Below, one piece after another: positions 1 through 47,243 of a stretch of 47,243 nt of DNA. This stretch comes from Pseudonocardiales bacterium (GTDB lineage Bacteria; Actinomycetota; Actinomycetes; Mycobacteriales; Pseudonocardiaceae), in NCBI GenBank assembly GCA_019241525.1, contig JAFAWY010000032.1:1-47243 (forward strand), written 5' to 3'. Numbering within the stretch: the first letter of the stretch is position 1; every line of letters begins with the position of its first letter. The notes under the pieces were generated by a model. It was not told the DNA's origin. It was given only the letters and a program-made list of their open reading frames with translations, and made no database searches. The position numbers and the translations under genes are program-made.

Positions 1-755
1 GGTACCGCCGCCTGCACGTGATCGTCGGCGACTCGAACATGTCCGAGGTGACCACCTTGCTCAAGGTGGGTACCGCCAACCTGGTCTTGGAGATGGTGGA
101 GGAGGGTGTCGCGTTCCGCGACTTCACCCTGGACAACCCGATCCGGGCGATCCGCGAGATCAGCCACGACCTCACCGGCCGGCGCGGGGTACGGCTGGCT
201 GGCGGTCGCGAGGCCTCCGCGTTGGAGATCCAGCGGGAGTACTACGCGCGCGCCGCGGATCACGTCGCCCGTCGCGGGTCCGATCCACTGACCGACCGGG
301 TGATGGAGCTGTGGGACCGCACGCTGGGTGCTGTGGAGCAGGAGGATCTCGGCCTGATCGACCGTGAGATCGACTGGGCGATCAAGCACCGGTTGGTGGA
401 GCGCTACCGAGCCAAGCATCGGATGGACCTGTCCAACCCCCGGATCGCTCAGCTGGACCTCGCCTACCACGATATCCGCCGCGGTCGCGGGCTGTTCGAC
501 CTGCTCCAGCGCAAGGCGCTGGTCGACCGGGTGACCGACGATGGCGAGATCGAGGCCGCCAAGGACACCCCGCCCGCCACCACCCGAGCCAAGCTGCGTG
601 GCGACTTCATCGCCGCTGCTCAGGCGGCGGGCCGCGACTTCACCGTCGACTGGGTGCACCTCAAGCTCAACGACCAGGCCCAGCGCACCGTGCTGTGCAA
701 GGATCCGTTCCGCGCGGTCGACGAACGGGTGGAGCGGCTCATCGCTTCGCTTTGA
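1..755 (+). CDS. pafA: Pup--protein ligase PafA, C-terminal part (cut by window edge)
   Basis: PafA attaches prokaryotic ubiquitin-like protein Pup to lysines of proteins destined for the mycobacterial-type proteasome, using ATP in a glutamine-synthetase-like fold. The reading frame is open from base 3 to the TGA at 753-755, giving about 250 residues, a little over half of the usual roughly 450. The first visible residues contain the [11 protein letters not shown] segment typical of PafA and the deamidase Dop. The C-terminal stretch includes the WVHLK and [11 protein letters not shown] segments of the PafA C-terminal domain. I prefer PafA over Dop because it ends directly before pafB and pafC, the mycobacterial gene order. 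The GTG at 18 is internal, not a start. pafB begins 28 bases downstream, so the genes are probably co-transcribed. Confidence 0.93.
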
Positions 756-783
756 GCCATTGGCCTCATCGTAGGCTGCCACC

Positions 784-1758
784 GTGCCGACTTCCCGCGC
801 TGAACGACTGGTCAACCTGGTGATCTGTCTGCTGTCCAGCCGGCAGTACCTACCTGCGGAGCGCATCCGGCGGATCGTTCCCGGTTACGCCGAGGCCGCG
901 TCGGACGAGGCGTTTTCCCGGATGTTCGAGCGGGACAAGGCAGAGCTACGCGACTTGGGCGTCCCCCTGGAAACTGGCCGTACACCGGGGTTCGATGCAG
1001 GCGAGGGCTATCGCATCGCACGCAGGGACTACGAGCTGCCAGATATCGATCTTGAACCAGATGAGGCTGCCGCGGTAGCGCTCGCCGCCCGGCTGTGGGA
1101 TTCCCCTCAGCTGGCCGGTGCTGCACACGGCGCGGTGCTGAAACTTCGCGCTGCCGGGGTAGAGGTCGACCCCGAGCCCTCGATGGTCGTTGAACCCCGG
1201 GTACGAGCCACTGAGCCAGCGCTGATCCCGCTGATTACCGCGGTCCAGGAGGGCCAGGCCGTGACGTTCGTGCACCGCAGACATCCAGCGGTGCTGCCCG
1301 CGCCGCGCACGCTGGAGCCGTGGGGCGTGGTGTCCTGGCGAGGTCGCTGGTACGTGGTGGGACATGACAGAGATCGCAGCGCGACGCGCTGTTTCCGGGT
1401 TTCCCGGATTGTCGGTCCGGTGCGCACCGTCGGCCCCGCAGGTGCAGTTCAGCGCCCTGCAGGAATCGATCTCCTCAAGGTCGTCGCAGGTTCCGCCGGG
1501 CCTCCACCGGTGGCTCACACCGCGCGGTTGTGGCTGTCCAGCGGCCGCGCCAACGGTCTACGTCGGTACGCCAAGGTGCTGGGCAGCATGACCGTGGATG
1601 GAGTGGTCGGTGACGTCGTCACGGTGGACCTGCCCGGCCATGACGTCGCAACGCGCTGGATAGCGGGGCTGGGACCAGACGCTGTGGTGCTGGAGCCAGC
1701 CGAGTTGGCCGACGCGGTGCGGGCGCGCCTCGCGGCAGCCGCTGGGGCTGTCGGCTGA
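784..1758 (+). CDS. pafB: WYL-domain transcriptional regulator PafB
   Basis: PafB pairs with PafC as a transcription activator. In mycobacteria the PafBC dimer drives the LexA-independent DNA-damage response. The 324-residue product has an N-terminal winged helix-turn-helix region (about residues 1-80), then a WYL domain with the WGVVSWRGRWYVVGHDRDR segment near residues 180-200, where the family senses a nucleic-acid ligand, and a WCX-like C-terminal region. The start is GTG at 784, giving MPTSRAERLVNLVICL, a normal PafB beginning. Its stop TGA overlaps the ATG of pafC (TGATG at 1756-1760), so the two subunits should be made in a coupled way. Length and position fit the family well. Confidence 0.9.
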   Translation: MPTSRAERLVNLVICLLSSRQYLPAERIRRIVPGYAEAASDEAFSRMFERDKAELRDLGVPLETGRTPGFDAGEGYRIARRDYELPDIDLEPDEAAAVALAARLWDSPQLAGAAHGAVLKLRAAGVEVDPEPSMVVEPRVRATEPALIPLITAVQEGQAVTFVHRRHPAVLPAPRTLEPWGVVSWRGRWYVVGHDRDRSATRCFRVSRIVGPVRTVGPAGAVQRPAGIDLLKVVAGSAGPPPVAHTARLWLSSGRANGLRRYAKVLGSMTVDGVVGDVVTVDLPGHDVATRWIAGLGPDAVVLEPAELADAVRARLAAAAGAVG

Positions 1759-2720
1759 TGGAGGGCGTGGGGGAGCGATTGCCCCGGCTGCTGGCGCTGG
1801 TGCCGTACCTGCTCGTCCGACCCGGCGTACCGATCGAGGAGGTAGCCGCGGACTTCTCCGTCACGGTCCGGCAACTGCGCCGGGATCTGGAACTGCTGTG
1901 GATGTGCGGGCTGCCCGGTTACGGACCCGGTGATCTGATCGATCTGTCGTTTGAAGGCGACACTGTGACGGTCACCTTTGACGCCGGCATGCGACGGCCA
2001 TTGCGCCTGTCCAGGGCGGAGGCGACCGCGTTAGTGGTCGCGTTGCGAGCACTTGCCGACACGCCGGGCGTGGCTGACACCGGATCGGTGCGCCGGGCGC
2101 TGGCCAAGATCGAGGCGGCGGCGGGGCAGACTGACGGTGTGGTACTCGGCTTGGCGACCCGGGAAGAAGCCGCACTCGCCACGGTGCGCGACTCGCTGGA
2201 CCACAGGCGTGCCTTGCGCATCCGGTACTACACACCATCCCGGGACACGGTCAGCGAACGTGTCGTCGATCCGATGCGCCTGCTGCTGGTCGAAGGCCGC
2301 AGCTACCTGGAAGCCTGGTGCCGTGCTGCCGACGAGGTGCGGCTGTTCCGGCTGGACCGCATCGAGCACGTCACCACCTTGGATGAGCCGGCGCAGCCAC
2401 CGCCACATGCCCGCCCCGCCGACGTTTCCGCCGGCCTGTTCCGTGCTCGGCCCGACCAGCAGATCGCGGTGCTCACGCTCGCACCGGACGCCCGCTGGGT
2501 CGCCGAGTACTACCCGATCGATGAGCTCATCGAGGGTGAAGGCGGAACTGCGACGGTGCGAATGCGCTACGCCGAGACCGACTGGATGGTGCGTCTGGTG
2601 CTGGGGTTGGGTGCTGACGTCATCATTCGGGACCCTCCGGAACTGGCTGCCGCGGTGGCACAACGTGCGCTCGCGGCGCTGCGGAGGTCCTCAGCAGCCG
2701 CGCCGAGCCAGACCGATTAA
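1758..2720 (+). CDS. pafC: WYL-domain transcriptional regulator PafC
   Basis: This is the partner subunit of PafB, 320 residues. It has an N-terminal HTH region (LALVPYLLVRPGVPIEEVA then RQLRRDLELLWMCGLPGY), a WYL domain around residues 165-235 (RIRYYTPSRDTVSERVVDP, LLVEGRSYLEAWCR, RLFRLDRIE) and a C-terminal WCX-like domain. The ATG at 1758 overlaps the pafB stop, so translational coupling is likely. PafB and PafC are paralogues and act together, so 1:1 synthesis makes sense. No frame damage is seen. A short membrane-protein gene follows after 10 bases, and tatA/tatC continue the same transcription direction. Confidence 0.9.
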   Translation: MEGVGERLPRLLALVPYLLVRPGVPIEEVAADFSVTVRQLRRDLELLWMCGLPGYGPGDLIDLSFEGDTVTVTFDAGMRRPLRLSRAEATALVVALRALADTPGVADTGSVRRALAKIEAAAGQTDGVVLGLATREEAALATVRDSLDHRRALRIRYYTPSRDTVSERVVDPMRLLLVEGRSYLEAWCRAADEVRLFRLDRIEHVTTLDEPAQPPPHARPADVSAGLFRARPDQQIAVLTLAPDARWVAEYYPIDELIEGEGGTATVRMRYAETDWMVRLVLGLGADVIIRDPPELAAAVAQRALAALRRSSAAAPSQTD

Positions 2721-2730
2721 GGTCGATGCC

Positions 2731-2964
2731 ATGCCTTACCTGGTCAGCGTGGTGGCGGTTGCCGCGGGTGTCGTGGTGCTGCTCACGGTGCTGGTGCGGC
2801 TGAGCGGTTCGGCCCGCCGGCTTGCCGAGACGGTGGGTGACAGCCGCGCTCATATCGCAGCCCGAGCAAGGGGGCTGGCCATGCGGATTGCCGAACTGCG
2901 CATCGCGGTGAACCAGCGGCTGCACCGTACCGGGGACGGCTCGCACCGCGCCGCGGCCGCGTAG
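2731..2964 (+). CDS. Small single-pass membrane protein between pafC and tatA
   Basis: This 77-residue ORF starts at ATG 2731, 10 bases after the pafC stop. It has one strong hydrophobic segment near the N terminus (about residues 3-25, [18 protein letters not shown]) followed by a basic, helix-prone cytoplasmic tail rich in Arg and Ala ([16 protein letters not shown]). No catalytic motif is visible. A small hydrophobic protein at this point is common in actinobacterial pafBC-tatAC regions as far as I remember, but I know no function. Likely topology is N-out with a cytoplasmic tail. It is probably part of the paf-tat transcript. Confidence 0.6.
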
Positions 2965-3001
2965 CATCAAAGCCGCACCTGGAGGCATACGAGGAGGCCA
3001 C

Positions 3002-3259
3002 ATGGGGATTCCGAGTGGTTGGGAGCTCGTCATACTCCTTGCCGTGCTGGTTTTGCTGTTTGGTGCCACGAAGCTCCCCACCGCTGCGCGATCCATCGGG
3101 CAATCCATTCGCATATTCAAAGCCGAGACCCAGGCGTCACGTTCCCAGGAACAGGATCAGGAGAGTCCACCGGCGTCCGAGCAGCAGTCCCTGCCGTCGG
3201 CGGGGCCCGCCGGGACTGCTGGCCAGCAACCTCAGCGCCACGACGACACTATTGGTTGA
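3002..3259 (+). CDS. tatA: Sec-independent (twin-arginine) translocase subunit TatA
   Basis: TatA oligomerises to form the pathway that moves folded proteins across the membrane, working with TatC. The 85-residue product begins [19 protein letters not shown], a short periplasmic start and one transmembrane helix. The [16 protein letters not shown] hinge and amphipathic helix of TatA follow, then a hydrophilic tail rich in Gln, Ser and Pro. A GAGGAGG-type ribosome binding site precedes the ATG (agGAGGcc near 2993-2999). tatC starts 12 bases after the stop. A single tatA-like gene next to tatC is the usual actinobacterial layout, with tatB elsewhere. Confidence 0.95.
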
Positions 3260-3271
3260 CGACCAGGATTG

Positions 3272-4222
3272 GTGAGCGGTATGCGCTTCGCGGCGGGACG
3301 TCTTTTTACCGGCCCGCGCCGCCGACGCAAGATGAATCCAGACGGCTCCATGACGCTCATGGAGCACCTGTATGAGCTGCGCACCCGATTGTTCGTGGCA
3401 TTGTGCGCAATTGCCGTCGGTGGCATTGTAGGTTTCATCTGGTGGGGTGTCGCGCCATTCGGCTTTCCCAGCCTGGGTGACCTGATCACTGCTCCGTATT
3501 GCGCGCTGCCTACCACGCTGCGGCTGAGCCCGAACCCCGGACGGTGCCAGCTGTTGCAGACTGCCCCATTTGAGGTGTTCACGCTGCGGATGCAGGTCAG
3601 CCTGGCCGCCGGTGCAATATTGACCGCACCGATTTGGATATACCAGCTATGGGCCTTCATCACTCCTGGACTGTATGCCAATGAACGTAAGTTCGCGTTG
3701 AGCTTTGTCGGGACGGCCAGTGTGTTGTTTGCCGCAGGTGCCGTACTTGCCTACTACGTGGTGCCAACCGGACTATTGTTTCTGGCGAATCTCGGTGGTG
3801 GCCAATTCATCACCGCTTTGACTGGTGAGGCCTACATCAGTTTTCTCCTGACGATGCTGGTCGTGTTCGGCTTGACCTTCGAACTGCCACTGCTCGTGGT
3901 GATGCTCAATCGGGTCGGAGTATTGCCTTATGCGAAGTTGAAGCGCTGGCAACGTGGCATTCTGTTCGGCCTGTTTGTGTTGGCTGCGGTGGCCACTCCA
4001 GGCAACGATCCGATTTCGATGCTTGCCTTGGCTTTTGCATTGATCGTGCTGTTCGAGGCCGCCGTGTTGATCGCGCGGGCACATGACCGCGCCGTGGCGC
4101 GGCGCCGCGCCGAGCAAGGCTGGGATGACCTCGACCCCGACGAGCCCGCACCGCTGGATCATCACGTCGAGCCTGTCCGCACGTCTGAGGATCCTGCACC
4201 CCGCTACGACGACGCGACGTAA
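3272..4222 (+). CDS. tatC: Sec-independent translocase subunit TatC
   Basis: TatC is the receptor for twin-arginine signal peptides. The protein is about 316 residues with six predicted membrane helices. Its MTLMEHLYELRTRL segment is the TatC N-terminal signature and FGLTFELPLLVVMLNRVG is the conserved loop/helix region. The C terminus is long, acidic and hydrophilic. The start is uncertain: GTG at 3272 has AGGA at 3264-3267, while TTG 3269 and ATG 3281 are also in frame. All give the basic, mycobacterial-type N-terminal extension before NPDGSM. It follows tatA by 12 bases in one operon. Confidence 0.93.
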   Translation: MSGMRFAAGRLFTGPRRRRKMNPDGSMTLMEHLYELRTRLFVALCAIAVGGIVGFIWWGVAPFGFPSLGDLITAPYCALPTTLRLSPNPGRCQLLQTAPFEVFTLRMQVSLAAGAILTAPIWIYQLWAFITPGLYANERKFALSFVGTASVLFAAGAVLAYYVVPTGLLFLANLGGGQFITALTGEAYISFLLTMLVVFGLTFELPLLVVMLNRVGVLPYAKLKRWQRGILFGLFVLAAVATPGNDPISMLALAFALIVLFEAAVLIARAHDRAVARRRAEQGWDDLDPDEPAPLDHHVEPVRTSEDPAPRYDDAT

Positions 4223-4360
4223 TCGGGTAACGGTCGGCGGTGTACGCGGACAGGGAGCCGCAAGGATCTTGCCGGTGACCCTGCACGGTGTCGTCGCCTA
4301 AATGTCCCCCCAAGGCCGCGTGGCGCCGTCGCCAGCGCAGCACCTGTGCGATCCTGGATA

Positions 4361-4394
4361 TTGCATCTCGATATATCGCGTGTTATCGTGATAA
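4361..4394 (+). promoter_or_regulatory. Putative promoter with PadR self-operator
   Basis: A perfect palindrome CGATATATCG lies at 4369-4378. A second dyad, TTATC-GT-GATAA, lies at 4383-4394. Both are A/T-rich islands in GC-rich DNA, 25 to 50 bases before the padR start. TTGCAT at 4361-4366 and TATCGT at 4384-4389, spaced 17 bases apart, could be -35 and -10 boxes, so a bound repressor would cover the promoter. PadR-family repressors commonly bind ATAT-containing dyads in their own promoter. That this dyad is the operator is inference. Confidence 0.5.
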
Positions 4395-4419
4395 TGTCTT
4401 CAAGAGGAAGGAGAGAGCA

Positions 4420-4974
4420 ATGATGCACATCGAACGAAGACACAGCGGCAGAGGCCGCTTTCCCGGCCGCGACCGTTCCCTACGGGGCTCGCGCCGTGGC
4501 CGGGCGCAGCGCGGTGATGTCCGTGCTGCCACCCTGATCCTGCTGGCACAACAGCCGATGCACGGTTACCAGCTGATGCAGGCCATGAGCGAACGCACCG
4601 GTGGGGCATGGCAGCCCAGTCCGGGCGCGATCTACCCGACCATCGCCCAACTCGAAGACGAGGGACTGGTCACGGTGACCGTCGAGGGTGGACGCAAGCT
4701 CGTGTCACTGACCGACGCCGGGCGCGCCTACCTGGAGGACCCACGCCATGGTGTGGCCGACCCGTTTGCCGCGATCACCGCTTGCGATGCCGAGGGTCCC
4801 AGCCTGCGCACCGCAATCGCTGAGGTACACAGCGCAGCAAGATCGGTGGCCGTCAACGGTACGCGCGCCCAGGTTGCTGCGGCGCAGTCGGTGCTGTCCG
4901 ACGCGCGGCGGGCGCTGTACCTGATCCTCGCTGAGGGCCCGGACGGCTCGACCGAGACGTCCAGTGATTCGTGA
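4420..4974 (+). CDS. PadR-family transcriptional regulator
   Basis: PadR proteins are winged-helix repressors. This 184-residue one has a basic Arg/Gly-rich lead (residues 1-35), then the N-terminal PadR wHTH: RAATLILLAQQPMHGYQLMQ, WQPSPGAIYPTIAQLEDEGL and VTVTVEGGRKLVSLTDAG. The C-terminal helical half (about 110-170) should be the dimerisation part. The start ATG at 4420 has a near-perfect AAGGAGAG at 4408-4415. The frame is open further upstream but that part overlaps the AT-rich operator region, so I reject it. The gene stands alone, so self-regulation is expected. Its target and ligand cannot be told from the sequence. Confidence 0.88.
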   Translation: MMHIERRHSGRGRFPGRDRSLRGSRRGRAQRGDVRAATLILLAQQPMHGYQLMQAMSERTGGAWQPSPGAIYPTIAQLEDEGLVTVTVEGGRKLVSLTDAGRAYLEDPRHGVADPFAAITACDAEGPSLRTAIAEVHSAARSVAVNGTRAQVAAAQSVLSDARRALYLILAEGPDGSTETSSDS

Positions 4975-5084
4975 CGATCTGGCTCGGCCAGTCTCCGAAC
5001 ACAGTTGGTAGCAGTCAAGAGCTCAGTGCAGGGTTAGCGGTACTTGAAGAGCGGCCAACGGGGTAGGTGTGACAGCCTGGGAGA

Positions 5085-7790
5085 GTGGCTAACAGTCCTG
5101 CCGAGGCGTACGCAGCTGCTCGCCGGCGGGTCGCCTTCCCTGCCCTCCAGGAGTTTGCCAGCGGCTTGAGCTTCGCGCTGGACCCTTTCCAGCGCGAAGC
5201 GTGCGAGGCGCTGGAGGACGGGCACGGTGTGCTGGTGTGCGCACCCACCGGCGCAGGCAAGACAGTTGTCGGTGAATTCGCCGTCCACCTGGCCTTAGCT
5301 GTCGGCCGCAAGTGTTTCTACACGACGCCGATCAAGGCGCTGTCCAACCAGAAGTACGCCGACCTGGTAGCCCGGTACGGCCCGGATTTTGTCGGCCTGC
5401 TCACCGGAGATACCTCGATCAATGGATCCGCTCCGGTGGTCGTGATGACCACTGAAGTGCTGCGCAACATGCTTTACGCCGGATCGGCCACCCTCGACGG
5501 GCTGGCCTACGTCGTAATGGACGAGATCCACTACCTAGCTGACCGGTTCCGTGGCGCGGTGTGGGAGGAAGTGATCCTTAACCTGCCGGGCAGCGTCAAA
5601 CTTGTCGGGCTATCGGCCACCGTGAGCAACGCTGAAGAGTTCGGTGAGTGGCTGGTCGATGTGCGTGGCAACACCGCTGTGGTGGTCGACGAGCACCGCC
5701 CGGTGCCGCTATGGCAACACATGATGGTCGGCTCGCGGTTGTTCGACCTGTTCGCCAGCCAGACCAGTAGCAGCCGGCTCACCGTCGACCCTCAGCTGGT
5801 CCAGCGCGTGCGCGAGTTGGAACGACGCAGTGGCTGGGATCGGCGGGGAGACAGGGGGTTCCGGTTCCGGCCACCGACCCGGGCGGAGGCGGTCACCCGG
5901 CTGGAGCGAGAGGGGCTGCTGCCCACGATCATCTTTATTTTCAGCCGGGCCGGTTGCGAGGCCGCCGTGAACCAGTGCATCCGCAACGGGCTGCGGCTGA
6001 CCACTCCGCAGGAAGCCGCCGAGATCCGTTACGTGATCGATACCCGAACCGCTGACCTGCCCGAGGGTGATCTTGGAGTGCTCGGTTTCTGGGACTGGCG
6101 AGATGCGCTGGAGAAAGGGATTGCGGCCCACCACGCTGGGATGCTGCCCGCGTTTAAGGAGACCGTGGAGCAGCTGTTCGTCCGCGGGTTGATCAAAGCG
6201 GTGTTCGCCACCGAGACGCTCGCGCTGGGGATCAACATGCCGGCCCGCACCGTGGTGCTGGAACGGTTGGTCAAATTCAACGGCGAGGCTCATGTCGATC
6301 TGACCCCCGGCGAGTACACCCAACTCACCGGTCGTGCTGGGCGCCGCGGTATCGATATCGAAGGCCACGCCGTCGTGCTCTGGCAACCGGGCGTGGACCC
6401 CGCGCAGGTAGCCGGGTTGGCCTCGACGCGCACCTACCCGCTGTGCAGCTCGTTTCGACCGGGCTACAACATGGCGGTCAACTTGGTGGACCGGGTCGGG
6501 GTGGCCGCCGGGCGGGCCCTGCTCGAGCGATCCTTCGCACAGTTCCAAGCGGATCGCTCGGTGGTGGGCCTGGCTCGCCGGATCGATCGCAACACCGAAG
6601 CTCTGGCAGGCTATGCCGAGTCGATGGCCTGCCACCTGGGGGACTTCTCCGAGTACGCGCGGCTGCGCAGAAAGATCTCCGAGCGGGAGCGGGCGCTAGC
6701 TCGCAGCAGCGGCGCGGCGCGGCGCTCCGAAGTGGCGGCATCACTGGCACGGCTAGAGCGTGGCGACATCATCGCAGTTCCTAGTGGCCGCCGCTCAGGG
6801 CTGGCCGTCGTGCTCGACACTGACGAGGGTCCCGACAGAGATCCGCGCCTGCTGGTGCTCACCGAGGATCGCTGGGCCGGCCGGCTCTCGGTCGCCGATT
6901 TCCCGTCGCCGGTGCAAGCACTGGGCCGGATGCGGTTGCCCAAACGTGTGGAATACCGCGTTCCGCGGGTGCGCCGGGACCTCGCGTCCGCGCTGCGCGA
7001 GACCGGCCTTGTGCCGCCGCCCAGGGCGCGGCGGCGCAGCGATGCCGCAGACGATGCCGAGCTTGCGGCGTTGCGCCGCGCATTGCGTGCACATCCGTGC
7101 CACGGCTGCGACGACCGGGAGGCGCATGCCCGATGGGCAGAACGTTACGACCGGCTAGACCGTGAAACCGAGACGGTGCGCCAGCAGGTCGCGGCCACGA
7201 CGCATTCGCTGGCGCGGACATTCGACCGGATCCGGGCGTTGCTGACCGAGCGCGGTTACTTAGAAGGCGAGCAACTCACCGAGCACGGTCGCCGCCTGGC
7301 CCGGTTGTGGTCGGAAACCGACCTGCTGACCGCGGAATGCCTCCGGCATGGGATCTGGGACGGTCTGGCGCCTGCCGAGCTCGCCGCGGTCGTGTCAGCC
7401 TTGGTGTACGAGTCCCGTGGCGACGACGCCACCCCACGGGTCCCATCCGGGCCGGTAAGCGACGCACTGGTGGCCACCGTGCGGTTGTGGGCGGACTTGG
7501 AGGCCGATGAGCGGCGTCACCGGCTGGAACGCACTCGCGAACCCGATCTCGGCTTCGCCTGGCCGGTGTACCGGTGGGCGCGCGGTGAGTCGCTGTCAGC
7601 GGTACTGGTGGCTGCACAGGGAAACGCGGCGGAGTTATCCGCCGGGGACTTTGTCCGGTGGTGCCGGCAGGCGGTGGACCTGCTCGACCAGGTGCGCGGG
7701 GTCGCCGGGAATGACTCGGCGGTTGGGCTGGCCGCAGCTAGTGCGGTTCGCGCCCTGCGCCGTGGCGTGGTCGCGTTAGCTACCGAGTAA
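5085..7790 (+). CDS. helY: DEAD/DEAH-box RNA helicase, HelY (Ski2/Mtr4-like)
   Basis: A 901-residue ATP-dependent helicase of superfamily 2. Walker A APTGAGKT is at residues 53-60, the DEIH Walker B box at about 146-149, motif III (SAT) near 177-179, HHAGMLP in the middle of the second RecA-like domain, and motif VI GRAGRRG at about 416-422. The C-terminal third resembles the DSHCT domain of Ski2/Mtr4 helicases. Length and the position next to the paf/tat block match mycobacterial HelY. The substrate is probably RNA or RNA-DNA, by family. The start is GTG 5085, preceded by a GGGAGA box. No damage is seen. Confidence 0.93.
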   Translation: MANSPAEAYAAARRRVAFPALQEFASGLSFALDPFQREACEALEDGHGVLVCAPTGAGKTVVGEFAVHLALAVGRKCFYTTPIKALSNQKYADLVARYGPDFVGLLTGDTSINGSAPVVVMTTEVLRNMLYAGSATLDGLAYVVMDEIHYLADRFRGAVWEEVILNLPGSVKLVGLSATVSNAEEFGEWLVDVRGNTAVVVDEHRPVPLWQHMMVGSRLFDLFASQTSSSRLTVDPQLVQRVRELERRSGWDRRGDRGFRFRPPTRAEAVTRLEREGLLPTIIFIFSRAGCEAAVNQCIRNGLRLTTPQEAAEIRYVIDTRTADLPEGDLGVLGFWDWRDALEKGIAAHHAGMLPAFKETVEQLFVRGLIKAVFATETLALGINMPARTVVLERLVKFNGEAHVDLTPGEYTQLTGRAGRRGIDIEGHAVVLWQPGVDPAQVAGLASTRTYPLCSSFRPGYNMAVNLVDRVGVAAGRALLERSFAQFQADRSVVGLARRIDRNTEALAGYAESMACHLGDFSEYARLRRKISERERALARSSGAARRSEVAASLARLERGDIIAVPSGRRSGLAVVLDTDEGPDRDPRLLVLTEDRWAGRLSVADFPSPVQALGRMRLPKRVEYRVPRVRRDLASALRETGLVPPPRARRRSDAADDAELAALRRALRAHPCHGCDDREAHARWAERYDRLDRETETVRQQVAATTHSLARTFDRIRALLTERGYLEGEQLTEHGRRLARLWSETDLLTAECLRHGIWDGLAPAELAAVVSALVYESRGDDATPRVPSGPVSDALVATVRLWADLEADERRHRLERTREPDLGFAWPVYRWARGESLSAVLVAAQGNAAELSAGDFVRWCRQAVDLLDQVRGVAGNDSAVGLAAASAVRALRRGVVALATE

Positions 7791-7816
7791 CTCGCATTGG
7801 GCGAGCTGCCGAGGCG

Positions 7817-8005
7817 CTATCCCAGATATCCCGGGCAGACCCCCGGCATATCCGGACATCCTGGCCCCGCCGTTGCACTAGGTGCAGCTACCAGCCCGAG
7901 AACGCCCGTCAAGACAAGTGCGCTGGCCGCTCTTACCCAACGGCGGCGTACTGGCGCCGGGGTGCGTCTGAGTGCTCGTTCGGAGGGCACTCGCTGAGCG
8001 CTCAT
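7817..8005 (-). CDS. Putative small secreted peptide with two cysteines
   Basis: This 62-codon minus-strand ORF begins at ATG 8005, with TCTCCTC on the + strand (GAGGAGA in the message) at 8016-8022, 10 bases before the start. The product has a very basic N-region ending RRRWVR (residues 20-25), a hydrophobic core (residues 26-46, ending SATA) and an A-x-A type cleavage site. A 16-residue mature part with Cys50 and Cys57 would follow, ending PGVCPGYLG. It converges on helY. I do not recognise a family. It could be a chance ORF, but the orderly signal peptide, ribosome binding site and plausible cleavage site together argue for a gene. Confidence 0.5.
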   Translation of the reverse strand: MSAQRVPSERALRRTPAPVRRRWVRAASALVLTGVLGLVAAPSATAGPGCPDMPGVCPGYLG

Positions 8006-8117
8006 CGTGGGTGTGTCTCCTCAGTCGCTGCACGTGTGACGCGCGTTACCGGTCGATCCGTTGCCAACCGTTGCACGGGTTTGTACTAGAGACAACCTCC
8101 GCCACGCTCCCGCTATA

Positions 8118-8163
8118 GAGACATATCGGGCTTGCGGAAGCCGCCGTTAGCTCGATACGTCTC
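8118..8163. repeat. Imperfect inverted repeat upstream of the GMC oxidoreductase gene
   Basis: GAGACATATCG at 8118-8128 faces CGATACGTCTC at 8153-8163, matching at 10 of 11 positions across a 24-base spacer. Extending outward, TATA and CCATA still pair with one more mismatch. The half-site core ACATATCGG also occurs in the inverted repeat at 30240-30300. It could be an operator, a hairpin, or one of a dispersed repeat family. Confidence 0.5.
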
Positions 8164-8224
8164 CATAACGAGCGGAATGCAGGGAGGTGTTCTGTGCTGG
8201 CGCGTGCACCGCAAGTATCGAGAT

Positions 8225-9808
8225 ATGAACGGTGGGCAGGAAGCGGAGTATGACTTCGTCGTCGTGGGCGGTGGCTCCGCCGGGTGTGTCATAGCGGCCC
8301 GATTATCAGAGGATCCGTCGGTCACGGTGTGTTTGCTCGAGGCAGGTCCATCCGACGTCGGCGACCTGAAGGTGCAGCGGCTGGAACGGTGGCCCCACCT
8401 GCTCGGGTCCGGCTACGACTGGGACTACCCGATTGAACCGCAGGCCAAGGGCAACAGTTTCGTGCGACACTCCCGGGCCAAGGTGCTCGGCGGTTGCTCG
8501 TCGCACAACTCCTGCATCGCGTTCTGGACGCCCCGTGAGGATCTCGATGAGTGGGCAGCGATGGGCTGTACCGGCTGGACCGCCGATGACTGCTGGCCGC
8601 TGCTGGCACGGCTGGAGAACAATGACGACCCCGGCGAACACCACGGCCATGCTGGTCCGGTGACGCTGCGGCAGATTCCGCCCCATGACCCGTGCGGTGT
8701 CGCGGTCTTGGCCGCCGCCGCCGCGGTCGGCTTGCCCACGGTGCGGTTCAACGCGGGAGTCACGGTCACCGAGGGGGCCGGCTTCTTCCAGATCAATGCT
8801 GACGAGAACAACCTGCGCATGTCCTCATCGCGTAGCTACCTGCACGCGATCATGGGACAGCGGCGCAACCTTGCCGTGCAGACCGGCGCCTGCGCCAAGC
8901 GAGTGGTGTTCGATGCCGCGAAGAAGGCAGCCGGAGTGCTGTACCTGGACTCGGCAACATTCGACACCAGATATGTCCACGCGCGGCGTGAGGTGATTCT
9001 GTCCGCTGGCGCCATCGACACGCCCAAGCTGCTCATGCTGTCCGGTATCGGGCCGGCTCGGCATCTGCGTGAAGTTGGCATCGACGTGCTGGTGGACAGC
9101 CCGGGTGTCGGGTCGAATCTAGATGACCATGTCGAGGGGCTGGTCATGTGGGAAGCATCGCGACCAATGGTCAGCTGCTCCACGCAGTGGTGGGAGATCG
9201 GCTTGTTCGCGCGGACCGATCCGGCACTCGACCGGCCCGATCTGATGATGCACTACGGCTCGGTGCCGTTCGACCTGAACACCGTACGGTGGGGCTACCC
9301 AACCACAACTAATGGCTTCTGCCTGACACCAAATGTCACCCGCGGGCGCTCCCGCGGAACAGTCCGGCTGCGTTCACGCGACTTCCGTGACCGACCCAAA
9401 GTCGACCCGCACTACCTCACTGATTCCGGCGGCCACGACATCGCTGTCCTGCTCGCCGGTATCAGGCTGGCCCGCCGGATCGCCGCGCAACCAGCGTTGC
9501 AACCCTGGATCCATCGCGAACTGGCACCGGGACCGGCCAGGGTCACCGACGATGAACTCGTCGACTACCTCGGTAAGACACACAACACCGTCTACCATCC
9601 CGCGGGCACTGCGCGGATGGGTGCCGCGAGCGATCCGCAGGCCGTGCTTGACCCGCGGTTGCGGGTCAAGGGCGTGACAGGATTACGTGTCGCCGATGCA
9701 TCGATCATGCCGTTCCTGCCGACCGTCAACCCGAACATCACTGTCATGATGATCGGTGAGAAGGCCAGCGATCTGGTCGTGGAGGACTCAGGTCAGCGGC
9801 AGCCCTGA
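8225..9808 (+). CDS. GMC-family FAD-dependent oxidoreductase (choline-oxidase/dehydrogenase-like)
   Basis: A 527-residue flavoenzyme that should oxidise an alcohol to an aldehyde or ketone. The FAD-binding motif VVVGGGSAG lies near residues 13-21. GMC signature 1 ([20 protein letters not shown]) and signature 2 ([16 protein letters not shown]) are present. The C-terminal active-site elements are [11 protein letters not shown] (catalytic His) and [16 protein letters not shown] (paired Asn). I chose ATG 8225 because it puts the dinucleotide fold at the usual distance from the N terminus; upstream in-frame starts give unlikely extra sequence. Choline dehydrogenase or an aliphatic-alcohol enzyme is possible, but the substrate is not determined. 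The 3' end overlaps the convergent exonuclease gene by 16 bases. Confidence 0.88.
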
Positions 9809-10743
9809 AGCGCTGCGACGAGACGGTCAACCGGAGCGCCGAGGCCCCAGGTGCGCTGGAGTGCAGCGAGCGCCGCCGGATCAGCGGGTGCGTGGGGTAG
9901 CGTGTCGTCGCGGTCGAGCTGTACAGGAGCGTCCGTGGCCACCCGCACGACCCTGGGCGCCAGCTCTAGGTATTCCCGGGCGCCGCGCAGCTTGGATCGC
10001 ATTCCCGAAGCGAGCGCCGATTCAGGATCATCGAGCGCGGCAAGCAAGCCTTCTACCGAGCCAAACCGGCTGATCAGCGTGGCCGCTGTCTTCTCCCCGA
10101 TACCGGGCACCCCGGGCAGCCCGTCCGACGGGTCCCCGCGCAGCGCAGCGAGGTCGGCATAGCCCGGCCCAGCTGTGGATTCCGGCAGCCCGTACCGGCC
10201 GGCGAGTTCAGCGGGACTGATTGTCTCGGCTTTGGACAATCCTCGCCCGACGTAGACAACCCGTACCGGAGTGGGTTCACTTCGCACTACTTGAAACAGA
10301 TCCCGGTCGCCACTGACCACTTCCACCGGATCGCGCCGCTCGGTGGCGGCCAGCGTGCCGATCACATCGTCAGCCTCATACCCTGCGGCGCCCGCGGTGG
10401 CCAGTCCCGCGGCCGCTAGCACGTCGAGGATCAGCGGCACCTGAGGGCTCAATGTGTCCGGCACCTCTTCGATGTCGGGAGCACTCGGTCCGCCCTCCTT
10501 GGCGACCCGGTGCTCCTTGTACGAGGCGATCGCGGCGACCCGGAAGGCCGGCCGCCAGTCCAAGTCCAGGCAGGCGACCAGGCGACTTGGGCGGCGCTGC
10601 TCGATCAGCCGGGCGAGCATGTCGGTGAAGCCTCGTACCGCGTTGACCGGCGTGCCGTCCGGCGCCGTGATGGACTCAGGTACACCGTAATAGGCCCTGA
10701 AATACAGGCTTGCAGCATCGATCAGCAATAGGGGCGCATCCAT
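9793..10743 (-). CDS. 5'-3' exonuclease (FEN/PolI N-terminal-type)
   Basis: A 316-residue stand-alone flap/5'-3' exonuclease like the N-terminal domain of DNA polymerase [21 protein letters not shown] carries the first metal-binding Asp. [12 protein letters not shown] gives the helical-arch acidic cluster, [12 protein letters not shown] the next acidic motif, and [18 protein letters not shown] the H3TH DNA-binding motif. The start is ATG 10743; the open frame continues far upstream to 11412 but that part is antisense to pepE and is not this family. An exonuclease at this place, opposite in strand to its neighbours, resembles Rv2090 of M. tuberculosis. It should remove RNA primers or flaps during repair. 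Confidence 0.92.
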
Positions 10744-10811
10744 GACCGCAGAGCCTGCCAGCTGCCGGCATCGCTCAACTTGAGGCTGGCGATCAGTTTT
10801 AAGCTGGCGAT

Positions 10812-11942
10812 GTGCCTGCTCCCCTTGAAACTTTTGCAGCCCGCCTAGCTCGAGCGCACGACGCAACGTCGGCCGCTGGCCTGGACGCCCTGCTGCTGAC
10901 TCCCAGCCCGGACCTGCGCTACCTGCTAGGAATCGGCGGCGAGTCCCACGAGCGACTGACATGCCTGGTAGTGCCCGCCGAGGGCGATCCGGCACTGGTA
11001 GTGCCGGCGCTGGAACGACCTGGCTTGGATGGCACTCCCGTGCTCGGGCTTGGTGTGGAGATCGTCGAGTGGACCGACGGCGATGATCCATACGCCTTGG
11101 TTGCTGCGGTATTACCGAAGTCGGGATCGGCTGCTGCCCAGGTAGCGGTGGGAGACGCAATGCCCGCGGTGCACGTGCTGGGGTTGCGCGCCGCGCTGCC
11201 TGATTGCGCGCAGGAACTTGCCTCGACGGTGTTGGCGCAGCTGCGGATGCGCAAAGACAGAGCCGAGATCGCAGCGCTGGATGCCGCCGGCCAGGCCATC
11301 GACCGGGTGCACGCACGAATGGGGGAGTGGCTGCGAGTCGGGCGGACTGAGGCGCAGGTCGGTGCTGATGTGGCGGCCGCAATCGTTGCGGAGGGACACA
11401 CGATGGCGGCATTCATCATCGTCGGATCGGGGCCGAACGGGGCCAGCCCGCACCACGACGTCTCTGACCGCGTGGTCCAACCTGGCGACCTTGTGGTAGT
11501 CGACATCGGCGGTCCGACCCCGGAGGGCTACTACTCCGACTGCACTCGCACGTACAGCATGGGCGAGCCGGCCTACCCTGAGGTCGTCAACTGCTATGCG
11601 TTGTTGCAGGCTGCGCAGCAAGCCGCAGTCGCCGCAGTGGCGCCGGGCATTACTGCCCAATCCGTCGACGACGCGGCGCGCAGCCCCATCCGTGATGCCG
11701 GTTACGGCCACCGGTTCATTCACCGCACTGGCCACGGAATCGGTTTAGAGGTGCATGAGCAGCCCTACATCGTGGCTGGCAACGACCTGGTACTCGACCA
11801 AGGTATGGCATTTAGCATCGAGCCAGGAATCTACATTCCGGGGCGTTGGGGAGCCCGTATCGAGGACATTGTGGTAGTCGAGGACTACGGTGCTCGACGA
11901 CTTAACCACCGGCCGCGTGAACTAGCCGTGCTGCCGGTGTAA
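10812..11942 (+). CDS. M24 aminopeptidase P / Xaa-Pro dipeptidase family (PepE/PepQ-like)
   Basis: A 376-residue metallopeptidase with an N-terminal creatinase-like domain (about 1-135) and a C-terminal pita-bread fold. The five metal ligands are visible: Asp in VVVDIGG, Asp in [10 protein letters not shown], His in [17 protein letters not shown], Glu in [12 protein letters not shown] and Glu in ARIEDIVV. It should cut X-Pro dipeptides or N-terminal X-Pro bonds. The start is GTG 10812, [17 protein letters not shown]. It is divergent from the exonuclease with a 68-base gap that must hold both promoters. It matches pepE of mycobacteria in neighbourhood and size. Confidence 0.9.
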
Positions 11943-12334
11943 CCAGCCCTGACCCACAGCGCATCGAGCCCCTGGCCGCAATAAAGCCTGCACGAACAGC
12001 TGCACGCGCGCATCAACCGGTGGCCAGGTGAACTGACGCAACGCTGCTGGCACGCCCCTGAAGCCACGCATAGGGCAACGTGGAGAGCTTGGGTGGTGAC
12101 CAGTAAAACATGGGAAACGCTGTTGACTGAATCACAGTTACCTAACTCACACAGTGAGAACTTAGCAACTATGCTTTAACGATATTTCATGATTGGTCAC
12201 ACCGGTTAAACCTTGCCGTAACAACTGCCGCGCTAGGGTCAGGAATATCGGCGAGGGGCATCCGGTCTTGGGCTGTGTCCAGATTTTCAACCGTTATCAG
12301 TGTTGGATGGCCCCGCCCGGGAGGAAGGATAATC
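11943..12334. other. Long AT-richer leader region before the tandem globin gene
   Basis: There is no convincing gene in this stretch. From about 12110 to 12300 the base composition drops well below that of the neighbours. The region ends in a very strong ribosome binding site (GGGAGGAAGGA at 12319-12329) before ATG 12335. TTGACTG near 12123 could belong to a promoter, but no confident -35/-10 pair can be fixed by eye. The length and composition suggest regulated transcription of the globin gene. Confidence 0.5.
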
Positions 12335-13420
12335 ATGACCGCACAGAACCCGACTGAAGAACTTGTCGAGGTCGAACACTACGACCAATTGGTCACGCCA
12401 GAATTCGCTCCACTCGCCGAGTTTGCAGGATTTGGCGAGTACGAAGTGGTCGCCGTCCAGGAGACCGGTCAAGCCATTGCGGCCACGATCGACCGCATCC
12501 CGGAGGCCATCTCCGACTACCTCATGACCCGTCCGGAATCGGCTCGACTGATGGGCGGATCGGATCCACCAATCAGACAACCGCTGATAAAGGAATGGCT
12601 TGACAGGACGATTGCTAAGCCATTTGATGGCGACCTCGCAGGCTTTGTTCGCCAGATCAGTCACGTAGGATCAAAGGAGGTCACCTTTCCCGGAGTGCAG
12701 ATAGCGCTGCCGCCTCAACTCGTCCTGGCTCTCACCGCTTGGCTGCAAGGAAAGATCCTTACGGCCTTAGGTGAGACGTGTGACGTCGCCACTGTCTCGG
12801 CTGCCGGAGCCGCCTGGATGAACCAGTTCATGCTGCAGCTTGGGATCATGCTGGAGCCGAGTCTCGCCGAACCGGACGGTCCCTTAGGCAAGCATGAAAG
12901 TGCCGAATTCCATCCATACGCGGATTTCGCAGGGTTCGGCCCCAAGGAGGCGTCTATCCTGCGCAGGACCGGCCCACTACTGGGACCGGCGGCCGGAGGC
13001 GTGGTCACTCTCGCATACGATTATTTGCTTTCCCGCCCAGAATCTGCCGGATATTTTCAGGACACTTCGCATCTGGCGCAGCGTAAGATGACACTAAAAG
13101 GGTGGTGGACGCGTACTACGAACCAGCCGATGGATGGCAATTTCCACTCATATATGTCCCGAGTGGCCGATGCCCATGTCAAGGACGGCGGGACACATCC
13201 CAACGTGGTGATCCCGGCTGATTTGACCATCGCACTCATGGGTTGGGTGCAGATGAGAGTCATGACCGCTCTGAACACCGTCTCTCCGGGACCTGACGGT
13301 GATTACGTTTTTGGCAAACTCCCTGAGCCGCCGGAGGCTGCCGAGGTGGGTCAAGCATGGATGCGGATGCTGACCCTGCAACTCGGAATCCTGCTCAAGC
13401 CCTACCTGGCATCTGTCTAG
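12335..13420 (+). CDS. Tandem protoglobin-domain protein
   Basis: The 361-residue protein is two related halves of about 170 residues (roughly 20-178 and 188-357). Each carries the repeats DYLxxRPESA (61-70 and 229-238), WxxRTxxxPxDG (88-99 and 257-268), a P-rich turn, and a helix ending ALxxW(L/V)Q. This pattern fits the protoglobin/globin-sensor fold, which binds haem and O2, CO or NO. In half two, His281 (VADAHVKD) sits where the proximal haem His is expected. In half one the aligned residue is Gly112, and His110 lies two positions earlier. The protein has no kinase, cyclase or HTH output and no signal peptide, so it is probably a soluble O2/NO binder or sensor. It stands upstream of the hydrogenase island, with its own strong ribosome binding site. 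I am confident of the duplication and fairly confident of the family. Confidence 0.8.
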   Translation: MTAQNPTEELVEVEHYDQLVTPEFAPLAEFAGFGEYEVVAVQETGQAIAATIDRIPEAISDYLMTRPESARLMGGSDPPIRQPLIKEWLDRTIAKPFDGDLAGFVRQISHVGSKEVTFPGVQIALPPQLVLALTAWLQGKILTALGETCDVATVSAAGAAWMNQFMLQLGIMLEPSLAEPDGPLGKHESAEFHPYADFAGFGPKEASILRRTGPLLGPAAGGVVTLAYDYLLSRPESAGYFQDTSHLAQRKMTLKGWWTRTTNQPMDGNFHSYMSRVADAHVKDGGTHPNVVIPADLTIALMGWVQMRVMTALNTVSPGPDGDYVFGKLPEPPEAAEVGQAWMRMLTLQLGILLKPYLASV

Positions 13421-13432
13421 GGATTGGGGCTC

Positions 13433-13461
13433 GGCGTCCACGTCAAGGATGACTGGACGCC
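13433..13461 (+). terminator. Hairpin terminator after the globin gene
   Basis: GGCGTCCA-C-GTCA pairs with TGAC-TGGACGCC around the AGGA loop. This gives a 12-base-pair stem with one bulged C, starting 13 bases after the globin stop. There is no U-tract, as is usual for actinobacterial hairpin terminators. Confidence 0.6.
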
Positions 13462-13615
13462 GATCCCACGCCCAGACGATCAACCGAAACGTGCGCTGAA
13501 GCGCCAACTAAGCCTTCTCGGGGAGACCCCGATGTCAGATTCAGGGTACCCACTGACGCCGGGCCGACCGCGGCGCGGCGAGAGTGGGAACTGCCCGCCC
13601 CTCCAGGAGGCTTCG

Positions 13616-13801
13616 ATGAGCACAACGACATTGACCCGCCCGCGCGACGGAAAAGTGATCGCGGGGGTGTGCGCCGGCATAGCCCAACGCTACGGCTGGG
13701 ACGCCAACATAGTCAGGCTGCTGTTCGTGCTTTCTTGCCTACTGCCGGGGCCACAGTTCGTGGTTTACCTTGCCCTGTGGGCGCTCATGCCCAAGCAGTA
13801 G
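13616..13801 (+). CDS. PspC-domain small membrane protein
   Basis: A 61-residue protein consisting of little more than a PspC domain: TRPRDGKVIAGVCAGIAQRY, then WDANIVRLLFVLSCLLPG, then a second hydrophobic run ending YLALWALMPK. PspC domains sit in the membrane and take part in envelope stress signalling. The short stand-alone form is common in actinobacteria. The start ATG 13616 has CAGGAGG at 13604-13610. It converges with hypB, 18 bases apart. Placement between the globin and hydrogenase genes may be accidental. Confidence 0.88.
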   Translation: MSTTTLTRPRDGKVIAGVCAGIAQRYGWDANIVRLLFVLSCLLPGPQFVVYLALWALMPKQ

Positions 13802-13819
13802 CCGTCCTAGTGGTGCCGA

Positions 13820-14563
13820 TCAAGGCAGACGGACGCGCAACCACCCGTACCAGTCGGCGACACCGTCGCCGGTTGTCGCGGACAGCTGAAGGACCTCGAC
13901 GCCCGGATTCGCCCGCCGAGCACCGTCCAGGAAATCCTCGATATCGAATCTCACGTACGGCAACAAGTCGATTTTGTTGAGCAGCACCAAGTCAGCGGCG
14001 CGGAACATCTGCGGATACTTCCGCGGTTTCTCGGCACCCTCAGTGACTGACGTGATCACGACACGGGCCTGTTCCCCCAGGTCGAACAAAGCCGGGCAGA
14101 CCAAGTTTCCTACGTTCTCGATCAAGACCACTGAGCCTTCCGGGGGGTCTAGGGTCTGCAACCCACCGGCAAGCATCTTCGCGTCCAGATGGCATCCCGA
14201 CCCGGTGTTGATCTGGACTGCCGGGGCGCCGGTGGCGCGGATCCGATCGGCGTCGAGAACCGTTTCCTGATCGCCTTCCACGACAGACACCCGCAGTTCG
14301 GAGCCCAATTCTCGAATGGTGCGCTCGAGCAACGTGGTCTTGCCTGCTCCAGGTGAGCTCATCAAGTTCACGGCAAGGATGCTGCGTTCGGCCAACCACT
14401 TGCGGTTGAGCTCGGCAAGTGCGTCATTGCGGGCCAGCACGGCCTGCTCGAGGGTGACGGTCCGGGTGTGCGAGTGCCCGTGGCCGTGTTCGTGTTGGTG
14501 CTCGTGGTCATGCTCATGAGGTTCAAGGATGGTCTCGCCGGAGCAGCCACACGTTGCGCACAT
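13820..14563 (-). CDS. hypB: Hydrogenase nickel-incorporation GTPase HypB
   Basis: HypB is a GTPase that, with HypA, inserts nickel into the large subunit of [NiFe]-hydrogenase. In the 247-residue product, an N-terminal MCATCGCSG high-affinity metal site is followed by a His-rich stretch (about residues 16-32, 9 His) that may store Ni or Zn. The G domain has Walker A SSPGAGKTT, switch-type VVEGDQETVLDADRI, the metal-site region GSGCHLDAKM, and LNKIDLLPY for guanine recognition. The ATG at 14563 overlaps the hypA stop (TGATG), so A and B are coupled. The two form a short leftward operon divergent from hypF. Confidence 0.97.
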   Translation of the reverse strand: MCATCGCSGETILEPHEHDHEHQHEHGHGHSHTRTVTLEQAVLARNDALAELNRKWLAERSILAVNLMSSPGAGKTTLLERTIRELGSELRVSVVEGDQETVLDADRIRATGAPAVQINTGSGCHLDAKMLAGGLQTLDPPEGSVVLIENVGNLVCPALFDLGEQARVVITSVTEGAEKPRKYPQMFRAADLVLLNKIDLLPYVRFDIEDFLDGARRANPGVEVLQLSATTGDGVADWYGWLRVRLP

Positions 14564-14895
14564 CAGGCCATTACCTCAACTTCCCGGATTTTGAGTTCTT
14601 CTCCCGCGAGGAGTTCGCGGTTTGCACTACCGCACTCGCACAGAACCAGCAGATCATTGAGCGCGAATTCTGCGCCGCAGTCCCGGCACCGTGCTCTTCC
14701 CGTGGGTTGGATTATCTCCAATGACGCTCCTTCGAGCGGGGTGCCCTCGGTAATAAGATCGAAGCAGAACCGGACCGAATCAGCTACTACACCAGACAGC
14801 GTGCCGATCTCCAGACAGATTCGGCGTATCTGTGCATCACCCATTCGATCGCACACCGCATGGACCACGCTCTGCGTGATCGCCATTTCGTGCAA
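14563..14895 (-). CDS. hypA: Hydrogenase nickel-incorporation protein HypA
   Basis: HypA carries Ni to the hydrogenase large subunit. The protein is 110 residues. The N terminus must be Met-His-Glu, since His2 is the Ni ligand of the family. The sequence TTG-CAC-GAA-ATG-GCG at 14895 gives exactly MHEMAITQ, and it has AGGAGG seven bases upstream. An upstream GTG would break the Ni site and sits too close to the ribosome binding site, so TTG is the start. The zinc motif is CRDCGAEF plus CECGSAN. The stop overlaps hypB. Confidence 0.96.
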   Translation of the reverse strand: MHEMAITQSVVHAVCDRMGDAQIRRICLEIGTLSGVVADSVRFCFDLITEGTPLEGASLEIIQPTGRARCRDCGAEFALNDLLVLCECGSANRELLAGEELKIREVEVMA

Positions 14896-14969
14896 GTGCA
14901 CCCCTCCTCGGTCGTGCACCCAGTCCAGTCCCCGTGCGGGGATCTTGTCAAGGGCGGGAGAATCCTTCT

Positions 14970-17237
14970 GTGCAGCACAGTATCCGAGTTGGAGTGCGGG
15001 TCGAAGGCGTCGTGCAAGGCGTGGGGTTCCGCCCGTACGTTCACGGCCTTGCGCACCGTTTTGGGCTATCCGGCCGGGTCGGCAACGACACGGCCGGCGT
15101 GTTCATGGAGATCGAGGGAGCCGAGCAGGCCGTGAGCGAGTTTCTCGCCACGTTGCCAGCGCAGGCGCCACCGCTGGCGGTCATCGAGCAGGTGCGGACC
15201 CATCTCCTGGCTCCGACCGGGGAGCCGGGTTTTCACATTGTGTCCAGCCACGCCGCTGGGCGGCGCGATACCTTGATCTCTGCAGATACCGCTACCTGCG
15301 CGGATTGCCTGCGCGAGATGGCCGATCCAGCCGACCGCCGCTTCGAGTACCCCTTTACCAACTGCACCAATTGCGGTCCGCGATTCACGATTGTGCGCGA
15401 CGTGCCCTATGACCGGCTGTTCACGACGATGGCCCCGTTCGAGATGTGCCAGGCCTGCTCCCGTGAATACCACGATCCCGCCGACCGGCGCTTTCATGCC
15501 CAGCCGGTGTGTTGCCCGGCTTGCGGGCCCCGGCTGCGGCTGATCGACGCCAATGGTGCTGAGTTGCCCGGTGAGCCAATCGCCGCGGCCGCGGAACTGC
15601 TGAGGGCTGGAGTGGTGCTGGCGGTCAAGGGGCTTGGCGGCTTCCACGTCGCGGCGCTGGCCGCCGATGCGGTCGCGACCGCTGAGTTGCGGGCGCGCAA
15701 GCACCGCGAAGACAAGCCATTTGCGGTGATGGTGGCCGATCTGGATGCTGCACGGCAACTTTGCGAGATCGATCCGGTGGGGGAGCAGGTGCTGTCCGGG
15801 CGGCGGCGGCCGGTGGTGTTGCTGACCAAACGCCCCGACGCGCCCGTGGCGCCCGCCGTCGCACCTGGCAACCGCAATCTGGGCCTGATGTTGCCCTACA
15901 CCCCACTGCACCACCTGCTGCTGCGCGATACCGCCGCGCCGATCGTGCTCACCAGCGGCAACATCTCCGACGAGCCGATCGCCTACCAGGATGACGATGC
16001 CCGCCAGCGGTTGACCGGGATCGCGGACGCTTACCTGACTCATAACCGGGCGATCCACATGCGAACCGACGACTCAGTGGTGCGGGTATTCCGCGGTGCC
16101 GAACTGCCTGTGCGCCGGTCCCGCGGCTACGCCCCCGAGCCGCTGACTCTCGCGCAACCGGTGCCTTGCCCGATTCTGGGCTGCGGCGCCGAACTGAAGA
16201 GTACTTTTTGCCTGGCTCGCGGCCGGCACGCCTTTATCTCCCACCACATCGGTGATCTGGAGAACTATGAGACGCTGCGTTCGTTCACCGAGGGCGTAGA
16301 GCATTTCCGTCGTCTTTTCGATATCACGCCGGAAATAGTGGCGCACGACCTGCACCCGGAGTACCTGTCCACCAAATACGCTGTGGACCTGGCTGATGTG
16401 GAGCTGGTGGGCGTGCAGCACCACCACGCGCATATCGCCTCCTGCCTGGCTGATAACCGGGAGGTTGGCCCGGTGCTAGGAGTCGCTTTTGACGGAACGG
16501 GCTATGGCAGCGATGGCACCTTGTGGGGTGGCGAATTCTTACTGACTGACCTCACAAGATTCCAGCGCATGGCGCATCTCGTTCCGGTCCCGCTACCCGG
16601 TGGCACCGCAGCTATCCGGCAACCCTGGCGGATGGCGGCTTCCTACCTCGGTTCCGACGCGCCGCAAGACCTCATCCAGCGCAACGCTAAACACTGGGAT
16701 GCGGTACTGGCGATGGCTTCCCGGGGGGTGAACTCCCCGATGACGTCCAGTGCCGGACGCCTGTTCGATGCGGTCGCCGCGATCCTGGGGATCCGCGACT
16801 CGATCAATTACGAGGGCCAGGCCGCAGTGGAGCTCGAACAGCGAGCCGACCTCACGGAGCTCGGTAGCTATTCCGCCTCCATCACCGAGGGCGCCCCGCT
16901 GCAGGTACACGGCGTAGATCTGGTGCAGGCCGTGGTGGCCGACCTCCGAGCGGGCGTAACCCCGGAGGCGATCGCCACCCGGTTTCACCACGGTCTCGCC
17001 GATACCATCGTGCGGGTCTGCCTGATGCTGCGAGATATCACAGGCATCGATGTCGCCGCGCTGTCCGGCGGAGTCTTCCAGAACGTGCTGCTGCTCGAGC
17101 GCACCGTGGCCGCCCTGGAGAACGTGGGTTTCCGCGTCCTCACCCATTCCCGCGTGCCTCCCAACGACGCCGGTATCAGCCTCGGCCAGGTCGCCGTCGC
17201 CGCCGCAACCGCGCAGTCTGGATGCAGAACGCGGTAA
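14970..17237 (+). CDS. hypF: Carbamoyltransferase HypF
   Basis: HypF converts carbamoyl phosphate to carbamoyl-AMP and passes the carbamoyl group to HypE, the source of the CN ligands of the NiFe site. The 755-residue protein has four parts in order: acylphosphatase domain (VEGVVQGVGFRPYVHGLA near residues 9-27), a double zinc finger (CADC...CTNCG, CQAC...CCPACG), a YrdC-like domain (AVKGLGGFHVAALAAD) and a Kae1-like domain (HDLHPEYLSTKYA, HHHAHIASCLADN, VAFDGTGYGSDGTLWGGEF, ALSGGVFQN). The GTG at 14970 with GGGAG at 14956-14960 places the acylphosphatase domain at the expected N terminus. It is divergent from hypAB, with 74 bases between holding both promoters. Confidence 0.97.
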   Translation: MQHSIRVGVRVEGVVQGVGFRPYVHGLAHRFGLSGRVGNDTAGVFMEIEGAEQAVSEFLATLPAQAPPLAVIEQVRTHLLAPTGEPGFHIVSSHAAGRRDTLISADTATCADCLREMADPADRRFEYPFTNCTNCGPRFTIVRDVPYDRLFTTMAPFEMCQACSREYHDPADRRFHAQPVCCPACGPRLRLIDANGAELPGEPIAAAAELLRAGVVLAVKGLGGFHVAALAADAVATAELRARKHREDKPFAVMVADLDAARQLCEIDPVGEQVLSGRRRPVVLLTKRPDAPVAPAVAPGNRNLGLMLPYTPLHHLLLRDTAAPIVLTSGNISDEPIAYQDDDARQRLTGIADAYLTHNRAIHMRTDDSVVRVFRGAELPVRRSRGYAPEPLTLAQPVPCPILGCGAELKSTFCLARGRHAFISHHIGDLENYETLRSFTEGVEHFRRLFDITPEIVAHDLHPEYLSTKYAVDLADVELVGVQHHHAHIASCLADNREVGPVLGVAFDGTGYGSDGTLWGGEFLLTDLTRFQRMAHLVPVPLPGGTAAIRQPWRMAASYLGSDAPQDLIQRNAKHWDAVLAMASRGVNSPMTSSAGRLFDAVAAILGIRDSINYEGQAAVELEQRADLTELGSYSASITEGAPLQVHGVDLVQAVVADLRAGVTPEAIATRFHHGLADTIVRVCLMLRDITGIDVAALSGGVFQNVLLLERTVAALENVGFRVLTHSRVPPNDAGISLGQVAVAAATAQSGCRTR

Positions 17238-17249
17238 TCGGGCCCCGGA

Positions 17250-17279
17250 AAACAGCAGTCTGCATCCAGACTGCTGTTT
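17250..17279. terminator. Strong hairpin between hypF and the convergent gene
   Basis: AAACAGCAGTCTG (17250-17262), loop CATC, CAGACTGCTGTTT (17267-17279): a perfect 13-base-pair stem just after the hypF stop. It lies between convergent genes and can serve both directions. An upstream arm at 17216-17228 is complementary to 17259-17271 and could form a competing stem. Confidence 0.8.
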
Positions 17280-17301
17280 GCGGGTGGGCGTGCGGTAGGA
17301 G

Positions 17302-18375
17302 TCAGGAATTGCGGGCCCAGGGGGGTGGAGCGGCGCCCCGGTTCATCGACCAGGTCACACCGCCGAGCCGGCCCTCCTGGACGGCCTCCAGAGGCCGCTG
17401 CCGGTAAGACGTGGACAGCTCAGCGGTCGGATCCTGACCCTGGTTCACGATCAGGCAGGGAGTGCGATACGAGCAGCGGGAGCACACCTCTGGCGCTGGG
17501 CTCGGATAGATCTGAAGATCAGGATCCGTGGCGGCAACGACCTCGGCGGCCAGGTCCGCGCCGGCTGCCGCGAGTTCGGCCTCGCTGCGCCGAATCCGGG
17601 TGCGCCGGAAAGATTCGGTGCCCTCGGCATGCAACCGTTCGCCAGAAACCGTGCCGCTGCGGGCATACATCCGGCGATGGCCCACGTGCGGGCGCCCTTG
17701 CGGCACCGGGACCGGGGTGCTCAGTTCTCCGGCGTCTGCACGGATCTCGTTGTAGACCGTGCCCGCGATTTGCATACCCAGATAGAACTGGGGCCATGCC
17801 CAGGCCCAGGCAATAGTCGTTTCGTCGAGTTGGAGTACATCGTGATCGGCCCAAACATCAGTGACCAGCCGATGCTGAACCACCCAATAGGCGTCATCGG
17901 AGTCTATGGCCAGCAGGTCGACCCGACCGCTGAGCCTGACTTCGTCACCGGTGGGAGTCAGTAGGTTGCCGCCAGGCTGCGCCGGGTCCGGGATGTTCAC
18001 CTCGAAGTCAGTGTCCACGCGAATGGGGGTGAACTGATCCACGGTTGGAGCCCACGCGGCGTAGGCGTCGAGCAGTGCATGACCCCGGTCCAGCAACTCC
18101 TGCAACGACGTATCGTCAGCAGCGTGCTCAGACTGGCCGCGTACCGAGCGGTCCAACGCCTGGTGTACCAGCGGCCGCACGATGGTCCGGTCCCATTCCC
18201 ACATTCCAGGGAAGTAGTACACGGCGAGCGCATCGCGCAGTGCCTTCTCGAGATCAATCGAGCCGGGCTGGGCAGTAGTAGGTTCGAGGTTTTGCCGGTT
18301 GGCCGAGCTGAAATCCCATTCCCGGCGGCAACGCTTGAATGCCGTCCGATCGGACGTGTGGAGGCGGTAAACCAT
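17302..18375 (-). CDS. Cas4/AddB-like PD-(D/E)XK-fold Fe-S protein, nuclease site apparently lost
   Basis: The 357-residue product has the layout of iron-staple nucleases: an N-terminal Cys in FKRCRREW (Cys16) and a C-terminal triad C-x2-C-x5-C (Cys298, Cys301, Cys307), which in AddB and Cas4 together hold a [4Fe-4S] cluster. The core RLSGRVDLL (Asp153) followed by a strand WVVQHRL is in the place of G-x-x-D ... VxDYK. So Asp153 is kept, but the next acidic residue is Gln167 and the catalytic Lys is Arg169. The fold is probably intact and the nuclease chemistry doubtful. It lies inside the hydrogenase island, read towards hypF, 141 bases after the preceding small gene. A role as an Fe-S or maturation factor is inference. 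Confidence 0.7.
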   Translation of the reverse strand: MVYRLHTSDRTAFKRCRREWDFSSANRQNLEPTTAQPGSIDLEKALRDALAVYYFPGMWEWDRTIVRPLVHQALDRSVRGQSEHAADDTSLQELLDRGHALLDAYAAWAPTVDQFTPIRVDTDFEVNIPDPAQPGGNLLTPTGDEVRLSGRVDLLAIDSDDAYWVVQHRLVTDVWADHDVLQLDETTIAWAWAWPQFYLGMQIAGTVYNEIRADAGELSTPVPVPQGRPHVGHRRMYARSGTVSGERLHAEGTESFRRTRIRRSEAELAAAGADLAAEVVAATDPDLQIYPSPAPEVCSRCSYRTPCLIVNQGQDPTAELSTSYRQRPLEAVQEGRLGGVTWSMNRGAAPPPWARNS

Positions 18376-18516
18376 CTCGCCCTCGACTCAATGCCCAGTT
18401 GTGGCCCGTAACCTCGGGCACGCTGTGTAAATCTTAATGCTTTCCGACCCTACCGGCGCGCAGCACATCCACGACCGCCGAAGTGCGCCATCCCGATGGT
18501 TTACCAGCAGGCCCAC

Positions 18517-18849
18517 CTAGTGGGCGTGCGGCCAAGGGTCATCCGGCGACCACCGGCAACGGTCATGTCCCCCTGCCGCCGCGTCCATCTCGGCGAACAG
18601 GTCATCGAAGAATGCTGACAGGTCGTTGCGGTGGTATTCCTGCCACCCGCCGTAGTAAATCCAGGCATCAGGAAGCGATTCATCCGGCGACGGGATGGGC
18701 AGCACACCATCGCCGCCGGTTCGCTTCAGCGCGTAGTTTTCGCCCCGACGTTCGATGTACACAACCTCACCGGGCTCGGGCCAGTCGGCCACGATCTCGG
18801 CAATCAACTCAGTTCGATTCAGCGGACCTCCCGGCAAAGTGGTCAGCAA
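18517..18849 (-). CDS. Uncharacterised small protein at the end of the hyp operon
   Basis: A 110-residue acidic, Trp/Tyr-rich soluble protein (EPGEVVYIERRGENYALKR, DAWIYYGGWQEYHRNDLSAF) with no known catalytic motif. The start given is TTG 18849, which overlaps the end of hypE by 7 bases. A GGGAGG box inside the first codons also allows a start about 10 to 15 codons further in, at CTG or TTG. It is the last gene of the long leftward operon, so a hydrogenase-related role is likely but unknown. The function is not recognised. Confidence 0.65.
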   Translation of the reverse strand: MLTTLPGGPLNRTELIAEIVADWPEPGEVVYIERRGENYALKRTGGDGVLPIPSPDESLPDAWIYYGGWQEYHRNDLSAFFDDLFAEMDAAAGGHDRCRWSPDDPWPHAH

Positions 18850-20039
18850 ATCCGGGGCAACGGATCGCCGACAAGTAGATCAATAATTCGAGTGCCACCG
18901 AAACCGGTCTTGAGCATGACTAGTCCGGGCGGATCCTCAACGATGCGTCCCACCGCTGTTGCTGAGGCACCGAGAGGATGGCCCTGCAGCGCCGCCACCG
19001 CGGCATCTGCTGCGCCTGGATCGACGATCGCCACAATGCGTCCCTCGCAGGCGACGTAAAGCGGGTCGATGCCCAGGATTTCGCACGCTCCGCGGACTTC
19101 CGGGCGCACGGGAACCGAGTCCTCATCGACCACCACGGCCACCCCGGCGGCGGTGGCGACTTCGTTGAGGATCGTGGCAACCCCACCCCGGGTGGCATCG
19201 CGCATTGCCCGGACATCCGGACCTACTGCGTCAAGCAGTCCCCGGACCAGCTCGTGCACCGGTGCGGTGTCGGAGACCAGCTCAGCGTCAAGGTCCAGCT
19301 CCCCGCGCTCCAGCATCACGGTGATGCCGTGGTCGCCTACCGGTCCGGACACGATCACGACATCGCCCGGGCGAGCTGTGGACACACCCAGTGTCAAGCC
19401 CCCAGGGATCAATCCGACTCCGGCGGTGTTGATGTAACACCCGTCTGCTTTGCCTCGCTGCACAACCTTGGTGTCACCGGTGACGATGGACACTCCAGCT
19501 GCGGCCGCAGCCGCGGCCATCGACTCAACGATCCGCCGCAGATCCTCAACCGGGAATCCCTCCTCCAAGATGAACCCGGCCGACAGATGGGCCGGGCAGG
19601 CCCCGGAGACGGCCAGGTCGTTGACCGTGCCGTTGACCGCGAGGTCTCCGATGTTGCCTCCCGGGAAGAACAACGGAGACACCACGTAGGAATCCGTGGT
19701 AAAGGCAAGCCGGGAATCACCGGCGGTCAGTGTCGCGGCGTCTTCCAATGGCGCTAGTAACGGATTGCGGAAGGCGTCGAGGAAGATTGCCTCGATCAGC
19801 GATTGGGTGGCCTTACCGCCGGCACCGTGCGCGAGGGTGATGAGCTTTTCCCGCACCCGAGGACGCGCCCGGCGGGCACGTTCGATGCGTTCCAGCACCA
19901 ACTGCTCTCGCCCGCCGTGCTCAGTTCCGGGTTGATGCGTGGGGAAACCGGCATCCTCGTCGTGTTTGGCACTGGCGTGCCCGGCGACGGCCGCTTGCGC
20001 CCAGTTAACCTGCTGCTGGCTGGTGTCCTGGTGGGTCAT
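18843..20039 (-). CDS. hypE: Hydrogenase maturation protein HypE
   Basis: HypE receives the carbamoyl group from HypF on its C-terminal Cys and dehydrates it to a thiocyanate, which supplies CN to iron. The 398-residue protein has the LAHGAGGKATQ nucleotide-binding start and DSYVVSPLFFPGGNIGDLAV. It ends exactly in PRIC, the required C-terminal Cys. The first 55 residues are an unusual Gln/His-rich extension not needed in most HypE. The start ATG 20039 overlaps the hypD stop (TGATG). A downstream start nearer RVREKLITLAHGAGG is possible, but the coupled ATG is favoured. Confidence 0.97.
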   Translation of the reverse strand: MTHQDTSQQQVNWAQAAVAGHASAKHDEDAGFPTHQPGTEHGGREQLVLERIERARRARPRVREKLITLAHGAGGKATQSLIEAIFLDAFRNPLLAPLEDAATLTAGDSRLAFTTDSYVVSPLFFPGGNIGDLAVNGTVNDLAVSGACPAHLSAGFILEEGFPVEDLRRIVESMAAAAAAAGVSIVTGDTKVVQRGKADGCYINTAGVGLIPGGLTLGVSTARPGDVVIVSGPVGDHGITVMLERGELDLDAELVSDTAPVHELVRGLLDAVGPDVRAMRDATRGGVATILNEVATAAGVAVVVDEDSVPVRPEVRGACEILGIDPLYVACEGRIVAIVDPGAADAAVAALQGHPLGASATAVGRIVEDPPGLVMLKTGFGGTRIIDLLVGDPLPRIC

Positions 20040-21184
20040 GCCCTGCTGCTTTCAATACTGACTTCCTGGATCCGCTGGCGGCTGAACCGACCGAAGTTGT
20101 AGTACGCCGCGCAGGCGCCCTCTGAGGAGACCATGCAGGTGCCGATCGGCATCTCAGGCGTGCAGGCGGTGCCGAACACCTTGCATTCCCACGGCTTGAG
20201 CACACCCTTGAGCACCTCGCCGCATTGGCAGGCCTTCGGGTCGGCAACTCGCACCCCGGGCAAGGTGAAACGCCGCTCGGCGTCAAAGGCCGCATACTTT
20301 TCCCGGACCTGCAGCGCGGAATGGGAGATGAAGCCCAGGCCGCGCCACTCGAAGTACGGACGCAGCTCCATCACCTCGGCCACCGCCCGCAGCGCCACCG
20401 TGTTTCCATCCCATGGCACCACCCGGGAATACTGGTTCTCCACTTCGCAGCGGCCCTCAGCCAGCTGCTGCAGCAGCATGTAGACCGACTGCAGGATGTC
20501 CAGCGGCTCGAACCCCGCCGTCACGATCGGCTTGCCGTACTCCGCTGGGATGTACTCATACGGCCGGCAGCCGATGATGGTGGAGACATGGCCGGGACCG
20601 ATAAACCCGTCCAATCGCAGGTCGGGGGAATCCAGGATGGCCTTGATCGCCGGGACGATCATGACGTGGTTGCAAAAGATCGAGAAATTCTCGATACCCT
20701 CCGCTGCCGCCCTTAGCACGGTCATCGCGGTAGACGGCGTGGTAGTTTCCATACCGATCGCCATAAAGATCACATGCTTATCCGGATTCTGCCGGGCGAC
20801 CTTCAGCGCGTCCAGCGGAGAATAGACCATCCGGATATCGGTGCCGGCGGCCGAGGAGTCGAAGAACGATCCGCGCCCGCCGGGCACCCGCATCATGTCG
20901 CCGAAGGATGTCATGATCACATCTGGCTGCTCAGCCAGCGCGATCGCGTCGTCCACTCGACCCATCGGAAGAACGCACACTGGGCAGCCTGGCCCATGCA
21001 CCAGGCTGATGGACTCCGGAAGGTAGTCCTCCAGCCCGTGCTTGTAAATGGTGTGCGTGTGCCCACCACAGACTTCCATGAACTTGTAATGTCGACCCGG
21101 CTCGCACAGCGCCGCGATCTTAGCGGCGAGCGCCCGAGCTTTTTCGGCATCCCGGTATTCATCGACGAATCGCATAGTGCTCAC
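20036..21184 (-). CDS. hypD: Hydrogenase maturation protein HypD
   Basis: HypD is the [4Fe-4S] scaffold on which, with HypC, the Fe(CN)2CO group is assembled. In 382 residues, the invariant MEVCGGHTHTIYKHGL, GPGCPVCVLPMG and MAIGMETTTPSTA motifs are present. The C-terminal cluster ligands are in CQCGEVL, ECKVFGTAC and GTCMVSSEGAC. The length is normal. The start ATG 21184 overlaps the end of hypC by four bases and the stop overlaps hypE, so C, D and E are translationally coupled. Confidence 0.98.
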   Translation of the reverse strand: MSTMRFVDEYRDAEKARALAAKIAALCEPGRHYKFMEVCGGHTHTIYKHGLEDYLPESISLVHGPGCPVCVLPMGRVDDAIALAEQPDVIMTSFGDMMRVPGGRGSFFDSSAAGTDIRMVYSPLDALKVARQNPDKHVIFMAIGMETTTPSTAMTVLRAAAEGIENFSIFCNHVMIVPAIKAILDSPDLRLDGFIGPGHVSTIIGCRPYEYIPAEYGKPIVTAGFEPLDILQSVYMLLQQLAEGRCEVENQYSRVVPWDGNTVALRAVAEVMELRPYFEWRGLGFISHSALQVREKYAAFDAERRFTLPGVRVADPKACQCGEVLKGVLKPWECKVFGTACTPEMPIGTCMVSSEGACAAYYNFGRFSRQRIQEVSIESSRA

Positions 21185-21462
21185 TGCCTTTCGTCAATCC
21201 GCGATTCGAGCAGAGCGGCGATCTCATCCTCGTAGGCCTGACCGATGCCTATCAGGAAGTCCATCGCTGCCTTGGCCTCTTGCTCATCGATCTTGGATAG
21301 CGCGAATCCGACGTGAATCAAAACCCAATCGCCGGGAACGGGCGGGTCATCGGTCAACAGACCGATATTGATCGCTCGCTTGACCCCGCTGACGTCGACC
21401 TTGGCCAGATCAGGCTGATCGGGCAGGATTTCGATCACCTCGCCCGGGATGCCGAGGCACAT
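21181..21462 (-). CDS. hypC: Hydrogenase assembly chaperone HypC
   Basis: A 93-residue HypC/HybG-type chaperone. It begins MCLGIPGEVIEI, so the essential Cys2 that carries the Fe(CN)2CO unit between HypD and the large subunit is present. The OB-like body is followed by VGFALSKIDEQEAKAAMDFL, the usual C-terminal helix. A second, divergent HypC is encoded at 29257-29472; this one is the canonical copy. The gene overlaps hypD by four bases and starts 28 bases after the stop of the small membrane peptide gene. Confidence 0.97.
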   Translation of the reverse strand: MCLGIPGEVIEILPDQPDLAKVDVSGVKRAINIGLLTDDPPVPGDWVLIHVGFALSKIDEQEAKAAMDFLIGIGQAYEDEIAALLESRIDERQ

Positions 21463-21490
21463 GAGCTATTACCTCCGTGGTGGGAGTTGG

Positions 21491-21604
21491 TTACATCTCG
21501 CTGATCTGCTTGTAGCGAGCCACGTCCTTAGAGACCTGTACCGCTACGCTGGCCAGGCCGATCACTGATCCCCAGAAGACCAGCCGACGCACCAGACGGA
21601 ACAT
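21491..21604 (-). CDS. 37-residue single-pass membrane peptide (DUF6893-like)
   Basis: A 37-codon ORF from ATG 21604 to TAA 21491, preceded by AAGGAAGGAAG on the message. MFRLVRRLV gives a basic N terminus, WGSVIGLASVAVQVS a short membrane helix, and KDVARYKQISEM a charged tail. It lies in another frame over the last 77 bases of the protease gene, between that gene and hypC, in the same operon. The basic-helix-RY...SM pattern resembles the family of very small actinobacterial proteins I recall as DUF6893; this is not checked. It may anchor or stabilise a hydrogenase component at the membrane. Confidence 0.6.
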   Translation of the reverse strand: MFRLVRRLVFWGSVIGLASVAVQVSKDVARYKQISEM

Positions 21605-22094
21605 TCGGTTCACTTCCTTCCTTGTCGGTGAGCAGATCCAAAACCACCCCGACAGCCCTGTCGACAGCTGCGGCGACGGTTGTGGATAACCCGATACCAT
21701 CCTCGGTGCTGGCCGGTTCACAACCGACCAATAGGATCCGTCCCGCGTTGCCGCCGAGGTTTTCCAGCAACGCGAGTACCGCGTCCGGAGTCATCCCGTG
21801 CGCGTCGACAGCCGAGGGCTCGATGCCGGGCACGTCACCGTGGCCGATCTCGAGCACATAAAGCGTTCCAGGCTCGCCGCCGCGGGATACAGCGTCGAGC
21901 AGGATCGTGGTGGCCGGGGCCATATCGAGGAGATCGTAGGCCAGGTGCATGCCACGGATCCCGTAGTCAGCCACCCGCACGCCGTCGGGCAGCGTCTCGG
22001 CGGTCAGGCGGCGGGCCAGCTCGCAACCGAACGCGTCATCGCTGAGAAAGATATTGCCGATGCCCGCCACCATGGTGGTCACGGTTGCGGTCAT
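21528..22094 (-). CDS. Hydrogenase maturation protease (HyaD/HybD/HycI family)
   Basis: This endopeptidase removes the C-terminal tail of the hydrogenase large subunit after Ni insertion. In the 188-residue product, GIGNIFLSDDAFGCELARRL carries metal ligand Glu25, LLDAVSRGG carries Asp67 and AVDAHGMTPDAVL carries His99, the three nickel-sensing ligands known from E. coli HybD. The C-terminal 40 residues, after RAVGVVLDLL, are an atypical low-complexity tail; this is also the part that overlaps the 37-residue peptide gene. The start ATG 22094 overlaps the stop of the upstream gene. The target should be HhyL. Confidence 0.95.
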   Translation of the reverse strand: MTATVTTMVAGIGNIFLSDDAFGCELARRLTAETLPDGVRVADYGIRGMHLAYDLLDMAPATTILLDAVSRGGEPGTLYVLEIGHGDVPGIEPSAVDAHGMTPDAVLALLENLGGNAGRILLVGCEPASTEDGIGLSTTVAAAVDRAVGVVLDLLTDKEGSEPNVPSGASAGLLGISDRPGQRSGTGL

Positions 22095-23392
22095 GACTGG
22101 GCTCCGAGCGGCCTGAGCTCCTCCGGGTCGAAGTAGCGGAACCGTCCGTGCGCGGACGAGATCTCCGCGCCTGGATCATCGTCAATGGTGACCGCCACGT
22201 GAGTATTGCCATCGACGTCGAGCAATACTGCTTCGACGGTGGCCGTGCGCCCTTCGAGGAACATGTCCTGCGCATCGGCCCGCCGCGATCCTGGCTTGAG
22301 CAGAACCTTGCTTCCCTTAGCCACCTCGATCCCGGCGATCGTGACACTGTCGGTGTCGGGGTTTACCGAGGCATCCGCGCCGGGGTCCCACCACGGGGTA
22401 CCCGGCGTGGTGATCGTCTCCACAGGATCCGGCTCTTTGCGGGTTCCCGGGGTCTCTCCGAGATACCGGATCGCGCCATGCAGCTTGTCGAGCATCTCGG
22501 GGGGCATTGAGTCGACGCGATCCATCAGCTTGCGGGCTCGCTCGTCGGTAGCCCGTGCTTCGGCCTTCTCCTCATCGGTGAGGGTCATGGTGCGCAGCGT
22601 GAGGATCTCGTCGATCTCGGTGCCGTCGTACAACTCGCCGGCACTCTCCGGCGCGATCTGCGGGTAGTCGTAGAGGATGATCGGCGAGATCAGCAACGCA
22701 TCCCGGCTGCCCGCTTCGCCGACCATCACCGGCCAGATCCGTTCATTGCGGCAGCTCTCCACAGCCGGTTTCGCCCACTCTGGAGGATCGAGCAGGGAGA
22801 TGAACTCACCGTCGGTGACGGCGAGCACGATATGGGCAGCGATCAACGAGTGGCGTAGGGCCAGGTTCCGGCTTGCCTGCGGATCATCCCACTGCGCGGT
22901 ATTGACCAGTTCGACCGTGACCTTCATGACCCCGTAAGGGCCTTCCAGCACCTGCGCAGACACCCGGACCTCGCCGTGTAGCGGCCAGCGCTCCCGGGTG
23001 ATGCCGTCGGTGGTCTCCGTGCCACCGGGAATCGTGACCGGAACCACCTGCTTGGTGTCCACCAGCTCCGATACCGGCAGTACTGCGTCGACCTCGTGTT
23101 CGACAGCCTCATCGAACTCGGGCACTAGTCCGTCTCCACCGCTGCGGTGCTGGAGCTGCAGGAATCGCAGGCGCAGATGCAGTACCGGGTCGGTGCCGGG
23201 CTCCAGCAAGCATTCGCTGTGAGAGGCGGCATGCTCGCCGTGCCCTGCGGAGGCGTAGGCGGGTGGCACCAGCACTCCCCATTGCCACCGGACTTGGTTC
23301 TTACGTGCCGACGCCCGGTAGGGATAGAGCAGGTAGCCCTCGTAGAGGACGGCGTCGGCGATCTGGCGTGCGACGTCCATCGGGGCTGTCAT
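22091..23392 (-). CDS. Conserved-looking hydrogenase-cluster protein of unknown function, 433 aa
   Basis: A 433-residue soluble protein with no motif I can assign to an enzyme. The N-terminal ADAVLYEGYLLYPYRASARK and VRWQWGVLVPPAY look like a strongly constrained segment. The middle is rich in charged beta-strands and carries few cysteines. The C-terminal 70 residues (KGSKVLLKPGSRRADAQDMF through GRFRYFDPEELRPL) look like a separate small beta-barrel domain. It is coupled to both neighbours by overlaps: 4 bases with the upstream 217-aa gene and TGATG with the protease gene. Similar proteins are, to my memory, typical of group 1h hydrogenase clusters, so a maturation or electron-transfer role is likely but unproven. 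Confidence 0.85.
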   Translation of the reverse strand: MTAPMDVARQIADAVLYEGYLLYPYRASARKNQVRWQWGVLVPPAYASAGHGEHAASHSECLLEPGTDPVLHLRLRFLQLQHRSGGDGLVPEFDEAVEHEVDAVLPVSELVDTKQVVPVTIPGGTETTDGITRERWPLHGEVRVSAQVLEGPYGVMKVTVELVNTAQWDDPQASRNLALRHSLIAAHIVLAVTDGEFISLLDPPEWAKPAVESCRNERIWPVMVGEAGSRDALLISPIILYDYPQIAPESAGELYDGTEIDEILTLRTMTLTDEEKAEARATDERARKLMDRVDSMPPEMLDKLHGAIRYLGETPGTRKEPDPVETITTPGTPWWDPGADASVNPDTDSVTIAGIEVAKGSKVLLKPGSRRADAQDMFLEGRTATVEAVLLDVDGNTHVAVTIDDDPGAEISSAHGRFRYFDPEELRPLGAQS

Positions 23393-24042
23393 GATTTGCC
23401 CTCCGCAGTGCGTTCCCGGGCCGCCTCCAGCACGGCGATGACAGCGTCATCCCAGGTAGGTATGGCACGTGCGGCCCGAAACTCGGCGAGTGCGTTGATG
23501 GTGTCGCGACGCAGCCGCAGCCACCCACTATTCGGGAAGTGAATATCCATCATCTCGCGCCATCGTTCGACCGGCATCCGGTACCGGCACTCGCAGTGCC
23601 AGGGCACTTGCTCAATCCACATGCCGTCCTTGCCGTCCCCGAAGATGGTTCCGCTGAACAGCAGGATGAACGGGACCTCCCCGTCCTCAAGGGCATGGAA
23701 ATATCGGCCTGTGGTGACCTCCATGTCGTAACTGCATGGCACGGAAATGTTGACTTCGGTGCTGCCGGTAAAGCTGGGGACCGTCGTCGACGTGTTGGCG
23801 AATTGGAACGGCTTGAGCGAATCGCCCCAGCGTTCGCGCCCACCGAACAGCTCGAGTAGTCGCTCGCCTTCTTGTTCCTTATAACCGCGCCGGCCTGGCT
23901 CGACTCTAATCTGACACCGCAAGGCGATGGCTCGCACCTTATCCTCGGTTGCCGCAGAGATCTTCAGCCGGAACAGCAGCGTCGGAGCCGCGGCGTAGCG
24001 TTCGGGCTGCACATCAAGGCAGGTGAAAGACAGTTCAGTCAT
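23389..24042 (-). CDS. Hydrogenase-cluster protein of unknown function, 217 aa (DUF6084-like)
   Basis: A 217-residue product starting at ATG 24042 (MTELSFTCLDVQPERYAAAP), which overlaps the upstream stop by 8 bases (ATGACTGA). The open frame runs further upstream but is only a shadow. The protein looks beta-rich in its first part (PTLLFRLKI, IALRCQIRVEP), with LKPFQFANTSTTVPSFTGST and DMEVTTGRYFHALEDGEVP in the centre and a helical end. CECRYRMP is the only Cys pair. I recall the name DUF6084 for such proteins in Streptomyces hydrogenase clusters, unverified. Function unknown. Confidence 0.83.
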   Translation of the reverse strand: MTELSFTCLDVQPERYAAAPTLLFRLKISAATEDKVRAIALRCQIRVEPGRRGYKEQEGERLLELFGGRERWGDSLKPFQFANTSTTVPSFTGSTEVNISVPCSYDMEVTTGRYFHALEDGEVPFILLFSGTIFGDGKDGMWIEQVPWHCECRYRMPVERWREMMDIHFPNSGWLRLRRDTINALAEFRAARAIPTWDDAVIAVLEAARERTAEGKS

Positions 24043-24679
24043 TGGTGACCGCCACCTGTTCGCTGCGCTCCCGCAGACCGGCGAAGAATTTGTGGATCTC
24101 CGCCCAAGCCTGCTCTCCGCCGTCGAAACCCTGCCAATGCATGCGAACCAGACCGACCAGTTGGTAGCAAGCGTCGATCGGGACCGCGAAAAACTCGAAG
24201 CCGCTCTCTCCCTTATACACCAACAGCGCCTCGACATCGGGCTGCAGGTCAGCGAATTCTGGAATCGCGGCGAGCAGGTCGGTCCAGGCTTCTAGGGACA
24301 GCAGCGATTCAGTGGCTCCCGCTGGACTCGGGTAGAACGCGACGGTACGATCCAGCGCGCTGTTTTGGAAAAAGAACGCCGTCGCCACCGGGATCTCCAT
24401 CGAGTCCCATGTTGCCTCGGCGAGCGGCACCTTGGCGGCGTAACGGTAATTTTCGGGAACCGCTTTGTACCGCCCCCCGCCAGCGCCTTGCTGGGTGAAC
24501 AACAGGGCGCAGGGACGGCACGTGCACATCAGACCGCGGTGCTCGATATCGACCACATGTCCGTGCCAGTCATCGATCGGTACGGCGCACATCTCGCACC
24601 GTTCGCCCTGTTGTTCGTTCGGAGCAGATTGCGGTGGGGAAGCGGCGCTTCCAACGAAGCGCCGCAGGCCCCCCTTCAT
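24035..24679 (-). CDS. Cys-motif hydrogenase-cluster protein, 214 aa (DUF5947-like)
   Basis: The 214-residue product has an N-terminal metal-binding pattern: C-x2-C at 28/31 (CEMCAVPI) and C-x-C-x2-C at 52/54/57 (CTCRPCALLF). This could hold zinc or an Fe-S cluster. The rest is a mixed alpha/beta domain with Trp- and Phe-rich segments (GFEFFAVPIDACYQLVGLVR). It starts at ATG 24679, overlapping the NifU-like gene stop (TGATG), and overlaps the next gene by 8 bases. I recall DUF5947 for this type; that name is from memory. A role as electron carrier or assembly factor beside the NifU-like protein is inference. Confidence 0.83.
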   Translation of the reverse strand: MKGGLRRFVGSAASPPQSAPNEQQGERCEMCAVPIDDWHGHVVDIEHRGLMCTCRPCALLFTQQGAGGGRYKAVPENYRYAAKVPLAEATWDSMEIPVATAFFFQNSALDRTVAFYPSPAGATESLLSLEAWTDLLAAIPEFADLQPDVEALLVYKGESGFEFFAVPIDACYQLVGLVRMHWQGFDGGEQAWAEIHKFFAGLRERSEQVAVTND

Positions 24680-25587
24680 GACACCGCCTGAGCGGGAACC
24701 GCGATCCGGACCCCGCCGTTCTCGGTGAGAAGTGGCAGCGGGTCCAGGTGTGCTTCCGCTGTCGATGACGCCTGGCTGACGTCGCTCCAGCCACGACCAG
24801 CCCTGACCACGTCATAACGTTGCGTGCAGCCGGGACAGGTCAACAAAGCGCCCGAGAGTTTCCCACCGGCCAGTCCGGAGCCGCAGGCTGGGCAGCGGTC
24901 GGTGTAGGCGTACAGACTGCCGGCCACGTTGCACACCACCGCGGCCGTGTCGGCGACCAGTTTGGGAACCACCTGGCCTTGACCGAGGTTCTCGATCCCG
25001 TCGATTTCCACCCAGGTCGACGCAGGTGCCTCTGGCTGCTTGCTCACCTGGGCCAGTGGCAACAGGGTGCGCCCCTCGGGCGCGGACAGGCCCGAAGCCG
25101 ATTCGGGCACCATCCCCTCTACCTCTACCTTAGTGACCTCGGGGGCAACGTCTTCGATTCCTTTCTCGATAGCCATCTTCACGGTGAGCGCGGAGGACGG
25201 GCAGCCGTCACAGCTGCCCGCCAACCGCAACCGCACCGTGCCGTCGTCGTCGAGCCCGAGGTACTCGACGTCGCCAGCGTGCGATCCGAGGTAGGGCCGA
25301 ACCCGATCGAGGGCAGCGAGAACGCGTTCCTCGGTGCTCTGCGGGTGCAGGTCGTGCAGCACCAGCAGGCCGGCCACTGCCTTGTCAGCGAGCAGTGGAG
25401 CGGCGGCCCGCTCGTCGAGTAGTTCCATGATGCGGGCCAGGCCTGCACCGTAGAAGTCGACGAGCAGACCAACTAGCTCCTCGGCTCGCCCGGCGATCTC
25501 GGGGTCGGGGACCGAGGCGAACTCAGCGAGTAGCGCCTCGACCCTTTCCCCTACCGCCTGGATATCCGTTGTGTTGCTAACAGGCAC
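24676..25587 (-). CDS. NifU-C-terminal domain fused to a four-Cys Rieske-like domain
   Basis: A 303-residue product. The first 80 residues are helical. Residues about 85-160 are an Nfu/NifU C-terminal-type domain with GSCDGCPSS (Cys126, Cys129) for a shared [4Fe-4S] cluster. Residues about 190-265 look like a Rieske-fold segment (VVCNVAGSLYAYTDRCPAC), but the two Rieske histidines are absent and the ligands read C-x2-C (232/235) and C-x2-C (251/254). This suggests a rubredoxin-like Fe or a zinc site. The gene sits just 3 bases after hhyL, start GTG 25587, so its product is probably made in proportion to the large subunit. It may feed electrons or clusters to the hydrogenase. Confidence 0.85.
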   Translation of the reverse strand: MPVSNTTDIQAVGERVEALLAEFASVPDPEIAGRAEELVGLLVDFYGAGLARIMELLDERAAAPLLADKAVAGLLVLHDLHPQSTEERVLAALDRVRPYLGSHAGDVEYLGLDDDGTVRLRLAGSCDGCPSSALTVKMAIEKGIEDVAPEVTKVEVEGMVPESASGLSAPEGRTLLPLAQVSKQPEAPASTWVEIDGIENLGQGQVVPKLVADTAAVVCNVAGSLYAYTDRCPACGSGLAGGKLSGALLTCPGCTQRYDVVRAGRGWSDVSQASSTAEAHLDPLPLLTENGGVRIAVPAQAVS

Positions 25588-25590
25588 GAC

Positions 25591-27390
25591 TCAGCCACCA
25601 GTCGTGAATGAGTGTGGCGTGTGCAGGCGTTGCATCTCCTTGCCATTTCCGAGGTACATGTGCACACCGCAGGGCAGGCACGGGTCGAAGCTGCGTACGG
25701 CCCGCATGATGTCGATGCCCTTGAAGTTCTCCGGGGGGTTCTCCTCGAAGATCGGCGTGTTCTGCACGGCGTCTTCGTAGGGGCCCGGTGTCCCGTAGAT
25801 GTCGCGGACGCTGCCGTTCCACGGAGTGGGTGGGTACGGGTGGTAGTTGGCGATCTTCCCGTCCCGGATCACCATGTGGTGCGACAGCACACCGCGGACC
25901 GCCTCGGTCCACCCGCAGCTGATCGCTTCCTTGGGCACCTTGAACGGCTCCCAGGTCTTGGTGCGACCAGCACGGACCTCGGCCAGGGCCTTCTCCACGA
26001 AGTGCAGCGCCATCGCGGCCTGGTAGGCCTGGAAGAAGCTGCGCGCCCGGTTGCGTTCGATCGCGTTCGACAGCGGCTTACCCTGCTTGTCGTACGGGAT
26101 CTTCCACTCGAAGGAGACCTCCGGCTTCGTCATCGTCCTTGGCAGGTTGACGATGATGCTCTTGCCGGTGGCCTTGACCGTGCCCGTGTCCACCAGGCCG
26201 GACAGTGCCGTCGGCCACAACCGGGCCAGCGGCCCACCACCGGTGTCGAGGGCAAGGTGGTCCGTGCCGTCGAACCACCGTGGCGACATGGTCCAGCTGT
26301 ACGGGCCATTGAAGTCACGCTTTTGCGGCCGCGGGATGGTGTGCTGGTTCCACGGGTGCCTCCGGTCCACCGGGTTACCCAGCGGGTCCCGATCGACGAA
26401 GATCTCCTGGCCCTCCCAGTCCTCGTAGTAGGAGTGGCCGAGCAGGATCCGCAACCCGAGGTTGATCTTCACCAGGTCGTTGGTGACCAGCTTTCCGTCC
26501 ACCACCACACCGGGGGTGACGAACATCTTGCGACCCCAGTTGGTCATGTTGCGGTAGTTGAAGTCGCAGTGCTCCGGGTCGTTCTGAGCGCCCCAGCAAC
26601 CCAGTAGCACCCGGCGCCGACCAACTTCTTCGTAACCAGGCAGGGCGTCGTAGAAGAAGGTGAACAGGTCTTCGTGCAGCGGCACGACCCGCTTCATGAA
26701 TTCCACGTACCGCATGAGGCGGGTGTAGTAATCGGTGAACAGCTGGTGGGTGGCCACACAGCCGATACCACCCGGGTACAGCGTGGAGGGGTGCACGTGG
26801 CGACCCTCCATGAGGCAGAACATCTCACGCGTGTAGCGGGAGACCTGCAGTGCCTCACGGTAGAACTCACCCGCCAGCGGGTTGAGCGCCCGCATGATGT
26901 CGCCGATGGTCTTGTATCCGTGAGCCTCTTCGTTCGGCGCCGCAGTGCGGTTGGCCTGATCAAGCACGCCGGGGTTGGTCTCGGCGACCATCTTCTCGCA
27001 GTAGTCGACCCCAACCAGGTTCTCCTGGAAGATGTTGTGGTCGAACATGTACTCGGCTGCTTCACCCAGGTTGATGCACCACTCGCCGAGGTGTGGCGGG
27101 ACGACACCGTAAGCCATGTTCTGGTTGTAAACCGAACAGGTGGCGTGGTTGTCCCCGCAGATACCACAGATGCGACTGGTGATGAAGTGGGCGTCGCGAG
27201 GGTCCTTGCCCTTCATGAAGATGGAGTAGCCACGGAACACCGAGGACGAGCTGTGGCACTCAGCGACTCGCTTGTTCGCGAAGTCAATCTTGGTGTAGAT
27301 GCCAAGGCTACCGACGATCCGGGTGACTGGATCCCAGACCATCTCGGTGAGTTGGCCTGTGGTGGAGCTGTGCCTTGCTGTGGTTGTCAT
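25591..27390 (-). CDS. hhyL: [NiFe]-hydrogenase large subunit, group 1h (HhyL)
   Basis: The 599-residue catalytic subunit oxidises H2 at a Ni-Fe(CN)2CO centre. The N-terminal ligand pair is in SRICGICGDNHATC (Cys75, Cys78). The C-terminal pair is in SFDPCLPCGVH (Cys571, Cys574). The protein continues for 22 residues after His577, the tail removed by the HyaD-type protease. Large stretches such as GYSIFMKGKDPRDAHFITS match the oxygen-tolerant actinobacterial (group 1h, formerly group 5) class rather than the periplasmic group 1d type. The start ATG 27390 is 32 bases after the hhyS stop. It is co-transcribed with hhyS, the NifU-like gene and the hyp genes. Confidence 0.97.
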   Translation of the reverse strand: MTTTARHSSTTGQLTEMVWDPVTRIVGSLGIYTKIDFANKRVAECHSSSSVFRGYSIFMKGKDPRDAHFITSRICGICGDNHATCSVYNQNMAYGVVPPHLGEWCINLGEAAEYMFDHNIFQENLVGVDYCEKMVAETNPGVLDQANRTAAPNEEAHGYKTIGDIMRALNPLAGEFYREALQVSRYTREMFCLMEGRHVHPSTLYPGGIGCVATHQLFTDYYTRLMRYVEFMKRVVPLHEDLFTFFYDALPGYEEVGRRRVLLGCWGAQNDPEHCDFNYRNMTNWGRKMFVTPGVVVDGKLVTNDLVKINLGLRILLGHSYYEDWEGQEIFVDRDPLGNPVDRRHPWNQHTIPRPQKRDFNGPYSWTMSPRWFDGTDHLALDTGGGPLARLWPTALSGLVDTGTVKATGKSIIVNLPRTMTKPEVSFEWKIPYDKQGKPLSNAIERNRARSFFQAYQAAMALHFVEKALAEVRAGRTKTWEPFKVPKEAISCGWTEAVRGVLSHHMVIRDGKIANYHPYPPTPWNGSVRDIYGTPGPYEDAVQNTPIFEENPPENFKGIDIMRAVRSFDPCLPCGVHMYLGNGKEMQRLHTPHSFTTGG

Positions 27391-27422
27391 CGTCTAGATG
27401 CCTTTCTCCAGCCGGTCGGCGA

Positions 27423-28457
27423 TCACCAGGACGGCTTGTAGCCGGTCAAGAGCTGGTTGCCCTTCTTACGCCACTTGGGCTCGCTGTCGGTCTTCTTCAG
27501 CGTGATGTTGCGCAGCGACCGGATGACTGAGCCGTAGGCCAGGCTCGCGGTCCCTGACACCAGAGAGCCCGGAGGTGCGTCCATGAACGGCATGAACTTG
27601 TCCGGGAATCCGGGCATGGTGCAGCCGATGCAGATACCACCCACGTTCGGGCAGCCACCCACACCGTTGATCCAGCCTCGCTTGGGCACATTGCACTTCA
27701 CCACCGGGCCCCAGCAGCCGATCTTCACCAAGCACTTCGGTGAGTCGTAGGTCTTGGCGAACTCGCCCTGCTCGTAGTAGCCGGCGCGGTCACAACCCTC
27801 GTGCACGGTCTTGCCGTATAGCCACTGCGGGCGCAGGTGCTCGTCCAATGGGATCATCGGCGCGGCACCGGCGGCCTGGTATAGCAGGTACAGAATCGTC
27901 TCCGACAGGTTGTCCGGGTGGACCGGGCAACCGGGGACGCAGACGATCGGGATTCCAGCCTTGGACTTCCAGTCCCAGCCGAGGTAGTCAGGCACCCCCA
28001 TGGCACCGGTCGGGTTACCCGACATACCGTGGATGCCGCCGTAAGTGGCGCAGGTGCCGACGGCAAGCACGATCGTCGCCTTGGGTGCCAACCGATCGAT
28101 CCATTCATTGATGGTGATCGGCTGGTTGGTGTCCGGGTGCCTTCCGAAACCGGTGAAGTAACCCTCGCCGTTGATTGACTCGTTCGGGACGGAGCCTTCC
28201 AGGACGAGAACGAAGGGTTCCAACTCGCCCCGGTCAGCTTTCCAGAACCACTCGATGAAGTTGTCGGCACCTTGTTCCGGGCCGCATTCGAAATCGATCA
28301 GGGGCCAGTGCACTGCGATCTTGGGCAGGCCGGGAAGTGCTCCCAGCGCAATCTCTTCAATGCTCGGTTGCGTTGCAGCTGTCAGCGCAACCGAGTCTCC
28401 ATCGCAGGACAGTCCGCAGTTGATCCAGAGGATATGAATTGGGCTCTCTTCAGACAT
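27423..28457 (-). CDS. hhyS: [NiFe]-hydrogenase small subunit, group 1h (HhyS)
   Basis: The 344-residue electron-transfer subunit carries three Fe-S clusters. It has no twin-arginine signal peptide, so the enzyme is cytoplasmic or attached to the inner membrane face. The proximal-cluster motif that is C-x2-C in standard enzymes reads NCGLSCDGDSVALT, i.e. Cys18 and Asp21. The 3Cys-1Asp ligation is the hallmark of the actinobacterial class, known from the Cupriavidus necator AH enzyme structure. Further ligands are in VGTCATYGG, VPGCPVHPDNLSE, VHEGCDRAGYYE, GCWGPVVKCNVPKRGW and GGICIGCTMPGFPDKF. The start is ATG 28457, after an AGGGGAT box. Confidence 0.97.
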   Translation of the reverse strand: MSEESPIHILWINCGLSCDGDSVALTAATQPSIEEIALGALPGLPKIAVHWPLIDFECGPEQGADNFIEWFWKADRGELEPFVLVLEGSVPNESINGEGYFTGFGRHPDTNQPITINEWIDRLAPKATIVLAVGTCATYGGIHGMSGNPTGAMGVPDYLGWDWKSKAGIPIVCVPGCPVHPDNLSETILYLLYQAAGAAPMIPLDEHLRPQWLYGKTVHEGCDRAGYYEQGEFAKTYDSPKCLVKIGCWGPVVKCNVPKRGWINGVGGCPNVGGICIGCTMPGFPDKFMPFMDAPPGSLVSGTASLAYGSVIRSLRNITLKKTDSEPKWRKKGNQLLTGYKPSW

Positions 28458-28480
28458 GATCCCCTACTCCACGAGCGACC

Positions 28481-29260
28481 TCACGTCGCTCCTAATCGTG
28501 CCGGATCTCGCCTTCCGGTGGTCAGCTCGTTGAGCGTGAGCTCCCACAGCGTGTGGTAAATCGTGGTTTGAGCCTCCTGAATCCGGTGCACGGAAGCAGA
28601 AGGCACCACGAACAGGTGGTCGATGCTGCCCAGCTCAGCCATCGCCCCACCCTCGTAGCCCGCCAGACCGACGGTGAGCAGGCCACGCCTGCCCGCCTCC
28701 TCGAAGGCGCGCACGAGATTGGTGGAGTTGCCTGAAGTGGATAGCCCGACGACGACGTCACCGCGCCGCCCGAACGCTGCGATCTGCCGGGCGAAGACGA
28801 CGTCAAATGAGACGTCATTCGACAGCGCCGTCAAGACCGCGATATCACCGGTGAGCGCGAAGGCGGGCAATGCCCGCCGTCCCGAACCCGGATGCAAAAA
28901 CAGGCTCGCGAGGTCGGCTGCGTCAGTACAGCTTCCCCCGTTGCCGATGGCGAACAACCGGCCGCCGTTGGCGAACGACTCCGCCATTGCTGAAGCGCAT
29001 GCGGCCAGCCGCTGACTTTCCCGAGCCAGCACCTCTCGCCGCAACGCGACAATCTCGTGCACCTTTTCCACGGTGGAACGGCGCACCTCGGCCAAGACCG
29101 TCTCCAGATTTCCTGCCACGGAGCTGGCTTGGCCGACGTCTTGAGGATGTGCGTACAAGAATGGGTACAGGGTCGCCAAGTCATCCGAACGGGACTGGTC
29201 GTCGGACAATGACCGGGCCGTGGGTTCCGTGCTGCCCCGCCTGTTGGGTGCCGGCCTCAT
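28481..29260 (-). CDS. SIS-domain protein, GmhA (phosphoheptose isomerase)-like, copy 1
   Basis: The 259-residue product has a GmhA-type SIS domain in its C-terminal two thirds: NGGRLFAIGNGGSCTDAADLA, PAFALTGDIAVLTALSNDVS and VVVGLSTSGNSTNLVRAFEEA, a sugar-phosphate-binding pattern. The N-terminal 60 residues are a linker and a helix. GmhA isomerises sedoheptulose 7-phosphate, but no heptose operon is present here. The open frame extends upstream, but ATG 29260 overlaps the stop of the HypC-like gene (TGATG) and is the coupled start. The gene is 23 bases before hhyS. I infer a small-molecule or assembly role for the hydrogenase; the true substrate is unknown. Confidence 0.85.
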   Translation of the reverse strand: MRPAPNRRGSTEPTARSLSDDQSRSDDLATLYPFLYAHPQDVGQASSVAGNLETVLAEVRRSTVEKVHEIVALRREVLARESQRLAACASAMAESFANGGRLFAIGNGGSCTDAADLASLFLHPGSGRRALPAFALTGDIAVLTALSNDVSFDVVFARQIAAFGRRGDVVVGLSTSGNSTNLVRAFEEAGRRGLLTVGLAGYEGGAMAELGSIDHLFVVPSASVHRIQEAQTTIYHTLWELTLNELTTGRRDPARLGAT

Positions 29261-29472
29261 CCCGGGCCCCCGATAAGCGCGATCGCCTCCTTGGCATGAA
29301 CGAGGATTTCGTCTCCGACCTTCGCTGACACGAACGCGACGCTTACTTCCTCGATGGTTGATCCGGTATCCACCATCGCCAAGTCGTTGGGCAGTAGCTC
29401 GACAACGCGGACTGCGACAGCTTGGTCCGAGCAGGTGATGCACACATCGCCATGGCATTCGGGAATGGTCAT
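29257..29472 (-). CDS. Divergent second HypC-like protein
   Basis: A 71-residue product with the body of a HypC/HupF chaperone (AVAVRVVELLPNDLAMVDTG, EVSVAFVSAKVGDEILVHA). The first residues read MTIPECHGDVCITCSD, so Cys is at 6, 11 and 14 instead of the invariant Cys2 of MCL. It overlaps the upstream SIS gene stop and the downstream SIS gene start by four bases each. As it is placed before hhyS and hhyL, it may be the large-subunit-specific chaperone, as HypC paralogues often are, or a metal-binding variant. Confidence 0.82.
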   Translation of the reverse strand: MTIPECHGDVCITCSDQAVAVRVVELLPNDLAMVDTGSTIEEVSVAFVSAKVGDEILVHAKEAIALIGGPG

Positions 29473-30089
29473 GCGACGGCCCTCGGCTCAAGTAGGTCCG
29501 GATGTTGGAAGAACACGTGGACCAGCTCCCACAGCACGTGGTACGCCGTCACGTGCACCTCTTTGATCACGCGAGGATCTTCCGAGCGGGCTACCACGAC
29601 GTGGTCGGCGGCCGACAAGGATGCGATGCGCCCACCGTCGCTACCGACGAGGCCGATCGTGAGCATGTCCAACTCGGCGGCCACGGCCAACCCGCGTAAC
29701 ACATTGGTGCAGTTGCCGTCGGGAGAGACACCCAGCGCGATGTCGTGTGCTGATGCCAGATGGCGCAGTTGGTGAGCAAAGACCTCGTCGAAGCCTTCCT
29801 CGCCGGCGACGCCGGTCACCGTCGCGATGTCCGCAGTCAGCGAGATAGCCGGCAGCGCGCGCTTGCCCATGATCACCGGATGGACGAACTCTACGGCCAC
29901 GTGCTGGGCATCGGTGCTGGCTGTGCCGTTACCGAAGACCACCAGGGTGCCCCCTTGATGGAACCGTACCGCCATCGCATGGCAGGCAGCGGCGATCTTC
30001 GAAGCTTGGTCAGCCAGATGATATAGGGGTAGTACCCGCCGCTCGAACAATTCTGCGGCGGTGGCGGTCCTGGCTGGTGCCCCGGACAC
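29469..30089 (-). CDS. SIS-domain protein, GmhA-like, copy 2 (first gene of the hydrogenase operon)
   Basis: The 206-residue SIS/GmhA-like protein has GTLVVFGNGTASTDAQHVAVE, PAISLTADIATVTGVAGEEG and IALGVSPDGNCTNVLRGLA. The start GTG 30089 has GGGAGG 8 bases ahead (CCTCCC at 30098-30103 on +). The ATG at 30119 is in frame but has no ribosome site, so I do not use it. This is the promoter-proximal gene of the leftward hydrogenase operon. Copies 1 and 2 differ in the phosphate loop (GNGGSCTDA versus GNGTASTDA, STSGNST versus SPDGNCT), so they may not bind the same ligand. They may form a heteromer. Confidence 0.85.
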   Translation of the reverse strand: MSGAPARTATAAELFERRVLPLYHLADQASKIAAACHAMAVRFHQGGTLVVFGNGTASTDAQHVAVEFVHPVIMGKRALPAISLTADIATVTGVAGEEGFDEVFAHQLRHLASAHDIALGVSPDGNCTNVLRGLAVAAELDMLTIGLVGSDGGRIASLSAADHVVVARSEDPRVIKEVHVTAYHVLWELVHVFFQHPDLLEPRAVA

Positions 30090-30239
30090 GCCGCACACCT
30101 CCCGACCCTGGTTGGTCATGCACGCGAGTCACATCACCATAGGGGTGCTGTGATCCGGGGCACAAGGCCCCCTGTCCAGTTGGTTCATCTGGATTTCACC
30201 ACGCGGACTCGACAACCTACTGAGCCCCCGCAACCCCAC

Positions 30240-30300
30240 CCGGCATGGCGACATATCGGATTAATAGACAACCGAGAACCCCGATATGTCGCCATGTCGG
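30240..30300. repeat. Long inverted repeat in the promoter region of the hydrogenase operon
   Basis: The arm ending ATGGCGACATATCGG at 30259 faces CCGATATGTCGCCAT from 30281. The 15-base perfect match extends outward to 20 paired positions with one G-T, across a 21-base AT-rich spacer. It lies between the divergent SIS gene (30089, -) and fxsA (30383, +), 150 bases before the operon start. It may be a regulator binding site or an RNA hairpin; a dispersed repeat is also possible, since ACATATCGG recurs at 8121. Confidence 0.75.
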
Positions 30301-30382
30301 GAGCGAAGTTGACGCGTCGTTCGTTGGTGACGCGGAGGCGCGGGTATCGCGCCGCAGCCACACAGCGTCGGGAGCCCGTGCG

Positions 30383-30823
30383 ATGCCGATCTTGCTGATC
30401 TTGCTCGCTGCCACTGTCATCGAGTTGTCGGTGCTGGTCGCGGTGGGACACGCGATCGGGATCCTGGCCACGATCGGGCTGCTGATCTTGTCCTCACTGA
30501 TCGGGGCGCTCCTGCTACGGCGGGAGGGCACCCGCACGTTGACGGCTTTCATCGAAGCGATCCGCTCGCGCAGACCCCCACACCAGGAATTAGTCGACGG
30601 CATGCTGATCGCCGCCGCTGGAGTGCTAATCGTGCTGCCGGGCTTCGTGTCTGACGCGCTAGGCCTGCTGCTACTCCTGCCACCCATCCGGGCGCTGGTC
30701 CGCCGGCGGATGTTGCGCTCGGCGTCACGACGCGCGCCAGCACAATTCGCGCCGGGGGCCGTGGTCGAGGGCGAGGTCGTCGATGATCCTGAGCACCCTT
30801 CGCCGCGCAGCGAGCTTCGCTGA
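30383..30823 (+). CDS. fxsA: FxsA family membrane protein
   Basis: The 146-residue product has four hydrophobic segments: LLILLAATVIELSVLVAV, IGILATIGLLILSSLIGALL, MLIAAAGVLIVLPGF and LGLLLLLPPIRALV. LLLRREGTRTL and LVDGMLIAAAGVLIVLPGF are the FxsA signature. FxsA overproduction lets E. coli ignore F-plasmid exclusion of phage T7; the normal role is not known. ATG 30383 with GGGAG at 30369 is the start; the longer frame crosses the inverted repeat and is rejected. It stands upstream of the amidohydrolase, lnt and ppm genes as in M. tuberculosis Rv2053c. Confidence 0.92.
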   Translation: MPILLILLAATVIELSVLVAVGHAIGILATIGLLILSSLIGALLLRREGTRTLTAFIEAIRSRRPPHQELVDGMLIAAAGVLIVLPGFVSDALGLLLLLPPIRALVRRRMLRSASRRAPAQFAPGAVVEGEVVDDPEHPSPRSELR

Positions 30824-30875
30824 CCGCCTCCGTCCCCGTACCTCCGGTCCCAGCCCAGCGGCGCCGCGGCCCCTG

Positions 30876-30899
30876 CGATAGCGGAATCGATAGCGGAAT
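30876..30899 (+). repeat. Perfect 12-base tandem repeat before the amidohydrolase start
   Basis: CGATAGCGGAAT occurs twice head-to-tail (30876-30887 and 30888-30899), ending 10 bases before ATG 30910. The position suggests an operator or leader element, or simply slippage; no ribosome site is visible here. Confidence 0.7.
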
Positions 30900-30909
30900 A
30901 CTGCCGGGC

Positions 30910-32448
30910 ATGGCTTCCACGTTGCTGCTCGATGGGCATATCCCGGCGGTTGCCGGAGCCACCGCATTGGCCATCGTGGATGACACGGTGGTGTGGGCTG
31001 GTGCCGACATCACCGGACGGGAGCGCTTCCGGGACGCGGATGAAGTGCTCAGACTGCACGGGGCGCTGGTTACTCCCGCCTTCGTGGATGCCCACGTGCA
31101 CGCCACATCGGCCGGGTTGCTCGCTAAGGGACTCGATCTCCGCGGCTGCGTCAGCCTTGCTCAGTGCCTGGATCTAGTGACTCAACGGTCTGTTCCGGGC
31201 ATGGTGTTATGGGGACACGGTTGGGATGAGACCTGTTGGCCGGAGGGCCGCGCACCGACCCGTACGGAACTCGACCGGGCAGCGGGCCACGCACCGGTGT
31301 ACCTGTCCCGGATCGACGGGCACAGCGCTGCGGTGACCTCGGCATTGGTGGATCGCGCCCCGGCGGCCGTCGATTCCCCCGGTTGGGCGGCCGAGAGGCC
31401 ACTGACCCAGCAGGCGCATCATCACGTTCGCCGCGCTGCCCGAGAGTCGATCACCTGCGGTCAGCGGCGAGCTGCCCAACACACATTCCTGGACCAGGCT
31501 GCCGGCCGCGGTGTTGCAGTGGTGCACGAATGTGCGGGGCCAGACATCTCCGGGATCGACGATCTTGCAGACCTACTGGCGGCCGCCCACGGTGTCGAGG
31601 TCGTCGGGTACTGGGGCCAGGCGGTCAGCACAGCCCAGCAGGCTCGCGAGTTGCTCGCCGCGACCGGGGCGCACGGGCTAGCCGGTGACCTGTTCTGTGA
31701 CGGGTCGCTCGGTTCCCGGACTGCGTGGTTGCGCAGTCCCTATACCGACGTGCCCAGCACTCGTGGTGTGGGCTACCTGGATGAGCAACAGATCGCCGAG
31801 CATGTTGAGTCCTGCACCGTGGCCGGCGTCCAGGCCGGCTTCCACGTGATCGGAGATGCGGCGGCTGATGCGGTGATGGCCGGGTTCGGGACCGCGCAGG
31901 CCGCTGTCGGCGGCCGCGCGCTGCGGCAGTGCCGGCACCGGCTGGAGCACCTGGAGATGGTGGATCCTCACCAGGTCCGTCAACTGGCAGCCTTGGGTGT
32001 GGTGGCCAGCGTGCAGCCCGGGTTTGACGCAGCGTGGGGCGGTGCACACGGCATGTACGCGCAGCGGTTGGGGGCGTCCCGCGCGGCCGCCATGAACTGC
32101 TTGGCGCTGCTCGAGGAGGCTGGGGTGATGATCGCATTCGGCTCGGATGCCCCGGTCACACCAGTCGACCCGTGGGCCGCGGTCCGTGCCGCTGTCCACC
32201 ACCACAGTCCCGGCTCGGCGATCGACATCGGGCAGGCGGTAGCTGCACACACTCGCGGGGGGTACCAAGCAGCTGCCGCGCGCGATTCGCTGGCCGGCAC
32301 CCTGCTTCCGGGGGCTCCGGCGTCCTACGCGATCTGGGACGGCGCCGGAGTCACCGACGCCGGATTCTCGGACATTGGCTCACCCAGGTGCCTGCGCACG
32401 GTTCATCGAGGGCGGATCCTGTTTGAACAGGCAGGTGCACTGGTGTGA
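30910..32448 (+). CDS. Amidohydrolase, YtcJ-like (amidohydrolase 3 family)
   Basis: A 512-residue metal-dependent hydrolase. The small beta domain starts MASTLLLDGHIPAV and LVTPAFVDAHVHAT gives the H-x-H metal motif near residue 62. GHGWDETCWPEGRAPTRTEL, DGHSAAVTSA and DLFCDGSLGSRTAWL follow. FHVIGDAAADAVMA, HRLEHLEMV and AFGSDAPVTPVDPW supply the remaining ligands, including the final Asp. The family removes N-acyl or formyl groups, but the substrate is not predictable. ATG 30910 has a weak ribosome site. Its TGA overlaps the GTG start of lnt (GTGA), so the two are coupled. The locus corresponds to Rv2052c in position only; I do not claim orthology. Confidence 0.9.
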   Translation: MASTLLLDGHIPAVAGATALAIVDDTVVWAGADITGRERFRDADEVLRLHGALVTPAFVDAHVHATSAGLLAKGLDLRGCVSLAQCLDLVTQRSVPGMVLWGHGWDETCWPEGRAPTRTELDRAAGHAPVYLSRIDGHSAAVTSALVDRAPAAVDSPGWAAERPLTQQAHHHVRRAARESITCGQRRAAQHTFLDQAAGRGVAVVHECAGPDISGIDDLADLLAAAHGVEVVGYWGQAVSTAQQARELLAATGAHGLAGDLFCDGSLGSRTAWLRSPYTDVPSTRGVGYLDEQQIAEHVESCTVAGVQAGFHVIGDAAADAVMAGFGTAQAAVGGRALRQCRHRLEHLEMVDPHQVRQLAALGVVASVQPGFDAAWGGAHGMYAQRLGASRAAAMNCLALLEEAGVMIAFGSDAPVTPVDPWAAVRAAVHHHSPGSAIDIGQAVAAHTRGGYQAAAARDSLAGTLLPGAPASYAIWDGAGVTDAGFSDIGSPRCLRTVHRGRILFEQAGALV

Positions 32449-34145
32449 GCTGGTATCGCCGCCTGCTGTGGGTAGGTACGGCGGTCAGTGCCGGCCTGCT
32501 GCTCTATGCGGCAGCGCCGCCGCGGCAACTGTGGTGGCTCGCGCCCGTGGCGTTCACGGTGTTGTGGGTGGTGCTGTACGGGCGGTCGGCCCGGGCCGGC
32601 TTTGGTTACGGCCTCGCCTTCGGGCTCGGTTTCTTTGTGCCACTGCTGTCGTGGTCGGGCGAGTTCGTTGGTTCGCTGCCCTGGCTGGCACTCGCCACGG
32701 TGGAGGCGTTGGTGCTAGGGCTGGCGGGTGCCGGAATCGCTGTCGTCTCCCGGCTGCCGGCCGCGCCGATGTGGGCGGCAGCAGTATGGGTGGCGGCCGA
32801 GGCATTGATCGCCCGAGCGCCCTTCGGTGGTTTTCCATGGGGCCGGGTGGCGTTCGGGCAGCCAAGTGGGATCTTCCTCCCGGTGGCGGCCATCGGAGGA
32901 GCACCACTGCTCACTGCGGCCGTCGTGCTCACCGGGTTCGGGGCCGGGGAGTTGCTGCGCCGCGCCGCACCGGACCGTGCGCTGCCGACGTTCACCGGCA
33001 GGGGCAGGACACTCGTGGTGCCCGCCCTGTTCGTCGTGTGCCCAGTGATTGCTGGATCACTCGCGAGCTTGGCCGTGGCAACGACCGCCCGCGAGACCGC
33101 CACTGACCGGCGGGTGGTGATCGCGCTGATCCAGGGCAATGTGCCCCGTGCTGGGTTGGACTTCAACGCCCAGCGGCGCGCAGTGCTGGATAACCACGCA
33201 GCACGCACCATCAAGCTCGCAGGCGATGTCGCAGCGGGCCGTTACCCACGACCAGCCCTGGTGATCTGGCCGGAGAACTCTTCCGACATTGATCCATTGC
33301 GCAACGTGGACGCCCAAGAGGTGATCGATCAAGCAGCCCGCTCGATCGGCGCACCGATCCTGGTCGGTGCGGTGCTGCGCACCGATGACGGGCACGAGAC
33401 CAACACAATGATCGTGTGGGACCCGCGGACCGGGCCGGGACAGCGGCACGACAAGCGCCGGGTGCAGCCCTTCGGGGAATACATACCGTTCCGAAACTTC
33501 TTCCGGTTGCTCAATCCGTACGTCGATCGTGCCGGTGACTTCGTACCGGGCCATGGGGACGGGGCAGTGGACATCGGGGGAGTCCGCGTCGGCATTGCGA
33601 CCTGTTATGAGGTCATCTTCGACGACCTGGTGCGCCAAAGCGTCCGCTCCGGTGCCCAAGTGCTTGCCGTTCCGACCAATAATGCGACCTTCGGCTTTAC
33701 TGAGATGACCTACCAGCAGCAGGCGATCTCGCGGGTTCGCGCGGTGGAACACGGTCGCACCGTGCTCGTGGCGGCGACCAGTGGAGTCAGCGCGGTGATC
33801 GCTCCAGACGGTAACGTCGAGCAGGAAACCAACTTGTTCACCCCGGCTGCACTGGTGGCTCGGGTACCGGTGCGCTCGGGGACTACGCTCGCCACCCGGC
33901 TCGGTCCAGCACCGGAGTGGGCGTTGGTGACGCTGGGCGTAGCAGGGGTGGCGGCGTCCCTGGTGATGCATGGCAGACCTGGGGCGCGGAATCGGCGAGG
34001 TGCGCCGGTGAGGGAGGACGTCGATGACGGATCAACGCGGCGGGCACGTCGCAAGGGTTGGCCGAACCGTGGTGGTGATCCCGACATACAACGAGCGGGC
34101 GAACCTGCCAGTGGTCCTGAGGCGGCTACACGACGCGGTACCTGA
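32445..34145 (+). CDS. lnt: Apolipoprotein N-acyltransferase
   Basis: Lnt transfers an acyl chain to the N-terminal Cys of lipoproteins. The 566-residue product starts with several membrane helices (residues about 5-200), then a nitrilase-like domain with the catalytic triad Glu ([12 protein letters not shown]), Lys ([15 protein letters not shown]) and Cys ([13 protein letters not shown]). A last helix ([15 protein letters not shown]) precedes an Arg-rich tail. The final 40 codons overlap the ppm gene in another frame (122 bases); this tail is not typical of the family. GTG 32445 overlaps the amidohydrolase stop. In M. tuberculosis the lnt and ppm parts are fused; here they are separate. Confidence 0.93.
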
Positions 34146-34848
34146 TGCCGATGCGTTGATCGTCGACGACAACAGTCCCGACGGAACAGGCGTGCTGGCC
34201 GATGAGCTCGCTTCCGCGGACAGCCGGTTGCAGGTCTTGCACCGCGCCGCGAAGGCCGGTTTGGGCGCCGCGTACGTGGCAGGGTTCCGGTGGGCGTTGG
34301 ATCGTGGGTATGACGTCGTGGTGGAGATGGACGCGGATGGATCGCATGCGCCGGAAGATCTTCCCCGGCTGCTCAATGCGCTGGTCACCAATTCCGATTC
34401 CGCTCCGGGCGCTGACGTTGTACTGGGTTCCCGGTATGTCCCGGGTGGGCGGGTAGTGAACTGGGCCCGCTATCGCCAGTGGCTATCTCGCGGAGGAAAT
34501 GTCTACTCTCGGATAGCGCTGGGAGTGGGTCTTACTGACCTGACCGGCGGGTTTCGCGCCTACCGGCGGCACGTGCTGGACAGCATCGACCTCGCTACCG
34601 TGGCATCGCAGGGCTACTGCTTTCAGGTCGATCTAGCGTGGCGCTCGGTGCGTGGCGGCTTCACCATCACGGAGGTGCCCATCGTCTTCACCGAGCGCGA
34701 GCAAGGTCAATCCAAGATGACCAGCTCCGTCATCCTGGAAGCACTGTGGCGAGTGACGGCTTGGGGTATACAGCGTCGCGTGGCGCACTTACGTCGTCGA
34801 TCTCACGCCGACTCGGCGAGTGCTGCCACGCAACCCAGCCAATCGTAG
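34024..34848 (+). CDS. ppm1: Polyprenol-monophosphomannose synthase (GT2)
   Basis: This enzyme makes polyprenyl-phosphate mannose from GDP-mannose for lipomannan, lipoarabinomannan and protein mannosylation. The 274-residue glycosyltransferase family 2 enzyme has [55 protein letters not shown] (the DxD-type metal site), GSRYVPGG and [14 protein letters not shown]. The ATG at 34024 follows GGGAGGACG with good spacing and lies inside the end of lnt. The stop is 13 bases from the convergent rbpA stop. The C-terminal 20 residues are a basic tail. Confidence 0.94.
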
Positions 34849-34861
34849 TTGTGCAGGCTCC

Positions 34862-35206
34862 TCAGGCAGAGCGGGACCGACGGCCGCGCAATTCAGTCAA
34901 TCGCTCGTCAAGCAGTTGCTCGAGCTCGGGGATACTGCGCCGCTCCAGCAGCATGTCCCAGTGAGTACGCGGTGGCTTGGCCTTCTTCGGCTGCGGCTCA
35001 TCACCGTCGAACAGCCTCGACTCGTTGCCATGCAACCGGCATTCCCACAGCATCGGTGGTTCCGCGTCGTCGGCGAACGACACGGTGAACTCATGGCCCT
35101 TGGGGCAGGCGTAAATCACCGGCCGGCGAGGAGCAAGATCATGGTCGCGGTCGGTCTCGTAACTGACTGTTCCGAGCCTGCTGCCACGAAGAACGCGGTC
35201 GGCCAT
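34862..35206 (-). CDS. rbpA: RNA polymerase-binding protein RbpA
   Basis: RbpA binds the housekeeping sigma factor and RNA polymerase and stabilises the open complex. In 114 residues, MADRVLRGSRLGTVSYETDR is the N-terminal tail, ACPKGHEFTVSFADDAE the core, and KPPRTHWDMLLERRSIPELE the basic linker and sigma-interaction domain. The zinc positions known in Streptomyces RbpA are here Cys34, His38, Cys56 and His59, the last being His instead of Cys. The start ATG 35206 has GAGAGGAGA ahead; the upstream extension in frame is not part of the protein. Its 3' end faces ppm1, as in mycobacteria. Confidence 0.96.
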   Translation of the reverse strand: MADRVLRGSRLGTVSYETDRDHDLAPRRPVIYACPKGHEFTVSFADDAEPPMLWECRLHGNESRLFDGDEPQPKKAKPPRTHWDMLLERRSIPELEQLLDERLTELRGRRSRSA

Positions 35207-35486
35207 GGCGTCTCCTCTCTCCCGCCGGCGACCGTGTGTAGTCGCCGAACCCCAGCGCACCTTGGTGTAACGTCGAACAATGGCCCTGACATTCCCGGAT
35301 GTGGACGTCCGGACGGTGATGCGGTCACCGTTAAGTAACCGATGTCATGGCCCTGCACGTAGGTGTCGGACCAGCATCGCCCACACAGGGTGAATCGACG
35401 CGCGAATGTGACCCGTTACCTCACCTGAAGTGCACAACATCACTCTTTCGGGTGGCGATGGCGGGGAGCTAGGGGACAGACAGCTC

Positions 35487-36896
35487 CTAGACGACTGCCG
35501 GCTCAGGGTTGCCTGCCGCTCGGATCGCACGGCGAACCGGCAGTAGGGAAAGCAGTACCAAACCGACGATGAAGAACCCCATCAGCGACAGGATCGCGGG
35601 ACGGAACGATCCGGTGGCAGCTCCGACCACGCCGAACAGGAGTGGTCCCACCGTGGCGGTGGCTTGCTCACCGATTTCGTAGACGGAGAAGTACTCGGCT
35701 TCCTTGCCCGCAGGCACCAACTGGCTAAACAGCGAACGGGACAGAGCGTTGGTCCCACCCAATACCAATCCGATACCCACTGCGACAAGGTAAAACTGAA
35801 GTTGATCACCGGCTCGAACGAAGTATGCCGCAATGATCACCCCCACCCACACCAGCAGGCTACCCAAGATCGTGCGCTTGGCGCCGAAGCGGCGGGCCAA
35901 CCAGCCGTGGGCCAGGGCGCCGGCGAAGGCCACAAACTGCACCATCAGGATCGTGCTGATCAGGGTGCTGCGGGCCAATCCCAGCTCCAGATCGCCGTAT
36001 TGGCCAGCGACGCTGGCCACCGTGGAAATCCCATCGGTGTAGATCAGGTAGGCGGCTAGGAAGCCCAGAGTCAACGGGTATGCCCAAGCATTACGCAGCG
36101 TGCCAGCAAGCTGACGGAAGCCTGCGGTCAACACGCGCAACCCCCGTTCACCACCTTGCGGAGGTTGGTAGCTGCGCATCCGCGCCAAGGGAAAGAAGCT
36201 GAATGCAGCCCACCATGCCCCGGCGGTGACGAAGCAGACCCGTACCGCCGCTGATTCAGATAATCCCAGCGCGTCACGTTCCATGTAGGTGGCCAAATTC
36301 AAGGCCAGCGCCAAGCCGCCGCCGAGGTAGCCCCAGGCCCATCCCCGTGCGGACAACCGGTCACGCTCGTCGGGCGTGGCGATCTCTGGAAGCACCGAGT
36401 AGTAGACGACCACTGACGCGTAGTAGCCGGTGGTCGCGATGATGAACAGTAGGACACCGAACCGCCAGTTGGTTCCGGTTACCAGCGCAAGCAGTGCAGT
36501 TGCGGTTGCCCCGGTGAAGGCGAAAAGCCCGAGCATCTGCCGCTTGTGTTGGGTGCGGTCGGCGATGGCACCGGTCAGCGGCAACACCAACACCTGGAGC
36601 AGGGTGGAGCCCGCCAACAGGTAGTCGAACAGCGAGCCAGCGGGAAATACCAAGCCGAACAGGGAGATGTCGCATTTGATCAGGGCATTATGGGTGGAGC
36701 AGGTTTGACCCGAGGCCAGTGCGTCGTTCTTGGCGATGGTGGTGAGATACAGCGAACCGAACACGGTGACAATCGAGGTCGAGAAGACCGAGTTGGCCCA
36801 GTCGTACCAGCACCAGGCGCGCTGGTCGCGACGGCGGTTCGGATCATCTGGCATCTGAGTCACGTCCGAAACAGGCTGTGACGCCGGTTCGCTCAC
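35487..36896 (-). CDS. MFS transporter, UMF1/Atg22-like
   Basis: A 469-residue transporter with about 12 hydrophobic helices and the UMF1-type start QRAWCWYDWANSVFSTSIVTV. GAIADRTQHKRQMLG is the loop 2-3 motif of the major facilitator superfamily. The loop after the second helix is long and contains two Cys. The substrate is not identified; the Atg22-type members are amino-acid or unknown-solute exporters. The start GTG 36896 overlaps the GDPD stop by 4 bases, so the two genes form an operon. A GGAGCT/AGCTCC dyad at 35465-35487 marks the 3' end. Confidence 0.85.
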   Translation of the reverse strand: MSEPASQPVSDVTQMPDDPNRRRDQRAWCWYDWANSVFSTSIVTVFGSLYLTTIAKNDALASGQTCSTHNALIKCDISLFGLVFPAGSLFDYLLAGSTLLQVLVLPLTGAIADRTQHKRQMLGLFAFTGATATALLALVTGTNWRFGVLLFIIATTGYYASVVVYYSVLPEIATPDERDRLSARGWAWGYLGGGLALALNLATYMERDALGLSESAAVRVCFVTAGAWWAAFSFFPLARMRSYQPPQGGERGLRVLTAGFRQLAGTLRNAWAYPLTLGFLAAYLIYTDGISTVASVAGQYGDLELGLARSTLISTILMVQFVAFAGALAHGWLARRFGAKRTILGSLLVWVGVIIAAYFVRAGDQLQFYLVAVGIGLVLGGTNALSRSLFSQLVPAGKEAEYFSVYEIGEQATATVGPLLFGVVGAATGSFRPAILSLMGFFIVGLVLLSLLPVRRAIRAAGNPEPAVV

Positions 36897-37687
36897 CCGG
36901 GCCGTCCTCCGGGCCAGAGCAACCGGTTGCGCAGGACGTCCCGTAGCACATCGGGTTGATCGGTCACCAGTCCATCGACGCCCAGATCGAGCAGAGCGTG
37001 CATCTCGGCGGCCCGGTTCACCGTCCAGACATGCACTTCCCAGCCGCGGCGGTGGGCATAACGAAGCAAGGCACGGTCCATCACCGGGATCCCGCACCAG
37101 CGAACCGGCAGTTGCGCCAGCTCGCCGATGATCGGCGCTGTGATGGGCGGCACCGGGCACAGCGACCTTAGCCGCAGTGCCGCCACCGATGCAGACGCCA
37201 TCGACGTCAGCAGCCGGGTACCAGCGGCTTTGCGCAACCAACGCAGCCGCCATTCGGAAAACGATGCCAGGCACACCCGATGCCAGGCGCCGGTGCGGCG
37301 CAGCAGGTCGAATACCGGCCCAACGGCGGAGTCCGCCTTGACGTCGATGTTGAGCCGTGCGTCTGGAAGTTCTTCGAGCAGATCAGCCAGCCGGCAGACC
37401 GGCTCGCGACCGTTTACCCGAGCGGTGCGCACCACCCGCCAGTCCAGCCGTTTGATCTCGCCGGAGCGGTCGGTGGTCCGGTCCAGGGTCGTGTCGTGCA
37501 TCACGACGACCTCGCCATCCCGGGTGGCATGGACATCGGTCTCCAGGTAGTGGTACCCCTCCGCGACTGCACGGCGGAAAGCCGCCAGCGAGTTCTCCAT
37601 GCCGGCTAACTCACCGACGTGCCAGCCGCGATGTGCGAACGCGCGAGGAAATGGTCCGTCCAGGAACGGGTGCCGGACCGGGATCAC
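36893..37687 (-). CDS. Glycerophosphodiester phosphodiesterase
   Basis: This enzyme hydrolyses glycerophosphodiesters to glycerol 3-phosphate and an alcohol. The 264-residue product has AFAHRGWHVGELAGMENSLAAF (catalytic His/Arg), YLETDVHATRDGEVVVMHD (metal Glu/Asp and second His) and TTDRSGEI. LNIDVKAD (metal site) and VDGLVTDQPDVL close the TIM barrel. No signal peptide is seen, so it is cytoplasmic. GTG 37687 is the likely start. The longer frame to 37738 adds a short unneeded lead. It is divergent from glcD and coupled to the MFS gene. Confidence 0.92.
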   Translation of the reverse strand: MIPVRHPFLDGPFPRAFAHRGWHVGELAGMENSLAAFRRAVAEGYHYLETDVHATRDGEVVVMHDTTLDRTTDRSGEIKRLDWRVVRTARVNGREPVCRLADLLEELPDARLNIDVKADSAVGPVFDLLRRTGAWHRVCLASFSEWRLRWLRKAAGTRLLTSMASASVAALRLRSLCPVPPITAPIIGELAQLPVRWCGIPVMDRALLRYAHRRGWEVHVWTVNRAAEMHALLDLGVDGLVTDQPDVLRDVLRNRLLWPGGRPG

Positions 37688-37776
37688 AGCCCCACATTCT
37701 GCCCTGGCTCCGCGTATCCCAAGACTCTGACCGTCCACCGCTGTCGTTAGAGAGCGAGAAGGACCAGACTGGGGGA

Positions 37777-39258
37777 GTGGGAGCGACGACCTACCAGGGT
37801 GCCAAACTCGCGTTGCTGGCGGCGGAGCTCAGCGCCCTGCTTGGACCCAATGCCGTGATCACCGACCGCCAGCGGCTGCGCACCTACGAATGCGATGGGC
37901 TGGCGCAGCACCGCGTGGTGCCTGGCCTCGTGGCGCTGCCGGAGTCCGCTGAGCAGATCGCGGCGGTGGTCCGTGCGTGCGCGGCGCAGTCGGTGCCGTT
38001 CGTAGCCCGGGGTTCGGGTACTGGTCTGTCCGGTGGCGCGTTACCGCACACTGAGGGTGTATTGATCGTCACCTCGCGGATGCGCCGGATCCTGGAAGTC
38101 GATCCAGCCAACGAGCGGGCAATTGTGGAACCCGGTGTGATCAATCTGGACGTCACCAAAGCTGCCGAGCCGTACGGGTGGTACTTCGCCCCGGACCCGT
38201 CCAGCCAGCAGGTCTGCTCGGTAGGCGGCAACGTAGCGGAGAACTCTGGCGGTGCGCACTGCCTCAAATACGGGTTCACCACACACCACGTACTGGGCGT
38301 GGAAGTGGTCACGCCGGATGGGGAGCTGGTCTGGCTGGGCGGCACCACCCGTGACGTACCCGGCTACGACTTGCTGGGCACGTTCATCGGCAGCGAGGGC
38401 ACGCTCGGGATCGCCACGAAGATCGTGGTACGGCTGACGCGAGCTCCGGAATCGGTGCGCTGCCTGCTGGCTGCATTTCCCGGGGTAGACGAAGCAGGCG
38501 CCGCGGTGTCGGCAATCATCGCCGACGGCGTTACCCCGGCGGCGATCGAGATGATGGACGCGCTGGCGATCGAAGCAGCCGAAGCTGCGGTGGCCTGCGG
38601 TTACCCAGAGGGTGCTGGCGCGGTGCTGATCGTGGAGTTAGACGGCCCGGCCGCTGAAGTCGAGCACACCTTCGCTGCGGTGCGCCGGCACTGCACCGCC
38701 GCAGGCGCATTCGAGATCCGGGTGGCCCGAGACGCCGACGAGCGCGCACGGTTCTGGAAGGGTCGCAAGTCCGCGTTCGCCGCAGTGGGTCGGATCAGCC
38801 CTGACTACATCGTCCAGGACGGGGTGATACCCAGAACTGTCCTGCCTGACGTACTGCGCCGCATCACCGAGCTGTCGGCAGGTACCGGGGTGCGGGTAGC
38901 AAACGTGTTCCACGCCGGCGATGGCAACCTGCACCCGTTGGTGCTGTTCGACGAGGCGAAGCCGGGTGAAGCGCAGGCCGCAGAGGAAGTGTCAGGCGCG
39001 ATCCTTGACCTGTGCATCTCTTACGGCGGCTCGATCACCGGTGAGCACGGCGTTGGCGTCGACAAGGCGTGCCACATGCCGCGCATGTTCAGCACCGATG
39101 ACCTGGACACGATGCAGCGGCTGCGCCGCGCGTTCGATCCCGCCGGGATATGCAATCCCGGCAAAGTGTTTCCTACCCCACGGTTGTGCGGTGAAGTGCC
39201 GGGCAAACGCAAAGGGGTGCACCCGCTACAGGCCGCGGGACTGGCAGAGCAGTTCTGA
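37777..39258 (+). CDS. glcD: Glycolate/2-hydroxy-acid oxidase FAD subunit GlcD
   Basis: The 493-residue flavoprotein is the catalytic subunit that oxidises glycolate (or lactate) to the 2-oxo acid. The PCMH-type FAD domain has FVARGSGTGLSGGALPHTEG and VCSVGGNVAENSGGAHCLKY. The C-terminal FAD-linked oxidase domain has NVFHAGDGNLHPLVLFD and GSITGEHGVGVDKACHMPRM. The start is GTG 37777 (VGATTYQGAKLALLA); the open frame begins earlier, overlapping the divergent GDPD gene, and is not needed. The TGA overlaps the glcE ATG. Confidence 0.94.
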   Translation: MGATTYQGAKLALLAAELSALLGPNAVITDRQRLRTYECDGLAQHRVVPGLVALPESAEQIAAVVRACAAQSVPFVARGSGTGLSGGALPHTEGVLIVTSRMRRILEVDPANERAIVEPGVINLDVTKAAEPYGWYFAPDPSSQQVCSVGGNVAENSGGAHCLKYGFTTHHVLGVEVVTPDGELVWLGGTTRDVPGYDLLGTFIGSEGTLGIATKIVVRLTRAPESVRCLLAAFPGVDEAGAAVSAIIADGVTPAAIEMMDALAIEAAEAAVACGYPEGAGAVLIVELDGPAAEVEHTFAAVRRHCTAAGAFEIRVARDADERARFWKGRKSAFAAVGRISPDYIVQDGVIPRTVLPDVLRRITELSAGTGVRVANVFHAGDGNLHPLVLFDEAKPGEAQAAEEVSGAILDLCISYGGSITGEHGVGVDKACHMPRMFSTDDLDTMQRLRRAFDPAGICNPGKVFPTPRLCGEVPGKRKGVHPLQAAGLAEQF

Positions 39259-40475
39259 TGGCGACCTCCACTCTCGGTGGGTTGCGTCTGGCTTGCGCTG
39301 ACGTTGCCGAGGCGACCGCATCGGACAACGTGGATGAAGTGGCCGCACGCTGGGTGGCTTGGCCGCGTAGCACCGAGGAGGTCTCGGCGGTGCTACGCGC
39401 GGCGGCTGGATTGGGGCTGCGGGTTGTCGCCCGGGGGACGGGCACCCGGCTGACATGGGGCCTACCCCCAACCGGTCTGGACTTGATTGTCGACCTCAGC
39501 CGAATGGACGCGATACTCGCACATACCGCCGGTGATCTAGTGGTCACCGTCCAGGCCGGCGTGCGGATGGTCGACCTACAGGATGCGTTAGCGGTGCACC
39601 GGCAGCGGCTGGCGCTCGACGGCAGTGACACGCTAGGCGGCACCGTCGGCGGAACCATCGCCACCGCGGCGTCGGGCCCTCTGCGCTACCGCTACGGCTC
39701 GGTCCGGGATTTGCTGATCGGGATCACCGTGGTGCTTGCCGATGGCACCATCGCCCGCGCCGGGGGCACGGTGGTGAAAAACGTCGCAGGCTATGACCTG
39801 TGCAAGATCTATGCCGGCTCGCTGGGCACCCTGGGTGTGGTCACGGAGGCGGTGTGGCGGCTGCACCCGCTGCCCGAAAGCCGCCGGTGGATCACCGCCA
39901 CGACCGAGGACGCTGCCCAAGCCGCCGCAGCGATCGCTGCGGTCCGGGCATCCCAGCACGACCCGACAGCCCTGGAGGCGGACCGCCCCGCGCCGGATCG
40001 TGCGGTGACAGTGGGGATTGCCGTTGAGGGTGTCACCGGCGGTATCGATGCTCGCGCGGACGCGGTGGGGAACCTGCTCGGCGCTGCGGCTGGGCTGTCG
40101 GCCACCGTGGCCGAGCACCCACCGGACTGGTGGGGGCAGCCGCTACCAGCGCCACACGCGACAGTCACCTGCGAACCGACCGGGTTGGCTGATCTGCTCA
40201 CCAACGCCCCGGGCAGGCTGCGCGGCAGCGCCGGAGCCGGGGCACTTACCTGCGGTCTACGCGACGATGACCAATTGGGCACCGAGCTGGCACAACTCCG
40301 GGAAGTCGCGTGGCGGCATCGCGGGAATGCGGTGTTGCGCTGCGCAGCGCCGCATCGTAAGGCAGGTTTGGATGCATGGGGACCGGTGCCGGCATTGACG
40401 TTGATGCGTCGGCTCAAAGACCAATTCGATCCGGATCATCGGTTGGCGCCAGGCCGGTTCGTAGGAGGAATCTGA
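39258..40475 (+). CDS. glcE: Glycolate oxidase FAD-binding subunit GlcE
   Basis: A 405-residue second FAD-type subunit. ARGTGTRLTWGLPP and LGGTVGGTIATAASGPLRY give the FAD pocket, and VVKNVAGYDLCKIYAGSLGT continues it. The domain is shorter than in GlcD, as is usual for GlcE. The C terminus is rich in Ala. It starts at ATG 39258, overlapping glcD (TGATG). The gene after it begins 2 bases downstream, so D, E and F are one operon and probably one membrane-associated complex passing electrons to quinone. Confidence 0.94.
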   Translation: MATSTLGGLRLACADVAEATASDNVDEVAARWVAWPRSTEEVSAVLRAAAGLGLRVVARGTGTRLTWGLPPTGLDLIVDLSRMDAILAHTAGDLVVTVQAGVRMVDLQDALAVHRQRLALDGSDTLGGTVGGTIATAASGPLRYRYGSVRDLLIGITVVLADGTIARAGGTVVKNVAGYDLCKIYAGSLGTLGVVTEAVWRLHPLPESRRWITATTEDAAQAAAAIAAVRASQHDPTALEADRPAPDRAVTVGIAVEGVTGGIDARADAVGNLLGAAAGLSATVAEHPPDWWGQPLPAPHATVTCEPTGLADLLTNAPGRLRGSAGAGALTCGLRDDDQLGTELAQLREVAWRHRGNAVLRCAAPHRKAGLDAWGPVPALTLMRRLKDQFDPDHRLAPGRFVGGI

Positions 40476-40476
40476 C

Positions 40477-41763
40477 GTGACCGCCGGTGCGTTCGATAAT
40501 CATCACCCACCCGCCGCTGAGCTGATCAAAGACTGTGTGCACTGCGGGTTTTGCCTGCCGTCGTGTCCGACATACGTGCTGTGGGGCGAAGAGATGGACT
40601 CTCCTCGCGGCCGGATCCAGCTGATGAAGGCCGGTATCGAAGGTGAGCCGCTGTCCGAATCGATGGTGGGGCATTTTGACGCGTGCCTGGGGTGCATGGC
40701 TTGCGTGCCTGCCTGCCCCTCCGGAGTGCAGTACGGCACGCTGATCGCCGATACCCGGGCTCAGGTGGAACGCCGCTATGAGCGGCCCCTCCGGCAGCGG
40801 CTTCTCCGCGAGGCGATCTTCCGACTGTTCCCCTACCCGAGGCGGTTGCGGGTATTGCGCGGACCACTGGTGTTGTACCAGCGCAGCGGGCTGAGCCGAT
40901 GGTTGCGGCGCACCAAGCTGCTGGATCGCCTGCCTGCCACGCTCCGGGTGATGGAGTCGTTGATCCCGACGCTGACCCGGCGCCAGGAGCTGCCGGTGTG
41001 GGTACCAGCCCGGGGACAGCGGCGCGCCGTAGTCGGAATGCTGACCGGCTGCGTGCAGGATGCGCTGTTTCCCGAAGTCAATGCGGCCACCGCGCGGGTC
41101 CTCGCGGGCGAGGGCTGTGCCGTCGTCATCCCGCGCGGGCAGGGTTGCTGCGGGGCGTTGTCACAACACAGCGGGCGTGAAGACGAGGCGATTACCTTTG
41201 CCAGGGCTCTGATCGATTGCTTTGATGCCGCCGGAGTTGATTACATCGTGGTCAACGCCGCGGGCTGCGGTTCCGCGATAAAGGAATACGCCCATCTGCT
41301 GCGTGACGACAACCATTACGCTGAGCGTGCCCGGGCTTTCGTTGAGCGCACCCGGGACATCTCCGAGCTGCTCGTCGAGCTCGGCCCAGTAGCGCCGCGT
41401 CATCCGCTGAACATCACCGTTGCCTATCACGATGCCTGCCACCTGGCGCACGCCCAGGGAATCCGATCCCAGCCCCGAGAGCTGCTGCGCAGCATCCCCG
41501 GGCTTACCGTCACCGAGATCCCCGAAGCCCACCTATGCTGCGGCTCGGCTGGCATCTACAACCTGTTGCAACCCGAGCCGGCCACCGAGCTAGGCGATCG
41601 GAAAGCCCGCAACTTGCTCACCACCGGAGCCTCGGTACTAGTCACCGGAAACCCCGGCTGCTCAATGCAAATCGCCGCAAGCGCCCGACGACTCGGTCAC
41701 CCACTGACAGTCACGCATCTCGCCAGCGTGCTGGACGCCTCGATCCGAGGAGTACCGCTGTGA
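40477..41763 (+). CDS. glcF: Glycolate oxidase Fe-S subunit GlcF
   Basis: A 428-residue iron-sulfur subunit. Two [4Fe-4S] motifs of ferredoxin type stand at the N terminus: CVHCGFCLPSCPTYVLWG and CLGCMACVPACPSGVQYG. Two CCG domains follow (GQGCCGALSQHSG; YHDACHLAHAQGIRSQ; AHLCCGSAGIYNLL). The CCG cysteines may bind a further cluster, as in heterodisulfide-reductase-like proteins. The start is GTG 40477. It takes electrons from GlcD/GlcE to the membrane quinone pool. It is the last gene of the operon. Confidence 0.95.
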   Translation: MTAGAFDNHHPPAAELIKDCVHCGFCLPSCPTYVLWGEEMDSPRGRIQLMKAGIEGEPLSESMVGHFDACLGCMACVPACPSGVQYGTLIADTRAQVERRYERPLRQRLLREAIFRLFPYPRRLRVLRGPLVLYQRSGLSRWLRRTKLLDRLPATLRVMESLIPTLTRRQELPVWVPARGQRRAVVGMLTGCVQDALFPEVNAATARVLAGEGCAVVIPRGQGCCGALSQHSGREDEAITFARALIDCFDAAGVDYIVVNAAGCGSAIKEYAHLLRDDNHYAERARAFVERTRDISELLVELGPVAPRHPLNITVAYHDACHLAHAQGIRSQPRELLRSIPGLTVTEIPEAHLCCGSAGIYNLLQPEPATELGDRKARNLLTTGASVLVTGNPGCSMQIAASARRLGHPLTVTHLASVLDASIRGVPL

Positions 41764-42629
41764 GACCCCAGTGGTGCTCCGGCGACGTCAGCACATCAAG
41801 CTCGGCCGGCTTGAAGTCGACCCCGTAGGCTCCCGGAACGCCTTCACACCCCTCTCCTTGGTTGCCCCCGGCATGGAGAACCTTGCGGTCGGAGTCGACC
41901 TGCTCACCGGCGTCCTCGAGCGCGGCGTTCCCGGATATCCACGACAGCGGCTTCCGCGCCGCGCGGGATGGCAGCCCTCCACATCAAGTAACCGAGTAGG
42001 GAGACGGGCCGAATGGATACCGACTATCGGTGACGTAGCCGGGCCTCGCAGTCGATCGGCAACTGTACGGTCTGGGTAGTTTCGGAGGCTTTTTTCAGTC
42101 GCCCAAATAGCATAACTGCCTAGGACGCATGGGTACCTAAATAAAAGCGGATTTACTGCCCAGCGTAACAACTGCTGGCCAAACACGAGGAATGCTGCTG
42201 CTGGCCTAGAACAGATGTGGCATTCCACGGCTGCCCCGCAGGGCTACTACCGCGCGGTCGGGCCAGAGCTGGGCAACGCACGTGCCGGTTTCGCAGAGAG
42301 CTGCGCCGGGCCACCCAGTGGTCGAACAGTGTTCGGTCGACGGGATGACACAGCGACCTGCACACTGTGGGGCTTCGGAGGTTCGGTTCCTGACCAAAAT
42401 TGGTGATAATTCGGACGTCCGAGTTCCATTTTCCAGCTCGGAACGGTCCCTCGACAGCGCGATTGGCGACTTATGGATTGTCGACCACCGGAGGAAGCCC
42501 CGAAGTCCTTCCGCCGCAGATCGCTGGGATTTACGATAGAAATTTTGGGGTGCAGGTAAGCAGTGCGCCTGTTCCCCGGCGTTCCATGTCGTGCAACTCC
42601 CATATCCTCGGCGCGAGAGGATGACCGAT
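41764..42629 (+). other. Gene-poor region after glcF
   Basis: No convincing coding sequence was found in this 866-base stretch on either strand. Composition falls from the glc operon level to a more AT-rich mixture from about 42060 on. Short ORFs lack ribosome sites and recognisable motifs. A minus-strand translation around 41770-41990 contains orderly-looking runs (AGGNQGEGCEGVPGAYG) but is not clearly protein-coding. It may hold decayed mobile DNA. Confidence 0.5.
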
Positions 42630-42956
42630 ATGGGCAATATAATCCAGACCCTGACGCTTGCGACGGTCCTCCTCATTGTGGGATCGTCCTGCGTGGTCAT
42701 AGGCATTGCTGGGTTGGCCCTGTTGGCCAAGCTCGACCGGTTACGGATCGAGAAAGCGAGGAGGGTCGAACCGGACGCGGTCGGCCCTCCCCAACTGGTT
42801 CCGTCGTCAACAATTGTTGCCCAGGGGTCTTCTGTCTGGCCGGTTAATCCTCGCACTGATCAGACACCAGCGCGTATCCGATTCGGTCAGCCGGTGCGGC
42901 TGGTCCTCGACTCGGGCACGGAGCTGGCCTTGATATTTCAGCCACCGGAGAAATGA
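42630..42956 (+). CDS. Small membrane protein of unknown function
   Basis: A 108-residue ORF. ATG 42630 has GAGAGGA about 9 bases before it; ATG 42621, in frame, is too close to the ribosome site. One hydrophobic helix (residues about 8-33, TLATVLLIVGSSCVVIGIAG) is followed by a positively charged KLDRLRIEKARR segment. A Pro/Ser-rich stretch and a short beta-like tail (RFGQPVRLVLDSGTELALIF) come next. No enzyme motif is seen. It lies alone in the accessory part, so the call is tentative. Confidence 0.5.
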   Translation: MGNIIQTLTLATVLLIVGSSCVVIGIAGLALLAKLDRLRIEKARRVEPDAVGPPQLVPSSTIVAQGSSVWPVNPRTDQTPARIRFGQPVRLVLDSGTELALIFQPPEK

Positions 42957-43274
42957 TCAATGGCGCGTGGACATAGCTAAACACCTTCTGCTGCCGTGCG
43001 AGCCCAGGTATTTACGTGGTATTTCGGCCCTTCCTAGATAAGCCTGGGTGAGCCGCTTCTCGGGCAGCCGAACCGTCGCAGATGGGTCACCTTCACCGGG
43101 CATTTCAGCCGGTGGGTCCATTGAGACACCACGCCTTCAGCGCGCCCGTTGCCGCAAGGCTTCCCCGCCGGCAACGCGGCGTGCAGCTGGTCTCGACCTG
43201 CCGACTCACGGTGAGGCGACCGCTCTGGTCACCGGGCCGCGCCGAGCGCTGCGGGAAATTCCGAGCGCGACCTG
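42957..43274. other. Intergenic stretch without a gene
   Basis: I see no gene or clear site in this 318-base stretch. The composition shifts to very GC-rich towards 43274, where the ECF sigma gene begins. It may be the border of a transferred segment. Confidence 0.4.
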
Positions 43275-44438
43275 TCAGCGACACCGGCGGGAGTTGAGCC
43301 GGGCGGCCTGACGGGTCAGGTGGTCGCGCTCGGCGAGGTTGGATGCCTTTCGGGCCGCCTCGGCGTACAACCGTGCCGCCGTCACCAGGTCGCCGTCGCG
43401 CTCATGGAAGTACGCCGCCACCGCGGCGTAGCGGGGCAGTGAGGCGTCCAGCGCCGCGAGCGCGGCCAGCCCAGCGCGTGGTCCATCGGCCTCGCCGACG
43501 GCCACCGCGCGGTTGAGCCGGACGACCGGGCTGTCGGTCAGGCGCGCGAGCTCGTCGTACCACTCGACGATCTGCACCCAGTCAGTCTGCTCGGCGGTGG
43601 GCGCGTCAGCGTGGAGGGCCGCGATGGCGGCCTGGGCCTGGAACTCGCCCAGCCGGTCGCGGGCGAGGGCGGCCTGCAGGATCTCGACGCCCTCGGCGAT
43701 CGACTCAGTGTCCCACCGGCCGCGGTCCTGCTCGGCGAGCGGCACCAGGCTGCCGTCGGGCGCGGTTCGGGCGGCGCGCCGGGCGTGGTGGAGCAGCATG
43801 AGGGCGAGCAGCCCCGCCACTTCGGGGTGGTCGATCGCGGCCGCGAGCTGCCGGGTGAGCCGGATGGCCTCGGCGGCGAGGTCGACGTCGCCGGAGTAGC
43901 CCTCGTTGAAGACCAAGTAGAGGACGCGCAGCACGGTGGCGACGTCGCCGGGCTGGTCGAACCGCACGCCGGAGACGGTGCGCTTGGCTCGGCTGATGCG
44001 CTGCGCCATGGTCGCCTCAGGCACCAGGTAGGCCTCGGCGATCTGGCGGGTGGTCAGCCCGCCGACGGCGCGCAGCGTGAGCGCGACCGCGGACGTCGGC
44101 GTCAGCGACGGGTGGGCGCACAGGAAGTAGAGCTGGAGCGTGTCGTCCACCGCGGGCGCGGGCGCGGGCCCGGGCGCCGGCTCGTTGTCGACGAGGTCCT
44201 CACGTCGGCGGCGGGCGTCGTCGGCCCGGGTCGCGTCGAGGAACCGGCGCCAAGCTGCGGTGACCAGCCAGCCCTTCGGGTCCCGCGGCGGATCGGCCGG
44301 CCAGACGCGGACCGCATCGACCAGCGCGTCTTGCACGGCGTCCTCGGCCGCCGCGAAGTCGGCTCCGCGGCGGACGAGGATCCCGAGCACGCTCGGCGCG
44401 AGGCTCCGGAGCAGGGCCTCGTTCATCTGAGCGGTCAC
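43275..44438 (-). CDS. ECF sigma factor, ECF42 type (with C-terminal TPR-like extension)
   Basis: The 387-residue product has sigma region 2 at about residues 15-75 (ADFAAAEDAVQDALVDAVRV, DPPRDPKGWLVTAAWRRFLD) and region 4 at about 110-160 (TLRAVGGLTTRQIAEAYLVP, ATMAQRISRAKRTV). A long C-terminal helical domain follows, with VLRVLYLVFNEGYSG and the TPR-like WYDELARL and NRAVAVGEADG typical of ECF42. This group has no anti-sigma gene and is usually paired with a DGPF/YCII protein, as here. GTG 44438 overlaps the stop of that partner (GTGA). Composition is richer in GC than the surrounding DNA, which suggests transfer. Confidence 0.9.
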   Translation of the reverse strand: MTAQMNEALLRSLAPSVLGILVRRGADFAAAEDAVQDALVDAVRVWPADPPRDPKGWLVTAAWRRFLDATRADDARRRREDLVDNEPAPGPAPAPAVDDTLQLYFLCAHPSLTPTSAVALTLRAVGGLTTRQIAEAYLVPEATMAQRISRAKRTVSGVRFDQPGDVATVLRVLYLVFNEGYSGDVDLAAEAIRLTRQLAAAIDHPEVAGLLALMLLHHARRAARTAPDGSLVPLAEQDRGRWDTESIAEGVEILQAALARDRLGEFQAQAAIAALHADAPTAEQTDWVQIVEWYDELARLTDSPVVRLNRAVAVGEADGPRAGLAALAALDASLPRYAAVAAYFHERDGDLVTAARLYAEAARKASNLAERDHLTRQAARLNSRRCR

Positions 44439-44842
44439 CGGGTGATGGTAGGCGGCGAGGTCAGAAACGGGCGCACCTCGAGCCACTCGTGGATCGGCTC
44501 CCCGCCCGCCCCAGGGGCGGCCGACAGCTCCCCGGCCAGTTCGATGGCGCGCTCGTAGCTGTCGACGTCGATCACCATCCAACCGGCGATGAGGTCCTTG
44601 GTCTCGGCGAACGGACCGTCGGTGACCGGCGGGCGCCCCTCGCCGCCGTACTGAACGAAGGTGCCCTCGGGGGCAAGCGCCTGACTGTCGACGAACTCGC
44701 CGGTCCCTTCAAGCCGAACCGCGAAGTCACGCATGTACTGCACGTGGGCCGAGATCTCCTCCGGCGTCCACTGGTCCATCGGCACGTCGTTGACCGAAGC
44801 CGGAGCGCCGCGGTAGTGCTTGAGCAGCAAGTACTTAGCCAT
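44435..44842 (-). CDS. YCII/DGPF-domain protein partner of the ECF42 sigma factor
   Basis: A 135-residue YCII-related protein with VTDGPFAETKDLIAGWMVID, the DGPF motif that names the group, and an N-terminal beta-strand MAKYLLLKHYRGAP. It probably forms a ferredoxin-like dimer. Its genes occur with ECF42 sigma factors, and the two are thought to work together; the ligand is unknown. The start ATG 44842 has GAGGAGAAA just before it on the message. Its stop overlaps the sigma factor start. Composition matches the sigma factor gene. Confidence 0.93.
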   Translation of the reverse strand: MAKYLLLKHYRGAPASVNDVPMDQWTPEEISAHVQYMRDFAVRLEGTGEFVDSQALAPEGTFVQYGGEGRPPVTDGPFAETKDLIAGWMVIDVDSYERAIELAGELSAAPGAGGEPIHEWLEVRPFLTSPPTITR

Positions 44843-45092
44843 CGTATTTCTCCTCGGTGCGGGTGCGACCCATTCTGGTCGCGCTCACCGCGGGGACGGA
44901 GCCAGTCACGGGTTCTCGACATCGCCGTCCGAATGTTTTGGCTCTCGTAGATGAGCCTTGGTGCGCCGGCTCGTGTGGTCCGGGTCCGCGGCGTGGCGCA
45001 CGGGCGCGGGCGGGACGGAATGAGGCCTTCCAAGATCAGCAGCGACCAAGCAACTGAATTTAAGACAAGGCCTCGCGTACGTCACTGTACGT

Positions 45093-45430
45093 GTGGTCCT
45101 GGCGCGTCGTGGTGTGCCCGGAGCCGATGAGTTGTTCGGGGTGGAGGCCATGCACGTCCTCGACGTCACCCGCGACCCCGACATTGGCCGTGGACAGGGT
45201 CTGGTGGTGCGGGACGTCGAGTCCGAAGCCGATCTGACCGGCTGTCCGGACTGCGGGTGATCGCGGTCGGCCACGGCCGACACTTCCAGGTCTCCTGCAC
45301 GACGCCCCGTGCTTCGGCACGCCGGTGCGGTGGCGCAAGCGGATCTGGCGCTGCCCCGAACCCTCGTGTCGTCGAGGGACCTGGAGGAGCACGACTTCGC
45401 GCCGCCGCAGGTCAAGCGCGCAAGCACCAC
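45093..45430 (+). pseudogene. Decayed N-terminal part of an ISL3-family transposase
   Basis: Translation on + gives ADELFGVEAMHVLDVTRDPD, then a TGA at 45258 after GCPDCG. A one-base shift restores VIAVGHGRHFQV, a second shift at about 45293 gives LHDAPCFGTPVRWRKRIWRC, and a third near 45378 gives EEHDFAPPQVKR. These pieces align in order with the zinc-finger N terminus of ISL3 transposases. The catalytic part is missing. It is a dead remnant; no terminal repeats were found. Confidence 0.8.
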
Positions 45431-45509
45431 CTACCGTCGGTGTCTATTGTCTGCCGGTTGAGCAGCTCACCGGTGGCGCTTGGTTATCACCGCAGACAGT
45501 ATGCATTCC

Positions 45510-46544
45510 ATGGCGGAGCATCCTCGACGCAGGCGATCGGCTCAGTATCGGCGAACGGGACCTGAGCCAGACCAGCGGTCGGTGCGATTCGCAGCTCGCG
45601 TGCAATCGCCGCTGTCGCAGCTTCGCCGGGTTGGCAGCACCTGGCCGCTTGTGCGGTGGGTTGCTGGGATACCGACAGCCGTCGCTGTGGTCAGCCTGCG
45701 CAAGCGGCTTGGCCTACCACCTGTGGTGTCGCTTGCGGCTGCGTCGCTGACTCCGCTGGCGGTGGCTGCTGCAACACCGCGGAGTAAGTGGCGCTACATC
45801 GCCGTGGGGGCAGCCTATATGTGGACGTTTAAGGTGACCTGGGAATTGCCCTACGAAATGCGTGAAGATAGTAGGCACAGTGTCTATATCCGCTACCCGA
45901 TTAATATCGATCGTCTGCTCGGTGGGGGCGTGCCACCCACCGTGCGGTTGCAGCGTTTTCTTCGGGATCGCACAAAAGTGACTCCGCTCGACAGGGCTGT
46001 CGCCGGGGTCTACGGTTCATGGTTGCTTCCCCATCTCATCCTCGGCTGGATCTTGATGCGCCATCCAGAGTTCATTCCCCGGGCGGCGGGGCGACTCGCC
46101 GCCACCTATCACCTTACCGCACCCTTTTACTGGTTAATTCCCACTGCGCCGCCCTGGTGGGCCTCCGAGACGGAAGGAGAAATGAACGGAGAAGTGCAGC
46201 GGGTGTTACGACATGTGATCCGAGACTTTCGCAATCAATCCCGAAGCGAGACTGATAACACGCCAGGAAATCCGTGGGGGTCGATGCCATCAGATCACGT
46301 CGCTTCAGCAGCGATCACCGCCATGGCTTTATCGGAAATCAATATGGCATACGGCGTTCTAGGCTGGTCCTACGTGATGCTCGCCAGCTTCGCCGTCATC
46401 TATCTCGGGGAACATTACCTTATCGACGTTCTGACTGGACTTGCCGTCGCCGAGAGCGTCCGACGCGCAGAGCCTCTACTAAGTCCTATCCTCGGTCAAC
46501 TGGCTCGCGCCCTCGGACCTAAGAACAACAAGGACACTCGGTGA
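45510..46544 (+). CDS. PAP2-superfamily membrane enzyme, inositol-phosphorylceramide-synthase-like
   Basis: A 344-residue membrane protein with about six hydrophobic helices. PAP2 motif 2 is PWGSMPSDHVAS and motif 3 is YLGEHYLIDVLTGLA, giving the two catalytic His and the Asp. Motif 1 of phosphatases (K-x6-R-P) is not clear. The segment INIDRLLGGGVPPTVRLQRF resembles the IPC-synthase/AUR1-type branch, so head-group transfer is more likely than simple phosphatase activity. ATG 45510 is one of several possible starts and has no clear ribosome site. The frame is open upstream into the transposase relic. Confidence 0.85.
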   Translation: MAEHPRRRRSAQYRRTGPEPDQRSVRFAARVQSPLSQLRRVGSTWPLVRWVAGIPTAVAVVSLRKRLGLPPVVSLAAASLTPLAVAAATPRSKWRYIAVGAAYMWTFKVTWELPYEMREDSRHSVYIRYPINIDRLLGGGVPPTVRLQRFLRDRTKVTPLDRAVAGVYGSWLLPHLILGWILMRHPEFIPRAAGRLAATYHLTAPFYWLIPTAPPWWASETEGEMNGEVQRVLRHVIRDFRNQSRSETDNTPGNPWGSMPSDHVASAAITAMALSEINMAYGVLGWSYVMLASFAVIYLGEHYLIDVLTGLAVAESVRRAEPLLSPILGQLARALGPKNNKDTR

Positions 46545-47243
46545 CACTCATGGACGGCCAGAAGCCCTGCTCATACCGAGTTGCTTGCTCAACGAGGCAC
46601 GGCCACGTTCGGCGACCCCGGGCGGGCGCTGGCCGATATTGATCATTTCTGGATGCGGCTTTTGTGCTGCCCGGACTTTCGGCTGGCCCGGCGCAACCCC
46701 CAGCCGGTGCGTAGACACTTGGTCAGCTCCCGGCGCAGTGCACATCCCGCGATTACCCATATACGACTGGTAGGCGAATCCGGGCGGCCTTAGGGACAGC
46801 TATGCCTCCGCACAGTAATGATCACAGCTTCCCCGAGTGGCTCGTTAACGCGTGCAGGCTTTGGCGAGCGTGAACCGATGTTGTTTTGCAGATGCTGAGA
46901 GGTGTACAGCGACTGCCCATAACAGCATGGGGGTCTGTGAGCGTTGTGTGGGTGAGGGAAGTAATCGGTTGGACACATTTTGTAGTCGAACGCCCGTGGG
47001 GGGCATCTGCGAGGAGGGTGGGGCAGCAGTGGATTCACAGCCGTCACCGGGGTGGTTCCGGCCCTGTATGGCCTGCCCAGACCGGTGGTTTCGATGAGGC
47101 GCAGCGCGGCTGGGTGAACGGCCCTCAGCTTCTCGGCCACGTGGCCGGCCACCCGCGGATCTTTTCCAGCCCTTCACCGACTTGCCGCCAGCGCAAGTTG
47201 CCTCCACTGACCGGGCGGTGGCGCCGGTCAACGGCGTCACCAA
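46545..47243. other. Right end without a recognisable gene
   Basis: Short ORFs exist on both strands. The + frame at 46581-46793 (ALADIDHFWMRLLCCPDFRL) and the - frame at about 47040-47152 (VAEKLRAVHPAALRLIETTG) read like fragments of proteins, but neither has a ribosome site or family I know. I treat them as possible relics. Confidence 0.4.

Follow-up and report, generated by a model that had tools for sequence, protein, structure and literature searches.

The minus-strand gene at positions 17302 to 18375 of the window, by which we mean the whole analysed stretch of 47,243 nucleotides, encodes what appears to be a degenerate iron-staple PD-(D/E)XK (RecB-like) protein, here called P0001. Together with a small neighbouring protein, orf110, it could form an optional accessory module of the group 1h (Hhy, atmospheric-H2) [NiFe]-hydrogenase, acting as an assembly helper built on a non-cleaving scaffold. 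We give this reading a probability of roughly 0.45. According to the available text of PMC6883350, much of the atmospheric H2 that soils take up is consumed by group 1h hydrogenases. If the reading is true, the module would add an unassayed maturation or control step to these O2-exposed enzymes, and it would show a purpose of the iron-staple cluster without cutting. No description of the P0001/orf110 module was found in the covered part of the open-licence PMC literature.

The gene pair lies within a hydrogenase island, whose genes in the window are the following:
13820-14563, minus strand: HypB (TIGR00073)
14563-14919, minus strand: HypA (PF01155)
14934-17237, plus strand: HypF, convergent with the module (TIGR00143)
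17302-18375, minus strand: P0001 (Pfam, AlphaFold2 model, 53-row alignment, dN/dS)
18517-18822, minus strand: partner protein orf110, about 101 aa, with a probable CTG start and GGAGGT upstream
18843-20039, minus strand: HypE (TIGR02124)
20036-21184, minus strand: HypD (PF01924)
21181-21462, minus strand: HypC (PF01455)
21528-22094, minus strand: hydrogenase maturation protease (PF01750)
22091-23392, minus strand: 433-aa protein with no Pfam or NCBIfam family at cut-off
23389-24237, minus strand: DUF6084 protein, marker of the group 1h cluster (PF19562)
24035-24679, minus strand: DUF5947 protein (PF19372)
24676-25587, minus strand: HhyE-like NifU/Rieske protein (PF01106 and PF00355)
25591-27390, minus strand: hydrogenase large subunit (best PDB match 5aa5 chain C, HofG, 1041.6 bits)
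27423-28457, minus strand: hydrogenase small subunit (PF14720 and PF01058)

Judged by its large subunit together with the DUF5947, DUF6084 and HhyE-like proteins, the hydrogenase of the window is of the actinobacterial, group 1h type, to which 5aa5 also belongs. DUF6084 proved to be a sound marker of this cluster, being accompanied by an HhyE-like protein in 42 and by DUF5947 in 43 of 46 loci, some of which represent the same place twice. In the window, orf110 and P0001 are the last genes of a run that is read in one direction and starts with the structural genes, so the pair may share the structural-gene transcript.

The frame of P0001 starts with ATG at 18375, ends with its stop at 17302 and encodes 357 aa. 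In regard to its fold, Pfam PF12705 (PDDEXK_1) matched the protein with 28.2 bits, its curated cut-off being 22, and at E <= 0.01 the same family was also matched by 15 of 33 aligned relatives. An AlphaFold2 model built from 33 relatives (pLDDT 83.4, pTM 0.81) gave 13 PDB fold matches with E <= 0.001, the best of them AdnA (E 2.8e-8), AddB (2.5e-7) and ACE1 (3.5e-7), with Cas4 SSO0001 also present. Neither profile nor single-sequence searches of PDB chains with P0001 gave a relevant match, and NCBIfam held no model for it, with no Cas4 or AddB model matching at E <= 10. Because searches of PDB sequences miss these nucleases, the fold claim rests on the prediction, the Pfam match and the order of motifs. 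The predicted fold is thus closest to the iron-staple RecB-like nucleases (AdnA, AddB, ACE1, Cas4), as the earlier note had proposed, and is not unrelated to PD-(D/E)XK. Since the sole PADLOC match, to DruK, stayed below threshold (E 0.011), a defence role was dropped.

The residues on which the earlier note had built its proposal (C16, C298, C301, C307, D153, and Q167 and R169 within VVQHRL) are all found at those positions in the protein:
18328-18330, minus strand: C16, presumed first cluster ligand (53-row alignment)
17917-17919, minus strand: D153 of GRVD, the retained motif-II Asp (53-row alignment)
17863-17889, minus strand: strand YWVVQHRLV, residues 163-171, with Q167-H168-R169 at the D-x-K position (alignment; coordinates by arithmetic)
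17455-17484, minus strand: C298-x2-C301-x5-C307, presumed remaining cluster ligands (53-row alignment)

The four cysteine columns hold Cys in 52, 49, 49 and 49 of 53 family rows, and otherwise a gap in a partial row. Lys at position 169 is present in none of the 52 rows that include both D-x-K positions, and no homologue with an intact D-x-K was found. The earlier view that D-x-K is altered therefore stands for the Lys; the acidic residue is kept in 23 of 52 rows as (D/E)-H-R, so that only the Lys is lost throughout the family. The other 29 of 52 rows have one of Q, R, T, V, I, K, S and H at position 167, and in P0001's own group of 11 rows the strand is uniformly Q-H-R. The motif-II Asp is present in 44 of 53 rows and lost in 9, the position of the motif-I His is Arg (R47) in P0001 and His in 18 of 53 rows, and a Q-x3-Y motif was not seen in residues 180-195 of P0001. 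Judged by sequence, P0001 thus appears no longer to have the canonical catalytic residues (motif-I His, D-x-K, Q-x3-Y), while it keeps the four cluster cysteines. In a tree of 46 of the 53 rows (seven were left out as partial or duplicate), with the motif columns excluded and the root not known, the acid state of the D-x-K strand changes at least five times. The gene itself is not decaying and is under purifying selection, with dN/dS of 0.132 at dS 0.36 between P0001 and its relative in L012, and of 0.12-0.16 in three further pairs, where dS is near or above 1 and thus partly saturated.

AdnA, AddB, Cas4, ACE1 and Exo5 resemble P0001 in predicted fold, in the C + C-x2-C-x5-C arrangement and in the motif-II Asp, whereas P0001 differs from such iron-staple nucleases by the absence of D-x-K, of the motif-I His, of Q-x3-Y and of a helicase domain, PDDEXK_1 being the only Pfam domain in its 357 aa. 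The same genome encodes intact iron-staple nucleases (L112, which is AdnA, L113 and L114) with the same cysteine pattern as P0001; unlike P0001, they retain D-x-K as VDVK or VDYK, as well as the Q...Y helix. Profile alignment of P0001 with this AdnA placed Q-H-R opposite D-V-K, in a weak match of 38% probability that covers the strand, and comparison with another nuclease of the genome (P0003) covered the C-terminal Cys region only, at 22% probability. In the accessible part of PMC5704561, all Cas4 proteins are described as keeping their motifs. A non-enzymatic role like the one proposed for P0001 is known for an iron-staple nuclease in TP1 of TTV1, which, in the available text of PMC4625639, is an inactivated Cas4 derivative with an acidic residue of motif III replaced. 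As far as that text goes, TP1 lost its Fe-S site by truncation, whereas P0001 keeps its Cys set.

Alternatively, P0001 could still be a nuclease, using an altered site (D153, H168, R169 and other acids such as D158, D184/E185 and E210) on an unusual substrate. H168 is the sole residue of its column (52 of 52 rows), D158 is present in 52 of 53 rows, N209-E210 and D184-E185 are nearly invariant (41 rows), and D/E-H-R is retained in 23 of 52; furthermore, one clade of the family adjoins an Exo_endo_phos gene, and a reviewer's remark in the part of PMC4625639 consulted holds that nucleases with a changed Glu can be active. These observations are opposed by the non-acidic residue at position 167 in 29 of 52 rows, by the loss of D153 in 9 of 53 and by a Lys that never occurs, and we regard continued cleavage by P0001 as improbable. 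The 23 of 52 rows that keep D or E nevertheless count against the accessory reading, since activity is possible in that part of the family.

The association of the P0001 family with the hydrogenase was followed in two draws of genomes. In the draw from the order, the family was found in 8 of 397 genomes and the DUF6084 marker in 66 of 397, and all eight carriers possessed the marker (Fisher 4.0e-7; 2.4e-6 when the window's own genome is left out). Likewise, the draw from the phylum gave 6 of 396 genomes with the family, 37 of 396 with DUF6084 and the marker in 6 of 6 carriers (4.5e-7, or 4.8e-6 without the window's own genome), where carriers G409 and G424 rest on fragments, the window's own genome is counted in both draws, and diverged relatives may be missed in either, since scoring was limited to five candidates from the first look at each genome (30 in the profile search). 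Counting by genus, which is the only correction for kinship among carriers and a rough one, gave 3.8e-4 for the order and 8.9e-6 for the phylum. When the 65 remaining DUF6084 genomes of the order were searched with a profile, the same 7 carriers were returned. Among 20 genomes reached through named loci, the marker was present in 17, two of the matches being partial and both accompanied by HypD; the three genomes without it, none of which has HypD, are those of L035 from the first clade, where orf110 and the P0001-family gene are paired in an assembly of 1.8 Mb, and of L047 and L050 from the second clade. Conversely, 58 of the 66 Hhy genomes in the order draw and 31 of the 37 in the phylum draw lack the P0001 family, and the fact that Hhy works without the module in most Hhy genomes speaks against the accessory reading.

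Such a distribution could also arise without any functional tie, if the module merely shared a soil life-style with Hhy or were carried along with it by transfer. The carriers are actinobacteria of soil or of rare lineages, and many are MAGs; the module occurs in a minority of Hhy genomes, as would then be expected. As a control for life-style, form I CO dehydrogenase was above its cut-off in 27 of 150 order genomes; DUF6084 was present in 9 of these 27 and in all 7 module carriers other than the window's own genome (0.0021; two genomes belong to both groups), so that a trace-gas life-style alone accounts for no more than this 9 of 27. Mere coincidence is also at odds with the five or more gene orders that join the module to hyp or nickel genes, and hitchhiking fails as an explanation because many carriers have the module away from the hydrogenase. 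The absence of a functional tie is thus very unlikely, and the data support a real tie between the P0001 family and the hydrogenase.

This tie is not one of strict physical linkage. Of the 42 family loci, 27 belong to the first clade, which includes P0001, and 15 to a second clade marked by E-H-R. The DNA around the family gene contains hydrogenase or hyp genes at 15 of these loci and in 3 of 13 further stretches, while 12 of the 27 first-clade loci and 10 of the 13 further stretches are unlinked, meaning that no hyp or hydrogenase gene occurs in the DNA covered, which at several loci includes little flanking sequence. The description of the gene as lying inside a hydrogenase island therefore holds for the window and reflects a real tie; the family as a whole is not confined to such islands, given the unlinked first-clade loci and a second clade that also occurs in two genomes lacking both DUF6084 and HypD. 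Neighbour clustering at the unlinked copies gave no common gene besides orf110, and reductase, transporter and SDR genes found nearby were each present in few loci.

Where linkage exists, it takes several forms. In the window, in L012 and its close kin and in L021, HypE, orf110 and P0001 face HypF, whereas L023 has HypE followed by the family gene without orf110. The order is HypA-HypB-family gene-orf110 in L031, HypA-HypB-family gene in L048, and orf110-family gene-HypA-HypB in L134 and L135. In L133 the family gene stands between the nickel transporter NicO and HypA, which is cut by the contig end, and in L046 between HhyS and HypF, so that one neighbour there is a structural gene; L056 and L005 are also hyp- or nickel-linked. 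The identities of HypA, HypB and HypF at selected loci were confirmed by family models. Immediate neighbours of linked copies are thus mostly maturation or nickel genes (HypE/HypF, HypA/HypB, NicO), in several arrangements.

Because of this recurrent placement beside HypA/HypB, HypE/HypF and NicO, maturation or metal supply is favoured over electron transfer. The earlier note had suggested that P0001 might be an electron carrier, a cluster donor or a redox sensor for the hydrogenase, and the first of these has fared worst. A carrier of electrons from the hydrogenase to the respiratory chain would fit four conserved cysteines and an association with Hhy; it would hardly be missing from the 58 of 66 and 31 of 37 Hhy genomes counted above, nor lie mostly beside maturation or nickel genes, and HhyE is already a candidate acceptor in the available text of PMC6883350. 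We consider this role the least probable of all those weighed here. Iron-staple clusters are, moreover, mainly structural.

HhyE also serves as a comparison in its own right. The available part of PMC6883350 describes it as a NifU-like Fe-S protein required for H2 oxidation in M. smegmatis, and it is, like P0001, an Fe-S motif protein tied to the group 1h hydrogenase. HhyE is nearly universal beside DUF6084 (42 of 46) and is encoded with the structural genes, whereas the module is optional. A precedent for an accessory that does not occur in every high-affinity H2 oxidiser is provided by HypX, a protein unrelated to P0001. HypX is an optional aerobic helper of [NiFe]-hydrogenase maturation that employs formyl-CoA chemistry. 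The available text of PMC4767420 says that some high-affinity H2 oxidisers lack it and that it forms a transcription unit by itself.

In the mechanism that we propose, an Fe-S cluster would staple the N- and C-terminal ends of the non-cleaving scaffold, and this scaffold, together with orf110 and its C/H tail, would assist hydrogenase assembly at a step around HypA/B (nickel) and HypE/F (Fe-ligand) under aerobic conditions. We infer a bound cluster, the absence of cleavage and a maturation step for P0001. A more specific version, held only tentatively and with less confidence than the general reading, is that a nuclease fold was exapted as a metal-handling factor, with the cluster kept and the cutting site lost several times, and that orf110, which has an invariant Cys and a C-terminal His, is its metal-binding partner, the two providing a second, optional route of nickel or Fe-ligand insertion.

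The main competitor is a redox- or iron-responsive regulator, in which the dead nuclease would bind DNA or RNA and the cluster would tune hyp/hhy expression to O2, iron or nickel. In its relatives the scaffold binds nucleic acid, and, in the accessible text of PMC4625639, one Cas4 derivative has become a DNA-binding nucleocapsid protein. P0001 and its family share invariant arginines (R18, R27, R257, R258 and R263), and the optional distribution and the loci away from the hydrogenase would suit a trans-acting factor. A recognisable DNA-binding domain is absent from orf110, though, and the several linkages are to maturation genes and not to one common promoter region. Such a regulator is rather unlikely, yet more credible than the other alternatives; we rank a maturation factor first and a nucleic-acid-binding regulator second, and the results do not decide between them.

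The partner protein orf110 was found beside the P0001-family gene in 20 loci, upstream in 18 and downstream in 2. Two of the 22 loci initially collected (L023 and L048) were rejected as wrong frames over hypE. The C-terminus of orf110 is conserved as D-R-C-R-W-x2-D-x-P-W-P-x-x-H-stop, and the 20 aligned copies share R25, W54, D74, A77, E78 and a tail of D-R-C-R-W...P-x-P-x-x-H, with His as the last residue of every one of them. Neither Pfam nor NCBIfam matched orf110 when it was scanned from the TTG frame at 18849, and fold search of its model (pLDDT 81.6) returned nothing from the PDB at E <= 0.001. Superoxide dismutase look-alikes of this model were weak (E about 0.6) and were not used. A search covering 80 of 97 known Hhy-positive genomes found orf110 in 8, all of them among the 13 carriers of the P0001 family and none among the 67 others (Fisher 4.4e-8). 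In L022 the orf110 and P0001-family frames overlap by GTGA. Beyond this pairing of genes, we presume that the two proteins also pair physically.

The 15 loci of the second clade were assigned by their place in the tree, or because they had the shortened match or the context of that clade. Thirteen loci of this type (L002, 2544-3266, and 12 others), one of them from the window's own genome, share a downstream gene, which was Exo_endo_phos (PF03372) in both of the two tested. This unnamed pair of an E-H-R gene and Exo_endo_phos was also found in carriers' genomes. Eleven named assemblies hold one copy of each clade, while that of L051 showed the second clade only, the assemblies being judged by their record titles. 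It was considered whether the second clade beside Exo_endo_phos is the ancestral active form; the tree on which this would have to be read is unrooted. Extra, more diverged family copies with D-H-R, I-H-R and E-H-R were seen in G485 and G580 (L061-L064), one of them split across two frames.

Several further features of the hydrogenase loci were observed. The 433-aa protein, which has no name, adjoins DUF6084 in 45 of the 46 DUF6084 loci, making it a constant component of the group 1h cluster. Behind the small subunit of the window, two adjacent SIS-domain (phosphoheptose isomerase-like) genes are present at 28481-30119 on the minus strand, likewise in L031 and L046. HypB is adjoined by a gene at 12275-13420 on the plus strand for a protoglobin protein, which combines a C-terminal PF11563 domain with about 200 further N-terminal residues and may serve the island as a sensor of O2 or CO; similar protoglobin genes occur in the hydrogenase loci L012, L015 and L020.
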